Below, piece by piece: positions 1 to 64,000 of a stretch of DNA of 64,000 nucleotides; the first letter of the stretch is position 1, and each line of letters begins with the position of its first letter. The translations under genes and the position numbers were made by a program. The notes under the pieces are model-generated. The model saw nothing but the letters and a program-made list of their open reading frames with translations, did not search any database and was not told where the DNA came from. Where the stretch lies: contig JACVTC010000042.1 in the NCBI GenBank assembly GCA_016946835.1, positions 1,153,501 to 1,217,500 of the forward strand. Reading direction: 5' to 3'. Origin of the DNA: Neocallimastix lanati (nom. inval.). Taxonomy: Eukaryota > Neocallimastigomycota > Neocallimastigomycetes > Neocallimastigales > Neocallimastigaceae.

Positions 1-299
1 TTCGATTTAAAAACAATGTTAAAGGAGTCATGATTAAATTTTGAAACTTATTTTTCACAAAATAAATTATTAATTTATTTTGTTTTAAACTTTAATTAAT
101 TCATTTAAATTATTTTAAAAACAATAGTTTTCTCAGAATTAAATTTTATAAAAATTATTACATTAAAAATTTGCCTTGTGGCTTAAAGAATATAATTCAA
201 AATTTTAGTTCATATGATTTATTTATTTTATTTATTATTTTATAATTCAAAGAATAATTTATATTTTTGAATTACACAAGAAAAATTTTTAATTTAAAA

Positions 300-735
300 T
301 GTGATTGGGATAATCACATCTTTACAATTACACTAGAATATAGCGCAGCACTTTATAACTCTATCAGTTATTAGTTACTGGGCTTACACTGGGTTATTTA
401 TTTATTTTAGTAATTAATTTTTATTTATTAATATTAATATTTATTTTAACAATTGACGTTAATAGTAACGCTAGTGCGTTACAATTATAAGTACATTTTT
501 TTTTTATACATGTTAATAATTTAATGATTGGTATATAATTTAATTTAACTTGATTTACTAATCAACTAAATAAAAATATATTTAAATAAATATTTAACTA
601 TATAATAAACTATAAAATAATAAAATTTAATGTACTAAATTAAGAAAAAGATTTTATTTGATTAGCTGAAATTGCTAACTGTTTATAGATTCGTTACGTA
701 ACCAAAGAACTATCATGTATCTGTTATAACCCCTA
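300..735 (-). repeat. Family A LTR-like repeat, copy A1 (downstream LTR of a minus-strand element)
   Basis: The block with the marker ACTAGAATATAGCGCAGCAC near 330-350 recurs at 31780-31800 in the same orientation and near 30600 inverted. It ends near 730 at GTATCTGTTATA, directly before the coding remnant of a minus-strand Ty3/gypsy element, so it sits where that element's 3' LTR should be. Compared with copy A4 (39330-39503), about 30 bp is missing between ACTATCAT and GTATCTG. The left boundary is approximate. Confidence 0.6.
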
Positions 736-741
736 ACCCTA

Positions 742-2150
742 CTAATGGTTGACGACGTTACCAATGAATTGGCTATAACTAAAATCTTGGTAATCTTCTA
801 GCAATTCTGTAGAGTGAGGATTGTCATCGATCACCCATTCTTGCTCTTGTTTATCGTTCTTGTACGCAACCAGATATTGATACTGTCCTCCAAGGATATG
901 AATTATCTTTTGGTTACCTGCAGGAGCTGGTACTAATGTTTTAGGTAGTTTGTAGAATGGTTCCAATTCGCTTACATGGAACACTGGATACATATTAGGA
1001 AATGCCGAACGACTGATATCTAGCCTGTAGTTTTTCTTTTCTTCTTCGACGCCTACTACCTTGAACGGTACGTACTTCCTTGTGGTTAACTTGTAAAATG
1101 GTAAGGCATCATAGCTTTCAGGTTTCTTTTGCCATACTTTATCCAGTAACCTATTCCTGGGATAATTGTCCGTTCTTGATTAATCCATATTGTCCATGTA
1201 TCTGGTTTGGGCGATTTCTAGGATATGTTTGAGGTTGCCTAAATTATGCGCAAAGCTATCTATCATCTTTGCTTCGCCTAACGAGTGTACTAGGTCTGCT
1301 GTTTATGGGGAATTATGTACCTGGTAGTTATACAAGGTAAGGAAAGGAGATTGTTGGGTAGACGCGTGGATTGAATTGTTGTAGCAGAACTCTGCTAAGA
1401 ACAAGTTATCCATCCAGCTTTCATCATCATAGGTTTCCACAAAGCACCATAAGTTTCTACGTAGGCATTGTTCCTTTCGACTTGACCTGCTGTTTCATGG
1501 TGAAGGTGGTAGTTTACTTCTGTTCCGAAGAACTCTATTAGCTCCTTCCATACTTGACTTGTAAACTAGGTACCTCTATCGGTTGTAACAACCTTAGGGA
1601 ATCCGTGCAACCTATAAATTTCCTTTAGGAATACGTCAGCAGTCTCGTTAGCGTAGTGCACATGTTTAAATCCTATCAATTGTATCATCTTGGTTAATTT
1701 ATTAAAGCACACTAAGATTCAACCTACTCTTTTCGTTTCCCAAGCGTAACCATTATCCGTTCTTATCCTTCACTGGTAGATCTGTAATAAAATCTAGTTG
1801 TACCTCTTGCCAGGGTAATTAGCAACCAGAACTCCTACTGCAGTACCATATTCTTTGTGTCTGTCATCCTTCTTGGTAGCGCAGGTTTTACAAGCTTTCA
1901 CGAATCCTGAAATATCTTTTCTCATCTTCGGCCAGTAGAAATTCCTAGATACTAGGTCGGAAGTCTTATCAATCCCTAAATGTTGTGCGTATTCTGAATC
2001 ATGATTAAATTGAATAATTGTCTTCCTGAACGTTGTGGGCACGTAAACTTGTTCAGGGTTTTCTTTTCAAACCAGAAGACCATCTACTTCTAGCCAATGC
2101 TTCTTGTTATAGTTGTTTCTGGTGTCTTCCGATTAGTCTTTTATTATCTC
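742..2150 (-). pseudogene. Ty3/gypsy integrase and C-terminal domain remnant (family A element)
   Basis: This is the 3' half of a decayed pol gene on the minus strand. Frame fragments encode an integrase zinc-binding region (HDSEYAQHLGIDKTS, then YWPKMRKDI and CKTCATKK) around 1794-2042, and a C-terminal piece (VSELEPFYKLPKTLVPAP, then a YLVAYKND..WVIDDN segment resembling a chromodomain) at 742-993. Between them the integrase core is only readable across several frameshifts and stops. It closely matches the better-preserved copy at 32100-33640. It cannot encode a working integrase. Confidence 0.8.
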
Positions 2151-2177
2151 TTGGGTCATTTTATCCGGTCTATAGGT

Positions 2178-3360
2178 CTACTTAATATCATCCATGAAAT
2201 TTGTAGCTAAGGCTATATAACTAGCTTCTCCATCTACATCATCAAATCCTACCAATTGATCGGGTTTCAATAGTCTATCTTTATAAAATTTTTTACCCTC
2301 AGTTTTCTCTATTTCTACTCTTGAGAGGGCGTCAGCGTTTCCATTCCTCTTCCCAGGTCTGTATACTATTTCAAACCAATAAGTGGAGAATAGTTCTTGC
2401 CATCTAATTTGCCTAGGAGTTAATAGTTGTGGTTTCGTAGCGAACAACAGATTCCTGTGGTCACAATAAACAATAATCTTATACTTCTCACCTTGAAGCA
2501 AGTGTCGCCATTCAGTAAAAGAAATCTTAATGGCTAATAATTCTTTTTCTTTAATCGAGTAATTTACTTCAGCCTTGCTGAGTGTCTTTGAGTAGTAATA
2601 TATAGGGTGAAGAGTACCATCGTCTCCTTTTTGTGATAGCATACCTCCTATAGCGTAATTACTAGCATCGCATTCAACAAAGAACTGTTTCTCGTGGTCA
2701 GGATACGCTAGCACTGATGGAGAGGTAAGCATTTCCTTTAGCTTGTGAAACGCGGCCAATCCTTCTTCATTCCATTCAAATTTCTTTTTCTTAGAAGTCA
2801 TCTTAAATAGCGGCTTGGCTATTTCTGAAAAGTTTTTATAAAGTACATGTAATAATTGCAAAAACCTAAGAAGCTTTGCATCTGCTTGACATTTTCTGGT
2901 TGTGGCCATTCAGCCACGACCTTGATCTTTTCTGGGTCAGTTTCTACATCATCTTTACTAACCACATGGCCTAAAAATGAAATCCTAAGATTGTGTAGCT
3001 CACACTTGGACATCTTAGCTACAAGCTTATTTTGTATTAGCTTTTTTAAAATCGTTCGAACATGCTCTACATGTTCCTCCAAAGTTTTAGAATATACGAC
3101 TATATCATCTAGGTAAACCTGACAGTACTTGCCAATATCTTCGCTAAAGATATCATTTACGAAGCTCTGAAACACGGCTGGTGAATTGGTTAAATCAAAA
3201 GGCATTACCAAATGCTCAAAGTGTTCGAACTTGGTATTGAAGGCTGTCTTATACTCTTCACCTTCGCGTATTAAAACCAAGTTATAGGCAGATTTGAGAT
3301 CAAACTTAGAGAACACTACTGTTCCATTCATGGCTTCAAATACTGCACTAATTCTTTGGA
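2178..3360 (-). pseudogene. Ty3/gypsy reverse transcriptase and RNase H remnant
   Basis: Two overlapping minus-strand frames cover this part of pol. The upstream frame (2819-3331) has the RT palm: FSKFDLKSAYN, then the catalytic YLDD motif (QVYLDDIVVYSK), then FLGHVVS and QMQSFLGFCNYY. The downstream frame (2178-2909) has RNase H: KPLFKMTSKKKKFEW, FFVECDASNYAIGGML, YYSKTLS, then CDHRNLLF and NADALSRVE. The two are joined by a frameshift near 2820-2900. The N-terminal RT, protease and the link to gag are degraded. Order and motifs are typical of Metaviridae. Confidence 0.85.
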
Positions 3361-3469
3361 TGGATTATGTTGATCTATGATCCAGTATCGTACAGCACAT
3401 TTAAATCTTGGAGCCGCTCTTTAGTACGAAGATTACTTATTTTGGATTCTGGCACAAATTCTTCGCACT

Positions 3470-3935
3470 CAGACCCATCTTACATCTATCTTACATCTAA
3501 AGTGCTGTCTTAGGAATTGGATTATTACTACTGGTACCTGAGTCCTTGTAATAGTTTTGCTTCTCGCTTTGTCTCGTACAGAAATCCTTACCACTATTGT
3601 GGTTATAATCATCTTTCTTAGTTTTATCATAAGTATTTTGTATGTTAGACCCTTTCCTACTAAAATCTCTTTTATCTCCTCGGCTATTGTCGCTGTTACT
3701 CCTTCTCTTGGCTTCTATATCCTTGGAGGGTCTTCGTGAGTCCATCATTCCTAGCAGAGCCATAATGGCTATCTTCCTCTCGCGGTCGTACTCATATCTT
3801 TCTAGGTAGTCATCTTTATAATCCGCGGGGAACGTATCGCATCTTCTAAGGTCTGCTTTTCTGTAGCCAAATCGTAAAAGGCTTCAAGAACCGAGGTGGT
3901 AGACTCGGGTTTATTACGTCTATCTTTAAAATCAA
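3470..3935 (-). pseudogene. Gag remnant of the family A Ty3/gypsy element
   Basis: The minus-strand frame encodes a segment with KIAIMALLGMM, then PSKDIEAKRRSNSDNSRGDK and a Lys/Asn/Ser-rich tail ending at 3497. The same segment (MALLGMM..PPKDINAKGRKNSDNCRGDK) recurs on the plus strand at 50275-50400 in another dead element, which shows it is an element protein, probably the end of Gag. No zinc knuckle is visible. The coding signal ends near 3935 at a short G-rich stretch and changes to plain AT-rich DNA, so the 5' end and the expected second LTR are missing here. Confidence 0.6.
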
Positions 3936-3969
3936 GCAGGGGGGAACGGGGATTACCCTGCTTTGATTT

Positions 3970-4772
3970 TAAATTATAAAAAATTTGTTTTATTAAAATT
4001 TTATTTATTATTTATTAATATAAAAAAATTTATTTCGAATACATATACTTAATTTTTAAGAAATTTTTACTATATTTATATTTTTTTATAAATTTAAAGT
4101 ATAATTATTTGTTTATAATTTAAGTAATTTTATAGAATTATTGAATTAATTTTATATCAATAATTCATTTTTGTTTTGATTTTTATAAATATAATAATAT
4201 AATATTTAAATATAACTTAATTAGAAATAATTATAAAATAAATATATAGAAAATAGCTTTTACTATTTTCTTTGATATTTTAAGTTAAATAAAATGTTTT
4301 TAAAGATTAATATAATAAATTTAATAATCTTTAATTATTTTAAATAATATTTGTAATTATTTTCAAAAAATAAAATAAAATTTTTATAATATTTAATTAA
4401 TAATTTTAATAGTAAATTTTATAATAATTTTTATAATAATATTTAATTAATAGTTTTAATAATTTTATAATAATATTTAATTAATAGTTTTAATAATTTT
4501 ATAATAATATTTAATTAATAGTTTTAATAATTTTATAATAATATTTAATTAATAGTTTTAATAATTCAAAATATCTTAAAAGTATATAATTTTTAATATT
4601 TACAATAATATTTTAATATATACATATGTTTAATATACAACAAATTAATTAATTAAGATTGATTTAATATTATTTACAAGTTGAATTTAATTTATATTAA
4701 AATAAATTATTTTTACAATGAGGTTTAGGTTATCAAGAATAAAGGAAAGAACACTTAATTAAAGAATAATTA
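3970..4772. repeat. AT-rich noncoding block with a 34-bp tandem repeat
   Basis: No coding signal is seen. Positions 4441-4567 hold about 3.7 nearly perfect copies of a 34-bp unit beginning ATTTAATTAATAGTTTTAAT, with a diverged unit just upstream at 4391. The rest is simple A+T sequence. Confidence 0.7.
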
Positions 4773-6046
4773 TGTAAAAGTTTTTTGTAGGTAGGTAAGA
4801 TTATAGTTAAATCTTATTGATTGATTAGGTAAGATTCTTGCTATATCTTTCCTTGTTTGAGTTAAATTGGTCTGGTAAATATGTTTTTATTAATTATAAC
4901 AATTAATTAAATTTAAATAATAAATAACACACACAGATTTTTATAATTAAGATTTCAATATTTAAGATTTATGTTTTATTAGAACTTTATTTAATATATA
5001 TTTTAATAATAATATTAACTAATATTAATACAAAGAATTATTTATTGTTATAATTAATTCATTAACTTTATGTTAATAGTTTAGAATTTAATAATTTTAC
5101 AAAAAATACAAAATATGGAATTTCAAATCCTTTTTATACTAAACTAAAATAATAATTAACAATATAAATAATTAATACATTCTAATCTTAATATATTCAT
5201 ACATGTATATAAACTATATAAAATATAATAATAAAATAATATTGATAAGAATCTTTAATAAAATAACTATATAAATTATTCATAAAACAATTTAATAATA
5301 AAACTAATTTAATAATAAAATATAAAATAAAATAAAAAAAATAAAATAAAATATTAAAACTAATTAAAAATTCTCTTTCGGAAATCTTTAGAATGATAAA
5401 GAATTCCTTAGAATCTTTTAGAAATAATTGAATAAAATATATAATAATAAAATATATAAAACTTATAAAACTTTTTAAAAATATTATAAAACTATTACTA
5501 ATAACTAATTCTGTATTTTTAATTAATAATACAAATTAATAATATAATTTCCAAGTTAAGAGATTTTATCTAATATAGATTTCTTAATTAATAATTTAGG
5601 TCTTAATTAAATAATTAAATTATATTTTGATATTTAAATATCTTTATAGTCCAATATCTCGTTATCTAGTCTCTTCCCTGTCTAAAAAAAAAAAAATCTC
5701 GTTATCTAGTTGTTCAATAAGGTTGATTTTAATATATGATGTAGTTCTCGTCCGTAGCTTTCCAATGAATATAATTTTAGCGGGAAATCACAATATTATA
5801 TTTCCATTATTTGTTGAGTTATCGTTGTTTTTCTTCATGTTATTTTTATCAAATTCTTAAGGGTTAAATTAAATTAAATTATCTTTAATAAATAAGTCTA
5901 AACCCTTTGGTTTCTAATTCTTTAATGTTTCTAATATTTATTTTTATAATTAAAATTGAATTAAAATAATTTTTGTCAATAACTAAATTAAATTTCAATT
6001 GATCTAATAATGAATTTTAACTTCAAATCCACTAGTATTCGTGACA
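4773..6046 (+). repeat. LTR family B, copy 1
   Basis: The block starts TGTAAAAG and ends TTCGTGACA, the TG...CA form of an LTR. An inverted copy lies at 29088-30252; shared unique stretches include AGCGGGAAATCACAATATTA near 5780 and ACTAGTATTCGTGAC at the end. The right flank is CGTAA followed by a piece of LTR A; the left flank (AATTA) does not match, which is discussed as a possible inversion breakpoint. A 77-codon frame inside (5627-5860) has no protein-like content. Confidence 0.75.
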
Positions 6047-6089
6047 CGTAACCAGAGGACTATCATTGGATAGGCTCGGAGTTACCATG
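6047..6089 (+). repeat. Internal piece of LTR A between two inserted LTRs
   Basis: The text CGTAACCAGAGGACTATC..TTACCATG matches the interior of LTR A (compare 39455-39495: CGTAACCAAAGAACTATC..TTACCATG). LTR B is inserted at its left edge (flank CGTAA) and LTR D at its right edge (flank CCATG). The continuation TATCTGTTGCAC appears after LTR D at 6947. Confidence 0.75.
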
Positions 6090-6941
6090 TGTAAAATAAA
6101 CTAATAGCTTAGGTCGGTGTGGACAGACTATTTTTTATTTTACGCAAATTTATTATATTAACACTATAATTAATTATTAACTAAAACACTAAAACTAAAA
6201 ACTAATTTAATTTTTTGTTTTATAAAAATTCCTTTATTAATATTTCTTATTTATCAAATTTAACTATACTATAAATCAACAATCACTTAACTGGGTACCG
6301 TATGGTCCTTTACCGGAAAGCCTACTAGCAGTTAAGATTTTTAAATAAAATTTAAAATAAAATTGTTTTATAAAAAAATAACTATTCTAATAATAGTTAT
6401 AATACTAATTAATAAAATATAAAATCTATACTATCTATACTATACTATACCATACTTTTCTATACTATTTTCCAACTATCGTTCAATAGTTGAAAATTAA
6501 CTCTTTTTATACTTTTTGAAAATTAAAATTTAAATTTAATAAATTGTAATAAACTAACTAAAATATTATTATATATTTGTAATTACATTTAATAATAAAT
6601 TACATGAAATTTTATGAATTATTTTAATATAAAAACTATTTAAAACTATCTAATATTTCTAAAATAAATAAACAAAACGTCAAGTTTTTGTAAACAAACG
6701 GAAAAAGTTATTTTTCTTTGATTATTTTAATTTAACTAATTTATGACTAATTATTTTCAAAGTGAGTAATAATGATGTAAATTCTCCAAATAATTTAGTC
6801 ATAAATTTTTATGAAAATTATTTAAATTAATAATTTGGAGTACATTTAAATTTATATTAAAAATTTGGAAAACATTTTTATCCACAATAATTTACATTAC
6901 ATTACATTTAAATACGTATTCAAATTATTGGATATTTTACA
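6090..6941 (+). repeat. Solo LTR, family D
   Basis: The block is 852 bp with perfect 8-bp inverted termini (TGTAAAAT...ATTTTACA). It is flanked by an exact 5-bp duplication, CCATG, at 6085-6089 and 6942-6946. It interrupts LTR A, whose text resumes at 6947. No open frame is present. The boundaries rest on the TSD and termini; the internal element is unknown. Confidence 0.8.
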
Positions 6942-6958
6942 CCATGTATCTGTTGCAC

Positions 6959-7122
6959 TGTAATAATAATTTCTACAAAAATATAGAAATTATTATCTCT
7001 ATTAATATTAATATTAATATTAATTAGAACAAAAAAAAAAAAAACATAGACTTGCACATATGGGTACCCATCTCCCATATGGCCATACAGTTATAAATTA
7101 ACAATAAGTCTAATTTCTTACA
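6959..7122 (+). repeat. Short solo LTR of family R2 (copy R2e)
   Basis: The 164-bp block begins TGTAATAATAAT and ends TTTCTTACA, the same termini as the full R2 LTRs (925-988 bp), so it is an internally deleted copy. TGCAC flanks it at 6954-6958 and 7123-7127. It lies in the last bases of LTR A. Confidence 0.7.
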
Positions 7123-7127
7123 TGCAC

Positions 7128-7740
7128 TGTAAGAAATTTAGATAAATTTATTATAAAATTTATCTATCTTTCTTATTTAATATATTAATTTAATACATTA
7201 AATTTTTGTACTTATTTTAACCAATAATATTTAATTTATTAATTTATATATATTTGATTCTCTTGAGTTCTCTTCGAGAAATCAAGAGTTATTATTTTAG
7301 AATTTTTATAATAAATAATAATTCAAATAAAATAATTAATTAATAAACAAAACCCTTTTTAATAAAACATATTTTATAAATATTTGTGTCTTTTATTCCT
7401 TTTGTGTTATTGTTTATTATAAACTTTCTATAATAAACTCTATCTTATATTTAAGTTAAGTATAATTATTTATTTATATTATTTTATATTTATTTAATTA
7501 TATTTAATTTTATTTTCTCAAATTAATGTTAATTAGTAATAATTAAGGTTAATTTGTGTTAAAGTTTTCAGATAATTTGGACTTAACGATTAGGTCAAGA
7601 TGCCAAATTATAGTAATTAATTAATAATTTGAATTTACTCTTATTTAAAACATATTGTTATTAGTAAATTTTATAATTAAGTTTTTATTTAAAGTATAAA
7701 TTTTATTTAATTTTAATAATATTTTATTACATTATTATTT
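7128..7740 (-). repeat. Partial family R2 LTR in reverse orientation (R2d)
   Basis: It starts TGTAAGAAATTTAG directly after the TGCAC flank of R2e and carries R2 landmarks in reverse orientation, including a TCTTCGAGAAATCAAGAGTT segment near 7270 and the TTATAATAAACTCT region near 7430. The end is not clear. It is a fragment by comparison with R2a-R2c. Confidence 0.55.
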
Positions 7741-8748
7741 TATATAATTATTACTATAATTTAAATTACAATAATCCTACAAAGAATTATCAAAAGATTT
7801 AAACATGTATTTATATAAAATAACTAATTATCAAAATATTAATTATTAATATAAATATGTAATAGTATTAATATAAGTTTGATATTGATAATATAAACTA
7901 AGATAATAATATAAATATTTAATATAAATAAAATATAAGAATCTAATATAGCTAAATAATATATTTTATAATTAAAATATAATATGTAAAAATTCTGATA
8001 ATAAATTAATATAAAAATTAATTTAATATGACAATCACGTGTATACATTATTGATATACGGGATTTTTATGTGCAATAATTTATAAGCAGTGGGTTTTAA
8101 ATAATGGTAGTTTAGTATATTTTATTAATAAAATTATAATATTCGTACAATTAAAATAATAATTCTAATTCCTAAAAATTTACAAGAGAGTTCTCTATTT
8201 CTATGTAACGAAATCTTCAGTTGATACGTTATTTTATTAATCTTTATTATTAATATTTTAGTATCAATATTTTTGTGAGTTTGCAAGATAGTATAAAATA
8301 AAATAGTATATTCTAATATAGAAATATATAATTACTACACACTTTATTTTAAAACAGAATTTTAAGAATTATTTTTGTCGTTTTATTTTATTTTATTTAA
8401 TTTATTATGTCGTAATACAATTTTATAATAAAGTATTATAAAAAAATCTTATTAACTATTTATTTCTAACTTATTACTATATTATATTTTATAAATAAAT
8501 ATATTCCCCGAATATATTTATCTTAACTAATGTATATCTATTTTCTCCAAAAAAAACCACCCTTTAAAAAATTTATAATAATTTTTCTTTTTATACTTTT
8601 AATTTACTATAATTTAAATCCTATTGGCTGTTAATTAATTAAATAAATTTGAATAATTTTATATTATTATTTATTATTGTAATATAATTAATTATTATAT
8701 TTTATTACAATTTTATTGACAATTTCCATTTTTATTTAAATACTGTAG
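7741..8748. other. AT-rich noncoding stretch
   Basis: There is no protein-like frame, RNA gene or clear repeat boundary. A 69-codon frame at 7839-8048 is only Ile/Tyr/Leu from A+T sequence. It is probably decayed LTR material. Confidence 0.6.
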
Positions 8749-8753
8749 CACAG

Positions 8754-9741
8754 TGTAATAATCATACTAAGTTCTATCACTAAATATGATTATTAACTTC
8801 AACTTAATGACTAATTCATTAAGTTGAGAAATAAAAAATAAAAATAAAAACTTTACCTAAAAAGAGAGTTTATTATAAAATTAATTATAATAACAACACA
8901 AAAAGTAAAAGAAGGAATATTTAGATAAATTTGGTTTTAAGAAATATGTTTTTTTGAATAAAATGTTTTATTAATTTATTAAAATTTAAAATATAAAATT
9001 GCTATTATTATTATTATAACTATATTTTTATAATAATAACTCTTGATTTCTTAAAGGGAAATCAAGAGCCTTATTTATATTTTTTTATGGAAATAAGGTT
9101 AAATAAAATGGTTTTCTAATCTTAAAAAATATCTTATCTAGAAAAAGATTAGAAGAAAAAACTAGATAAGTTTTTTGATCGATATTCTATTCATATCGAT
9201 CATCGTATATATTAAGTAAAACCAAATATATTATTTTATATTTGGATAAAACCTTAATATATCGATTTCCTAAATTTTAATTTAGATCATCTAATAAAAG
9301 GAAAAATCAATAATAACCGGAATGATCTAAATTATTCTATTCTATCTTTCTAAATATTATTTTTAAAATCTAATCTAAACTTATTAACATAAAACTATCT
9401 TTAAACTAGAATACAGAATTATAAAAAATACAGAAACTTATTAATTGTTCTTTTAAATGTACAATGTAAAAAATAAATAAAACTAATGTTTACATTAACT
9501 TGATAATTAAATGAATAACTAAATAAAATTAATAATATTAATAAGTGTACATATAATAATTATTTAAATAAATTTTCTAATATTATTTAAGTGTATGAAT
9601 AATTACAATTATAATAAATTTGATAATAATATCTCAATGTATGAATTAATTATAATTTAAATAAATTTATAATTATTATCAATAATTATAAAGACTAAGA
9701 AATAATAATTATTTATTAGTAAATAATTATTATTTCTTACA
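8754..9741 (+). repeat. Solo LTR family R2, copy R2a, upstream of a tRNA-like relic
   Basis: The block is 988 bp with termini TGTAATAATC...TTTCTTACA and an exact 5-bp duplication CACAG at 8749-8753 and 9742-9746. Family landmarks are an AACTCTTGATTTCTTAAAGG segment near 9040 and the GATCGATATTC..ATATCGATCATCG segment near 9180-9205, both shared with R2b and, inverted, with R2c. Its right end is 16 nt upstream of the tRNA-like sequence at 9758. Confidence 0.85.
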
Positions 9742-9757
9742 CACAGTTAGTAAAATT

Positions 9758-9830
9758 AGAACTTTGGTTCAATGGTTAGTTACATTGACCATGACCAATA
9801 CTTCATGGGTTTGACTCACACCACAACCCA
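9758..9830 (+). pseudogene. Decayed tRNA-like sequence
   Basis: This 73-nt stretch keeps tRNA landmarks. TGGTTCAATGG lies at the position and form of a pol III A box, GGGTTTGACTC is close to a B box/T loop, and the 3' side ends ACAACCCA like an acceptor strand plus discriminator. The anticodon arm can form ATTG/CAAT, but its loop is one base too long, and the acceptor and D stems no longer pair well. It is probably a dead tRNA gene or a tRNA-derived element. The amino acid cannot be assigned. An R2 LTR ends 16 nt upstream, as at the intact tRNA-Thr locus. Confidence 0.5.
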
Positions 9831-11605
9831 TTTTGCATTAATAATTATTTTATTAATTATTTTATTAATTATTAATAATATCTTCTTGAATATTCTTTCT
9901 GTATAAAATTATAGAAAGTTAAAGATTCTTTCGGTTTGTAATTCAACCGAAATGAATTTAGAAATTCTTATTATATAAATTATTTTATTCTTTTTGATAA
10001 GATTCATTTTCATCAATTAAAATCTATATTTTAGAAACTTTACATTATTAATTACTACAAACATATTTCTAAATATTTCTTTAAAATTATTTTTACATGT
10101 TAAAACTGTTTTTCCGTTAAAAGTATAAATAGTGCGAACTTCATGAATGAAAATATTTTTCTTTGTGCTTTTTTTAATAATAATTAACGTATAAGTAATT
10201 CGAAATATTACCTTGTTGATTAATATTAATAATTATTTTAAATTTTATAATTAATAAAAAATATTTCTAATAAAACGAATTATTTATACAAATAGTGTAA
10301 ACCTATTGAGTTTTCTCCTTTCTGTGTTTCTATACCACGTCCCGCCGTTACTATAGAAGCACCTCCGTTACATTCTAATATAAATAATTTAATTTATAAG
10401 AAATAGGTAATATATTAATTATATATTCTAATATATAGAAATATATAAATTTTATATGAAATAAAGTATTATAATTATTATAATTATAATAATACATATT
10501 GAAATAAAATAAAATAAAATAATTATTATCAAAAAGATATAAATTTAATATTTAATAATTATTATTAAATATACAAATATGTTACTACACATATTTGTTT
10601 TATATCATTATTTAATATATATTAATTTCAATATGTTAATAATATTTAGTAATTGGTTGGCCTAGACTAATTCCTAAATATTTTAATAAAGTTAATTTAA
10701 TAATATTTATTATATATTATTATTCATTAATATTGAAATTCAAATAACTGAATTATTGAAATTGAAATTGAATTGAAATTCAGTTATTATCTTAACAATT
10801 TGTAGTTAAGAAATTATTTATAATTAATTTTATAAGTAATTTCTTACATGTACATTTTAAGGTTTTAGAAAATTAAATAAAATAAAAGTAAAAGACACAC
10901 AAATTTTATTTATTTGTTTATTATTTTTATTTATTAATTTTATTAATTGATTGATTTTTGATTTTTAAAAATTGGTAGAAAATTTACAACTATTTATACT
11001 TTTTTCAAGGCATAAAAGTTGTTCTTGCCACTAAACTACATTTTATTTATTTTTTTTTATAAAAACTATTAAATTTAAATTGAATTTTATAATCATTTAT
11101 ATAAAATTTAATTATAACAATATAAATAAAATATATTTATAATATTAATAAAACATTTTTTTTTTTTTTTTTTAATAATCTATCTAAAATATTACTAATA
11201 AGAACTTATTTAATTGGCTATAATTTTTATTACAATCTGTTAAAATATTCAAATAAAAATAAAAAATACTATTCTAATATAAAGGTTTTTAATAAAATAA
11301 AATATTTTTCAATATAAAATAAAAATTTCGATATAAAATTTTATAATAAAAGTTAAAATATAATATATAAATTTTTAATTATTAATACATAAAAATATTA
11401 TTAATACAAATTTTTATTATTAATATAAAAATAAAAAAAAGAATAAGATTTATTATTAATATTGCTAATATAAGTTTTAAATATATAAAAATATTACTAT
11501 TAATATAAGATTTAATATAAAAATATAAAGTTTAATATAATTTTTGATTTAATTTTTGATCTTTGGATTTAAAAATTTATTAAAGTACAAAAATAATAAT
11601 GTACA
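9831..11605. other. AT-rich noncoding region with diverged LTR debris
   Basis: No genes are seen. Near 10841-10860 an R2-like end (TTTCTTACA) is followed by TTTTAAGGTTTTAG, which resembles a mutated start of LTR family R3, so the region probably contains older LTRs. A less AT-rich patch at 10315-10375 (CCACGTCCCGCCGTTACTAT) has no recognisable content. Confidence 0.5.
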
Positions 11606-11610
11606 CATAA

Positions 11611-12535
11611 TGTAATAGAAATAAATCGTAGATTTAATTAATAATGCATTATTTGGTACATTCTTATCATACTATAATAATTCTATTAAGAACTAACTCA
11701 AAATAGAATTATTAACTACAACTTAACGACTAATTCATTAAATTGAGAAAATAAAATAAAATAAAATAAAATTTTTTTTTTACCTAGAGAGTTTATTATA
11801 AAATTAATTATAATAATAACTCGAAACACGAAAGCAAAAGAAGAATTATTTGTATAAATTTGATTTTAAAAAATGTTTTTGAATAAAATATTTTATTAAT
11901 TTATTAAAGTTAAAAATATAAAATTGTTACTATTATAACTATGTTTTTATAATAATAACTCTTGATTTCTCAAAGAGAACTCAAGAGCCTTATTTATATT
12001 TTTTTATGAAAATAAGGTTAAATAAGAAAGGGTTTTCTAATCTTAACAAATCTCTTATCTAGGAAAAGATTAGATAGAAAAACCTAGATAAGTTTTCGAT
12101 CGATATTCTATCCATATCGATCATCGCATTAATTAAGTAAAACCGATTACTTCTAAAAGTAATTGGGAAAAATCTTAATTAACCAATTTTCCAATCTAAT
12201 CTAATGATCGAAAATAAAAGAATAAAATAATAAAAGATATTTCGATCATATAATTTATCCTTATATAAAAATATATAATTAAATAGTTAATAAAATACAG
12301 AATACATTATAAAATACAGAATACAATACAATACAGAATACATTAGTTACAGTAGAGAAATTAATATATTGTAAATATATTATTTAAAATAATTAAATAA
12401 ATTTTGTTAAATTAATGAATATTTAAAAATAAATTTAATGAATAAATATTAAATGTAATTAATTAAAGTTATAGTTATAATAACTTAACTAAGAAAATAT
12501 AATTATTTGTTAGCGAATAATTATTGATACTTACA
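11611..12535 (+). repeat. Solo LTR family R2, copy R2b
   Basis: The block is 925 bp, with termini TGTAATAG...GATACTTACA and the exact flank CATAA at 11606-11610 and 12536-12540. It shares with R2a the CTTGATTTCTC, TCTTATCTAGGAAAAGATTA and CATATCGATCATCG segments. It is the first (outermost, hence oldest by order) LTR of the chain leading to the tRNA-Thr gene. Confidence 0.85.
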
Positions 12536-12541
12536 CATAAA

Positions 12542-13512
12542 TGTTAAGGTTCGGAGAGAGGGAAAAATAAAAATATGTATTAATATAAACAATAAAAAAA
12601 TAACAAACAAGAAAATTAATAAAAAAAATAAATTTTTGTTTTATAAATCCTTTATTAAATTTTTATTTAAAAAATTACAATATTAAAATTACAATATATA
12701 TAAAAAATACAATTTCTTTTACTGTTATTTATATTTTTTTCTTAAAATAATAGAAATGGTAAAGCCATTTCTTTGTATAATTAAAATTAATTATTAAATA
12801 TTTTATATTATTTTTTTATTATTAATATAATTGTTATTTAACTTATAATAAATAATACTTATATATTAATCTATTACTAATTATTTATTACTAATCTACT
12901 TAATTATATATTTTAAAAGACTATTTTTTTATTTTACAGAAGTTAATTCTGTGGTTTAGTAATATTTATTTAATCCTAAAGTTTAATTTTATTAAGTTTA
13001 GAAAAATAATTTTATTTAAATTGTTAATATAAAATTTATAATCATTTCATCAAATTTATAATATAATATTTATAATAAAACATATAATAATAATATAACT
13101 ATTTTCTTTTATGTTTAATTTTTTTATTAGTAATCATTAATACAATTTTTTAATTTGGAATTTTCCAAAGAAATATTTAATATTGATAAGTTTAATATTA
13201 ATAAAAGAAATATTGATAAGATTTTTGATAAACTATAAAGAAAATTGATAAAATAAATTATATAATATAGATAAGGATTTTAATAATAATAAAATATAGA
13301 TAAGAATAATAAAGGTAGCATAGATAAGGAATTAATATTAAATATACTTTTTTTAATTAGTATAATTTAATTTGTACCAATTAGGAATATAGATTAATTT
13401 ATTAGAATATAGAAAGTTCCGAAAGAATAAAGAATCAAATAATTTGTTTAAGGGTTAAATGAATCATTTAAGATGCATAACCAAAAGAACATTATTTGGG
13501 CATTCTTTATCA
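12542..13512 (+). repeat. Solo LTR family R3, copy R3a
   Basis: It starts TGTTAAGGTTCGG and ends CATTCTTTATCA, and is flanked by TAAA on both sides (12538-12541 and 13513-13516). The related copy R3b at 21347-22295 shares the GAAATGG..AAGCCATTTCTTT segment. It lies between R2b and the left LTR of the Ty3 element with only 4-6 bp linkers. Confidence 0.75.
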
Positions 13513-13516
13513 TAAA

Positions 13517-14347
13517 TGGTACAGAATTGAAGATTATTAAAAAAAAAATAATATATTCTAATAATTAAAAATTTAATTTTTCACTAACAAAATAAATATT
13601 ATTTTAACTATTCTAATATAAATAACTTAAATAAATATTTTAATAAAATTTATCTCTAAATTAAAACTAAATTACCAAAACAAACTAAATATTTAAACTA
13701 ACCAAAATTATTTTTATCTTTAACTATAATAAAACACAAAAACAAAACTAATCAATTTAACTAGAGAACAATTTAATTTTATATAATTATTTATTTAATT
13801 ATTTATTAATACTAATACTAAATATTTACTATTTCATTCTCGAAAAATTAAAAGAAAAATATAAAAATAAAGTTGAAAGAAGAGGAAGAACTAAAGTATT
13901 GTTTTACTTTGTTCTTTTTATATCTTTAAAACATTTATTTGATTGGAGTAAAAATAAAAATAAAAATATAAAATATAATAAAAATATAATAACAAAAATA
14001 TAATAATTTTATAATAATAAAATATAATAAAATATAATTTTAATATAATATTTAATATAAGATAATAATAAAAATATAATAAAGTATAATAAAAATTTTA
14101 TAATAAAAATATAAAATAATAATAAATATAATTTTAATTTTTTATAATAAAATATCTAATTGTTTACTATTACAATATTAAATAAATACAATTAATACAT
14201 TATTTTAAATAATTTAATTATTTATACATTATTTAATTTCCTTATTATATATTTTAATACTTTAGTATTTTATTCTTATTTATTTATTAATTAATCTTAA
14301 TAGTTTATTTAATTTTTTATTTTTTATTTATTATTTGTATCGTAACA
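13517..14347 (-). repeat. 3' LTR of the Ty3/gypsy element
   Basis: On the plus strand it reads TGGTACAGAATTG...ATCGTAACA and is repeated almost exactly at 20513-21343. The purine-rich GGGGTGG tract of the internal region abuts it. A short region near 13850-13930 (GAGGAAGAACTAAAG) is the only part that is not plain A+T. Confidence 0.93.
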
Positions 14348-14363
14348 TGATGCCACCCCTAAG
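14348..14363 (-). promoter_or_regulatory. Polypurine tract next to the 3' LTR
   Basis: Read on the minus strand, TTAGGGGTGGCATCA directly precedes the LTR start TGTTACGATAC. A G-rich run at this position is where plus-strand DNA synthesis is primed in LTR elements. This call rests on position and composition only. Confidence 0.55.
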
Positions 14364-14364
14364 A

Positions 14365-17300
14365 TCAGACTTCGTCCCTTGAAGTCTCAATTTCACATAA
14401 TCTATACGGAACGATATTCTTTAAATGCACATTTCTTTCGGCTATTTCATTAGTAACTGGATCACAAAGCGTTACTGTATTAAATTGTTTTTTAACTATT
14501 TTCATTGGTCCTAAGAAATAAGGATCAAGTTTTCTTCTGTTTATATATTTAACTAATACTAAGTCACCAGGTTTATATTCTGCTTTAAGTCTTTTAACTT
14601 GTTTTCTTCTATCTTCCCATATTTTATTGGCAGTTTGAATATTGTTTATGGCTTCTTTTATCCATTTATAATGAGTAGTAAACCTTCTAATTAAAAATTC
14701 ATCTTCGCTTTCATAATTTTCCTTTTTGTCTAAGTTCAACATTAATTCAAATGGTTGAAGGTCACGACGACCATACAACAATTCAAAACTTGAAAATTTT
14801 GTTGTTTCATTTTTACAAGTACGTAAAGCCCATAACGCACTTGGTAATATTTCATCCCATATAGAAGTGTTTTTGTTGCATAATAATCTTAAGTATTTTC
14901 CAATTTCTTTATTGCGGTTTTCAACTTCACCATTTGACTCAGGATGATAAGTAGCAACAAATTGAACGAAAACGCCATATAAATCAAGAAATGCTTTTGT
15001 TTTATCGGAGCAGAATTGTGGACCATTATCAGTTACGATTACTTCGGGTATTCCAAATCGAGCAAAAATATCAGATAAAAATTCAATTACATCATCGGAT
15101 TCAATGTTTTGTTTTGGTTTTGCTTCTACCCATTTTGTTAGATAATCAACTAAGACTAATATATATTTATTTCCTTTCTTTGTTGTTGGGAGTGGGCCTA
15201 TAATATCTAAACCAACTCTTGAAAACGGTAATCCTGGTTTAGTAGCAATGTCTTCTGTTTGATAGTTAAACGACTGGGGTCTAAATAATTGGCATCTTTC
15301 ACAGGTTTTTACAATATACTAAACATCAAGAATCATATTAGTCCAATAATAGTCACGTTTAAGTCTATTATTTGTTTTAAATACACCTTCGTGACCAATT
15401 TTATGTGCTTTTAATATTAAATCAACTTTTTCGTCTTGATTCTTAATAACTTTTCTTAGTTTACCATCATCCTTAAAATATTCTTCATTATTAATTACTA
15501 TGAATTTGTCTTTATAACAAGAAAGTAAATTATTTGAATTATTTTCACCTATTTCACTTGTTATGGTACTTATAATTTTATTATGCTCAGTATGTAGTCT
15601 GGATAGTGCATCTGCTATAACATTCTTTTTTCCTGGTTCGTATAATACTTTGACTTTTAACATCGAAAGAAGTAAAACCCAACGTTTTTGCCTAGAATTA
15701 TTGGTTTCTTTGTCTTTGAATAATCCTACTAATGGCTTGTGGTCTGTGTAAAGAAGTGTTTCATACTTATTTCCAGCAATATAAGACTTAAATTTTGTAA
15801 CACAGTAAGTCGCGGCTGTACCCTCAAGATCTGTTATTGCATAATTCTTCTCCGCCGGCTTTAAAGAGCGACTTACAAAATGAATAGGTTTTTCAATGTT
15901 GTTTTCATCTTTTTGAAGAAGAACTCCTCCAATACCATCATAAGAAGCGTCAGTACGGATAATAAATTGTTTATCAAAATTAGGCATAGTTAAAATAGGA
16001 GCAGAAGCTAACTTAATTTTTAATTCATTGAAACTATCATCTTGTTCTTTATCCCATATAAATTTAACACCTTTCTTACATAATTTGAACAATGGTTTAG
16101 CAATATTAGAAAAGTTGAATATAAACTTTCGATAATAGCCGACTGCACCAAGAAAGGACTGTAATTGAGTGATATTTCTTGGTGGAATCCATTCTAAAAT
16201 AACTTGAATTTTTTCTTGTATAGAGGAAATTCCATTAATTGATAAAGTATGACCTAATAAATTGACTTTTTCTTTGAAGAAATTGCATTTTTCTAAATTA
16301 ATTTTTAAGTTATTTTCTTTAATGATGTTGAATACTTTATTGAGATCCTCTATATGTTGTTCAATAGAAGGAGAGAATACAACTAAATCATCAACGTAGA
16401 CAAACATACAAATTCCAATAAGTGGTAGAAATATCCTATTCATTTCCCTTTGGAAGGTTCCGGGAGCATTACATAATCCAAAAGGCATTACTCGAAACTG
16501 GTAATTGCCATACATAGTGGTGAAACTTGTTTTAGGTATATCGTCTTTATACATTGGAATCTGATGAAAACCAGAAAATAAATCGATTGTAGTGAACACT
16601 TTAACCTCAGTTCCAATTGAAAATAATATTTCATCGATTATAGGTAATGCATAGGCATCTTTTATTGTGACGGTGTTTAATTTCCTAAAGTCCACACACA
16701 ATCTTCATTTCTTATTCTTTTTTAGTACTAATATAACTGGAGAGGACCAGGGAGAATTGGAAGGTTCAATTAACTTGTTATTTATAAGTTTTTCTAATTC
16801 AACTTTAAGTGCTTTAGCTTGAACCCTAGAAAGCCTATAACATCGTTGTTTTATTGGTTTGGCATTATCTACTAAATGAATTCTGTGTGGTAATAATTTA
16901 GTCGGTTGAAGTTCTTCAATTTTTGTTGCAAAAATAGTGGAAAATTCTTTTAATAATTTTCTAACCTTCTTTTTATTTTTATTGGGAATTTCAATTATAA
17001 TGTTTTGTAGTAAAGTCGCCTTTTTATTTTCATCTTCATCAATTTTATTATTAACTTTGCTATCATTATTATTATTTAGAGTATTTAATTTTTCATTATG
17101 GTTTTCCAACAATTTATTATTATTTTCATCTTTATTTTCATTAATAAAGCAGTATAAATAAGAATTGTTATTAATATCAGAATTAGATTTATCTTCTGTA
17201 TTTTTTGATTCATCTTCTTCATCATCGTTAATAACATCTTTATTATTTTCCTTTCCAAGTTTTGTTAAACATTTCCATGAATTATTTTCTTTCATAAGGC

Positions 17301-18357
17301 ATAGAGAATTATTTATTGGATTTATAAATAAATTATTATCTTTAAGTGTTCCATAACCAATTAAAATATCAAATAAATTATGTTTACTATCAATAACTCT
17401 AAAAATATCGTGTAAATTTAACTTTCCAATATTAACATTTAATAAATATATCTCTGTATACACATTTTCTTTTGATAAGACTTGGACAATATTATTTTTT
17501 ACATATCCCACTGGTTTAATATTTCCTAGCTTGTTTAAGAATTGTTTGGTAACTATATTTATACTAGCACCTGTATCTAGAAAAGCGATTCCTTTTACTT
17601 TATTAATTCGACATTCTGTTGTTGCTACATCATCTCTAGCCATTACTGATAAGATGATTTCTTCTGGAGTTTTCTTATTTATTGCAGGGCTTTTTAGCCT
17701 CAATGCTTTTATAAATTCCGCTCGTAATTTTGGACTAATATCTAATAATCGTGAAAATGTAATATTTGCAAATTTATTATTGAGATCATTTGTTATATCA
17801 TATTTTGGTTGTCCATCCATTATCATAATGTGTTTTTCTATTTTATCAGTATTATTATTTTTTGTTTTTCTTTCCTCTAATTGTGTACTTGGTAATTTAT
17901 TTTGTTTATTAATATTAGTTTCTTGAATAATATTTTCTGATTCTTCAATGATTTCTTTTTCTTTTTGATTTTTAGCATTTTGTTTCGCTTTGTTGATAGA
18001 TGGTTGTGCTAAAACTGAAACGTCAATTTCATTAAGTCTTTCAGTTTCAGTTGGATGTGTTGTAATAGGTAATATTGAAATTTCATTCTCAGTTTGAATT
18101 TTATTGCTATTGCTTTTATCGACATCAAAACTAGCATTCGTATTATTGTTTTCAATTGTTTGTAATTCATCATTTTCTAATTCCATTTTTTCAACTTCAT
18201 TATTATGATTATTCTTTGTATTTATAGTTTTATTTGTTTTTGTTTTAGTCTTACTATAAGGCTTTTCTTTATTTGTTTTCTTATTATTTCTTACGGCAAC
18301 AGCAACAATTTCATTTTTGGTTTGATTGTTGGAAGTTTTCCTTCTTCCATTTAAAAG
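14365..18357 (-). pseudogene. pol: pol of the Ty3/gypsy element, one frame with two nonsense codons
   Basis: After the slippery site the -1 frame stays open for about 4 kb except for TGA at 16705-16707 and TAG at 15319-15321. In order: an Asn/Lys-rich linker; aspartic protease (AFLDTGASINIV, about 17575); RT (VDFRKLNTVTIKDAYALP; YVDD at 16387-16398); RNase H (RTDASYDGIGGVLLQ, YTDHKPLVGLF, NVIADALSRL); integrase zinc site (HKIGHEG..YYWTN, then CERC) and core with TDNGPQF near 15030 and a later Glu in GEVENR; and a basic C-terminal region (KPGDLVLVKYINRRKLDPYFLGP). The TGA replaces the residue before the RLCVDFRK motif, where a Trp is usual. No frameshifts are seen. No chromodomain is evident. 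Confidence 0.93.
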
Positions 18358-19313
18358 TTTAAAGATTCATTATTATTCTTTTCTTCCATTTCTGCAAGTT
18401 GTTTAAAAGAGTAAGGACAATGATTGTAATAATGACCTTTTTGACCGCATCTATAGCATGTTTTTTGATTATTATAAGTTGATTTCGTTTCATTAATATT
18501 ATTATTATTAGAAAAGATTGATTCTTTTCTTGTAATTGGATTATTGTTTGTATAATTATTGACTTTATCATTATTAAAGTGAATTCTATTATAATTATTT
18601 TGAAAGTCAGCATGCCCTTTGTAATATCTTTGATTAAAATTATTTTTCTTGATGTAACTTTGTCTTCCGTTAAAAGTGGAATTATAATTTATTGTTTTAG
18701 TTTGTCTGTAAGGATTAACTGTGTAATTATTATTGTTGTAATAAAACGGATGATTATTATATAACGTTGTCATTATAACTTCATTATTGTTATTTCTTCT
18801 TTCTTCAGCTCTTTCTGCAAGTTCAGCTTCTTCAAATGCATCTTCTAAATCCAAACATCTTTGTGTAATTACTTGTGATCTTGCGTAGGGTCTATAAATA
18901 ATTGATTCTTCATAATCTTCTACTGTAATAAATGTTTGGTAAAACTTTGGGAGATTATTATACATTTTTTTATATCTCCAATTGAAATTTCTTATGCTTT
19001 CTCCTTTCTGAATTCTTAACTTTTGAAGCCGTTTGCATTTTTCTTGTGGTGTTATGTCTAAAGCCTTCTCAATTACGTCCTTAATTTCTTGAATTGTTGG
19101 ATAATTTTGAACACCATCTTCAATTGTATATAAGTCTTGTATTATTCCCCTTAATTTTCCTTCAACGCACTCCATTGCCCAGGAGTGTATACTCATTGGA
19201 TTGGTAATATTGGCTAGAGACATGATTCTTGTGAATTCGTCACACCAAGAATCAATATCTCTATCGTATTCATTAAGACGGGGAAGCAAACTTTCTAGTT
19301 CTAATATTTTCAT
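18351..19313 (-). CDS. gag: Gag of the Ty3/gypsy element
   Basis: The product is 320 aa and forms the particle that packages the element RNA. The N-terminal two-thirds resembles retrotransposon Gag (LPRLNEYDRDIDSWCDEFTRIM, then KALDITPQEKCKRLQKLRIQKGESIRNFNWRYKKMYNNLP). An Asn/Tyr-rich linker follows, then one zinc knuckle, CYRCGQKGHYYNHC, at residues 286-299 (CX2CX4HX4C). The start at 19313 is the first ATG after the long leader. The stop overlaps the frameshift signal into pol. No break is seen. Confidence 0.9.
   Translation of the reverse strand: MKILELESLLPRLNEYDRDIDSWCDEFTRIMSLANITNPMSIHSWAMECVEGKLRGIIQDLYTIEDGVQNYPTIQEIKDVIEKALDITPQEKCKRLQKLRIQKGESIRNFNWRYKKMYNNLPKFYQTFITVEDYEESIIYRPYARSQVITQRCLDLEDAFEEAELAERAEERRNNNNEVIMTTLYNNHPFYYNNNNYTVNPYRQTKTINYNSTFNGRQSYIKKNNFNQRYYKGHADFQNNYNRIHFNNDKVNNYTNNNPITRKESIFSNNNNINETKSTYNNQKTCYRCGQKGHYYNHCPYSFKQLAEMEEKNNNESLNF
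18357..18363 (-). promoter_or_regulatory. -1 programmed frameshift heptamer between gag and pol
   Basis: On the minus strand the last gag codons read TCT TTA AAC TTT TAA, which contains T TTA AAC in the zero frame, one of the classic slippery heptamers. A one-base backward slip continues in the pol frame, which is open from this point with no stop until 16705. A downstream pseudoknot was not tested. Confidence 0.8.
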
Positions 19314-20315
19314 TTTAATAAGATTGAATATATTGATGGATGGATTGATAAGTGGATAAGTTTTTGTTGTTTTGTTAATTATAAGATTATTTTTTATTTC
19401 CTATAAATATTTTTTTTTTTTTATTATTTTTTGCCTGAACTTATTGAATTAACTTTTTAATGGATGACTAATTAGAAGTATTGATAAATTTTTTTTTTTT
19501 TTTTTTTTTTATAAATAATATAAAGTGAAAATTTCTTGATTATGAATTTAAATATAGAATGATATTATTTTTGGATTAAACTGATACTGAAATAAAATTG
19601 AATAAATTGAAATTAAAAATGTGTAAGTGAAAAATTTTATTTATTTATTGAATTGATTAATTATTTGATGTATTGAAAATTAAAACTTTTATTTTTATAT
19701 TCTTATAAAGATTTATAAGGTGGACCTTATACCTTCGGTGATATAAGTTCATTATTGTTCCAGTGCTCGATCTTGTCCAAAAACCCTGACAACGCTCGGA
19801 TAGTTGATAAACTACGGAAAGTGCCGTGGGGAGTATAATTATTACTTTGGGACGTATTCACGCACTCACGAGATCGACTAAAAACCTTAATTAGTAAAAA
19901 ATTGGAATCACCCTAATTCTTTACTAATTAATTTTCAACCGGTTTACACACTGTATATAAATCTTTATAATTTTTGGTTTTAATTTTTCTTTTGAATGAA
20001 AATAATAAATATACTTTTTTATCAGTATTTAATAATCCTATTTTTTATACTATATACAATTTATTGTAAATTTAATTATAAAATTTAAACTTTCCAATAT
20101 CAAAATTAACAAAAATTTTACTTTAATTTAATTATTTAATTCCCTATTTACCTACTAACTATTTTCAATAATTTATTACTAATTTATTATTATTTTTTTT
20201 TTTTTTTTATTATTATTATTATTACTAATAATTTTATAATAAAATTTCCAACTTTAAATTATAATCCAAATTTTTTTTTTTGTCAATTTTCTAACTATTC
20301 TATTGGTTAAATTTT

Positions 20316-20353
<38 letters not shown>

Positions 20354-20390
20354 CAATTTTCTAATTATTCTATTGGCTAAATTTCAAAAA

Positions 20391-20423
<33 letters not shown>

Positions 20424-20482
20424 CTACAACTTTATTATTTATCTAATATTTTAATTATTATTTTCATATTATTTTTTTTATC
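19314..20482 (-). other. Untranslated leader of the Ty3/gypsy element
   Basis: About 1.2 kb lies between the primer-binding site and the gag start. It has several long T runs on the plus strand (near 19490-19510, 20316-20353 and 20394-20423). A less AT-rich segment at 19710-19970 includes a hairpin with perfect 12-bp arms (TTAATTAGTAAA at 19887-19898 and its complement at 19920-19931). The position suits packaging or dimerisation signals, but that is inference. Confidence 0.65.
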
Positions 20483-20505
20483 TTCAAGTCCTGCATAGCT
20501 CGCCA
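20483..20505 (-). promoter_or_regulatory. Primer-binding site matching a tRNA 3' end
   Basis: The plus strand here reads exactly like the last 23 nt of a mature tRNA: T loop TTCAAGT, T-stem strand CCTGC, acceptor strand ATAGCTC, discriminator G, then CCA. It lies 7 nt inside the 5' LTR, so on the minus strand it is the expected complement that anneals a tRNA primer. The donor tRNA is not in this window; tRNA-Thr at 23289 has a different 3' end. Confidence 0.85.
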
Positions 20506-20512
20506 AGATTTA

Positions 20513-21343
20513 TGGTACAGAATTGAAGATTATTAAAAAAAAATAATATATTCTAATAATTAAAAATTTAATTTTTCACTAACAAAATAAATATTATTTT
20601 AACTATTCTAATATAAATAACTTAAATAAATATTTTAATAAAATTTATCTCTAAATTAAAACTAAATTACCAAAACAAACTAAATATTTAAACTAACCAA
20701 AATTATTTTTATCTTTAACTATAATAAAACACAAAAACAAAACTAATCAATTTAACTAGAGAACAATTTAATTTTATATAATTATTTATTTAATTATTTA
20801 TTAATACTAATACTAAATATTTACTATTTCATTCTCGAAAAATTAAAAGAAAAATATAAAAATAAAGTTGAAAGAAGAGGAAGAACTAAAGTATTGTTTT
20901 ACTTTGTTCTTTTTATATCTTTAAAACATTTATTTGATTGGAGTAAAAATAAAAAAAAAAATATAAAATATAATAAAAATATAATAACAAAAATATAATA
21001 ATTTTATAATAATAAAATATAATAAAATATAATTTTAATATAATATTTAATATAAGATAATAATAAAAATATAATAAAGTATAATAAAAATTTTATAATA
21101 AAAATATAAAATAATAATAAATATAATTTTAATTTTTTATAATAAAATATCTAATTGTTTACTATTACAATATTAAATAAATACAATTAATACATTATTT
21201 TAAATAATTTAATTATTTATACATTATTTAATTTCCTTATTATATATTTTAATACTTTAGTATTTTATTCTTATTTATTTATTAATTAATCTTAATAGTT
21301 TATTTAATTTTTTATTTTTTTATTTATTATTTGTATCGTAACA
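20513..21343 (-). repeat. 5' LTR of the Ty3/gypsy element
   Basis: It is 831 bp and nearly identical to 13517-14347. It should carry the element promoter; no TATA motif can be singled out in such A+T-rich DNA. Three bases (TAA) separate it from R3b. Confidence 0.93.
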
Positions 21344-21346
21344 TAA

Positions 21347-22295
21347 TGTTGAGGTTCGGGACAGAATAATAATAAATATAGAAATAAACACTAAAATAAA
21401 AAAAATTAAAAATTAAAATATATCTTTTTTTTAAAATATTTTATTTATTTATTTAATAAAAATTATTCAATTAAAAACTAAAAATAAATTAATTTCTTTA
21501 ATAAGATTCTATTTTTTTTCTCAGATTATTTTTCTAAAATACAATTTTCTCATCTATTTATATTTTTTTTTATCGTTAGAAATGGTCAAGCCATTTCTTT
21601 AGAATATCTTAGAGTTACATGTTTGAATTGTATTTAAATTATAAATTCATAATCTATTCTATTATAATAAATAATTATTACATATTATTAAATTCTAAAC
21701 TATTTATTATTAATTGTAGTGATAATATATTTTAAATAATTGTAGTGATAATATATTTTAAAAATAATTTTATTACTTTTACAGAACTATTAGTAATAGA
21801 GTATTATTTAATTTTATACTATTTTTAAATAAAAGTATTTTAGATTATTATCTATTATTAATCTTATTATAAATAGGGTGTATTTTGGAAGGAAGTATTA
21901 CTAATTCTAATGACAAGGATCATGGATTTAAGTAAAAGATTTTTAAATCATTATTAATTATATTAATTTTTATTAATAATAAATAATCTGTATTAGTAAT
22001 ATTTGTAAAATAAAATTTTCTTTAATAATAAAATATTGATAGAATAAATCATATTAATAAAACTAGATATTGATAATAATATTGATATTAATAATATAGT
22101 ATTAATTTTAATAATAAAGTATTGATATTAATAAAGAATTTATATTAATAATAATAAATTTAATATTAGTAATAATTTGGCAGTAATAGAACATAAGAAA
22201 GTTCCCCAAGTAAGGAAATAAATAATTTAATTTTAGTGGTTAAGTTATTTTTATGAAAAATAATAAAATTAACATTATTTGTTCATTCCTTAACA
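21347..22295 (+). repeat. Solo LTR family R3, copy R3b
   Basis: It has termini TGTTGAGG...CCTTAACA, which are almost perfect 8-bp inverted ends. The flank is ATAA at 21343-21346 (sharing the final A of the Ty3 LTR), and ATAA is restored on the right when R2c and its duplication are removed. It is related to R3a along its length. Confidence 0.8.
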
Positions 22296-22298
22296 ATA

Positions 22299-23271
22299 TG
22301 TAAGAATCTATAATTATTTTTAAATAAAATAATTATATTTTCTTAGTTAAGTTATAATTATAACTTTATTTAATTATATAATATTTATTCATTTAAATAT
22401 TATTAATAATTTATTAAACTCAATATTAAATAATCATTAATTTAATACAACAAATTTATTTAATTAATTATTATTTATACATTTATAAATAATTATAGTT
22501 TATTTAATTATATATTTAATTATTAAATTTATTAGTCTTAGTTTATTTATTTAATTAAATTGTAAACAAATATATTATGTATTCTAATATGTACTTAATA
22601 ATGTATTCTGTATTTTGTTTATTAATATCATTATTATGTTATTTTCCTTATTTGTAAATTTATGATTTTATGGTCGAAATATCTTTTATTATTTTATTCT
22701 TTTATTTTCGATCAATTAAATTAGATTAGCTAATCGGTCAATTAGGGTTTTTCCCAATCACTTTTTAAAAGTAATTGGTTTTACCTAATTGATACGATGA
22801 TCGATATGGATAGAATATCGATCAAAAATCTTATCTAGGTTTTTCTCTCTAATCTTTTCCTAGATAAGAGATTTGTTAAGATTAGAAAACATTTTTTAAT
22901 TTAACCTTATTTTTCAAAAAAGTATAAATAAAGCTCTTGAATTCTCTTTGAGAAATCAAGAGTTATTATTATAACAATTATAATATAGTAATAACATTAA
23001 TAAAATTTTTATATTTCTATTTTAATAAAGTAAGTTTTAATAAAAAACAAATTTAAAAAAAAAAAAATAAATAAAATAAAATAATCTTTTCTCTTTGACA
23101 ATTTTGTGTTATTAGTTTATTATAATTAGTTATAATAAACTCTCTCTTATAGAAGATAAGTATATTTATCTTTTTTTTTGTTTTCTCAATTTAATAATAA
23201 TTATTATTTAGTTATTATTAAGTTGTAGTTAATAATTTAATTCTAATTAATTTTATAATTAAATTATTACA
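22299..23271 (-). repeat. Solo LTR family R2, copy R2c, 17 bp upstream of tRNA-Thr
   Basis: The block is 973 bp with inverted ends TGTAA...TTACA and an exact 5-bp duplication CAATA at 22294-22298 and 23272-23276. It is the reverse orientation of R2a and R2b; the ACGATGATCGATATGGATAG segment near 22795 is the landmark. It is the insertion closest to the tRNA gene and so the last of the series. Confidence 0.88.
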
Positions 23272-23288
23272 CAATAAAACCAGGGAAT

Positions 23289-23360
23289 CCCTGTTTGGCT
23301 TAATGGTAGAGCGTCGCTCTTGTAAAGCGAAGGTCGGTGGTTCGATTCCGTCAATAGGCA
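23289..23360 (+). tRNA. tRNA-Thr (UGU)
   Basis: The 72-nt sequence folds as a cloverleaf. The acceptor strands are CCCTGTT and AATAGGC plus discriminator A; the first pair is C-C and the other six pair, one as G-U. D arm GCTT-AATGGTA-GAGC. Anticodon arm TCGCT-CTTGTAA-AGCGA, giving anticodon TGT. T arm GGTGG-TTCGATT-CCGTC with two G-U pairs. There is no intron. CCA is not encoded. The terminal mismatch may be a mutation or an edited pair. The gene is flanked closely by an LTR upstream and a copia element downstream. Confidence 0.9.
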
Positions 23361-23430
23361 ATTTATTTTAATTTTAAATAGTTAAAAATTTTTAAAAACT
23401 ATAAAAGTTGGAAAAAAAATTATTTTAAAC

Positions 23431-23621
23431 TGTTAAACGACAATATTAATGTGTCGAACATAGTATCTACCAATCATATTTTACATACAAACAAAATAAG
23501 ATAAGAAAATTACAAATAGTTCATAAAAATGTAGTTAATCTTGTTTTTATATAATAAATAAAAATGCTATATTAATATTACATACTTTATAAGTGTACTT
23601 CTATAATTTTAGTGTTTAAAA
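23431..23621 (+). repeat. 5' LTR of the copia element
   Basis: It runs from TGTTAAACGAC to GTGTTTAAAA. The only difference from the 3' LTR seen by eye is T for C near 23530. It does not end in the usual CA, but the exact TSD fixes the boundary. Confidence 0.92.
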
Positions 23622-24253
23622 GATTAAAAGTCTCATCTCACCTCAACTCATATAAAGCTAAGTATTAAAATATATATAGTATAAAAAAAATAAATAATAA
23701 AATATATTCTTACTAATTAATATCTTAAAATACCAATAAAAAAAAAAAAAAAAAAAATGGAATTTTTTTAATCAAATTCAACATTATACATATATATTTA
23801 AAAGATGAAAAACAATTCATTTTTTAATTTATATACAAAAAAAAAAAAAAAAAAAAAAAAAAAGGCTTACATAGATAAGAAATAAATAATGCTATGCTGA
23901 AATAGTCAGCAGCAAATAAAAGGTAAATAATGCTATGCTGAATTGTCAGCAGCAAATAATAAACGTCACACTGAAAATAGTCAGTGACAAAATTAAATCT
24001 TATTAAAATTTCAATTAAATAATAAGATTTAAAAGGAAATATAATTCGCGTTAAGAACAAATGAATAAACAAATAATTTATCGAATAGAATTTAAAATAA
24101 AAATATATATTAAATTAATAATAAATTAAAGGTGAATTTAATTATTCCTATATAGATATATAAAACAATGAAGAACCTTAATATCAAAATTTAAACCAAT
24201 AATTTAAATACATTAAAATTACCATAATTATTACTTAACCAATTAAATTTAAC

Positions 24254-24307
<54 letters not shown>

Positions 24308-24508
24308 TATAAGTATTAATCATTCAACAAATCAAATAATAGTATTTCAACCAATTAAATTAAATAATATAATAAAATAAAACAAACAAACATTCAATAT
24401 TCAATCACATCATATGCTAACATAAAGTTCTTAAAGACTTAGTAAACGAACAAAAAAAATTTTTTATCAAGAAAACATTTATCCAAAATTCAAAAGGGAG
24501 ATAACAAT
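23622..24508 (+). other. Leader of the copia element with three consecutive hairpins
   Basis: The leader is AT-rich with long A runs. Three short stem-loops follow each other: TGCTGA/TCAGCA at 23895-23911, the same stem at 23936-23951, and CACTGA/TCAGTG at 23969-23986. The first two sit in a repeated AATGCTATGCTGA context. No TGG-type primer-binding site adjoins the LTR, so the primer is unclear. Confidence 0.65.
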
Positions 24509-24781
24509 ATGAGTAGAAACAGAAACAACATACCTATAACTATTGATGACACAGATGAAACCTTAACAAAAGGTATCACGTTCAATTACTCGGAAAATTT
24601 CAATCGTGTTATTGAACTATCTACAGAAAATTACCCCAGCTGGAGAACGAACATTCTATATCTACTGATGATTAACAACCTTGAAGGATACGTAATAGAA
24701 GAAAAAAAAAGAAACTTAGAAAAAGAAATCTTAGGGATGACCTTGACAACTACCTTGAAGACAAGTTTGACCCCAGCCTAG
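24509..24781 (+). CDS. gag: N-terminal part of copia Gag, split by a frame change
   Basis: The 90-aa frame starts with an ATG after GGGAGATAACAAT. It matches a copia Gag N-terminus (ITFNYSENFNRVIELSTENYPSWRTNILYLLMINNLEGYVIEEK). The next frame continues the protein without a gap (DDLDNYLEDKF, then YDKNTSLKDIKND), so a -1 shift happens between about 24702 and 24735. An A9 run at 24702-24710 is the likeliest place. It could be a mutation, a sequencing slip, or translational slippage; copia elements normally use one frame. Confidence 0.75.
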   Translation: MSRNRNNIPITIDDTDETLTKGITFNYSENFNRVIELSTENYPSWRTNILYLLMINNLEGYVIEEKKRNLEKEILGMTLTTTLKTSLTPA

Positions 24782-27700
24782 TATACGATAAGAACACATC
24801 GTTAAAAGACATAAAAAACGATGTGATGGTAAAATGGATCATTACCAACAGCCTAGGAGAGAATACAAAGAAAATAATTGAAGGTAATGGAAAGACAGCT
24901 CATCAAATATGGATTACATTAGAAAAGTCCTTCACAATGAGTCCAGAGAAAAGGAAACTTGAAATTAAAAGCAAAATAAATAATTTGAAATACAACGAAG
25001 AAGACGACATTAACATTTTCATTGCTAAACTCCAAAACGCAATAGATGAGCTAGAAAATATTGACTATGAGTTAAGTGACCCTGTCAAGGCTGGTATTTT
25101 GAATAGGTCACTCCCTGAAAACCTAAGGTTTATAAATGTTTTCCAATATAAAAATGATTGGAAGCAACTCTGCAATTACGTTAAGGATGTCATTCCAGAC
25201 ATCATATTCTCTAACACTAGAGAGATATCCAAGACGGAAGAGAACAAATTGTTCCTAGTTGAATCCCAAGCCAAGAATAGGAACAAAATTTCTAAGGTTA
25301 TCACAACAAGAAAAAGAAAAAATGGTAAATGCTTCAACTGTGGTACTTTTGGACATTACTCTTATGAATGCAGAAACAAGGCCAAATACAGATTCAAAAG
25401 GAAACCATTCAAAAAAAACCTCAGAAAGAATTATTGTAACAACATTCCAAGTACCTCCAAGTATATTAGGAACCAACGTAAGAATCAAGTGAACGCCATT
25501 GAAAAACCTCAAGATATTTTCGAAGACTGTAATACCGAAAATGGGATATTATTAAATTGTATTACAAACACTGTCAGCAATAACCACTATCCACAAAGCC
25601 ACATATCACAATGGATAATAGACTCAGGAGCATCCATACATATCACAGGATGTATTGACTTACTTACAGATATTAAAAAATGTAATGAAGAAGTTATTCT
25701 CCCAAACGGTAAGACAGTTGTTGCCTCCGCTTACGGTAATTTTACCGGATATATTGACAATTCAAAATTTATATTAAAGAACGTGTTCTACGTCGATAAC
25801 ATAAACAAAAATATAATATCAGTTACCAAACTTATCCAACAACACTATAAAATTATATTTTTCAATTACAACAACAAACCTTATTTAACCATTTACAATG
25901 ATTCCGGCAAAAGAATCATTAACGTTAGTTCAAACAGCCAGAATATTTTTACTTTATGGATATCGAACAAGCTAATTTCAAACAACGAACCAAAACACGA
26001 CAAAACCTTATTGATGCACCTCTCTACTCTAAACAAATTAGATAAAATTAATTTATGGCACAGTCGCCTTGGGCACTTCAACATTAACCCTATTAAAAAT
26101 AAACTATTAAAAATTAATATCAAATCTAAATGTCCAATATGCTCTCAATCAAAACAAAGAAACTTACCTCATCGGAAATCAAACAACAGAGCCAAAGCTC
26201 CTTTTGAACTAATTCACATGGACCTAGTGGGTCCAGTAGTAGAATCTATTCATTCCAATAAATATTTCCTATCCATCCTTGATGACTATTCTCGTTTTGG
26301 TTGGGTCCTCTTCATCCAAAACAAGAGTGACATTTTCGAAAAGTTCACTTTATGGGTTAAATCTATTGAAAATATATTTAATAAGACCATCACTTACATT
26401 CGTACCGACAATGGTACGGAATTTACGAACAATAAATTCAAGTATTTCTGCTCTCAGAGAGGTATTGTTCAACAGTTCACTATCCCTCATAATCCTCAAC
26501 AAAATGGGAGAGCTGAACGATTTAATGGCACTCTCATTAGTTCAGCTAAATCTCTACTTAATGATTCACAACTTAGTAAAGAATTCTGGGAATACGCGGT
26601 AGACACTGCTAATTACATACACAATCGTATTCCCCACTCTGGCATCAACAACAAAATCCCTTTTGAACTATTATTCAAAACTAAAATGGATTATTCACAT
26701 TTTAAAGTCTTCGGTTGTAAGGTCTTCTTCTTTGTTCCTAAATCACAACGAAACAAATTCGACAATAATTCCCTTCCAGGTATCTTCTTGGGTTATCACC
26801 CATTAACTAATTCCTATAAAATTCTGAACATAGCTAATAATAAGATCGTTCTCTCTCGTTCAGTCGAATTCTTCGAAGATACTCCTGGAAACTCCAAAAT
26901 ATCTCGCCCAGTTCCTAGAAATTTCCCAAACTTTATGCCAATTTCCGAAATCAGGGGGAGCAACACCTATATGTTAAACAATTTTAATAATTTTAATAAC
27001 TTTTCTTACAATCCACAAAACTCGCATGGACAAATCGACAACAGCAATAAGATAAATTATAACAATATTTCCTCACACAAAGAAAACAAAACAAACGACA
27101 CAACCACTGAATTAAACCAAATAAACACCAGAAAACGTAATGATAATCAAAAACTCAAAGAACCAAATGACTTTGATGACATCTTTAGCCTACCTGACAA
27201 AGACGACTGGTTAAAAGCCATAAACGAGGAACTTAAGAATATGGAGAAACTTAAGGTTTTCAATACCACCAAATCCTTACCTACTGGTGCTAATATCATA
27301 TCCTGTAAGTGGGTACTAAAATATAAAAGGGACACCGATGGGAATATCACAAAAAGAAAAGCCCGTCTAGTAGCTAGAGGCTTCACTCAAAGGTATGGAA
27401 TAGACTATACCTTCACCTTCTCCCCCACATTAAAACTAGACTCACTACGAATTATCGTTGCTCTCGCAGTACAAAGAAACTACCGAATAATGCAAATTGA
27501 CGTTAACGCCGCATACTTAAATGCCGACCTAAATGAAAACATCTATATCAAGGCACCAAAGGGACACCCGATGCACAACAAAGGATTCTTAAAACTCAAC
27601 AAAGCCTTGTATGGATTAAAGCAGGCAGGCCGAGAATGGAACGAGACATTGAACAACACACTCACAAAGATTGGATTCCGAAGATTAATTAGTGAACCGT

Positions 27701-28686
27701 GCCTATACATCATGGAAAACGAATCAAAAGAGGTTCTATGTATTGTAGCGGTCTACGTAGATGATATATTACTGATAGGTAAACAAAAAGAAATTTTATA
27801 TGTAAAAGAACAAATTAAAGTATATTTTAATATTAAAGATATAGGTGATATTGATTTCGTCATTGGAATAAAATTTAAAAAATATTACGATGGATATTTC
27901 ATGCAACAACGAGGTTACATAAAAGAATTATTAGTTAAGTTTAAACTAAAAGATCGCTTACCCGTTAAAAACTTGAAACCCATTGAGAATCTTAATTTAA
28001 GAAAAAGAAAGTGCGACGAAACATTATATAGGAGTGCAATTGGAAAATTAATCTATCTAGCTGTCTGTACTAGGCCTGATATAATGTTCGCCGTAAGCAG
28101 GGCTGCCAGAAAGAATAAGAATCCAACTTTAGAGGATTGGGCCAATGTTGAACGAATATTCAAGTATCTGAGTTATACTATAAACTACGGGATAAAATTC
28201 ACAAAGGAAAGGTCGTTGAAAGTATACGTAGATGCAGATTTCGCGGGCGACACCGAATCGAGAAAGTCAACCTCTGGATTCTTGATGATGATTGGAAATG
28301 CGCCAACTAGCTGGTATTCTAAGCTACAGAAGTGTGTAGCGACATCTACTGCTGAATCGGAATATTATGGTGTTAGTGAGTGTGCAAAGCATAGCCTATG
28401 GTACATGAACATATTAAACGAATTGAATATAAATATAAATTCCGTTACCATTAATATTGATAATAAGGCCGCAATATACAACTGTCAGAATCAATCAATA
28501 AACTCAAGATCAAAGCATATCGACATCAAATATCATCACGTAAGGGAACTTATTAAGGAAAATAAAATAAATTTGAAATATATTAATTCTAAAGAAAATC
28601 TAGTTGATGGATTTACAAAGTATCTTTGTAACTCCCTAATGGACAAATTTAGAAATTCACTACTCACGGAAGTGAAAGACCACTGA
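24735..28686 (+). CDS. gag-pol: Copia Gag-Pol polyprotein
   Basis: The frame is open from about 24735 to the stop at 28684-28686. Numbering from 24823: Gag, then zinc knuckle CFNCGTFGHYSYEC (170-183); protease WIIDSGASIHIT (D near 267); integrase zinc site LWHSRLGHFN..CPICSQSKQR; integrase core with HMDLVGP, RTDNGTEF (about 529) and QQNGRAERFNG; RT with KARLVARGFTQRYGIDY, YLNADL, LYGLKQAGREW and YVDD (about 978); RNase H with YVDADFAGD, STAESEYYGVSE and DNKAAIYNCQN..RSKHIDIKYHHVRE. Order and motifs are those of Pseudoviridae. All catalytic motifs look intact. Confidence 0.95.
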
Positions 28687-28719
28687 GACAAATCTCACAT
28701 ATCTTTACGGATAGTTAGA

Positions 28720-28731
28720 TTTGAGGGGGAG
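28720..28731 (+). promoter_or_regulatory. Polypurine tract of the copia element
   Basis: TTGAGGGGGAG immediately precedes the 3' LTR start TGTTAAAC. This is the standard position and composition for plus-strand priming. Confidence 0.8.
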
Positions 28732-28922
28732 TGTTAAACGACAATATTAATGTGTCGAACATAGTATCTACCAATCATATTTTACATACAAACAAAATAA
28801 GATAAGAAAATTACAAATAGTTCATAAAAACGTAGTTAATCTTGTTTTTATATAATAAATAAAAATGCTATATTAATATTACATACTTTATAAGTGTACT
28901 TCTATAATTTTAGTGTTTAAAA
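28732..28922 (+). repeat. 3' LTR of the copia element
   Basis: It is 191 bp, nearly identical to 23431-23621, and is followed by the TAAAC duplication. Confidence 0.92.
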
Positions 28923-29087
28923 TAAACAATTATAATATTTTGATATATATAAAATAATTTATATAAAACCTGCAAACTCAAATTAGAAGTTTGACGTCCT
29001 ATCCGAATAGACTACAAACGATATTTTTGAAAATTTAATATTAAATTAAATTAAAATATTAAAATTTATTATAAAATTGAACTTAAA

Positions 29088-30252
29088 TGTCACGAATACT
29101 AGTGGATTTGAAGTTAAAATTCACTATTAGATCAATTGAAATTTAATTTAGTTATTGACAAAAATTATTTTAATTCAATTTTAATTTTAAAAATAAATAT
29201 TAGAAACATTAAAGAATTAGAAACCAAAGGGTTTGGACTTATTTATTAAAGATAATTTAATTTAATTTAATCCTTAAGAATTTGGAAAAAAATAACATGA
29301 AGAAAAACAACGATAACTCAACAAATAATGGAAATATAATATTGTGATTTCCCGCTAAAATTATATTCATTGGAAAGCTACGGACGAGAACTACAACATA
29401 TGTTAAAATCAACCTTATTGAACAACTAGATAACGAGATATTGGACTATAAAGATATTTAAATATCAAAATATAATTTAATTATTTAATTAAGACCTAAA
29501 TTATTAATTAAGAAATTTATATTAGATAAATCTCTTAACTTGGAAATTATATTATTAATTTGTATTATTAATTAAAAATACAGAATTAGTTATTAGTAAT
29601 AGTTTTATAATATTTTAAATAAGTTTATAAGTTTTATATATTTTATTATTATATATTTTTATTCAATTATTTTCTAAAAGATTCTAAGGAATTCTTTATT
29701 ATTCTAAAGATTTCCGAAAGAGAATTTTAATTAGTTTTAATATTTTATTTTATTTTATATTTGATTATTAAATTAGTTTTATTATTAAATTGTTTTATGA
29801 ATAATTTATATAGTTATTTTATTAAAAGATTCTTATCAATATTATTTTATTATATATTTTATATAGTTTATATACATGTATAAATATATAAAGATTAAAA
29901 TGTATTATTTAATTATATTGTTAATTATTATTTTAGTTTAGTATAAAAAGGATTTGAAATTCCATATTTTGAATTCTTTGTAAAATTATTAACCTTTAAC
30001 CTTTAACCTTTAATAATTATTAAAATATATATTAAATAAAGTTCTAATAAAACATAAATCTTAAATATTGAAATCTTAATTATAAAACTTTGTGTGTGTT
30101 ATTTATTATTTAAATTTAATTAATTGTTATAATTAATAAAAACATCTTGACCTGACCAATTTAACCCAAACTAGGAAAGATATAGCAAGAATCTTACCTA
30201 ATCAATCAATAAGATTTAACTATAATCTTACCTACCTACAAAAACTTTTACA
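29088..30252 (-). repeat. LTR family B, inverted copy 2
   Basis: This is the reverse complement of 4773-6046, with ends TGTCACGAA and CTTTTACA. Its right flank TTACG (30253-30257) is the complement of the CGTAA next to copy 1, and LTR A text follows. Its left flank (TTAAA) does not match. Confidence 0.75.
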
Positions 30253-30257
30253 TTACG

Positions 30258-30790
30258 TAACGTATCTCTAAACAGTTAGCAATTTCGGCTAATCAAATAA
30301 AATCTTTTATTAATTTCGTACATTAAATTTTATTATTTTATAGTTAATTACATAGTTAAATACTTAGTTAAATATATTTTATTTAGTGATTAGTAAACAA
30401 AGTTAAATTAAATTATTTACCAATCATAAAATTATTAACATGTATAAATAATAATTGAACTTGTAACTGTAACGCACTAGCGTTACTATTAATGTAAATT
30501 GTTATTATAAATATTAATATTAATAAATAAATATATAATTATTAAATAAATATAGTTACCCAGTGTAAGCCCAGTAACTAATAACAGATAGAGTTATAAA
30601 GTGCTGCGCTATATTCTAGTGTAATAGAAATAAATAATTATAATTATAATTAATTTAGTGTTTATTATTAACAACTCGAATAGAGAAGTGTTAAGTTATC
30701 TTAGCCTTTGAATTTAATTATTGTTCATTATTTTAGTTAATAATAAACTTATCTTTTACAGATTGTAATGATACGGGGTGTCACTATTTA
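30258..30790 (-). repeat. Family A LTR, inverted copy A2 (interrupted)
   Basis: It is the reverse complement of A1 and A3: CCCAGTGTAAGCCCAGTAAC near 30558 and GTGCTGCGCTATATTCTAGT near 30601 are landmarks. Inverted similarity to A3 extends to about 30760 (AACTCGAATAGAGA..GTTAAGTTATCTT). Its distal part stops where LTR B begins. Confidence 0.7.
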
Positions 30791-30812
30791 GTGACACCCC
30801 GTATCATTACAA
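30763..30812. repeat. Perfect palindrome, 24-bp arms
   Basis: The arms at 30763-30786 and 30789-30812 are exact reverse complements separated by TT; the core is GGGGTGTCACTA..TAGTGACACCCC. It lies at the start of LTR A2, and a related CCGTATCAGTAAAAG..AAGTTT sequence begins A3 at 31633. Confidence 0.95.
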
Positions 30813-30868
30813 GAATATTTAATAGGAAATACAAGGTATTTACCTTGTATTTCCTATTAAATATTCTT
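30811..30868. repeat. Second perfect palindrome, 28-bp arms
   Basis: The arms at 30811-30838 and 30841-30868 are exact reverse complements separated by TT; the core is GGAAATACAAGGTA and its complement. It shares its first two bases with the preceding palindrome, so the two form a back-to-back double cruciform. No gene is involved. Confidence 0.95.
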
Positions 30869-31110
30869 TTTAATTTCTTTTATTAATATTAAATATAATA
30901 AAAATTATTACTAAATATTCTTATTACAAATTATATATAATTTAAATCATTACTAATTCTTATTTTTATATTAAGTATAATAAAAACCTATTTCAACAAA
31001 TATTTGATATAAAATACAGAATTATAAGTTTCTGTATAATATTTTCTAAACCTTGGAAATAAACTAAAAATAAAACAAAAATCAAAAATAAATTAAATCT
31101 TTATTAAAAT

Positions 31111-31272
31111 AAAAATGAACTAAATTACAGAAGAATTTCAATAATAAAAATGAACTAAATTACAGAAGAATTTCAATAATAAAAATGATCTAAAATCCAG
31201 AAGAATTTCAATAATAAAAATAATCTAAAATACAGAAGAATTTCAATAATAAAAATGATCTAAAATACAGAA
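31111..31272. repeat. 35-bp tandem repeat
   Basis: About 4.6 copies of a 35-bp unit (AAAAATGAACTAAATTACAG..GAATTTCAATAAT) start at 31111, 31146, 31181, 31216 and 31251, with a few substitutions such as GATC for GAAC. The surrounding 30870-31620 is AT-rich with no gene. Confidence 0.9.
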
Positions 31273-31627
31273 AATATCAATTCTATAAGTCTCTTTCTGA
31301 AAACAATATCAAGAAGAAACTACCGCCCGGAATGCCCTTCGTGATACAATCTCTAAATTAATTTTTATATTTTAATTTAATAAATGTTATTTTTTTTAAA
31401 AAAAACAATTTAAAATAATAGTTAAAAATTAAAATAAAATGTATTAAAATAAAAAGTATAAAAAGAAGAATAAATTTCTTTCTTTTTAATATGTGGAATA
31501 AATAATTTTAATTTTAAATTTAAATAAAGAATATTTTAAAATTTAATTTTTTTCTTGTTTCCAAATTTATTTTTATCATTATGTATTAATATTTATTTTT
31601 TTGTTTTGAATATCTTAGTGTTTCAAC

Positions 31628-32095
31628 CCCAGTCCGTATCAGTAAAAGGTAAGTTTATTATTAACTAAAATAACGAATAATAATTAATTTTAAAGGCCAA
31701 GATAACTTAACACCTCTCTATTCGAGTTGTTAATAATAAACACTAAATTAATTATAATTATAATTATTTATTCCTATTACACTAGAATATAGCGCAACAC
31801 TTTATAATTCTATTTGTTATTAGTTATTGGGCTTACACAGGGTAACTATATTTATTTAATAATTATATTTTTATTTATTAATATTAATATTTATAATAAC
31901 AATTTACATTAATAGTAACGCTAGTGCGTTACAGTTACAAGTTCAATTATTATTTATACATGTTAATAATTTTATGATTGGTAAATAATTTAATTTACCT
32001 TAGTTTACTAATCACTAAATAAAAATATGTATTTAACTAAATATTTAACTATATAATTAACTATAAAAATAATAAAAATTATTTCTGCATAGTGA
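31628..32095 (-). repeat. Family A LTR, copy A3 (downstream LTR of the next element)
   Basis: It has the same orientation as A1 and is inverted relative to A2. It shares ACTAGAATATAGCGCA, GGGCTTACAC and the AACGCTAGTGCGTTACAGTT segment. The end near 32095 runs directly into the chromodomain-like coding end of the minus-strand element. Confidence 0.7.
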
Positions 32096-32099
32096 GGAT

Positions 32100-33640
32100 T
32101 GTCGTCGATCACGTCGGCGTTGACCCACTCTTGTTTATCATTCTGGTACCCAACCAGATATTGGTACTGTCCTTAGTGCTTTCTAGATCCAAGGATATGG
32201 ATTATCTTTTGGCTTCCTACGGGAGCTGGTACTAATGTCTTGGGCAGTTTGTAGTACGGTTTCAACTCACTCACATGGAACACTGGGTACATATTTGGGA
32301 ATGGCGAACGACTAATATCCAACCTGAAGTTCTTCTTTTCTTCGTCGACGCCAACTACCTTAAATGGTCCGAATTTTCTCATTGCTAACTTATAAAACGG
32401 CAACGCATCATAGTTTTCTGGCTTTCTTAGCCATACCTTGTCTAGCAGCCTATACCTGGGGTAATTATCTGTACGAGTCTTGTCCATATTATCCAGGTAT
32501 CTTGTCAGGGCGATTTCCAGTATGTGCTTTAGGTTTCCCAGGTTATGAGCAAAGCTATTGATCATTTTAGCTTCGCCCAACGAATGCACTAAGTCGGCTG
32601 TTCTTGGGGATTATGTATCTGGTAGTTATACAAGGTAAGGAAAGGAGATTGTTGGGTAGAAGCGTGGATTGAATTATTATAGCAGAACTCTGCTAGGAAT
32701 AAGTAATCCATCAAGCTTTCATCGTCATAGGTTCCCACAAAGCACCGTAAATAAGTTTCCACGTAGGCATTGTTCCTTTCGACTTGGCCTACTATTTCAT
32801 GGTGACTAGTTGTAGCATAGTTTACTTCAGTTCCGAAAAACTCTAGTAGCTCCTTCCATACTTGGCTTGTAAACTGAACTCCTCTGTCAGTCGTAACCAC
32901 CTTAGGGAATCCGTGCAACCTGTAAATTTCTTTTAGGAAAGCGTTAGCAGTCTCGTTAGCAGTGGGCACATGCTTAAATCCTATCCGGTGTATCATCTTG
33001 GTTAATTTGTCACAGCACACTAAGATACAACCTGCTCTTTTCGTTTCCCAAACGTAACCATCTTCTGTTCTTGTCCTGCATTTTACTGGTAGATCCGTAA
33101 TAAAGTCTAATTGTATGTCTTGCCAGGGTAATTCTGCAACTGGAACCCTTACTGCAGTACCATATTCTTTGTGTCTATTATCCTTCTTGGTAGCGCAGGT
33201 TTTGCAAGCTTTGACATAGACTGAAATATTCTTCCTCATCTTCGGCCAGTAGAAATTCCTAGATACTAGGTCCGAAGTCTTATCTATTCCCAAATGTCCT
33301 GCGTACTCCGAGTCGTGGTTTAGTTGGATAATTGTCTTCCTGAACGTTGTGGGCACGTATACTTGTTCAGGATTTTCCTTTCTAACCAGAAGGTCATCTA
33401 CTTCTAGCCAATGTTTCTTGTTGTAATTATTTCTGGCGTTTTCAGCTAAGTCTTTAATTATCTCTTGGGCCATTTTGTCCTGTCTATAGGCCTGCTTAAT
33501 ATCATCCGCGAAATTGGTGGCTAAGGCTAAATAACTAGCTTCTCCATCTACATCATCGAATCCTACCAATTGTTCGGGTTTTAATAGGCTATCTTTGTCG
33601 AATTCTTTACTCTCAGTTTTCTCTGTTTCAACCCTCGATA
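32100..33640 (-). pseudogene. Truncated Ty3/gypsy pol: integrase and chromodomain-like end
   Basis: The upstream frame (32589-33713) has RNase H's last residues (LSRVETEKTE), the integrase zinc site (HDSEYAGHLGI..YWPKMRKN..CKTCATKK), core LDFITDLP, TTDRGVQFTSQ and GQVERN. A frameshift near 32589 leads to the second frame (32173-32589) with FGPFKVVGVDEEKKNFRLDI and FHVSELKPYYKLPKTLVPAP. A YLVGYQNDKQEWVNADVIDDN segment beyond, near 32100-32165, looks like a chromodomain end. RT and gag are missing: homology stops abruptly near 33640. It is the better-preserved relative of 742-2150. Confidence 0.88.
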
Positions 33641-33870
33641 GAAAGTAGAGCCAACTATAGGTGGCGTCCTTGCCATCCCAGAGGAGCTGGACACTGTAAA
33701 TCCTCTCAAACAAGGCTTACGCAATGGGATTCTTATAGTATTAGAAATATAGAAAACATACCTACCTAAGTATCGTTTAACCCCTAACCTTTCACAAAAA
33801 ACCCAGAGGGAAAAATCGTGAAGATTTGATACTTGTGGGGGTCGATCCAGAGACCTTTGGTATGATAAAT
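33641..33870. other. Unidentified, less AT-rich block at a truncation junction
   Basis: The element's coding homology ends at about 33640, and this block (landmarks GGTGGCGTCCTTGCCATCCC and GGGGGTCGATCCAGAGACC) has a different composition. On the minus strand GGTCTCTGGATCGACCCCC loosely resembles a pol III B box, so a tRNA-derived short element is possible. It carries no convincing protein. Confidence 0.4.
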
Positions 33871-34109
33871 TATAATTACATATTGAAATAAAATAAAATA
33901 AAAAAATTATTATCAAAAAGATATAAATTTTAATATTTAATAATTATTATTAAATATACTGTTACTATACATATTTATTGAATGTGGTTCATTTTGCCAA
34001 TTTTTATAATACAAATTTTCAATACTCCATTTATTTTTAATTGATTGTAAAATTTTTTTGTTAACGCCATAAAAAATTTAAAAAAAAAATAAATGTATAA
34101 ATAAATAAA

Positions 34110-34540
34110 CAAACAAATAAATAAATAAATAAAGAATGTAATAAGTATATAAAATAAAAATAAATAGTAGAATATGAATATAAAATATATAAAAATAAAA
34201 TAAAATAAAATAAAATAAAATAAATAATAGAATATAAATATAAGTACAGATTGAATAAAATAAAATAAAATAAATAGTAGAATAAAATATAAATACAAAT
34301 TGAATAAAATAAATAAAATAAATAGTAGAATATAAATATAAGTACAGATTGAATAAAATAAAATAAAATAAATAGTAGAATATAAATATAAAACAGATTG
34401 AATAAAATAAAATAAATTATAGAATATAAATATAAGTACAGATTGAATAAAATAAAATAAAATAAATAGTAGAATATAAATATAAATACAGATTGAATAA
34501 AATAAATAAAATAAATATCTAATATTTTTTTTTATTAAAG
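34110..34540 (-). repeat. Minisatellite array, copy 1 (short, minus orientation)
   Basis: There are about seven units of the form AATAGTAGAATATAAATATA + AGTACAGATTGAATAAA + (ATAAA)n. It is the reverse complement of the larger array that begins at 34760, so the two arrays face each other across about 220 bp. Frames in it are artefacts of the repeat. Confidence 0.85.
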
Positions 34541-34759
34541 AATATTACAGATCAATGTTTTAGAAATGAAATTTTTTTACATTTTTATTTTATTCAATTG
34601 ATGATGTAATTTAATATATAAAATAATATTATTGATTGTTTATAATCTCATTAAATATAAATGATTTTTTTGCTTTCTAATATATATAATTAAATAAAAC
34701 ATTTTATTTTTAACAATAAATTTTCTTTAATATTCTTTAATAAAAAATAATGATAAATA

Positions 34760-37600
34760 TTTACTTTATTTTATTTTATATACTTGTATTTTTATATTAT
34801 TATATTCAATATTTATTTTATTCTATTTTATTTTATTATTATTTTTATTTATTTATTTATTTTATTTTATTTTATTTTATTTTATTTTATTCAATCTGTT
34901 TTATATTTATATTCTTCTATTTATTTTATTTTATTTATTTAATCTATACTTATATTTATATTCTACTATTTATTTTATTTTATTTTATTCAACCTGTATT
35001 TATATTTATATTCTACTATTTATTCTATTTTATTCAATATGTACTTATATTTATATTTTAATATTTATTTTATTTTATTTTATTCAATCTGTTTTGTATT
35101 TATATTCTACTATTTATTTTATTTTATTCAATTTGTAGTTATATTTATATTTTACTATTTATTTTATTTTATTCAATTTTTACTTATATTTATATTCTAC
35201 TATTTATTTTATCTTATTCTATTCAATCTGTACTTATATTTATATTCTACTATTTATTTTATTTTATTAAATCTGTTTTATATTTATATTCTACTATTTA
35301 TTTTATTTTATTTTATTAAATCTGTTTTATATTTATATTCTACTATTTATTTTATTTTATTAAATATGTTTTATATATATATTCTACTATTTATTTTATT
35401 TTATTAAATCTGTTTTATATTTATATTCTACTATTTATTTTATTTTATTTTATTAAATCTGTTTTATATTTATATTCTAATATTTATTTTATTTTATTCT
35501 ATCTGTTTTATATATATATTCTACTATTTATTCTATTTTATTCAATTTGTAGTAATATTTATATTCTACTATTTATTTTATTTTATTTTATTAAATATGT
35601 TTTATATTTATATTCTACTATTTATTTTATTTTATTTCATTCAATCTATACTTATATTTATATTCTACTATTTATATTATTTTATTCAATTTGTAGTTAT
35701 ATTTATATTTTACTATTTATTTTATTTTATTTTATTCAATCTGTTTTATATTTATATTCTACTATTTATTCTATTTTATTCAATTTGTAGTTATATTTAT
35801 ATTTTACTATTTATTTTATTTTATTTTATTAAATCTGTTTTATATTTATATTCTACTATTTATTTTATTTTATTAAATATGTTTTATATATATATTCTAC
35901 TATTTATTTTATTTTATTAAATCTGTTTTATATTTATATTCTACTATTTATTTTATTTTATTTTATTAAATCTGTTTTATATTTATATTCTACTATTTAT
36001 TTTATTTTATTTTATTAAATCTGTTTTATATTTATATTCTAATATTTATTTTATTTTATTCTATCTGTTTTATATATATATTCTACTATTTATTCTATTT
36101 TATTCAATTTGTAGTTATATTTATATTTTACTATTTATTTTATTTTATTTTATTCAATCTGTTTTATATTTATATTCTACTATTTATTTTATTTTATTTT
36201 ATTAAATCTGTTTTGTATTTATATTCAACTTTTTATTTTATTTTATTTTATTCAATCTGTTTTATATTTATATTTTACTATTTATTTTATTTTATTTTAT
36301 TCAATTTGTAGTAATATTTATATTCTACTATTTATTTTATTTTATTTTATTCTGTCTGTTTTTTATTTATATTCTACTATTTATTTTATTTTATTCAATT
36401 TGTAGTTATATTTATATTTTACTATTTATTTTATTTTATTTTATTCAATCTGTTTTATATTTATATTTTACTATTTATTTTATTTTATTAAATCTGTTTT
36501 ATATATATATTCTACTATTTATTTTATTTTATTAAATCTGTTTTATATTTATATTCTACTATTTATTTTATTTTATTTTATTAAATCTGTTTTATATTTA
36601 TATTCTACTATTTATTTTATTTTATTTTATTAAATCTGTTTTATATTTATATTCTAATATTTATTTTATTTTATTCTATCTGTTTTATATATATATTCTA
36701 CTATTTATTTTATTTTATTCAATTTGTAGTTATATTTATATTTTACTATTTATTTTATTTTATTTTATTCAGTCTGTTTTATATTTATATTCTACTATTT
36801 ATTTTATTTTATTTTATTCAATCTGTTTTATATTTATATTCTACTATTTATTTTATTTTATTCAATTTGTAGTTATATTTATATTTTACTATTTATTTTA
36901 TTTTATTCAATTTGTAGTTATATTTATATTTTACTATTTATTTTATTTTATTTTATTAAATCTGTTTTATATTTATATTCTACTATTTATTTTATTTTAT
37001 TTTATTAAATCTGTTTTATATTTATATTCTACTATTTATTTAATTTTATTTTATTCAATCTCTTTTATATTTATATTCTACTATTTATTTTATTTTATTT
37101 TATTCAATATGTACTTATATTTATATTCTACTATTTATTTTATTTTATTCAATTTGTACTTATATTTATATTATACTATTTATTTTATTTTATTTTATTC
37201 AATTTGTACTTATATTAAAATTTAATTTTATTCAATCTGTACTTATATTTATATTTTACTATTTATTTTATTTTATTTTATTCTCTCTGTTTTATATAAA
37301 TATTCTAGTATTTATTTTATTTTATTCAATTTGTAGTTATATTTATATTTTACTATTTAATTTATTTTATTTTATTCAATCTGTTTTATATATATATTCT
37401 ACTATTTATTTTATTTTATTCAATTTGTACTTATATTTATATTATACTATTTATTTTAATTTATTTTATTGAATTTATTTTATATTTATATTCTATTATT
37501 TATTTTATTTAATTTTATTCAATCTGTACTTATATTTAAATTCTACTCTTTATTTTAATTTATTTTGTTTTATTTTATTTTATTTTAATTTATTTTATTA
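34760..37600 (+). repeat. Minisatellite array, copy 2 (about 2.8 kb)
   Basis: There are roughly fifty units of about 50-60 bp: CAATCTGT (variants AAATCTGT, CAATTTGTAG) + TTTATATTTATATTCTACTA + TTTATTTTATTTTATT. Spacer length varies by the number of TTTTA pentamers. Longer blocks of units recur, so copying of several units at once is likely. Open frames such as 34750-35407 are only Phe/Ile/Tyr/Leu from the repeat. Confidence 0.93.
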
Positions 37601-37758
37601 TGAATACTTGTACTTTAATTATTTCATTCTTTATTTATTTATATTTTATGCAAATAATTGAAAAACTAATTTTTCAAAATTAGTATTTAGAATAATATTG
37701 AATAATTAATATAATAATTTTAAATATATAATTAAAAAATATTTATAAAAATATAAAA

Positions 37759-38792
37759 ATGGAAGAAAATTCAATTATTGATATATAAATGAATCTAACA
37801 AAAGAAAAAAATAAATTATTATTAATAAAAAAATATAAATTTAATTTTTCATATATAAGAAAAGATTATTTCAAAGTTTATGTATAGAAATAAATGTAAA
37901 TCTTTTATAATTTTAATTAATAAGAAAACAATCTTAAAATATAATAGTTCACATAATCATCCTGAAATAGAATACGATGTATCTCTATCTATAATGAAAC
38001 ATAAAATTAAAGATGAATTTGAAAAAAGTTCAATTCCTTATGGTATAAAAATAAAACCCCTATATAATAAAATTTCTAAAGAAATGAGATTTATATGTCC
38101 AGAATATAATTCAATTAAATCCCAAATATCAAGAAATTTAAATAAAAACTATCATCCAATGTAACAACATTTACTGAAATTCCTAATGAATCTAAATATT
38201 ATAAAACAAAGTGAAATGAAAATTTTATGATATTCAAAAAATATTAATTTAATAATCTTTCAATCTCCTTTTCAAGTAAAATTATTTAGGGAATATAATG
38301 ATGATATATTTGTTGATGGTACATTTTTTATTGCCTCTAAATTTAATTATCAAATATTTATTATAAGAACTTACGCTAAAGAATTAGACAGTTTTTATAC
38401 TACTTCTTTTGCAATATTACAAAATAAAGAACAAGAAACATATAAAATATTTAAAAAATTAAAAAAAAAAAAATGCTAATACATGTAACAATAATATTAT
38501 AATTGCAGAATCAATAGTTATTTAAATAATTTATTTCCAAAAACACCATCTTATTATGAATTAATAGATAAATTAAATGAAATTGAAAATTTACCATATT
38601 ATGATTATCAAAGAAAGATAAGAGGAATTTGGAAAATAAAAAAAAAGAGCAATAAATAAAACTAATGAAATCAGTGTCTTAATTGAACGCTACAAAAATA
38701 TTGAGACCAAGTTAATTGATACTAAATGTGATAGAAATAACACTATTAATTTATGGTTTGATTGTTTAACTGATTTAAATAATGTAATATAA
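37759..38792 (+). pseudogene. Broken FLYWCH/MULE-type transposase gene, copy 1
   Basis: It is a diverged relative of the copy at 55563-56908. It begins MEENSIID, with an early stop. Then come FNFSYIRKDYFKVYV, KCKSFIILINKKTILKYNSSHNHPE and SIMKHKIKDEFEKSSIPYG, as in a zinc-binding WRKY/FLYWCH-like N-domain with its His pair. LIIFQSPFQ..DDIFVDGTFFIASKFNYQIFIIRTYA, near 38250-38370, has the first catalytic Asp of a MULE DDE domain. The segment with the second Asp is deleted between about 38475 and 38515. The end, LWFDCLTDLNNVI, matches the end of the other copy. Several stops and frameshifts make it non-functional. Confidence 0.75.
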
Positions 38793-39329
38793 ATATTATT
38801 TTATAATAAATAATTAAAAAATGAGGAATAATCAAACGAAATAATCAGAATTCTGTCATTCAAAAATTTAATTTATAAAGCTTATTAAATTTATACAGTT
38901 TAAATAAATATTCAAATACGTCTCTATAATTAATAATTTTATCATTATAATTATTATTTTTTTTAATAACATTTAAATAAAAGAATTATTATTAATAATA
39001 TTTATATTTTTAATAATATTTATATTTTTATATTTTTTTTATTAATAACATTTAAATAAAAGAATTAAAATCATAAAATCTAACCATTATATGATTTATT
39101 TAATTATTCACTTAATAATTAATTTAAAAATTGAAATAACAAAATAATACAATAAAATATTATTATGTAGCATAATATAGCTATAGCCACAAAATTATAT
39201 ATATCACGTGAAAAAATTGGCGTAATGCAACCTTCCCTTTTATATCAAATCAAGTGATTAATTAATTTATTTTTATGTAATTATTAATAAAATAATTTAT
39301 TAATAATTAAGGTTTTTATTTTCATTTCA
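38793..39329. other. AT-rich noncoding stretch
   Basis: No gene is seen. A short part near 39180-39235 (TAGCCACAAAATTAT..CACGTG..GGCGTAATGC) resembles the sequence around 57480-57525 beside the second MULE pseudogene, so it may be part of that element's end. Confidence 0.45.
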
Positions 39330-39503
39330 TATCAATATATTTAACTAAATATTTAACTATATAATTAACTATAAAATAATAAAATTTAATGTACGAAATT
39401 AAGAAAAAGATTTTATTTGATTAGCTAAAATTGCTAACTGTTTATAGATACATTACGTAACCAAAGAACTATCATTGGATAGACTTGAAGTTACCATGTA
39501 TCT
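39330..39503 (-). repeat. Family A LTR fragment, copy A4
   Basis: It ends TTACCATGTATCTGTTACA and shares GATTTTATTTGATTAGCTAA with A1. It keeps the full ATCATTGGATAG..TTACCATG segment that A1 lacks and that LTR D interrupts at 6085. A fragment of the minisatellite unit (AGTAGAATATGAATAG..ACAGATTGAATAAA) follows at 39508-39590. Confidence 0.75.
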
Positions 39504-39590
39504 GTTACAAAAATAAAAAAATAAATAGTAGAATATGAATAGAAAATACAGATTGAATAAAATAAAATAAAATAAAATAATATTAAATAA

Positions 39591-40602
39591 ATAGAATGAA
39601 AGAAAAAAATTTTTTTTTTTTTTTTATTTTTTGACAGGGAATACACTTAATGAAATTTTATTAATTTCATTATAAAAAATACATATAGGTAAAAAGTACA
39701 CTTGAAATTAAAAATTTTTTATTATTACATAATTTATTATTGTAAAAGTGCCACAATGCCATTATTAATATTTAAAAAGTCAAATTTTAATACAAAAAAA
39801 TAATAAATTAAAATTCTTTTTTCTATTTTTTAATTATTTTTTTTTCTTTTCACCTTTAATTAAAATAATGTAAAACAAAAGAAAAAAAACAAAAAAAAAA
39901 AAAAAAAAAAATTTTGTTAGGCTTATATTTATATGAATGAATGGTAAATTTAACTATAATAAAGAAACTAGTTAATTAATAATAACAGTTGAGTCATTTT
40001 TAAACTTTATTTAATTTTTTTTTTTTTTTTTTTTTAAATTGAAATTTGATTTGATTATTTTCATTATTGAAGACATAAAGAAAAATAATCTTTTGTTAAA
40101 TTTTACTTTATTTAAAAACAAAAACAAAAACGAAAAAAAAAAAAATACGATTAATTAAAATTTTTCATACACTCGAATATGATCATAAGTCACCTTTTTT
40201 AAGAGCTGAAAGAATGGATACCGAATTTCATTCATCAGTGAAATTCCTCTCACATATGTTTTGAAATAACATTTAGTACAATCAGAGTACTTAATTTTTT
40301 TTAATTAAGAAAATACTACTTAGTATTTTCTTAATTAATTAATAAATATATTACAATTGATAAAAATAAAAATAACAAAAAAAAAATAAAAAAAAATAAA
40401 AAAAAAAAATTAATATAATATAATCAATAAAAAAATATTTTATTTATTTATAAAAACATTTTAATAGTTATTTCTTACAATTTTTATTAAATAAAATTAT
40501 TATTATATACATAAAAATTCATTTATTTCAATAATTTTTTTATATATTTTTCACAATTTAAAAATTTATTTATGATTTTAATAGTATTTGTAATTAATTT
40601 TT
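39591..40602. other. AT-rich flank of the first AAA/PD-(D/E)XK unit
   Basis: Mostly homopolymer-rich DNA. From about 40180 it becomes similar to 44405-44840 (shared CATAAGTCACCTTT..TTAAGA..TGAAAGAATG), which marks the start of a duplicated unit. No gene is seen. Confidence 0.6.
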
Positions 40603-42375
40603 TTAGGGTTTATGACGACTACTCCTCAATCTTTTACATTGGCCATAAAATTCAAGTTCATTGTTCCTTTTCCTCTCAGCTTCTGATTCTGTTGTTGATA
40701 ATAACTTCATATTGTTATTGTATTCTTCTATTACGCAACTATATTCTACTTTTTTCTGGTCGTAATTTATTCCAATTAATAAAATATTTCCATAATATCC
40801 TTTTTTTTTTAATCCATTATAATACTTTTTTCGATGTATATGCTTAATAGCTTCTTTTGCTGTACTATTCACTTTTAATTCAATTATTATAATTTTTCCA
40901 TTTACTTTATTTTTTTCTTTGGGAAGAAAAATAATATCCGTTGTTCCATTATCATTAGGATATTCTTCAATAATATCATACTTCGTTCGAGCATTAAAAT
41001 ATGAATAATCTATAAAACGTTTTAAATGTGCATGATCAATTTTATCTTCAAGAATAATTTTTTCCATGGGGGATTTATCTAAAATTTCACACATTCTTTT
41101 GACATTTTTATGTAATGTCACTTCCAACATTTCATCCGAATTCTTTATTATATTATAGAAATATTGCATATCACTTTCTTTATCGTTTAAAGCCTTTATA
41201 AATTCTTCCTTCAATTCTTTATTTGGTATGGATATTTTTCCATTATAGTATGTTAAATATCCAAAAGTAACCATTTTTGAATATAATATTTCCTTTACAT
41301 GTTCTTTTTCTTCTGATTCTTTTCGAATATCTTCTACTCCATAATTTTCTAATTTTATTTCAATTTCATTACCATTAATCAATTCTAAAATATCTTCTTT
41401 TACACCAACGATATCATAATTAATCATTTTTTTCAGCTCATTGAAACTTCCTGTTTGCGACCAATAATTTTCAATGATATTCGAATTTAATGCTTGAATA
41501 ACTGACCATGTATTAAAAATTTTTTCACCATTATAAGATTTATATCCATTATACCAGCTTTTTAAATTTTCAAAGGTTAAATTTTTATTAATTTTACATA
41601 GCTTATGAACTTCATCTTCCGTAAATCCAAAATATTTGTAATAATTTTTATCATTTATCATAGTATATTCCGTAAAACAATTTAATGAATATAAATACTT
41701 TGTAATTGCTGTTATTCCTGTCATATAAACAAAGGCTAAAAAGGAATTATCTTTAATTAAATACTTTAAAAAATCAATATAATTATAGCGTTCTTTATCT
41801 GTAAACTTTTTATTGGTGATTTGTAGTCCCATTCATCAATAACAAGAATAAACTTTTTATCGGTTTCTAAATATAATTTTTTTAAATTATAAACTATATC
41901 ATCATCATAATCTTTTAATACTTTAGAGTTAGGAAATAGTTCTTCAATATCTATTTTTAATTTACTATTAATTGAAGATATAAAAGAACGTAAATTTTTG
42001 AAAGAAAAAACATTGCTTGAAAAATCTAAATATAAGGTATAATATTTTCCTTGAAATTCTTTATATTGTTTAATTTCGTTATTTTTCTCTTTATTATCAG
42101 AACTTTTTCCTTTGGATATTTTTAATTTATCAAATATTTCTTTAGAATCAATACTTTTACTATAATACATTACTAACATGGCTGCTATTGAAGTTTTACC
42201 AAATCTTCTTGGTTTTGTAATACACACATATTTTTCAGAATTTCTATTAATTAATTTATTAAAATCATTTATTATATTTGATTTATCTATAAAATATTTT
42301 TCTTCAAGTAAACCTTTAAATTTTTCACACATATCTTCGTTATCTATAATTAAACCCTTTTTTTTTTTTTTTTTC
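40603..42375 (-). pseudogene. AAA-ATPase-like / PD-(D/E)XK nuclease family gene, frameshifted copy
   Basis: The N-terminal frame (41766-42332) has Walker A KPRRFGKTS and Walker B KKFILVIDEWDY. A one-base deletion just after WDY (about 41832; compare TACATAATCACC in the intact paralogue with TACAAATCACC here) shifts the frame. The rest continues in 40603-41832: WYNGYKSYNGEKIFNTWSV, YWSQTGSFNE, then PD-(D/E)XK motifs TTDIIFLP, IIIIELKV and HRKKYY. The region before MCEKFKGLL also reads as coding (GLIIDNED) back to a poly-A/Lys tract, but ATG there has become AAG. It is probably dead. Confidence 0.88.
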
Positions 42376-42769
42376 TTGTAATGATTTATATATATTTATT
42401 ATGAACTTATTAACAAAAGAGTATCTATTTTATCAAAAAAAAAAAAAAAATAATAATAATTAATAAACAAATAAATTTTAACTTATTTTATTTATATATT
42501 CTCTAAATTATTATTAATATAGCATTTTTTTTTTTTTTGAAAACATTTTAATTTTCTTATAAAATATTAATTTTCAAACAATATCAAATTAAAAATTGAA
42601 TATAAATGAAGTATGAAATATTTTTAATGTTTTTTAATAATCTTTTTTTTTTTTTTCCTTTTATTAATAAAATACGTAATTGTATAAAATTTACGTATTA
42701 AAAAATGTATTAAAAATTTTAATATATAAAAAAAATTAATTAAATAAAAACATTGTCCAAAATAAAATT

Positions 42770-43135
42770 TTTATTTCATTAATTCCATTATTGTAATTTC
42801 TTTATTCACTTCATTTTGTAAAAGAAAATAAAATATACTCTTTCATTAACATTTACTTCATCAATATAATACTTTATTTGAGCATGAAAGTATGCTTAAA
42901 TTATTATAATTAATTTTAAAATATATATTCAATTTTTTCCTTTGGAATACTTTCAATCAGGTGTAATTATCTAAAACTTGCAACATTATTTTGACATTTT
43001 TAATTAATGTCAATTTCAACATTTCATTGGAATATTCTATCAAATCATAAATATTTATTTATCACTTCTTTTTTTTGAAGCGTATATAAATTTTTTACAA
43101 TTCCTTATTTCGAATGTTTCTCCAATACATAATAT
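42770..43135 (-). pseudogene. Decayed C-terminal fragment of an AAA/PD-(D/E)XK gene
   Basis: This is a heavily decayed minus-strand copy of the nuclease C-terminal half, recognisable from the order of words shared with 45200-45480 and 47040-47340 (for example AATGTCAATTTCAACATTTC at 43004-43023). It occupies the same relative place in unit 1 as 46990-48260 does in unit 2. Confidence 0.5.
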
Positions 43136-43139
43136 CTAA

Positions 43140-43455
43140 TTGACTTTCCAAAGAGGAATTTTAATTCCTTTTGATAGCATGACCACATAGAGCGATATGG
43201 ATTCTAGTACTCCCTGCTTGTTTAACTGTTTTTTTTTTTTATTAGCATTTGCGCTCCTGATAACAGTGTTTTTAAATTTTCTAAATAGGAATTATTGATA
43301 ATTCGAAACAGTTAAACATTATTTCGTTTAAGAAAGCCGCTATTTTCTAAAGAAGTGGGATTCCTGATATAGTATAAGTATTTATTTGACATCCACAAAG
43401 GTTATTCCAAGAGGTTTTATTTTTATATCTTATATTTTTGAGTCTTCCACCCTGA
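43140..43455 (-). repeat. Conserved intergenic module, copy 1
   Basis: About 310 bp is similar to 48536-48845. Shared words include TCCAAAGAGGAATTT, GCGCTCCTGATAAC, CAGTTAAACATTATTTC or its close variant, GGATTCCTGATATAGT and TGACATCCACAAAG. No stop-free frame spans it. It lies upstream of a decayed AAA gene in both units. It may be a leader/5' region or an old exon. Confidence 0.7.
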
Positions 43456-43872
43456 AAGAGATTAAAAATTTTGGAAATACATAAAAATAATAATACAACT
43501 CCAAAGTTTCAACATATCCAGTTTAAAACAATATAAAACATCAGTTTCACTTTCAACAATCTTCGAGTATTTCAATTTACTATCTTCGTACTAAAAACCA
43601 GTTTAGAAAGGATAACCATAAATTATCATAGAAAACTATAATTAGTACGCCTGATACAGGCTATTCCTTTTCCATCAACTTTCTTTGGACCTGGAAAAAC
43701 AGTCCCTATCATTGTGGATATTTTTTTATTTAATTAAATTTTTTTATCTTTGATAATGATTTGCTAGAAAATTTTTTTAATTTTTGTTATTAAAAACTCA
43801 TTATTACTTGCTTTTTATTTACTATTTATTTATTATTTTAATAAAATGTTTAAATATTACATAAAATAAAAA

Positions 43873-43914
<42 letters not shown>

Positions 43915-44843
43915 AACAAGAATAAATGTTACTTTAAATTTATTTATTACACAATTAATAATACATAAGTTTATAAAGATTATAAAAAGTTTAAGAAAAA
44001 AAAAAAAAAAAATATATTCATAAGATAAAATAATGAAAATATTGGAAACATTAAAATATGATCGAGCTTTGAATGTACGACAAAGGTTAGTGATTAGTTA
44101 AAGTCATTCACTATGTATTCTCAGATTACTGAAATTTGTTAAGTATATAACAGTTTAGTCTTAATTTTTTTACTTATATCAAGAACTGCAATATATGCGA
44201 ATTTATTATTATTTGTTTTCTTTGGCGTATTTCTTAAAGATAATAAAATAAACTAACATTTTATTTCTTATTACAGAATCCAAATTGTTTAGGTCTGATG
44301 ATACCATTTGAAATAGTAGAGTCCTATAATATTTTGGTTAAAATTTTTAGAAAGAATTTTAAATCTTATAATAATATTTTTATTCATTATTGTAATTATT
44401 GCAATTTCATAAGTCACCTTTCTTAAGAATTGAAAGAATGAATACCTATGTGCATAAATCGATACGAAAAAAAGAAATGTAGCACATTCAGAGAACGTAA
44501 TTATTTATTATTTTCCTAAATAATTGATAAATATATTAAAATTGATAAAAATAAAAATAACAAAAAAAAAAATTCTTTTAATTTTAAATGATTTATTTTA
44601 TTTTTTGACTCTAATTAAAAATTTTATATAATATAATATAATTAATAAAAAAACTTTTCATTTATTTTTAGAACATTTGAATAGCTATTTCTTCCAACTT
44701 TTATTAAATAAAATTATTAATTATTATATTACAAAATTTATATTATATATAAAAAAAAATCATTTACTTTAATCATTCTTTTATATATTATTTACAATTT
44801 AAAAGTTTATTTATTATTTTAATAGTATTCAAAATTAATTATT
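43456..44843. other. Intergenic region between the two units
   Basis: Positions 43456-43720 are less AT-rich (CCTGATACAGGCTATTCC, TCCATCAACTTTCTTTGGAC) and may be a dead gene piece, but no family is recognisable. A T run near 43877-43913 follows. From 44405 the sequence matches the start of unit 1. Confidence 0.5.
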
Positions 44844-46577
44844 TTATGGTTTACTACTACTACCCCTCAATCTTTTATTTTCACTATTAATTTCAAATTC
44901 ATTTCTCCTTTTTCTATTAGCTGATTCTGATGTAGATAATAATTTCATATTGTTATTGTATTCTTCTATTACGCAACTATATTCTACTTTTTTCTGGTCG
45001 TAATTTATTCCAATTAATAAAATATTTCCATAGTATCCTTTTTTTTTTAAACCATTATAATATTTTTTTTGATGTATTTGATTAATAGCTTCTTTTGCTG
45101 TACTATTCACTTTTAATTCAATTATTATAATTTCTCCATTTACTTTATTTTTTCCTTTGGGAAGAAAAATAATATCCGCTCTTCCGTGACCACAGGGTGA
45201 TTCTTCTTCAATTTCATACCTCGTCCGAGCATTAAAATATGAATAATCTATAACACGTTTTAAATTTCCATGATCTAGTTTATCTCCAGGGCTAATTTTT
45301 TCCATGGGGGATTTATCTAAAATTTCACACATTCTTTTGACATTTTTATGTAATGTCACTTCCAACATTTCATCCGAATTCTTTATCATATCATAGATAT
45401 ATTGCATATCACTTTTATTATTGCGTAAAGCTTTTATAAATTCTTCCCGTAATTCTTCATTTGGAATGGATATTTTTCCTTTATAGTATGTTAAATATCC
45501 AAAAGTAACCATTTTTGAATATAATATTTCCTTCATATGTACTTGATCTTCCGATTCTTTTTGGATATCTTCTACTCCATAATTTTCTAATTTTATTTCA
45601 ATTTCATTACCATTAATCAATTCTAAAATATCTTCTTTAACACCAACGATATCAAAATCAATCGTTCTTTTCACCTCATTGAAACCTCCTGTTTGTGACC
45701 AATAATTTTCAATGATATCCGAATTTAATGCATGAATAACTGACCATGTATTAAAAATTTTTTTACCATCATACGATTTATATCCATTATACCAACTTTC
45801 TAAATCTTCAAAGGTTAAATTTTTATTTTTACTACATAGCTCTTGAACTTCTTCTTCCGTAAATCCAAAATATTTATAATATTTTTTATCATTTAACATA
45901 GTATATTCCCTAAAACAATTTAATGTAGATTGAGATAATTCCTTTGCAATTGCTGTTATTCCTGTCATATAAACAAAGACTAAATAGGTATGATCTTTAA
46001 TTAAATACTTCAAAAAATTAATATATTCTTTGCGTTCTTTATCTGTAAACCTTTTACTGGTGATTATGTAGTCCCATTCATCAATAATAAGAATAAACTT
46101 TTTATCGTTTTCTAAATATAAATTTTGTAAATTATAAACTATATCATCATCATATTCCTTTAATACTTCAGAGTTAGGAAATAGTTTTTTAATATCTCTT
46201 TTTAATTTCCTATTAATTGAAGATATGAATGCGTTTAAAGTTTCGAAAGAAAAAACATTGCTTGATAAATCTAAATATATGGTGTGATATTTTCCTTGAA
46301 ATTCTTTATATTGTTTAATTTCGTTTTTTTTCTCTTTATTATCTGAACTTTTTCCTTTGGATACTTTTAATTTATCAAATATTTCTTTAGAATCAATATT
46401 TTTACTATAATACGTTACTAACATGGCTGCTATTGAAGTTTTACCAAATCTTCTGGGTTTTGTAATACACACATATTTTTCAGAATTTTTATTAATTAAT
46501 TTATTAAAATCATTTATTATATTTGATTTATCTACAAAATATTTTTCTTCAAGTAAATCTTTATATAATTCATACAT
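44844..46577 (-). CDS. AAA-ATPase-like protein with C-terminal PD-(D/E)XK nuclease domain (intact)
   Basis: The product is 577 aa. It belongs to the bacterial-type family annotated as AAA-ATPase-like plus PD-(D/E)XK nuclease (DUF1703), which is expanded in anaerobic gut fungi. Walker A KPRRFGKTS (40-48); Walker B FILIIDEWDY (D166/E167); family words WYNGYKSYDGKKIFNTWSV (262-280) and YWSQTG (292-297). The nuclease core has GRAD (465-468), ELK (487-489) and a Gln/Lys helix INQIHQKKYY (499-507). The tail is basic (RKRRNEFEINSENKRLRGSSSKP), possibly nuclear. The activity has not been established. The annotated ATG at 46577 may not be the real start: homology continues upstream as GFILDNGE to a poly-A tract preceded by ATG at 46618-46620. 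Confidence 0.92.
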   Translation of the reverse strand: MYELYKDLLEEKYFVDKSNIINDFNKLINKNSEKYVCITKPRRFGKTSIAAMLVTYYSKNIDSKEIFDKLKVSKGKSSDNKEKKNEIKQYKEFQGKYHTIYLDLSSNVFSFETLNAFISSINRKLKRDIKKLFPNSEVLKEYDDDIVYNLQNLYLENDKKFILIIDEWDYIITSKRFTDKERKEYINFLKYLIKDHTYLVFVYMTGITAIAKELSQSTLNCFREYTMLNDKKYYKYFGFTEEEVQELCSKNKNLTFEDLESWYNGYKSYDGKKIFNTWSVIHALNSDIIENYWSQTGGFNEVKRTIDFDIVGVKEDILELINGNEIEIKLENYGVEDIQKESEDQVHMKEILYSKMVTFGYLTYYKGKISIPNEELREEFIKALRNNKSDMQYIYDMIKNSDEMLEVTLHKNVKRMCEILDKSPMEKISPGDKLDHGNLKRVIDYSYFNARTRYEIEEESPCGHGRADIIFLPKGKNKVNGEIIIIELKVNSTAKEAINQIHQKKYYNGLKKKGYYGNILLIGINYDQKKVEYSCVIEEYNNNMKLLSTSESANRKRRNEFEINSENKRLRGSSSKP

Positions 46578-46620
46578 TTCTCCGTTATCAAGAATAAACC
46601 CTTTTTTTTTTTTTTTTCAT
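46578..46620 (-). other. Probable N-terminal extension through a poly-A (poly-Lys) tract
   Basis: Reading from the ATG at 46618-46620, 16 As are followed by GGG TTT ATT CTT GAT AAC GGA GAA ATG. The residues GFILDNGE are conserved in the paralogue at 42335-42360 as GLIIDNED. With 15 or 18 As the upstream ATG would be in frame; with 16 it is not. The run length may be misread, variable, or bypassed by slippage. Confidence 0.6.
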
Positions 46621-46989
46621 GTAATGATTTAATTTTATTTATTATGAACATATTAACAAAATAGTGAGTATATAATCAAATAAAATAAATAAATAAATAA
46701 TTAAAACTTGTTTTTTTATATATCCACTACTTTTCAAATAAAAATTAAAATTTTAATAATAAAATATTTTATTTGAAAATATTTTAATTTTCTTATATAA
46801 TATTAATTTATCAAACAATATCAAATTAAATATAAATGAAGTATTAAATATTTTTAATATTTTTTACTAATCATTTTTTTTCTTCCTTTATTAATAAACT
46901 ACATAATTGTATAAAATTTACGTATTAAAAAATGTATTTAAAATTTTAATATATTAAAAAATTCGTAAAATAAAAAAATTTTATTTCGG

Positions 46990-48260
46990 ATGTTTTTATT
47001 TAATTATTTAATTAATTCCATTATTATAATTTCTCTTTTTACTTCATTTTTTTCTTTGGGATAAAAAAAAAATAAAATCTGAGTTTTCTTTAGCAATAAG
47101 AATAACTTTAACAATATAATTCTTTATTTGTGCATTAAAATGTGCATAAACTATTATAACTAATTTAAAATTTATATTATCAATTTTATTCACTGGAATT
47201 CTTTCTTTTAATTGTGATTTTCTAAAATTTCCCACATTATTTCGACATATTTTTTTGTCACTTTCAACATTTCATTGGAATATTTTATCAAATCATAAAA
47301 AATTTTATTTTCGCTTCATCTTTTTAAAGCAAATGTTAATTTTTTTAAATTCTTTATTTGGAATGTTTCTCAAGCTAGTTATTTTTTGAATATAAATCAT
47401 CTTTAAATAACCATAATTTTCTAATTCTTATTTGAAATCCTCTATGAAATTAATTTCTAATTCAATTTGAATATTATGTACTCAGTAATTATTTATTTTT
47501 ATTTCAATCTTATATCCATTTATTAATTCTCAAATATTTTATTTTACACTAACAATATCCTAATTATATATTCTTTTCAAATCATCGTAATGTCCTTATT
47601 TGTTACAATAATTTTCAATGCTATTCGAATTTAATGTACTCAAACTGGCCATGGATTAAAACTTTTTTAATTATATCCATTATGCCTACGCTATAAATCA
47701 TCAAAGTTTAATTCCTTATTTTTACTTCATAAATCTAAATCTTCTTGATCCGTAAATCCAAAATATTGATAATATTTTTTATCATTTAATATTATATATT
47801 CCATAGAACAATTTAATGTTGACTCAGAAAAATCCTTTGCAATTGGTACTATTTCTGTCATTTAAGTAAAGGATAAATAAGAATTAAAAAATGTAGATAA
47901 TCGTCGCTTCTTTTTACTCCAAATTTATGCATCAATAAAAGAAAAATTTTTTTACTAGTCTCTAAATATAAATTATTTAAATTTTTATATATTTGATCAC
48001 CATATTCATTTGATATTTAAGAATTAGGATTTAGTAATATCTTCTATCAGTGCTTCATTAATTGAAGGTAAATAGTTGTTTAAAATTACAAAATAATTAA
48101 CATTTTTTGATAAATTTAAATAAATGGTGTGATATTTTTCTTGAAAATTTTTAAACTGATTAATTTCGTTTCCTTTGGAAACCTTTAATGTATCAAATAT
48201 TAATTTTGAATCCATTTTTTTAATATAATACAATACTAACATTGCTATTATTGAGTTTTT
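46990..48260 (-). pseudogene. Decayed AAA/PD-(D/E)XK gene, third copy
   Basis: Fragments of the same family in order on the minus strand. N-terminal SIIAMLVLYYIKKMDSKLIFDTLKVSKGNEINQFKNFQEKYHTIYLNLSKNV is at 48080-48250. Middle pieces matching YYKYFGFT, NTWSV-like and YWSQ-like regions lie at 47560-47870. A C-terminal piece is at 47044-47235. The Walker A region is lost: the frame begins at a long A run (minus strand) at 48256-48280. Stops and frameshifts are frequent. Confidence 0.75.
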
Positions 48261-48535
48261 TTTTTTTTTTTTTTTTTTTATAATAGTTCAAATGTAATTT
48301 TCTCTTTTTATTTATTATATGAATCAGATAATAATATATTTGTATATAAAAAAATATAAAAATATTATAAAAAAAATAAAATATAAAATTCGAAAAATAA
48401 ATAATGAAAATATATGGATCACCGAAAAATTGTATAGTGTATTATTCTAAAAAAAAAAAATAAGTAATATGCATTAATAATTTCTTATATTAAAATTAAT
48501 TAATAAAAATAAAATTTAAATATTGAAATTATTGA

Positions 48536-48845
48536 ATTTGATTTTCCAAAGAGGAATTTCGATTCTTTTTTGGTAACATGAACTTATATTGTGATATCGA
48601 CTCTAGCACTCCTTGCTTGCTTAACTGTTTTTATTAGCATTGGCGCTCCTGATAACTGTATTTTTATGTTTACTAAATAGGAACCATTGGTGATTCCAAA
48701 CTGTTAAACATTATTTCTTTTTAAGAAAACTGCTGTTTTCTCAAGAAGTTGGATTCCTGATATAGTTATAAATGTTATTCTGACATCCACAAAGTTATTC
48801 CACTAGGTTTTATTCTTATTTCTTTTATTTTTGCGTCTTCCATCA
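48536..48845 (-). repeat. Conserved intergenic module, copy 2
   Basis: The partner of 43140-43455; the two remain clearly alignable although the coding copies beside them are more decayed. It lies upstream of the third AAA copy. Confidence 0.7.
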
Positions 48846-49430
48846 TGTAGTATAATTAAAAATTTTGGAACTTTCCAATTCACTAGAATTTTGAATATCT
48901 AAACTATTAATACTTTCATTATCTATACTAGAATATTCATTACTACTTGTATTTCCATTTTCACTTATTCTAATTGAATTTTCAACGCCATTATTAACAA
49001 TACCATTATTTCTATTAAAATTAATCAACTTATTTTCTTCCTTAGTAACCGAACTATTTTCTGAATTATTATTACTATTGCAAGAATTATTATTAAAGTT
49101 TTCTTTATTAATTTTTATGAATATAAAAATTATAGTAGGAAAAACAAAATCTTAATTATCTAAAATTTTGTTTCTCAATTCATTAAAAAATGGAATATTT
49201 CATTAATCAATTTTCAATGTTCTATATTGATTTTATTACAACAAAGAAAGTGTTCACTGTAAAAATAGCATCTCAATTTAAGAATATTATTAGTAAGTGT
49301 CCAAATTCAATTCGAATTTTTTTATTTTTTCAAAACAACATATTTGAACTATTGTACAATCTGCTGATAGTGTTGTATAATAATCAGTTTCTGAGAATAT
49401 TTCATGTATATTAGTTTCTTACATGTTCTG
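48846..49430 (-). pseudogene. Unidentified coding fragments with an Asn/Ser-rich C-terminal tail
   Basis: The minus-strand frame ending near 48846 reads FVFPTIIFIFIK, then an Asn/Ser-rich tail (NFNNNSCNSNNNSENSS..INSLDIQNSSELESSKIFNYTT), like a last membrane segment and cytoplasmic tail. Upstream, around 49200-49400, another minus-strand stretch reads ETDYYTTLSADCTIVQICCFEK followed by an in-frame stop. I do not recognise the family. It may be the end of a membrane receptor-like gene, now broken, or exons separated by an intron. Confidence 0.35.
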
Positions 49431-49639
49431 AGCAAGATATAATTTCATATAAGAAAAGATTAATAAAACTAATATAACTGTTGTATAATCTTTTTATTTA
49501 AATTACTTCAATAAGAAAATTAAATTAATACAAGGAAAAAAAAAAATTTTTTTTAATTTAATTATATAAGACAAGTAAGTGCTTCCCTACCACATATTGA
49601 TATATAAGAAGCCAAGGATTAAAACACCATTTCCAATCA

Positions 49640-50450
49640 GACAACCAATACTTACAAGGAGTGCAATGGAAGACGTGGTGATGACGGATGCGTACCCTGC
49701 GAAGTACAAAAGAAGTATCCCAATTGTTCAATGGTCAAATGGGGGGGATGTAGAATCATTTATTAATAAGTTAAAAAGGTACTTTGGTTGACATCAGAAG
49801 TACTACCAAACAGAGTCCATGGTCATGTCGTACTCATTTGAGGACCACTTATAGGGAACAGCTAAGAAGTTGTACCAAATAGACGAAGTATTCAAAAAAA
49901 GGGATGATCCGTACCACAAAGATTGATGAATAAGTTGCTACAAGAATTTGAAAGGAACGAACGTTAGAAGACGTAAAAACTACTATTCTTAAACTTAGGC
50001 AAGAATGGGATAAAGCCTATGAATACCTCTCGGAGTTAAACAGACTAAGCAGAATACTTCAGCTTTCAGATGAAACTAAAAGATTATTATTATTACTGGT
50101 ACAACAAAGTGTGACTCTCGGTTCGGGAAGCTTTTTTACGACCTTTGCTGCTGAGAAACAAACCTTAAAAGGATATGTTTACGTCTTTAAAAAGGTGTGA
50201 TAACTTTCCTGCAGATTACAAAGATGATTGCTTAAGAAAGATACGAAAATATAACCGCAAAAGAAAGATTGCCATCATGGCCCTGCTAGGAATGATGAAA
50301 ACCTGCGAATACCCTCCCAAGGACATCAACGCCAAGGGAAGGAAGAACAGCGATAATTGCCGAGGCGATAAAAAGAGATTTTTCGTAGAAGAGAGTCTAA
50401 CTAGGCAAAACAATTCTGATAAAAAGAAAAAAAAAAAAAAATAAATGATA
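49640..50450 (+). pseudogene. Dead Ty3/gypsy gag (family A-related)
   Basis: A plus-strand start at 49667 reads MEDVVMTDAYPAKYKRSIPIVQWSNGGDVESFINKLKRYFG, then a stop. The homology continues through many stops to KIAIMALLGMM..PPKDINAKGRKNSDNCRGDKK near 50260-50390, the same words as in the gag remnant at 3497-3763. An A run at 50428-50442 ends the readable part. Confidence 0.75.
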
Positions 50451-51730
50451 ACCACCAGTAAATGGTAAAGATGAGAGTATGAGATCAAGGGAAAGACAAA
50501 AATTACTATAAGGACTCGCGTACAGGGTAGTAATCATCAAGACAACACACTTCTTTATGAAAGATGGATCTGAGTATGACGAGTTTGTGCCTGAAGCTAA
50601 AATAAACATAACCTTTCGTACCAAAGAAGGGTTCCAAAAAATTTAAATGTGCAGTAGGATACCGGTTTCACAGATCAATATGACTCCACCCGCAGTTAGC
50701 CAAGGAGATGGGATTCGAGATAGAAGATCGTCCTTTTGACATTTACTACTGTTGCTGGCAAAGTGCTGATACTTAAAGAATGAGATCATCAGATATATAA
50801 ATTTATATTATTGAAAAAAAAAAATTAATTAATGAATTTATAAAAATATTTTTTTAAATAAAAAAATTTTATTAATGAATTTATAAAAATATTTTTTTAA
50901 ATAAAAAAAAAAAAAAATTAATTATATACTTAAAGAATGAAATAATCTGATTAATTCACCAACAATTCATTGAACCTTCTTGTTCAGAATGGTTCATCCC
51001 CAATTATCTTGGTACCAAAACCAAAACCGAAAATTGGTGTTTATGTATAGATTATTGAGGAGTAAATGATTGAACTGAAAAAAAGGATGCTTATCCAGAT
51101 TCCAGTGCTAATGAATTTTTTTTTTTTTTTTTTTTTAAATGGAGCTATTATCTTTACAATAATGGTAATTTATTCGGGATATCCCCAAAAAAAAAATTGG
51201 AAGAAGATAGCATAGAAATAACGACTTTTTAACTAATAGATTCAAAAATTACCAATTTAAAGTTATGCCATTTTTGGATTAAACTGGTACTTAAAACTAG
51301 CTTCCAATGTGAAATGAATCGAATTTTATTTCCTCTCATTTGGTAATTGTATTTTCCAACTTTTATTGATGATATCCTCATTTTCTCCAAAAAAGTATTG
51401 AAGAACACATATTGAACACATTCAACAAGTATTATAAATCTTCAAGGAAAATGACCTTTTAAAAAATTAACAATGAACAAAGGCACTTTATGCCAACCGA
51501 AGTAGATGTTATTGGTCATAGAGTGACCATCTGAAGGACTAAAGCTAATTGATAAGTATGGTTGAAGCTATTCGGAATTTGGAAAGCTCCTCTTCTAGAC
51601 GTTCATGAACTTCACTTCTTCTTAGGATCAGTGGGATGGGATATTTTATCGCGATTTCAATTCCGAACTACCCTGCTCAAATCACTGCTCCTACTTAATA
51701 TACTATCACTAAATATAGTAAGTATTATAT
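50451..51730 (+). pseudogene. Dead Ty3/gypsy pol remnant, mainly reverse transcriptase
   Basis: Protein-like text is spread over all three plus frames: EMGFEIEDRPFDIYY near 50705 (possibly the protease end), a region near 51000-51060 resembling the RT start, FKVMPF near 51260, then DDILIF-like and SIEEHIEHIQQ near 51370-51430 and a GHRV-like word near 51520. Several A/T runs and deletions interrupt it. The RT order is right for Ty3/gypsy, but nothing is intact. Confidence 0.65.
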
Positions 51731-51759
51731 CTGTAATAGTTTATTTCTTTTTTAGATGA

Positions 51760-53047
51760 TATATCACTTAACAAGGAAAGAAAAAAGAAAAAAATTGTTT
51801 TTTTTTTAAAATGTTATGCATAAAATACATAAAATAAATGGAATGTATGGTATCAATAAGAAGTTTAATGTATACTATACTCTAATGTTATTACTGATAA
51901 ATACTATAATTAATAAAACATTTATTATAGATGTGAAATAATTTATATATATCATAAAAATAAATTATTCTAAATATACTTTTTTTATAATTATATCATG
52001 CATTTCATTAAAATACTATATTAATTATTCCAAAAGATAAAATAATAACAAATAAAATAACTAAGGTTATTCATTTTTTTAATTAAGGCTTACTATCATA
52101 TCATATTAAATTTTTATGGTTTACAATAGGATGAATTAATTTAAATAAGGTGTAATAATTTTAATTAAAGTCATATTCAATAAAATAATTTTTATTTATA
52201 TTATTAATTTTTTATTTTTTTTTTTTTATATTTCTTTTTTAATATTTAAAATATTAATTTTTTTTTTTCTGTTGCATTGTTAATTTCAATATTTTATTTT
52301 ATTAATAATATTAATATTTTATTTTTATTAACATTATTATATTTTTTTTTATTAATATTAATAATTTATTTTGTTAATATAAATATTTTACTTCGTTAAT
52401 AGCACTACTATTTTATACTTTAGTATTTTATTTTAAATTATTATGAAAATAGTTTAAAGTTTATAAATTAAACTAAAGAATTTATATTTTATGCTAAAAT
52501 AATAAGATAAATTCATGATTATATATCTATAATTATTCTAATAAAAATATATTATTATTAATTATTTTATTTTAATTTTTTTTTTTTGATAGTATTTATA
52601 TAATTATTTATTAATTTTATTTTATTTTTCTTTTTTTATTATTGAAAATATCATCTTTTATACTATAACATTATTAATATTAATATATTATTTTATTGAC
52701 ATCAATATCTTTATTTTTATTATCATTATTAACATTAATTTTTTATTAATAGCACTACTTCATACTTTAAACTATTATTAATAATAATTTAATATAAAGT
52801 AGTAAAATTTTTATATTGGAAAAAGAAAAACATTAAAAGTTTTATTAGAATAATTTTAGATAAAATATAAAATTTTTTTTTTTTTTTTTTTTATTTTTTT
52901 ATGTTAAAATAATATATCTATAATTATTCAAATAAAAATTTTTTTATTTTGGGCTATTTTTATTGATAGAAATATTTATATAAATATTTATTAATTTATA
53001 AAATGTTTATATTGCGCCACATTTAAAATATTTATGTAATAGGCTAC
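51760..53047. other. AT-rich noncoding stretch
   Basis: Dominated by T-runs and TTATTAAT words; no gene or clear repeat. The part near 53000-53047 (GCGCCACATTT) leads into the inverted-repeat candidate. Confidence 0.6.
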
Positions 53048-53100
53048 GGGGGTGTGTCATTTCGAAAATTTTTATTACATAAATTTGTATTTTGTTGTAT
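53048..53100. repeat. Left arm of a possible inverted-repeat pair
   Basis: About 53 bp (landmark CATTTCGAAAATTTTTATTA) matches the reverse complement of 57636-57688 with only a few mismatches. The pair encloses a minisatellite and the MULE-type pseudogene at 55563-56908, as terminal inverted repeats of a Mutator-like element would. No target duplication was identified. Confidence 0.55.
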
Positions 53101-53379
53101 TGTATTTCGGAAAACATGGCGTATTATAATGTGATAAATAAATAAATGAATAAATAAATTATAATTGAATAAATAAATTTTTAAATAATAATAAAAATAA
53201 TTAAGACAAACGTTTATTATGACTAAAAAAATTTTTTTTAGAAAATTAAATAAAAATATATATATATAAATAATTACTACATATATAAAATAATTATTAT
53301 ATTTTTTTTATTTTATTTTAAATATTATTAATTATTATTAATACATTAATACCTTGTTTATATTATCAACAGAAAATGC

Positions 53380-54740
53380 AGATTGAATAAAATAAAATAT
53401 AATAAAATAAAATAAAAAGTAGATTATTAAATAAGAAAGTACAGATTGAATAAAATAAAATAAAATAAAATAAAATAAATAAATAAAATAAAATAAAATA
53501 AAATAAAATAAAATAAAATAAAATAAAATAAAATAAAATAAAATAAAATAAAATAAAATAAAATAAAATAAAATAAAATAAAATAAAATAAAATAAAATA
53601 AAATAAAATAAAATAAAATAAAATAAAATAAAATAAAATAAAATAAAATAAAATAAAATAAAATAAAATAAAATAAAATAAAATAAAATAAAATAAAATA
53701 AAATAAAATAAAATAAAATAAAATAAAATAAAATAAAATAAAATAAAATAAAATAAAATAAAATAAAATAAAATAAAATAAAATAAAATAAAATAAAATA
53801 AAATAAAATAAAATAAAATAAAATAAAATAAAATAAAATAAAATAAAATAAAATAAAATAAAATAAAATAAATAAATAAAATAAAATAAAATAAAATAAA
53901 ATAAAATAAAATAAAATAAAATAAAATAAAATAAAATAAAATAAAATAAAATAAAATAAAATAAAATAAAATAAAATAAAATAAAATAAAATAAAATAAA
54001 ATAAAATAAAATAAAATAAAATAAAATAAAATAAAATAAAATAAAATAAAATAAAATAAAATAAAATAAAATAAAATAAAATAAATAAATAAAATAAAAT
54101 AAAATAAAATAAAATATTATAAAATAAAATAAAATAAAATGAATAGTAGAAACATAAATATAAGTACAGATTGAATAAAATAAAATAAAATAAAATAAAA
54201 TGAATAGTAGAAACATAAATATAAGTACAGATTGAATAAAATAAAATAAAATAAAATAAAATGAATAGTAGAAACATAAATATAAGTACAGATTGAATAA
54301 AATAAAATAAAATAAAATAAAATGAATAGTAGAAACATAAATATAAGTACAGATTGAATAAAATAAAATAAAATAAAATAAAATGAATAGTAGAAACATA
54401 AATATAAGTACAGATTGAATAAAATAAAATAAAATAAAAATAAAATAAAATAAAATAAAATAAAATAAAATAAAATAAAATAAAATAAAATAAAATAAAA
54501 TAAAATAAAATAAAATAAAATAAAATAAAATAAAATAAAATAAATAGTAGAATATTAAAAGTAGAATATGAATATAAAGTACAGATTGAATAAAATAAAA
54601 TAAAATAAAATAAAATAAAATAAAATAAAATAAAATAAAATAAAATATTATAAAATAAAATAAAATAAAATAAAATAAAAATATAATAAAATAAAATAAA
54701 ATAAAATAAAATAAAATAAATATATAATAAAATAAAATAT
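53380..54740 (-). repeat. Minisatellite array, copy 3, with a long pentanucleotide expansion
   Basis: Positions 53443-54112 are almost pure (AAAAT)n, over 130 pentamers with two AAATAAATAAA interruptions. Then 54139-54443 has five nearly identical 61-bp units (GAATAGTAGAAACATAAATA + TAAGTACAGATTG + (AATAA)n), followed by further expansions with a GTAGAATATGAATATAAAGT unit near 54560. It is the reverse complement of the unit at 34.8-37.6 kb and 63.0-64.0 kb. Confidence 0.95.
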
Positions 54741-55562
54741 AATAATTATTTTATATATATAGGAATCTTATATATTTTAATTTTTTTCATTTATTTTTCT
54801 AAAAAAAAAAAAAATTAGTTATAATAACGTTTGTCTTTTAATTATTATATTTTATTATAGTAAATAAAAAAATTTAAATGAAAAGTAAATAATTTTAATT
54901 ATTTATAATTCATATTTTCATAAACGTTATATATATATATATATATTAATTTAAATGATATAAGAATTAAAAATTAAAACAATAAGAGTTGAATAATTGA
55001 TCCTATTAAAATAATTAATTATTTGCATAGTAATATTTATAATGTTTGATCAATATGAATCAATTATTATTAAAATATAATAATAACAATTATAATTTTA
55101 ATAAAATAATAAAAATCTTTTATTGAATTTAATATTTTTAATACCATAATTAATTTTGAAAAGTATATTGATATTAATAAAATTTATAATTATATAATAT
55201 TGATATTGATATTAATAAAATTTACAATTATATAATATTGATATTGATATTAATAAAATTTATAATTATATAATATTGATATTGATATTAATAAAATTTA
55301 TAATTATATAATATTGATATTGATATTAATAAAATTTTAACTAGTATCAAATAAATCGGTTTTAGTTATAAATTACTTAATAAAAATAACTAAAAGATAA
55401 TTTCTATTAAGATTATTAAATAAACACAATAGGTAAATAAATTTGTATTTTTCTAGCATTTTTTTAAATTAAGATTATTTAATTATTATTTAAATGATTA
55501 TAAATATAAATTTAAAATAAATAAATTTTTATTTTTCTAGCATTTTTTTAAATTAAGATTAT
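54741..55562. repeat. AT-rich stretch with a 38-bp tandem repeat
   Basis: At 55170-55338 there are about 4.5 copies of a 38-bp unit (GATATTAATAAAATTTATAA..TATTGATATT) starting at 55170, 55208, 55246, 55284 and 55322. The rest is noncoding A+T sequence; 55440-55560 contains a near-duplicate AAATTTTTATTTTTCTAGCA segment. Confidence 0.85.
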
Positions 55563-56908
55563 TTATTTTAAATTAATATTTATATCGTTTAAATCAATTA
55601 AACATTCTTTCCATAATTTAATTAATTCATTTCTGTTGCATCCATTATAAAATAAATTTATTTCCTTACTTTTGTAATTTTCAATTAAAATTTTAATTTC
55701 ATCAGTCGCACTAAATATTTTTTGCTTTTTTTTCCAATTTCCTTTAGTTCTCCTTTGATAATCATTATAAGATAAGTTTTCTTCTTCTTTTAATATATAT
55801 ATTAATTTATAAAATAAAGGTTTATTTGGAAATATATTATTTAAGTAGCTATTATAAGATTCTGATGCATTGTTTGTTAAATGCTCTATATTTTCATAAT
55901 AATTCCAATTATTAACATTATACTTAAGTAAATAATTTTTATTAAAATATTCTAAAAATTGCAGAAAATTATTATATTTTTTTTTTTTTTGACAAATTCT
56001 TTTTATTATAATATAAATATCAAATATATAGTTAGGGTTTATAAACGGTAAGTTCGAAATAGCTTTATAATAAATTTATACATCATTATTATTCTTCACT
56101 TCATGATAACATAATATATTTTTTTGTTTTTCTAATGATCTTTTGTAATGCCAAACACAATATTTAATATTTATATTGGGAAAAACTTTTTTTGCGGCAT
56201 TAGATATACCTTGTTCAAAATCACAATGAAAATTAATTGTAGTAATTAATGTATTACTCCTAAATTTATTTGCATTTTTTTTTATTTCTTTAAATAATGT
56301 TTCATATGTAGATTGTTTTTTATTTTTTAATATAGAAATGGAAGTACTGTAAAGCATATTAAATTCCCCAACATAAGTTCTTGTTATAAATAACTGATAA
56401 CTAAATTTCGGTGCTGCATAAAATGTACCGTCCGCAAATATATTTTTATGATAATTCGAAAATAAATATGCTTGGAATGGTGATTGAAAGATTATTAGAT
56501 CAGTATTTTTAAATATCATAAAATTTTCATTTCTTTTAGTTTTATAATATTCTGATTCAATGGGAATATCATCAAAACCTTTTATGTTTGGAGGAAATTG
56601 TTTATTTATATTCTAGGAATTGAATTTTTCTTAATTTCTTCCTTAATTTTATGCTTTGCTACTGATATAGACACATCAATTTCTTTTTCGAGATGGTTAT
56701 GTAAACTTTCATATTTTAAAACCTCCTTTTTATCATTTAAAATAATTAAAGATTTACATTTATTTAAAGTCTTATATTCAGTGCATCTATAAATTTTTGA
56801 TTTATCTTTCCTTTGAAATGAAAAATTAAATTTGTGTTTTTTATTAATAATAATTTGTTCATTTCCTCGATTTGTTTCACTTATTTCAATTTCTATATTG
56901 TCTTCCAT
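55563..56908 (-). pseudogene. FLYWCH/MULE-type transposase-like gene, copy 2, with deletion and stop
   Basis: The N-domain (56606-56908) has FNFSFQRKDKSKIYRCTEYKTLNKCKSLIILNDKKEVLKYESLHNHLE, like a FLYWCH/WRKY-type zinc domain. The MULE domain (56076-56519) has DLIIFQSPFQAYLF, FADGTF (first Asp), INFHCDFEQG (second Asp) and KYCVWHYKRSLEK (CxxH). After an in-frame TAA near 56076 the same frame continues with LTNNASESYNSYLNN (expected Glu) and LWKECLIDLND, to a stop at 55563. About 35 residues present in the 37.8-kb copy are deleted near 56605, shifting the frame. A domesticated or split gene is less likely. Confidence 0.8.
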
Positions 56909-57635
56909 TAATAATTAAAATTTTTCAATAAAATATTTTAATAAATATACTTTTAAATGCTTTGAAACTTTTTTTTTTTTTTTAATATTTAAAATAATAA
57001 ACCTTTTTTTAATTAATTATATAATTATTTAAATAATTATTTAATTATTAATTATTTATTATTTCTTTATTTACTATTTTATTTATTTATTTTTATTTTT
57101 ATTTTTTATTTTTTTGTTTTATTTTATTTTTTTTATTTTTTAATGCTTAAAAAATAAATTTTTATTTATTTTTATTTTATTTTTTAATGTTTAAAAAAGA
57201 AGTTTTCTTATTTCTTATTTCTTATTTTTTTTTTTTTTTATTTTTTGATGCTTAAAAAATAAAATGTTTATTTATTTTTATTTTATTTTTCAATGTTAAA
57301 TAGAAATACCTAACCTAATTATTATTTATTGAAGTGTTGTATTTCGCCAAAAGTTGAATTTCGTCCAGTTAAATTTCGCCAAATTCTTGGTGGCTTATAA
57401 ATTTTCGTCATAAAATATCACCACATTTATTATTCACGCCATATTGTGAATATATGGCTTTTTAAAAATTGTAGAAAAAAGCCACAAAATTATGATACAA
57501 TTAGATATACGCCCCACGTAAGATTACGTGTTTGAAAATTTTTGAAAATTGTAATTTTATTTATTTAATTAATTAATAATTATTCATTAAATTTTTAATA
57601 AAATTAAGTGGCTTAAAATTAAAAATATTTAAGCC
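56909..57635. other. AT-rich flank, possibly the 5' side of a MULE-type element
   Basis: No gene. Positions 57340-57530 hold repeated motifs such as TTTCGCC, TTTCGTC, AGCCACAAAATTAT and CGCCCCACGTAAGATTACGTG. Similar words occur near 53090-53130 and 39180-39235, beside the other MULE-related loci. Confidence 0.45.
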
Positions 57636-57688
57636 ATACAACAAAATACAAATTTTTGTAATAAAAATTTTCGAAATGCACACTCCCC
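57636..57688. repeat. Right arm of the possible inverted-repeat pair
   Basis: Landmark AATAAAAATTTTCGAAATGC; the reverse complement matches 53048-53100. Outside it lies GGCTACATTTATTTTG; AATAGGCTAC also appears outside the left arm, in direct orientation. Confidence 0.55.
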
Positions 57689-57764
57689 AATAGGCTACAT
57701 TTATTTTGTTGACTATTCCATTTTTCGAAATGCAACTCTTCCAAAAAAAAAAAAAAAAAAAAAA

Positions 57765-57985
57765 AACTTTAATTATTTATAAAAATTTCTTGGTAAAGGA
57801 TAAATAGAAAATTTTAATTATAAAATTTTTTTTGGTAAAGGATAAATAGAAAATTTTATTTATAAATTTTTCTTGGTAAACTATATATAGAAAATTTTAA
57901 TTATAAAATTTCTTTGGTAAATGATATATTAGAAAATTATAATTATAAAATTTTCTTGGTAAAGAATATATTAGAAAATATTTGA
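57765..57985. repeat. Approximately 48-bp imperfect tandem repeat
   Basis: About five diverged copies of TTTTCTTGGTAAAGGATAAA + TAGAAAATTTTAATTATAAAA. No gene. Confidence 0.8.
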
Positions 57986-58070
57986 TTTTTTAAAAATTAT
58001 AAATTTTTTTTTTCTATATAAAATTTTATTTAACTTTATTTTTTTTTTTCATTGATATTTTTATTTGTGT

Positions 58071-58101
<31 letters not shown>

Positions 58102-58374
58102 GTTTATTTGTTTATATATTTATTTATTTATTTATTTGTTTATTTATTTATTTATATATTTATTTATTTATTTATATATTAATTTACTTTTATTAAAAAA
58201 CAAAATAATGAAAAATTAACGTTTGATTATTTAGATTTTAGATTAACTTGGATTTATATTAATTTTGAAGAATTAATTTTATATAGAAAAAAAAAATTTT
58301 AATTTTAAAAAACAAAGTTAAAATTATAAACAATTTATTTTTCTTTTTCTTTTTTTTTTCTTTTTTCCTTTCTT

Positions 58375-58420
<46 letters not shown>

Positions 58421-59735
58421 CTTAGTTAATAATAATAAAATTACATAATTTAAAATGAAAATTAAAAAAAAAGTAAAATACATGAAATGAAATATTATAT
58501 ATTATGATAATTATTAAAAGTGCGTTAAGAAGCAATAATTTCTAACTTTTCCCAATTCCTCGATGATAACACCGCATCCATTTAATTGCAAGTAATAATT
58601 TCAAGTAATTAGTGTTATCAACCGAATCTGTATCAGATCTTTTCACCTAGGAGATGAAAATTACATACCTTATTAATTTCGACGTCGATGCTCTCTTTTG
58701 AAAACATCCAAAGATTTTTGTTCAATTATCATTGCAAATTTCAAAAAAAAAAAAAAAAAAAAAAAGAGATCATCTAGAAAAAAGGTAAAAGGAATTTAAT
58801 TTCTGTAAATTTTCCAATTATTTTACACGCAAAGGATCCAAAGTGAGAAAAGCTAGGTATACACTAACACCACAACAGGGGCAATATTAGGGCAATCTTT
58901 TGAGACTACTTTTTCTTTTAATAAAAATACTAATGACAAATTTAAAGCCATACCTAATTCGAGAAATCCAAAAAAAGAATCCTAATTGATACTTAGGATA
59001 TTGAAATTGTCAAGTCTTTTTATTTCTTAAATAAAAACCAAAATCATTCTTCTTATAAATAATCGCTTTTTTTTTTTTTTTTTTTTATAACTTTTGAGGG
59101 TTTAAAGACATTTCCCAATAAAACTTTTTTTTATTTCACTTGATTTTTTACCTTTTAATTTCTTATCCAAAGTCCTTAATTCCATAGTAGGAATATATTT
59201 TAAATTTTATTTTAATTAACCATTTTATAATTTTATAACTCAATTAATAATAATAATAATAATTTCAATAATTAAATTATTATATTATTAATAAAATTAA
59301 AATTAATTGAATTAAAAAATAATAAATAAAATTAATTTTAAATATTTATATATATATTTTTTGTTTTTCCATAATTAAAATTATTATTATTATTATTATT
59401 ATTATTTTTTCCTATATTTGTAAAATAATAAAAATTTAATATTAATATTAATGTCTATTTTATTATTACTATCATTATTATTATTATTGTTGTTGTTGTA
59501 GTTTTTGATATTTATATTAAATTGTTATTAAATTAAGTTATTTTTTTTTTTTTCAAAACAATTATTTTTATTTTTATTTTATTATTTTTTTTTATTATTA
59601 TTTTAGTTATTTGATTTATTTTTTTTATTAATAAATTAAATTATGATTATGATTAAAAAAATTATTTTCTGGTGAAGCTATTTTAATGATAAAAATAAAT
59701 AAAAAAAAAAAAAAGAAAAAAAATTAATTCTACAA
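57986..59735. other. Intergenic region with simple repeats
   Basis: It contains a (TTTA)n stretch at 58075-58185 and long T or A runs near 58378-58416, 58741-58763 and 59066-59086. Positions 58505-58960 are less AT-rich (CACCGCATCCATTTAATTGC, TCGACGTCGATGCTCTC) but have no readable gene. (ATT)n triplets lie near 59385-59405. It separates the 3' end of the LRR gene from the MULE pseudogene. Confidence 0.55.
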
Positions 59736-60130
59736 TTAATTAGAATGATTTTCATCTATTCGTTTAATTTCATTTTCATTGACAACTTCTGCATATTCTG
59801 GTGGGCATTCATTATCTTGAGAAGAAGATTTATTTGTTTTAGAATTATCAAGAGCATTTACTGGAATAGAATTACGAATAGGTACTGAATCTTGTTCAAT
59901 AATAATAGGATAATATTGTTGTGGAGGTTGGGCTTGGTATTGCATTTGAAATTGTTGCATTTGTTGTTGCATTTGATTAAGCTGTTGTTGAATTTGTTGT
60001 ATTTGTACTGGTGCTTGTGGTAATTGGGGTTGTATTTGTAATGGTGCTTGTGGTAATTGGGGTTGCATTTGTAATGGTGCTTGTGGTAATTGAGGTTGTA
60101 CTTGTTGTTCATTCAAATCCTTTTCTTCAT

Positions 60131-60161
<31 letters not shown>

Positions 60162-60437
60162 AAATAAATGAATATATACATTAATAATTATTAAATTATT
60201 ATTTTAATTTTAATACTTAAAATTACTAAAGTCTATTTTCATATAGATATAAATATTTAAATATATAATGATATTAAAATATTTACTTATATATAATTGA
60301 TTTCTTTCAAATTTTGTAACGTTATTATAATTATTTTGATCTAAACAGGAAATGATAGCATTTTTTTTTTATTTTTATTTTTATTTAAATTTTAAGAAAA
60401 AAATATAAATTATATAAATAATTTTTTTTTGAATACG

Positions 60438-60478
<41 letters not shown>

Positions 60479-62124
60479 AAATAAAAATAAATAAATAAAT
60501 AGATATAAAAAAAATATTTGTTAATTTATTTATATATAAATTATTAACAAATTACGAATTATTAATATATATATATTACCTATATTTTCCTTTTCTAAAT
60601 CCAATATTTCATTATAATTATTTTTATCATCAATTATAGAAGTTATATCTGTTGATGATGCATTTATTATAACTGATTTTTCACTATAATTTGAAGTTGA
60701 ATCACTATTATTTTTAACAACATTAATGACTGGATATTTATTTTCTATGGAACTTTTTTTATCCTTCTTCTTACTTGAGTGAATTCTTACTTTATAAATT
60801 AAAGCCATTACAAACAAAGTAATAACAACTGAAGCAAAAATTATTATACCAATTGTTATTATACTTGTCTTCTTCTCTGGAGTTTGTTTTGTGACATTGT
60901 CATTTACTGTGTCATTTACTGAGTTATTTTCAATTGGTATATTATTATAAGTTTCTCTATGTATTTTAAAAAAAAAAATTTAATTTACATATTTATATAT
61001 TAATATATTAAAAATGTTAATAATATTATTTATTTATTTATTTTTTCTTTTTATTTTCTATTTTTTTTTTTATTTAAAAAAAAAATAAAAATAATGAAAT
61101 TATTTTCTAAAAAATATAATTTGTTATATATAAAAGTATAAAGTTTCATTTACAATGTTTCTATGTGTAGATTTTCAACTTCGGGTGGAATTTTATTATT
61201 TAAAAGGTTATTATTTAATTTTCTAATTATTTTATTTTTTTTTAAAAAAAAAAATAAATAAATAAATAAATATATAATTAATTATTATTATTATTGATAT
61301 TGTTATCTCGTTATTATAAAAAATTAAAAATAAAATTACATTAAAAAAAAAAAAATACTTACAAAGCTCTTAATTTTTTTAATTTTCCAAGTTCAGGTGG
61401 AATGATCCCACTTAACTGATTATTATATAACCATCTATTATCATTAAATATATAAAATTATTAATAATTAAAAACAAATAAAAAAAAATTCATTAAATAT
61501 ATTATTTTTAATTATTTTTAAAAATAATTATCTATTCATTAATTTATTAGATAATAATAAATTACTTACAAATCCATTAAATTAACTAAATCACCAAGTT
61601 GAGGTGGAATTGGACCAGTTAATGCATTACTATATATATATCTATTTATTTTTTATATAATTTATTTTCAAAAAAATAAATATAATAATAATAAAAAAAA
61701 ATTAATTTCGTTTTTATAATATAATAATATTACATAACATTATAACATTATACCATTATTATTCATTTTATAAAATAAAATAAAATAACATAAAAAAAAA
61801 AAAAAATTAAATGATAAAAATAAAATATTATTTACAAATATTTTAATTTAGATAATTTTCCAAATTCAGCTGGAATTGAGCCTGATAATTGATTGGCTGA
61901 TAAACCTCTGTTTCAAATAAATTTCATTCATAAAATTATTTTATTTAGTGATATTTTAATTATTAATTAATAGAGAATATACTTTAATGTATGAATATTT
62001 TATTTTATATAAAAATTATAAAATGTATGTCACTTACAATTTTGTTAAACTAGTTAAATATCCAAGTTCTGGTGGAATTTCACCACTTAATTGATTGTCA
62101 TATATATCTCTATTATATTTAGAA

Positions 62125-62155
<31 letters not shown>

Positions 62156-62921
62156 ATTATTATTATGAAGTATTTAATTGCTCTATATTATTTTTTATAT
62201 AATTCTAAATATCAAAAATAAATTTATATACATTAATTAATTACAAAATTTTTAATTCTTTTAAATTTCCAATCTCAGGTGGAATTGTACCGGTTAATTG
62301 ATTACTTTTTAATTCTCTATTTTTTTTTTTTTATTTTTTTTTAAAAAAAAAAAAAAAAAAAAGAAAGTTTAATTAATTAGTTACATATCTTTATATCTAT
62401 TTAATTTATATTCATTTATTTATTATAATTTTACTATATTAAAATTTTATTTATATATTACAATTCTCTTAAATAAGATAAATTTCCAATTGAGGATGGA
62501 ATTTGACCAGTTAATTGAGACTCAGATAACAATCTAAAATATTTTTTATTAATAATTAATATTTAATTTAAAATTTTTACTTTCAATATTTATTAATTTA
62601 TTTTATTCCTCCTTTTACTTCTTTTGCTTATCAAAAAGAGTTTATTTTATTGTATTATTACACTTATTATTATTATTATTATTATTATTTATTTTATATT
62701 TAAATATATATTATGATGTAATTAATTAAATTATATTTTTTGAAAATTTACATTTTTGTAATATGGTTATTTTCACAAGTAATTCCTTCATTATTACAAC
62801 AATCATTAGTATCTTCTTGTCCTATAAAACTATTAATATTTGAACATTCTCGACTAGCTGAATCACGTCTATATTTAATATTAATGTTTCCTATATTATT
62901 ATGAGCTAAAATGCTTTTCAT
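59736..62921 (-). CDS. Ten-exon gene for a leucine-rich-repeat single-pass membrane protein
   Basis: Spliced by eye; exons: 62752-62921, 62462-62533, 62245-62316, 62038-62109, 61836-61907, 61570-61641, 61363-61434, 61154-61222, 60580-60956, 59736-60130. All introns are GT..AG (130-449 bp), frame is kept throughout, and the product is 480 aa from the ATG at 62921. It has a Cys-rich cap (ECSNINS..DCCNNEGITC); seven LRRs (consensus N.LSG.IPPELG.L..L, residues 57-224); an acidic/Asn stalk; a membrane segment IITIGIIIFASVVITLFVMAL (256-276); a basic stop-transfer; and a Ser/Asn-rich then Gln/Pro-rich tail with three 11-residue repeats (LPQAPLQIQPQ) and CPPEYAEV, a PPxY motif. There is no kinase domain. 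It is probably a surface receptor or adhesion-like protein. Confidence 0.88.
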
Positions 62922-62960
62922 AATAATAAGAAAATTAATAATAAATATAAATAACTTTAT
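62922..62960 (-). other. Upstream in-frame hydrophobic codons: possible signal peptide lacking its ATG
   Basis: The frame is open upstream of the first ATG of the LRR gene and reads KLFIFIINFLII before MKSILA, a good signal-peptide core. The codon just before that Lys is ATA (62958-62960) where an ATG would complete it. Either the start was lost by ATG to ATA, initiation is at the internal ATG, or an upstream exon supplies the start. Confidence 0.5.
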
Positions 62961-62979
62961 ATATTTTAAATTAAATTTA

Positions 62980-64000
62980 TTTTTATTTATTTTAATTTAT
63001 TTTATTTAATTTATTTTAATTTATTTTATTTAATTTAATTTATTTTATTTTATTTTATTTTATTTTATTTTATTTTATTTTATTTTATTTTATTCAATCT
63101 GTACTTTATATTCATATTCTACTTTTAATATTCTACTATTTATTTTATTTTATTTTATTTTATTTTATTTTATTTTATTTTATTTTATTTTATTTTATTT
63201 TATTTTATTTTATTTTATTTTATTTTATTTTATTTTATTTTATTTTATTTTATTTTATTCAATCTGTACTTTATATTCATATTCTACTTTTAATATTCTA
63301 CTATTTATTTTATTTTATTTTATTTTATTTTATTTTATTTTATTTTATTTTATTTTATTTTATTTTATTTTATTTTATTTTATTTTATTTTATTTTATTT
63401 TATTTTATTTTATTTTATTTTATTTTATTTTATTTTATTTTATTTTATTTTATTTTATTTTATTTTATTTTATTTTATTTTATTTTATTTTATTTTATTT
63501 TATTTTATTTTATTTTATTTTATTTTATTTTATTCAATCTGTACTTCATATTTATATTTCAACTATTTATTTTATTTTATTTTATTATATTTTATTAAAT
63601 CTGTACTTTATTTATTTTCTACTATTTATTTTATTTTATTTTATTTTATTTTATTTTATTTTATTTTATTTTATTTTATTTTATTTTATTTTATTTTATT
63701 TTATTTTATTTTATTTTATTTTATTTTATTTTATTTTATTTTATTTTATTTTATTTTATTTTATTTTATTTTATTTTATTTTATTTTATTTTATTTTATT
63801 TTATTTTATTTTATTTTATTTTATTTTATTTTATTTTATTTTATTTTATTTTATTTTATTTTATTTTATTTTATTTTATTTTATTTTATTTTATTTTATT
63901 TTATTTTATTTTATTTTATTTTATTTTATTTTATTTTATTTTATTTTATTTTATTTTATTTTATTTTATTTTATTTTATTCAATCTGTACTTTTATCTTT
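62980..64000 (+). repeat. Minisatellite array, copy 4, reaching the window edge
   Basis: The same unit as at 34.8-37.6 kb: CAATCTGTACTTTATATTCA + TATTCTACTTTTAATATTCT + ACTATTTATTTTA, separated by long (TTTTA)n expansions (roughly 20, 48 and 70 pentamers, by eye). It begins about 20 bp upstream of the possible LRR-gene start and continues past base 64000. Confidence 0.95.

Follow-up and report, generated by a model that had tools for sequence, protein, structure and literature searches.

Ty3/gypsy retrotransposons stacked in front of a tRNA-Thr gene and inserted at a tRNA-like sequence in Neocallimastix lanati

In the window (i.e., the whole 64,000-nucleotide stretch of Neocallimastix lanati DNA that was analyzed), several LTR elements lie end to end directly upstream of a tRNA-Thr gene, which raises the question of why one spot received them all. 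A sequence-only reading had counted five serial insertions here, each between the tRNA and its predecessor, and the junctions confirm these five. The features of this stack are as follows.

10855-11669, minus strand: R6, solo LTR, sixth layer, which starts TTTTAAGG for TGTTAAGG and ends TTCTTATCA (alignments, junctions)
11673-12535, minus strand: R2b, solo LTR, duplication CATAC/CATAA with one mismatch (4/5 match; relatives' alignments, junctions)
12542-13512, minus strand: R3a, solo LTR, duplication TAAA (junctions, relatives)
13517-21343, minus strand: Ty3/gypsy element, duplication TAAA (junctions, self-alignment)
13517-14347 and 20513-21343: LTRs of the Ty3/gypsy element, 99.5% identical to each other
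18354-19400: Gag frame of the Ty3/gypsy element
18366-16708, 16704-15322 and 15318-14368: Pol frame of the Ty3/gypsy element, open in three pieces
21347-22295, minus strand: R3b, solo LTR, duplication ATAA (junctions)
22299-23271, plus strand: R2c, solo LTR, duplication CAATA, ending 17 bp short of the mature tRNA 5' end
23289-23360, plus strand: tRNA-Thr (TGT), the target gene, with A-box T8 at 23296 and the B box from 23339

The tRNA-Thr (TGT) gene was called by both ARAGORN and Rfam (61.4 bits), and its first 31 nt carry two mismatches relative to a form present in 35 perfect copies. The 17-bp distance of R2c from this gene, read earlier from the sequence, was found again at the junction, and stripping the elements off outwards from the tRNA side left the same target each time, as had been claimed (junctions judged by eye). 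R2b was called correctly as an element, but its proposed start at 11611 and duplication of CATAA are rejected: when 11611-12535 is set against its 39 best other relatives in the genome, 38 begin matching at or beyond query position 25 (19 at exactly position 65) and one at position 6, and R2 copies align from 11675, which places the LTR start at 11673. The CATAA at 11606 that had been taken for the duplication falls inside R6. R6 aligned to locus L061 with 93.9% identity, reaching 11669, and to L047 with 92.9%, from 10857; its flanks are TACA (5') and TAC (3'), and its strand was assigned from the resemblance of its ends to those of R3. The tRNA-Thr stack has at least six layers, with R6 directly behind R2b. 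R2b and R2c are 80% alike across 632 bp, and R3a and R3b gave no match above 150 bits, so they are not close copies. The solo LTRs probably arose by LTR-LTR recombination.

The linkers between the elements had been interpreted as duplicated target instead of LTR parts, and this interpretation stands, given that solo copies elsewhere carry duplications of their own with a fixed size. Perfect 5-bp duplications flank 14 of 20 R2 solo copies, and perfect 4-bp duplications flank 15 of 25 R3 solo copies and 4 of 7 Ty3 LTR copies; no duplication of 6 or 7 bp was found in the R2, R3 or Ty3 LTR copies elsewhere. The use of the nested order as a relative dating holds roughly in the window. Gaps not counted, mismatches to the nearest fetched relatives are 0 for R2c and 3 for R3b, with 1 for the LTR pair of the Ty3 element, which leaves R3b and this pair unordered; the nearest fetched relatives of R3a and R2b are 97 and 96% identical, respectively. 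The families may be active at present.

The genome-wide check of LTR-to-tRNA distance proposed with the sequence-only reading was run on samples and bore out the prediction. The samples were 39 R2, 39 R3 and 14 of 38 selected Ty3 copies, taken in each family from the 40 candidates with the best scores among 1737-6399, which over-represents copies resembling the query. All nine tRNAs that Rfam found in 80 fetched LTR loci (flanks mostly 700 bp) are separated from an LTR end by 13-18 bp and are directed away from it (seven at R2, one at R3 and one at Ty3 LTRs). Sitting directly at a Pol III promoter, with a tRNA or A/B-box sequence at the expected spot, are 12 of 39 R2 copies, in 11 of which the B box begins at 66-68 bp, counted from the end of the LTR (the tRNA in L024 makes the 12th case), as well as 1 of 39 R3 and 1 of 14 Ty3 LTR copies. 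The evidence for a fixed distance is strong for R2-type ends; for R3 and Ty3, the few tRNA-adjacent cases are these two fetched copies, those of the window and one R3a-type copy located by coordinates. A loose B-box scan gave six further matches at distances that differ from this (3-89 bp), none of them with a tRNA. R2 elements occur in both orientations at these sites (7 and 6 of 13 counted, including R2c of the window). Of 135 free LTR ends, 106 have a TG 2-6 bp away (30, 31 and 19 at control offsets) and 90 abut a terminus known from another locus, in keeping with stacked insertion. Most copies without an adjacent Pol III promoter have an LTR-like neighbor, and one R2 and one R3 copy have neither on either side; the path from a stack to its Pol III gene was traced in the window.

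The downstream copia element (23431-28922) was also considered as tRNA-targeted, but other copia copies gave no support: ARAGORN found no tRNA at seven other copia loci, and none of 37 copia matches lies within 3 kb of 114 listed tRNAs.

A genome-wide search with an R2-type pattern (TTCTTACA followed by a B box, the gap between them being allowed to vary over 52-82) yielded 86 matches compared to 11 for the reversed pattern; the matched ends were not individually assigned to a family, and 5 of the 86 coincide with ends in the R2 or R2b lists. Eighty-one matches are of Pol III type, namely 57 tRNA genes of 16 anticodon types and 24 tRNA-like sequences, and the remaining five are background. In 72 of the 80 sites measured, 21-25 nt separate the LTR end from A-box T8 (50/57 tRNA, 22/23 tRNA-like, leaving out one tRNA-like match without a located A box), although one of these 50 tRNA sites, C1:3987403, is a chance word within an R3-type end. 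In 10 Ser/Leu genes the mean A-box distance is 23.8, against 23.9 in the remaining 47, while the mean B-box gap is 77.9 against 68.1. Because the Ser/Leu B box is shifted by 10 nt with the A-box distance unchanged, the sequences show that the insertion site is read from the A-box/start side.

Some of the R2-type matches are duplicated segments, the 57 tRNA matches reducing to 53 distinct strings, and segments also recur among the matches as C202/C232/C409, C173/C397/C445 and L050/L059/L065. Such repeats would be expected if the stacks were assembly artefacts or segmental duplications of a single ancestral stack. We regard this as extremely improbable, given that neighbors and duplications vary between loci, that a separate duplication accompanies every insertion in the window, and that the distance histogram keeps its shape once identical strings are collapsed.

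The R3/Ty3-type pattern was noisier (71 matches compared to 31 reversed). Letters were obtained for 59 of the 71, comprising 36 tRNA or tRNA-like matches and 23 background matches, and the distance to the A box, placed by eye from the matched strings, peaks at 20-23 (28/32). These narrow distributions also bear on whether insertion is random and selection leaves only the copies in front of tRNA genes. Upstream regions of tRNA genes are indeed a known safe haven (excerpts of PMC5006619). A genome of 199 Mb should, however, offer ample room for surviving insertions, and selection would account neither for positions that vary by only about 4 bp nor for the families with 5-bp and 4-bp duplications being shifted by 2 nt relative to each other; we consider selection alone highly improbable as the explanation, and retain targeted insertion.

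A second stack, at 8204-10372, has two layers, R8 and then R2a, and both lie within the LTR of another element, X.

8204-8221, strand unassigned: first 18 bp of the X LTR (TGTAACGAAATCTTCAGT), split off by the insertions and uninterrupted in other X copies (junction read)
8222-8750, strand unassigned: R8, solo LTR within X's LTR, duplication CAGT (alignments, junctions)
8754-9741, minus strand: R2a, solo LTR with duplication CACAG that was inserted after R8, its LTR end 23 nt ahead of A-box T8
9747-10372, plus strand (that of the tRNA-like sequence): remainder of the X LTR, with the tRNA-like sequence at about 9758-9838

With R2a removed, the end of R8 lies 21 nt ahead of the same tRNA-like A-box T8. 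In the tRNA-like sequence, the A and B boxes are spaced as in a tRNA and followed by a T run, and no Rfam tRNA match at E<=1 was found for it in five X copies. The neighbor of R2a, considered as an ordinary tRNA gene, is rejected as such, since it belongs to the LTR of X and Rfam gives it no tRNA score. X LTR copies recur in pairs about 5.3 kb apart. Other retrotransposons land on this putative tRNA-like promoter inside X's LTR.

Could the elements instead be drawn to an AT-rich word or to where other LTRs end, and meet tRNAs by chance at the edges of LTR clusters? Of the 135 free LTR ends, 90 abut a recurrent LTR terminus, with the shared termini stemming partly from repeated loci, and the targets in the window are AT-rich. 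The A-box distance is nevertheless narrow across tRNAs of 16 anticodon types whose 5' flanks differ, the duplications vary from copy to copy, the nine Rfam tRNAs of the 80 LTR loci all lie at 13-18 bp, and the insertions in X's LTR are internal and spaced correctly relative to the tRNA-like promoter instead of lying at the LTR end. Thus, an attraction to LTR ends or to AT-rich words is very unlikely.

The Pfam order RVT_1, RT_RNaseH, Integrase_H2C2 and rve was found in the Pol of R2, R3 and the Ty3/gypsy family of the window (for the latter in a relative whose open frame is longer), with R2 rve scoring 29.1 bits, just under the curated cut-off of 32.6. By this order, their TG..CA LTRs and their 4-5 bp duplications, all three are assigned to Ty3/gypsy (Metaviridae). 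The alignment of R2 Pol with its yeast Ty3 counterpart spans RT, RNase H, integrase and the SH3-like domain (E 2.8e-140); the match runs to residue 1447 of 1547, and R2 Pol ends 9 residues on, with 9 bp between the end of its stop codon and the 3' LTR. The integrases of R2, R3 and the Ty3-like element of the window terminate 5-12 residues past the SH3-like domain, and no Pfam match to the chromodomain PF00385 was found in the Pol of these families, whose integrases are predicted to lack the yeast Ty3 chromodomain. Two distinct gypsy lineages target Pol III sites.

Taken together, it is very probable that several Ty3/gypsy families insert at a fixed position before Pol III promoters, probably through TFIIIB, and stack from old to young. 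The earlier proposal of Pol III targeting by three LTR families holds for the targeting, but more families take part and tRNA-like sequences also serve as targets, and recognition of TFIIIB can be put forward only as probable. The A/B-box promoter would place TFIIIB upstream through TFIIIC, the integrase-cDNA complex would probably be held by TFIIIB, and strand transfer would occur some 10-18 bp ahead of the mature tRNA end, independently of the local sequence. Because insertion would spare the promoter, which is internal to the tRNA gene, the gene would remain a target; the next insertion would fall between the tRNA and the preceding element, and repeated rounds would build LTR stacks that run from old to young towards the gene.

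A broader reading, which we hold to be evenly balanced, is that X-like LTR elements with tRNA-like promoters act as Pol III landing pads that create sites for at least two gypsy lineages, so that the supply of harmless sites grows with the transposons, independently of tRNA gene number, with positioning at the base-pair level achieved without the chromodomain ruler of Ty3. With such LTR-borne targets, the idea of safe havens can be put to a direct test in a setting where the havens come from the transposons. Positioning within a few bp by chromodomain-free integrases calls into question the need for a chromodomain as ruler, tRNAs with a variable arm provide a natural sequence test of how the site is measured, and the stacks record, in relative order, the insertions that single genes have received.

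Among the titles and abstract openings of the top-ranked open-access literature, we found no report that elements of anaerobic gut fungi target tRNAs or form LTR stacks, nor one of sequential insertions at tRNA genes or landing on tRNA-derived promoters. The known systems are compared here from excerpts of the cited papers. Helenus, a short non-autonomous TRIM, has LTRs with a tRNA-derived sequence and Pol III promoter (PMC10886601), and its use as a target by other elements is not mentioned in the excerpts of that paper; X's LTR is apparently similar in its promoter, but the X sequence has no Rfam tRNA score and, unlike the short TRIM, X has LTRs about 5.3 kb apart. DGLT-A of dictyostelids is a gypsy element without chromodomain that inserts upstream of tRNA genes at a mean distance of 15 bp (range 13-33; PMC5006619); it resembles the present elements in both respects, although its host group is separate, and the excerpts contain no description of DGLT-A stacks. 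Tj1 of Schizosaccharomyces japonicus, Tca8/beta of Candida albicans and Tyl3, Ylt1 and Tyl6 of Yarrowia, which has three such tRNA-targeting families, are Ty3/gypsy elements found a few bp upstream of Pol III starts or tRNAs (PMC5911963, PMC4600332). Their hosts are all ascomycete yeasts, and Tj1 inserts in a single orientation, in contrast to the two of R2 (7 and 6 of 13). Ty3 of Saccharomyces cerevisiae inserts upstream of the Pol III start at a distance of 1-4 bp, which puts it some 12-15 bp ahead of the mature tRNA (PMC8632968, PMC5911963, PMC5006619), and shares with the present elements the Ty3/gypsy domain order and with R2 the 5-bp duplication. Its integrase runs about 100 residues beyond the SH3-like domain, a C-terminal part in which the chromodomain contacting Brf1 has been placed (PMC8632968), whereas those of R2, R3 and the Ty3-like element stop after 5-12. 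Ty3-type Pol III targeting itself was already known, and is extended here to an apparently chytrid-related fungal phylum; new are the use of one site by two gypsy lineages, the chromodomain-free integrases and the landing on X's putative tRNA-like promoter. In contrast to Ty3, several families use each site here and build stacks.

Base-by-base reading of the junctions upstream of the tRNA-Thr (TGT) gene (23289-23360) bore out the order proposed in the sequence-only reading, namely R2b, R3a, the Ty3/gypsy element (13517-21343), R3b, R2c and the tRNA. Every element of this stack has its own target duplication, and each later arrival lies on the tRNA side of its predecessor. With later insertions removed by eye, the distances from LTR end to T8 at 23296, where the A box begins, are 24 nt for R2c, 23 for R2b, 22 for R3b and 21 for both the Ty3 element and R3a; subtraction of 7 converts these to 14-17 bp from the mature end of the tRNA. 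The families with a 5-bp duplication lie ~2 nt further out than those with a 4-bp duplication. The left edge formerly given to R2b had to be moved, as its first ~60 bp are part of another LTR, R6. Given that 38 of 39 relatives align only from a position of at least 25 of the R2b drawn previously, 19 of these from exactly 65, and that R2 copies align from window position 11675, the distal LTRs are placed as follows.

Distal LTRs of the tRNA-Thr stack
10855-11669, R6, LTR behind R2b
11673-12535, R2b, LTR with the imperfect duplication CATAC/CATAA

Behind R6 lies a terminal TTTCTTACA, resembling a further R2-type end. The predicted age order, with younger insertions towards the tRNA, held as a trend across measures that differ in kind, except between R3b and the Ty3 element. 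The proximal R2c has no mismatch to its nearest fetched relatives (mismatches counted, gaps ignored), R3b has 3 mismatches plus 29 gap positions, 1 mismatch (gaps ignored) separates the paired LTRs of the Ty3 element, R3a and R2b are 97 and 96% identical to their nearest relatives, and R6 is about 94% identical to the copy at locus L061. Over its first 31 nt (23289-23319) the tRNA-Thr gene differs at 2 positions from the form present in 35 perfect copies, and its acceptor stem, as read from sequence, places C1 opposite C72. Despite the recent arrival of R2c, this gene may be decaying. A copia element (23431-28922; RVT_2; LTRs of 191 bp, 99.5% identical) starts 69 bp downstream of the tRNA; its position looks incidental because no tRNA was nearby at the other copia copies checked.

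A second stack in the window was formed in front of a tRNA-like sequence with A and B boxes (about 9758-9838) carried by the LTR of a further element, X. This LTR (8204-10372) was broken first by R8 and then by R2a, at distances that also occur at the tRNA-Thr gene.

LTRs inserted in the LTR of X
8222-8750, R8, duplication CAGT, 21 nt from T8 of the tRNA-like sequence
8754-9741, R2a, duplication CACAG, 23 nt from T8 of the tRNA-like sequence

In uninterrupted copies of X the LTR begins TGTAACGAAATCTTCAGTTAG. The best 40 of 331 candidate copies were scored, many of them paired ~5.3 kb apart, and the upstream DNA of 20 of these 40 comprised another LTR inserted at the same spot (3/20), the internal-side LTR of a longer element (10/20) or other DNA with the LTR uninterrupted (7/20). 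With a cut-off as loose as E<=1, Rfam detected no tRNA in five copies of X, and it found none in three R2 loci next to other tRNA-like targets; thus, X and such targets share only promoter-like boxes with tRNAs. Relative to the X strand on which the LTR is followed by a primer-site-like TGG, the tRNA-like sequence is antisense. Non-canonical A/B-box sequences of seven kinds other than that of X adjoin LTRs among the pattern-search matches.

The window also contains a tandem pair of AAA-ATPase-like genes (40603-46577; PF09820, PF08011; DNA identity of about 86% along 2.8 kb), whose family is numerous in Neocallimastix, Anaeromyces and Piromyces. Proteins of Neocallimastix californiae match the gene at 44844-46577 with 98-100% identity, and the closest N. 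lanati ones with 80-83%. Long AT-rich, satellite-like arrays at 34069-37656, 53364-54770 and 62924-64000 match one another, partly in inverted orientation.

The survey was extended to the 199.0-Mb assembly (762 contigs, the window contig being C357). The best-scored 40 copies were listed for each of the R2, R3 and Ty3 LTRs, and 80 loci with 39 R2, 39 R3 and 14 Ty3 LTR copies were fetched. When the distance to the nearest tRNA, which the sequence-only reading had put forward as the check on targeting, was taken in these samples, all 9 tRNAs that Rfam detected in the 80 loci at its curated threshold were 13-18 bp from an LTR end: seven beside R2 (15, 16, 16, 16, 16, 16 and 18 bp), one beside R3 (13 bp) and one beside a Ty3 LTR (13 bp). 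A B-box scan revealed tRNA-like sequence at the same distance in five more R2 loci (L039, L016, L010, L032 and L036), bringing the R2 copies with tRNA or tRNA-like sequence at that spot to 12 of 39; a further 6 loose hits of the scan, at 3-89 bp, had no tRNA. Comparison of the coordinates of 235 LTR hits of six families with 114 listed tRNAs (Thr and top-scoring, mostly Arg) yielded 8 upstream pairs and 1 downstream pair (2984 bp) within 3 kb, and no copia hit within 3 kb of these tRNAs. The close upstream pairs were at 14, 15 and 17 bp; as the 15-bp pair is locus L011 and the 17-bp pair is that of the window, only the 14-bp pair, of R3a type, is new. Its tRNA-Arg gene belongs to a dense cluster of such genes, partly with ~540-bp spacing (G000:C555:170732-399007).

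A gapped pattern combined an R2-type end (TTCTTACA), a gap of 52-82 and a B-box core. It matched 86 times, compared to 11 for the reversed pattern, at 57 tRNA genes (16 anticodon types, one doubtful), 24 tRNA-like sequences and 5 background sites. Motifs in the script applied to these matches were chosen by the analyst. The LTR end was 21-25 nt from T8 at 50 of the 57 tRNA sites, one of which (C1:3987403) reflects a chance match within an R3-type end, and at 22 of the 23 measured tRNA-like sites. The exceptions were at 14, 26, 27, 32 and, in three cases representing one repeated string, 34 nt for tRNAs and at 27 nt for the tRNA-like site. For 10 Ser/Leu genes, which have a long variable arm, the B-box gap was wider by 10 nt than in the other 47 tRNA genes (77.9 vs 68.1), while the A-box distance was unchanged (23.8 vs 23.9). 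The pattern with R3/Ty3-type ends gave 71 matches against 31 reversed; the 59 with letters comprised 36 tRNA or tRNA-like and 23 background matches, 15 of the latter sharing a single gap length and mostly belonging to one repeated segment. Of the 36, 32 had an A box located by script, which put 25 at 20-23 nt; checking by eye put three (one repeated Leu string) at 12 and six placed elsewhere at 20-21, so that 28 of 32 were at 20-23. One of the four without a script-located A box was at 10. At G000:C1:3987403 an R3-type end (CCTTAACA) is joined directly to a tRNA-Thr A box and the acceptor stem is absent, a junction that would be a rare misplaced insertion or a later deletion.

Stacking seems to extend beyond the window. 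Among the 135 free LTR ends that the fetched loci offered, 106 had a TG at 2-6 bp, compared to 30, 31 and 19 at control offsets of 12-16, 22-26 and 32-36, and 90 of the 135 adjoined an 18-mer terminus known from another locus; these were of about 20 kinds, where both termini of a single family may be counted separately and some sharing reflects repeated loci (e.g., L050, L059 and L065). In a two-sided tally of 92 copies, 77 had at least one LTR-like neighbor by the TG rule and none had a Pol III promoter on both sides. From these counts, most LTR copies seem to be inside stacks, the end of a stack at a Pol III gene having been traced in the window only.

Pfam and PDB sequence comparisons assigned R2, R3 and the window element to Ty3/gypsy. 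The window element and R3 form a sister pair (47% Pol identity), and R2, whose Pol is 31% identical to that of R3, is a separate lineage. The closest PDB entry to R2 is yeast Ty3, 7q5b, presumably the structure of Ty3 on a TFIIIB-bound tRNA gene (PMC8632968). All seven full R2 copies that were read keep an open Pol frame of 904 codons. The stop codon of R2 Pol lies close to the 3' LTR, ending 9 bp in front of it, and the match of this Pol to yeast Ty3 reaches residue 1447 of 1547, through the SH3-like domain. R2 Pol thus appears to have no room for a chromodomain, which would come after that domain and which in yeast Ty3 is described as a ruler on Brf1 (PMC8632968, in excerpt). Among the best 120 of 7429 database relatives of R2, a chromodomain (PF00385) was annotated in none of the first 20 and in 72 of the 100 that follow (a tally by eye that includes truncated relatives). 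Immediately behind its 5' LTR (L016:1664), R2 lacks a TGG primer site; the bases there (ATAATAACTCTT) exactly complement a 12-mer of its own LTR (R2c position 660-671). Tf1-like self-priming predicts such an LTR-internal complement after the 5' LTR.

An integrase complex docked on TFIIIB would direct insertion to Pol III promoters. The pattern fits such docking because the A-box distance is fixed with indifference to sequence, because the site is still usable after each insertion, and because families with 4-bp and 5-bp duplications use the same site; the contact with TFIIIB itself we infer by analogy. R2 showed no preference of orientation, with one end towards the promoter at 7 sites and the other at 6 (R2c of the window counted), and in this it differs from Tj1, according to an excerpt of PMC4600332.

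Among the top-ranked literature matches there was no report of many-family stacking, of its occurrence in gut fungi, or of landing on an LTR-borne tRNA-like promoter. LTRs bearing tRNA-like promoters are themselves known as Helenus (PMC10886601, in excerpt). Pol III targeting by gypsy elements is already known in ascomycete yeasts and dictyostelids, with three such families in Yarrowia (excerpt of PMC5911963). Like R2, DGLT-A of dictyostelids is described, in the accessible part of PMC5006619, as lacking a chromodomain and inserting ~15 bp upstream of tRNA genes.
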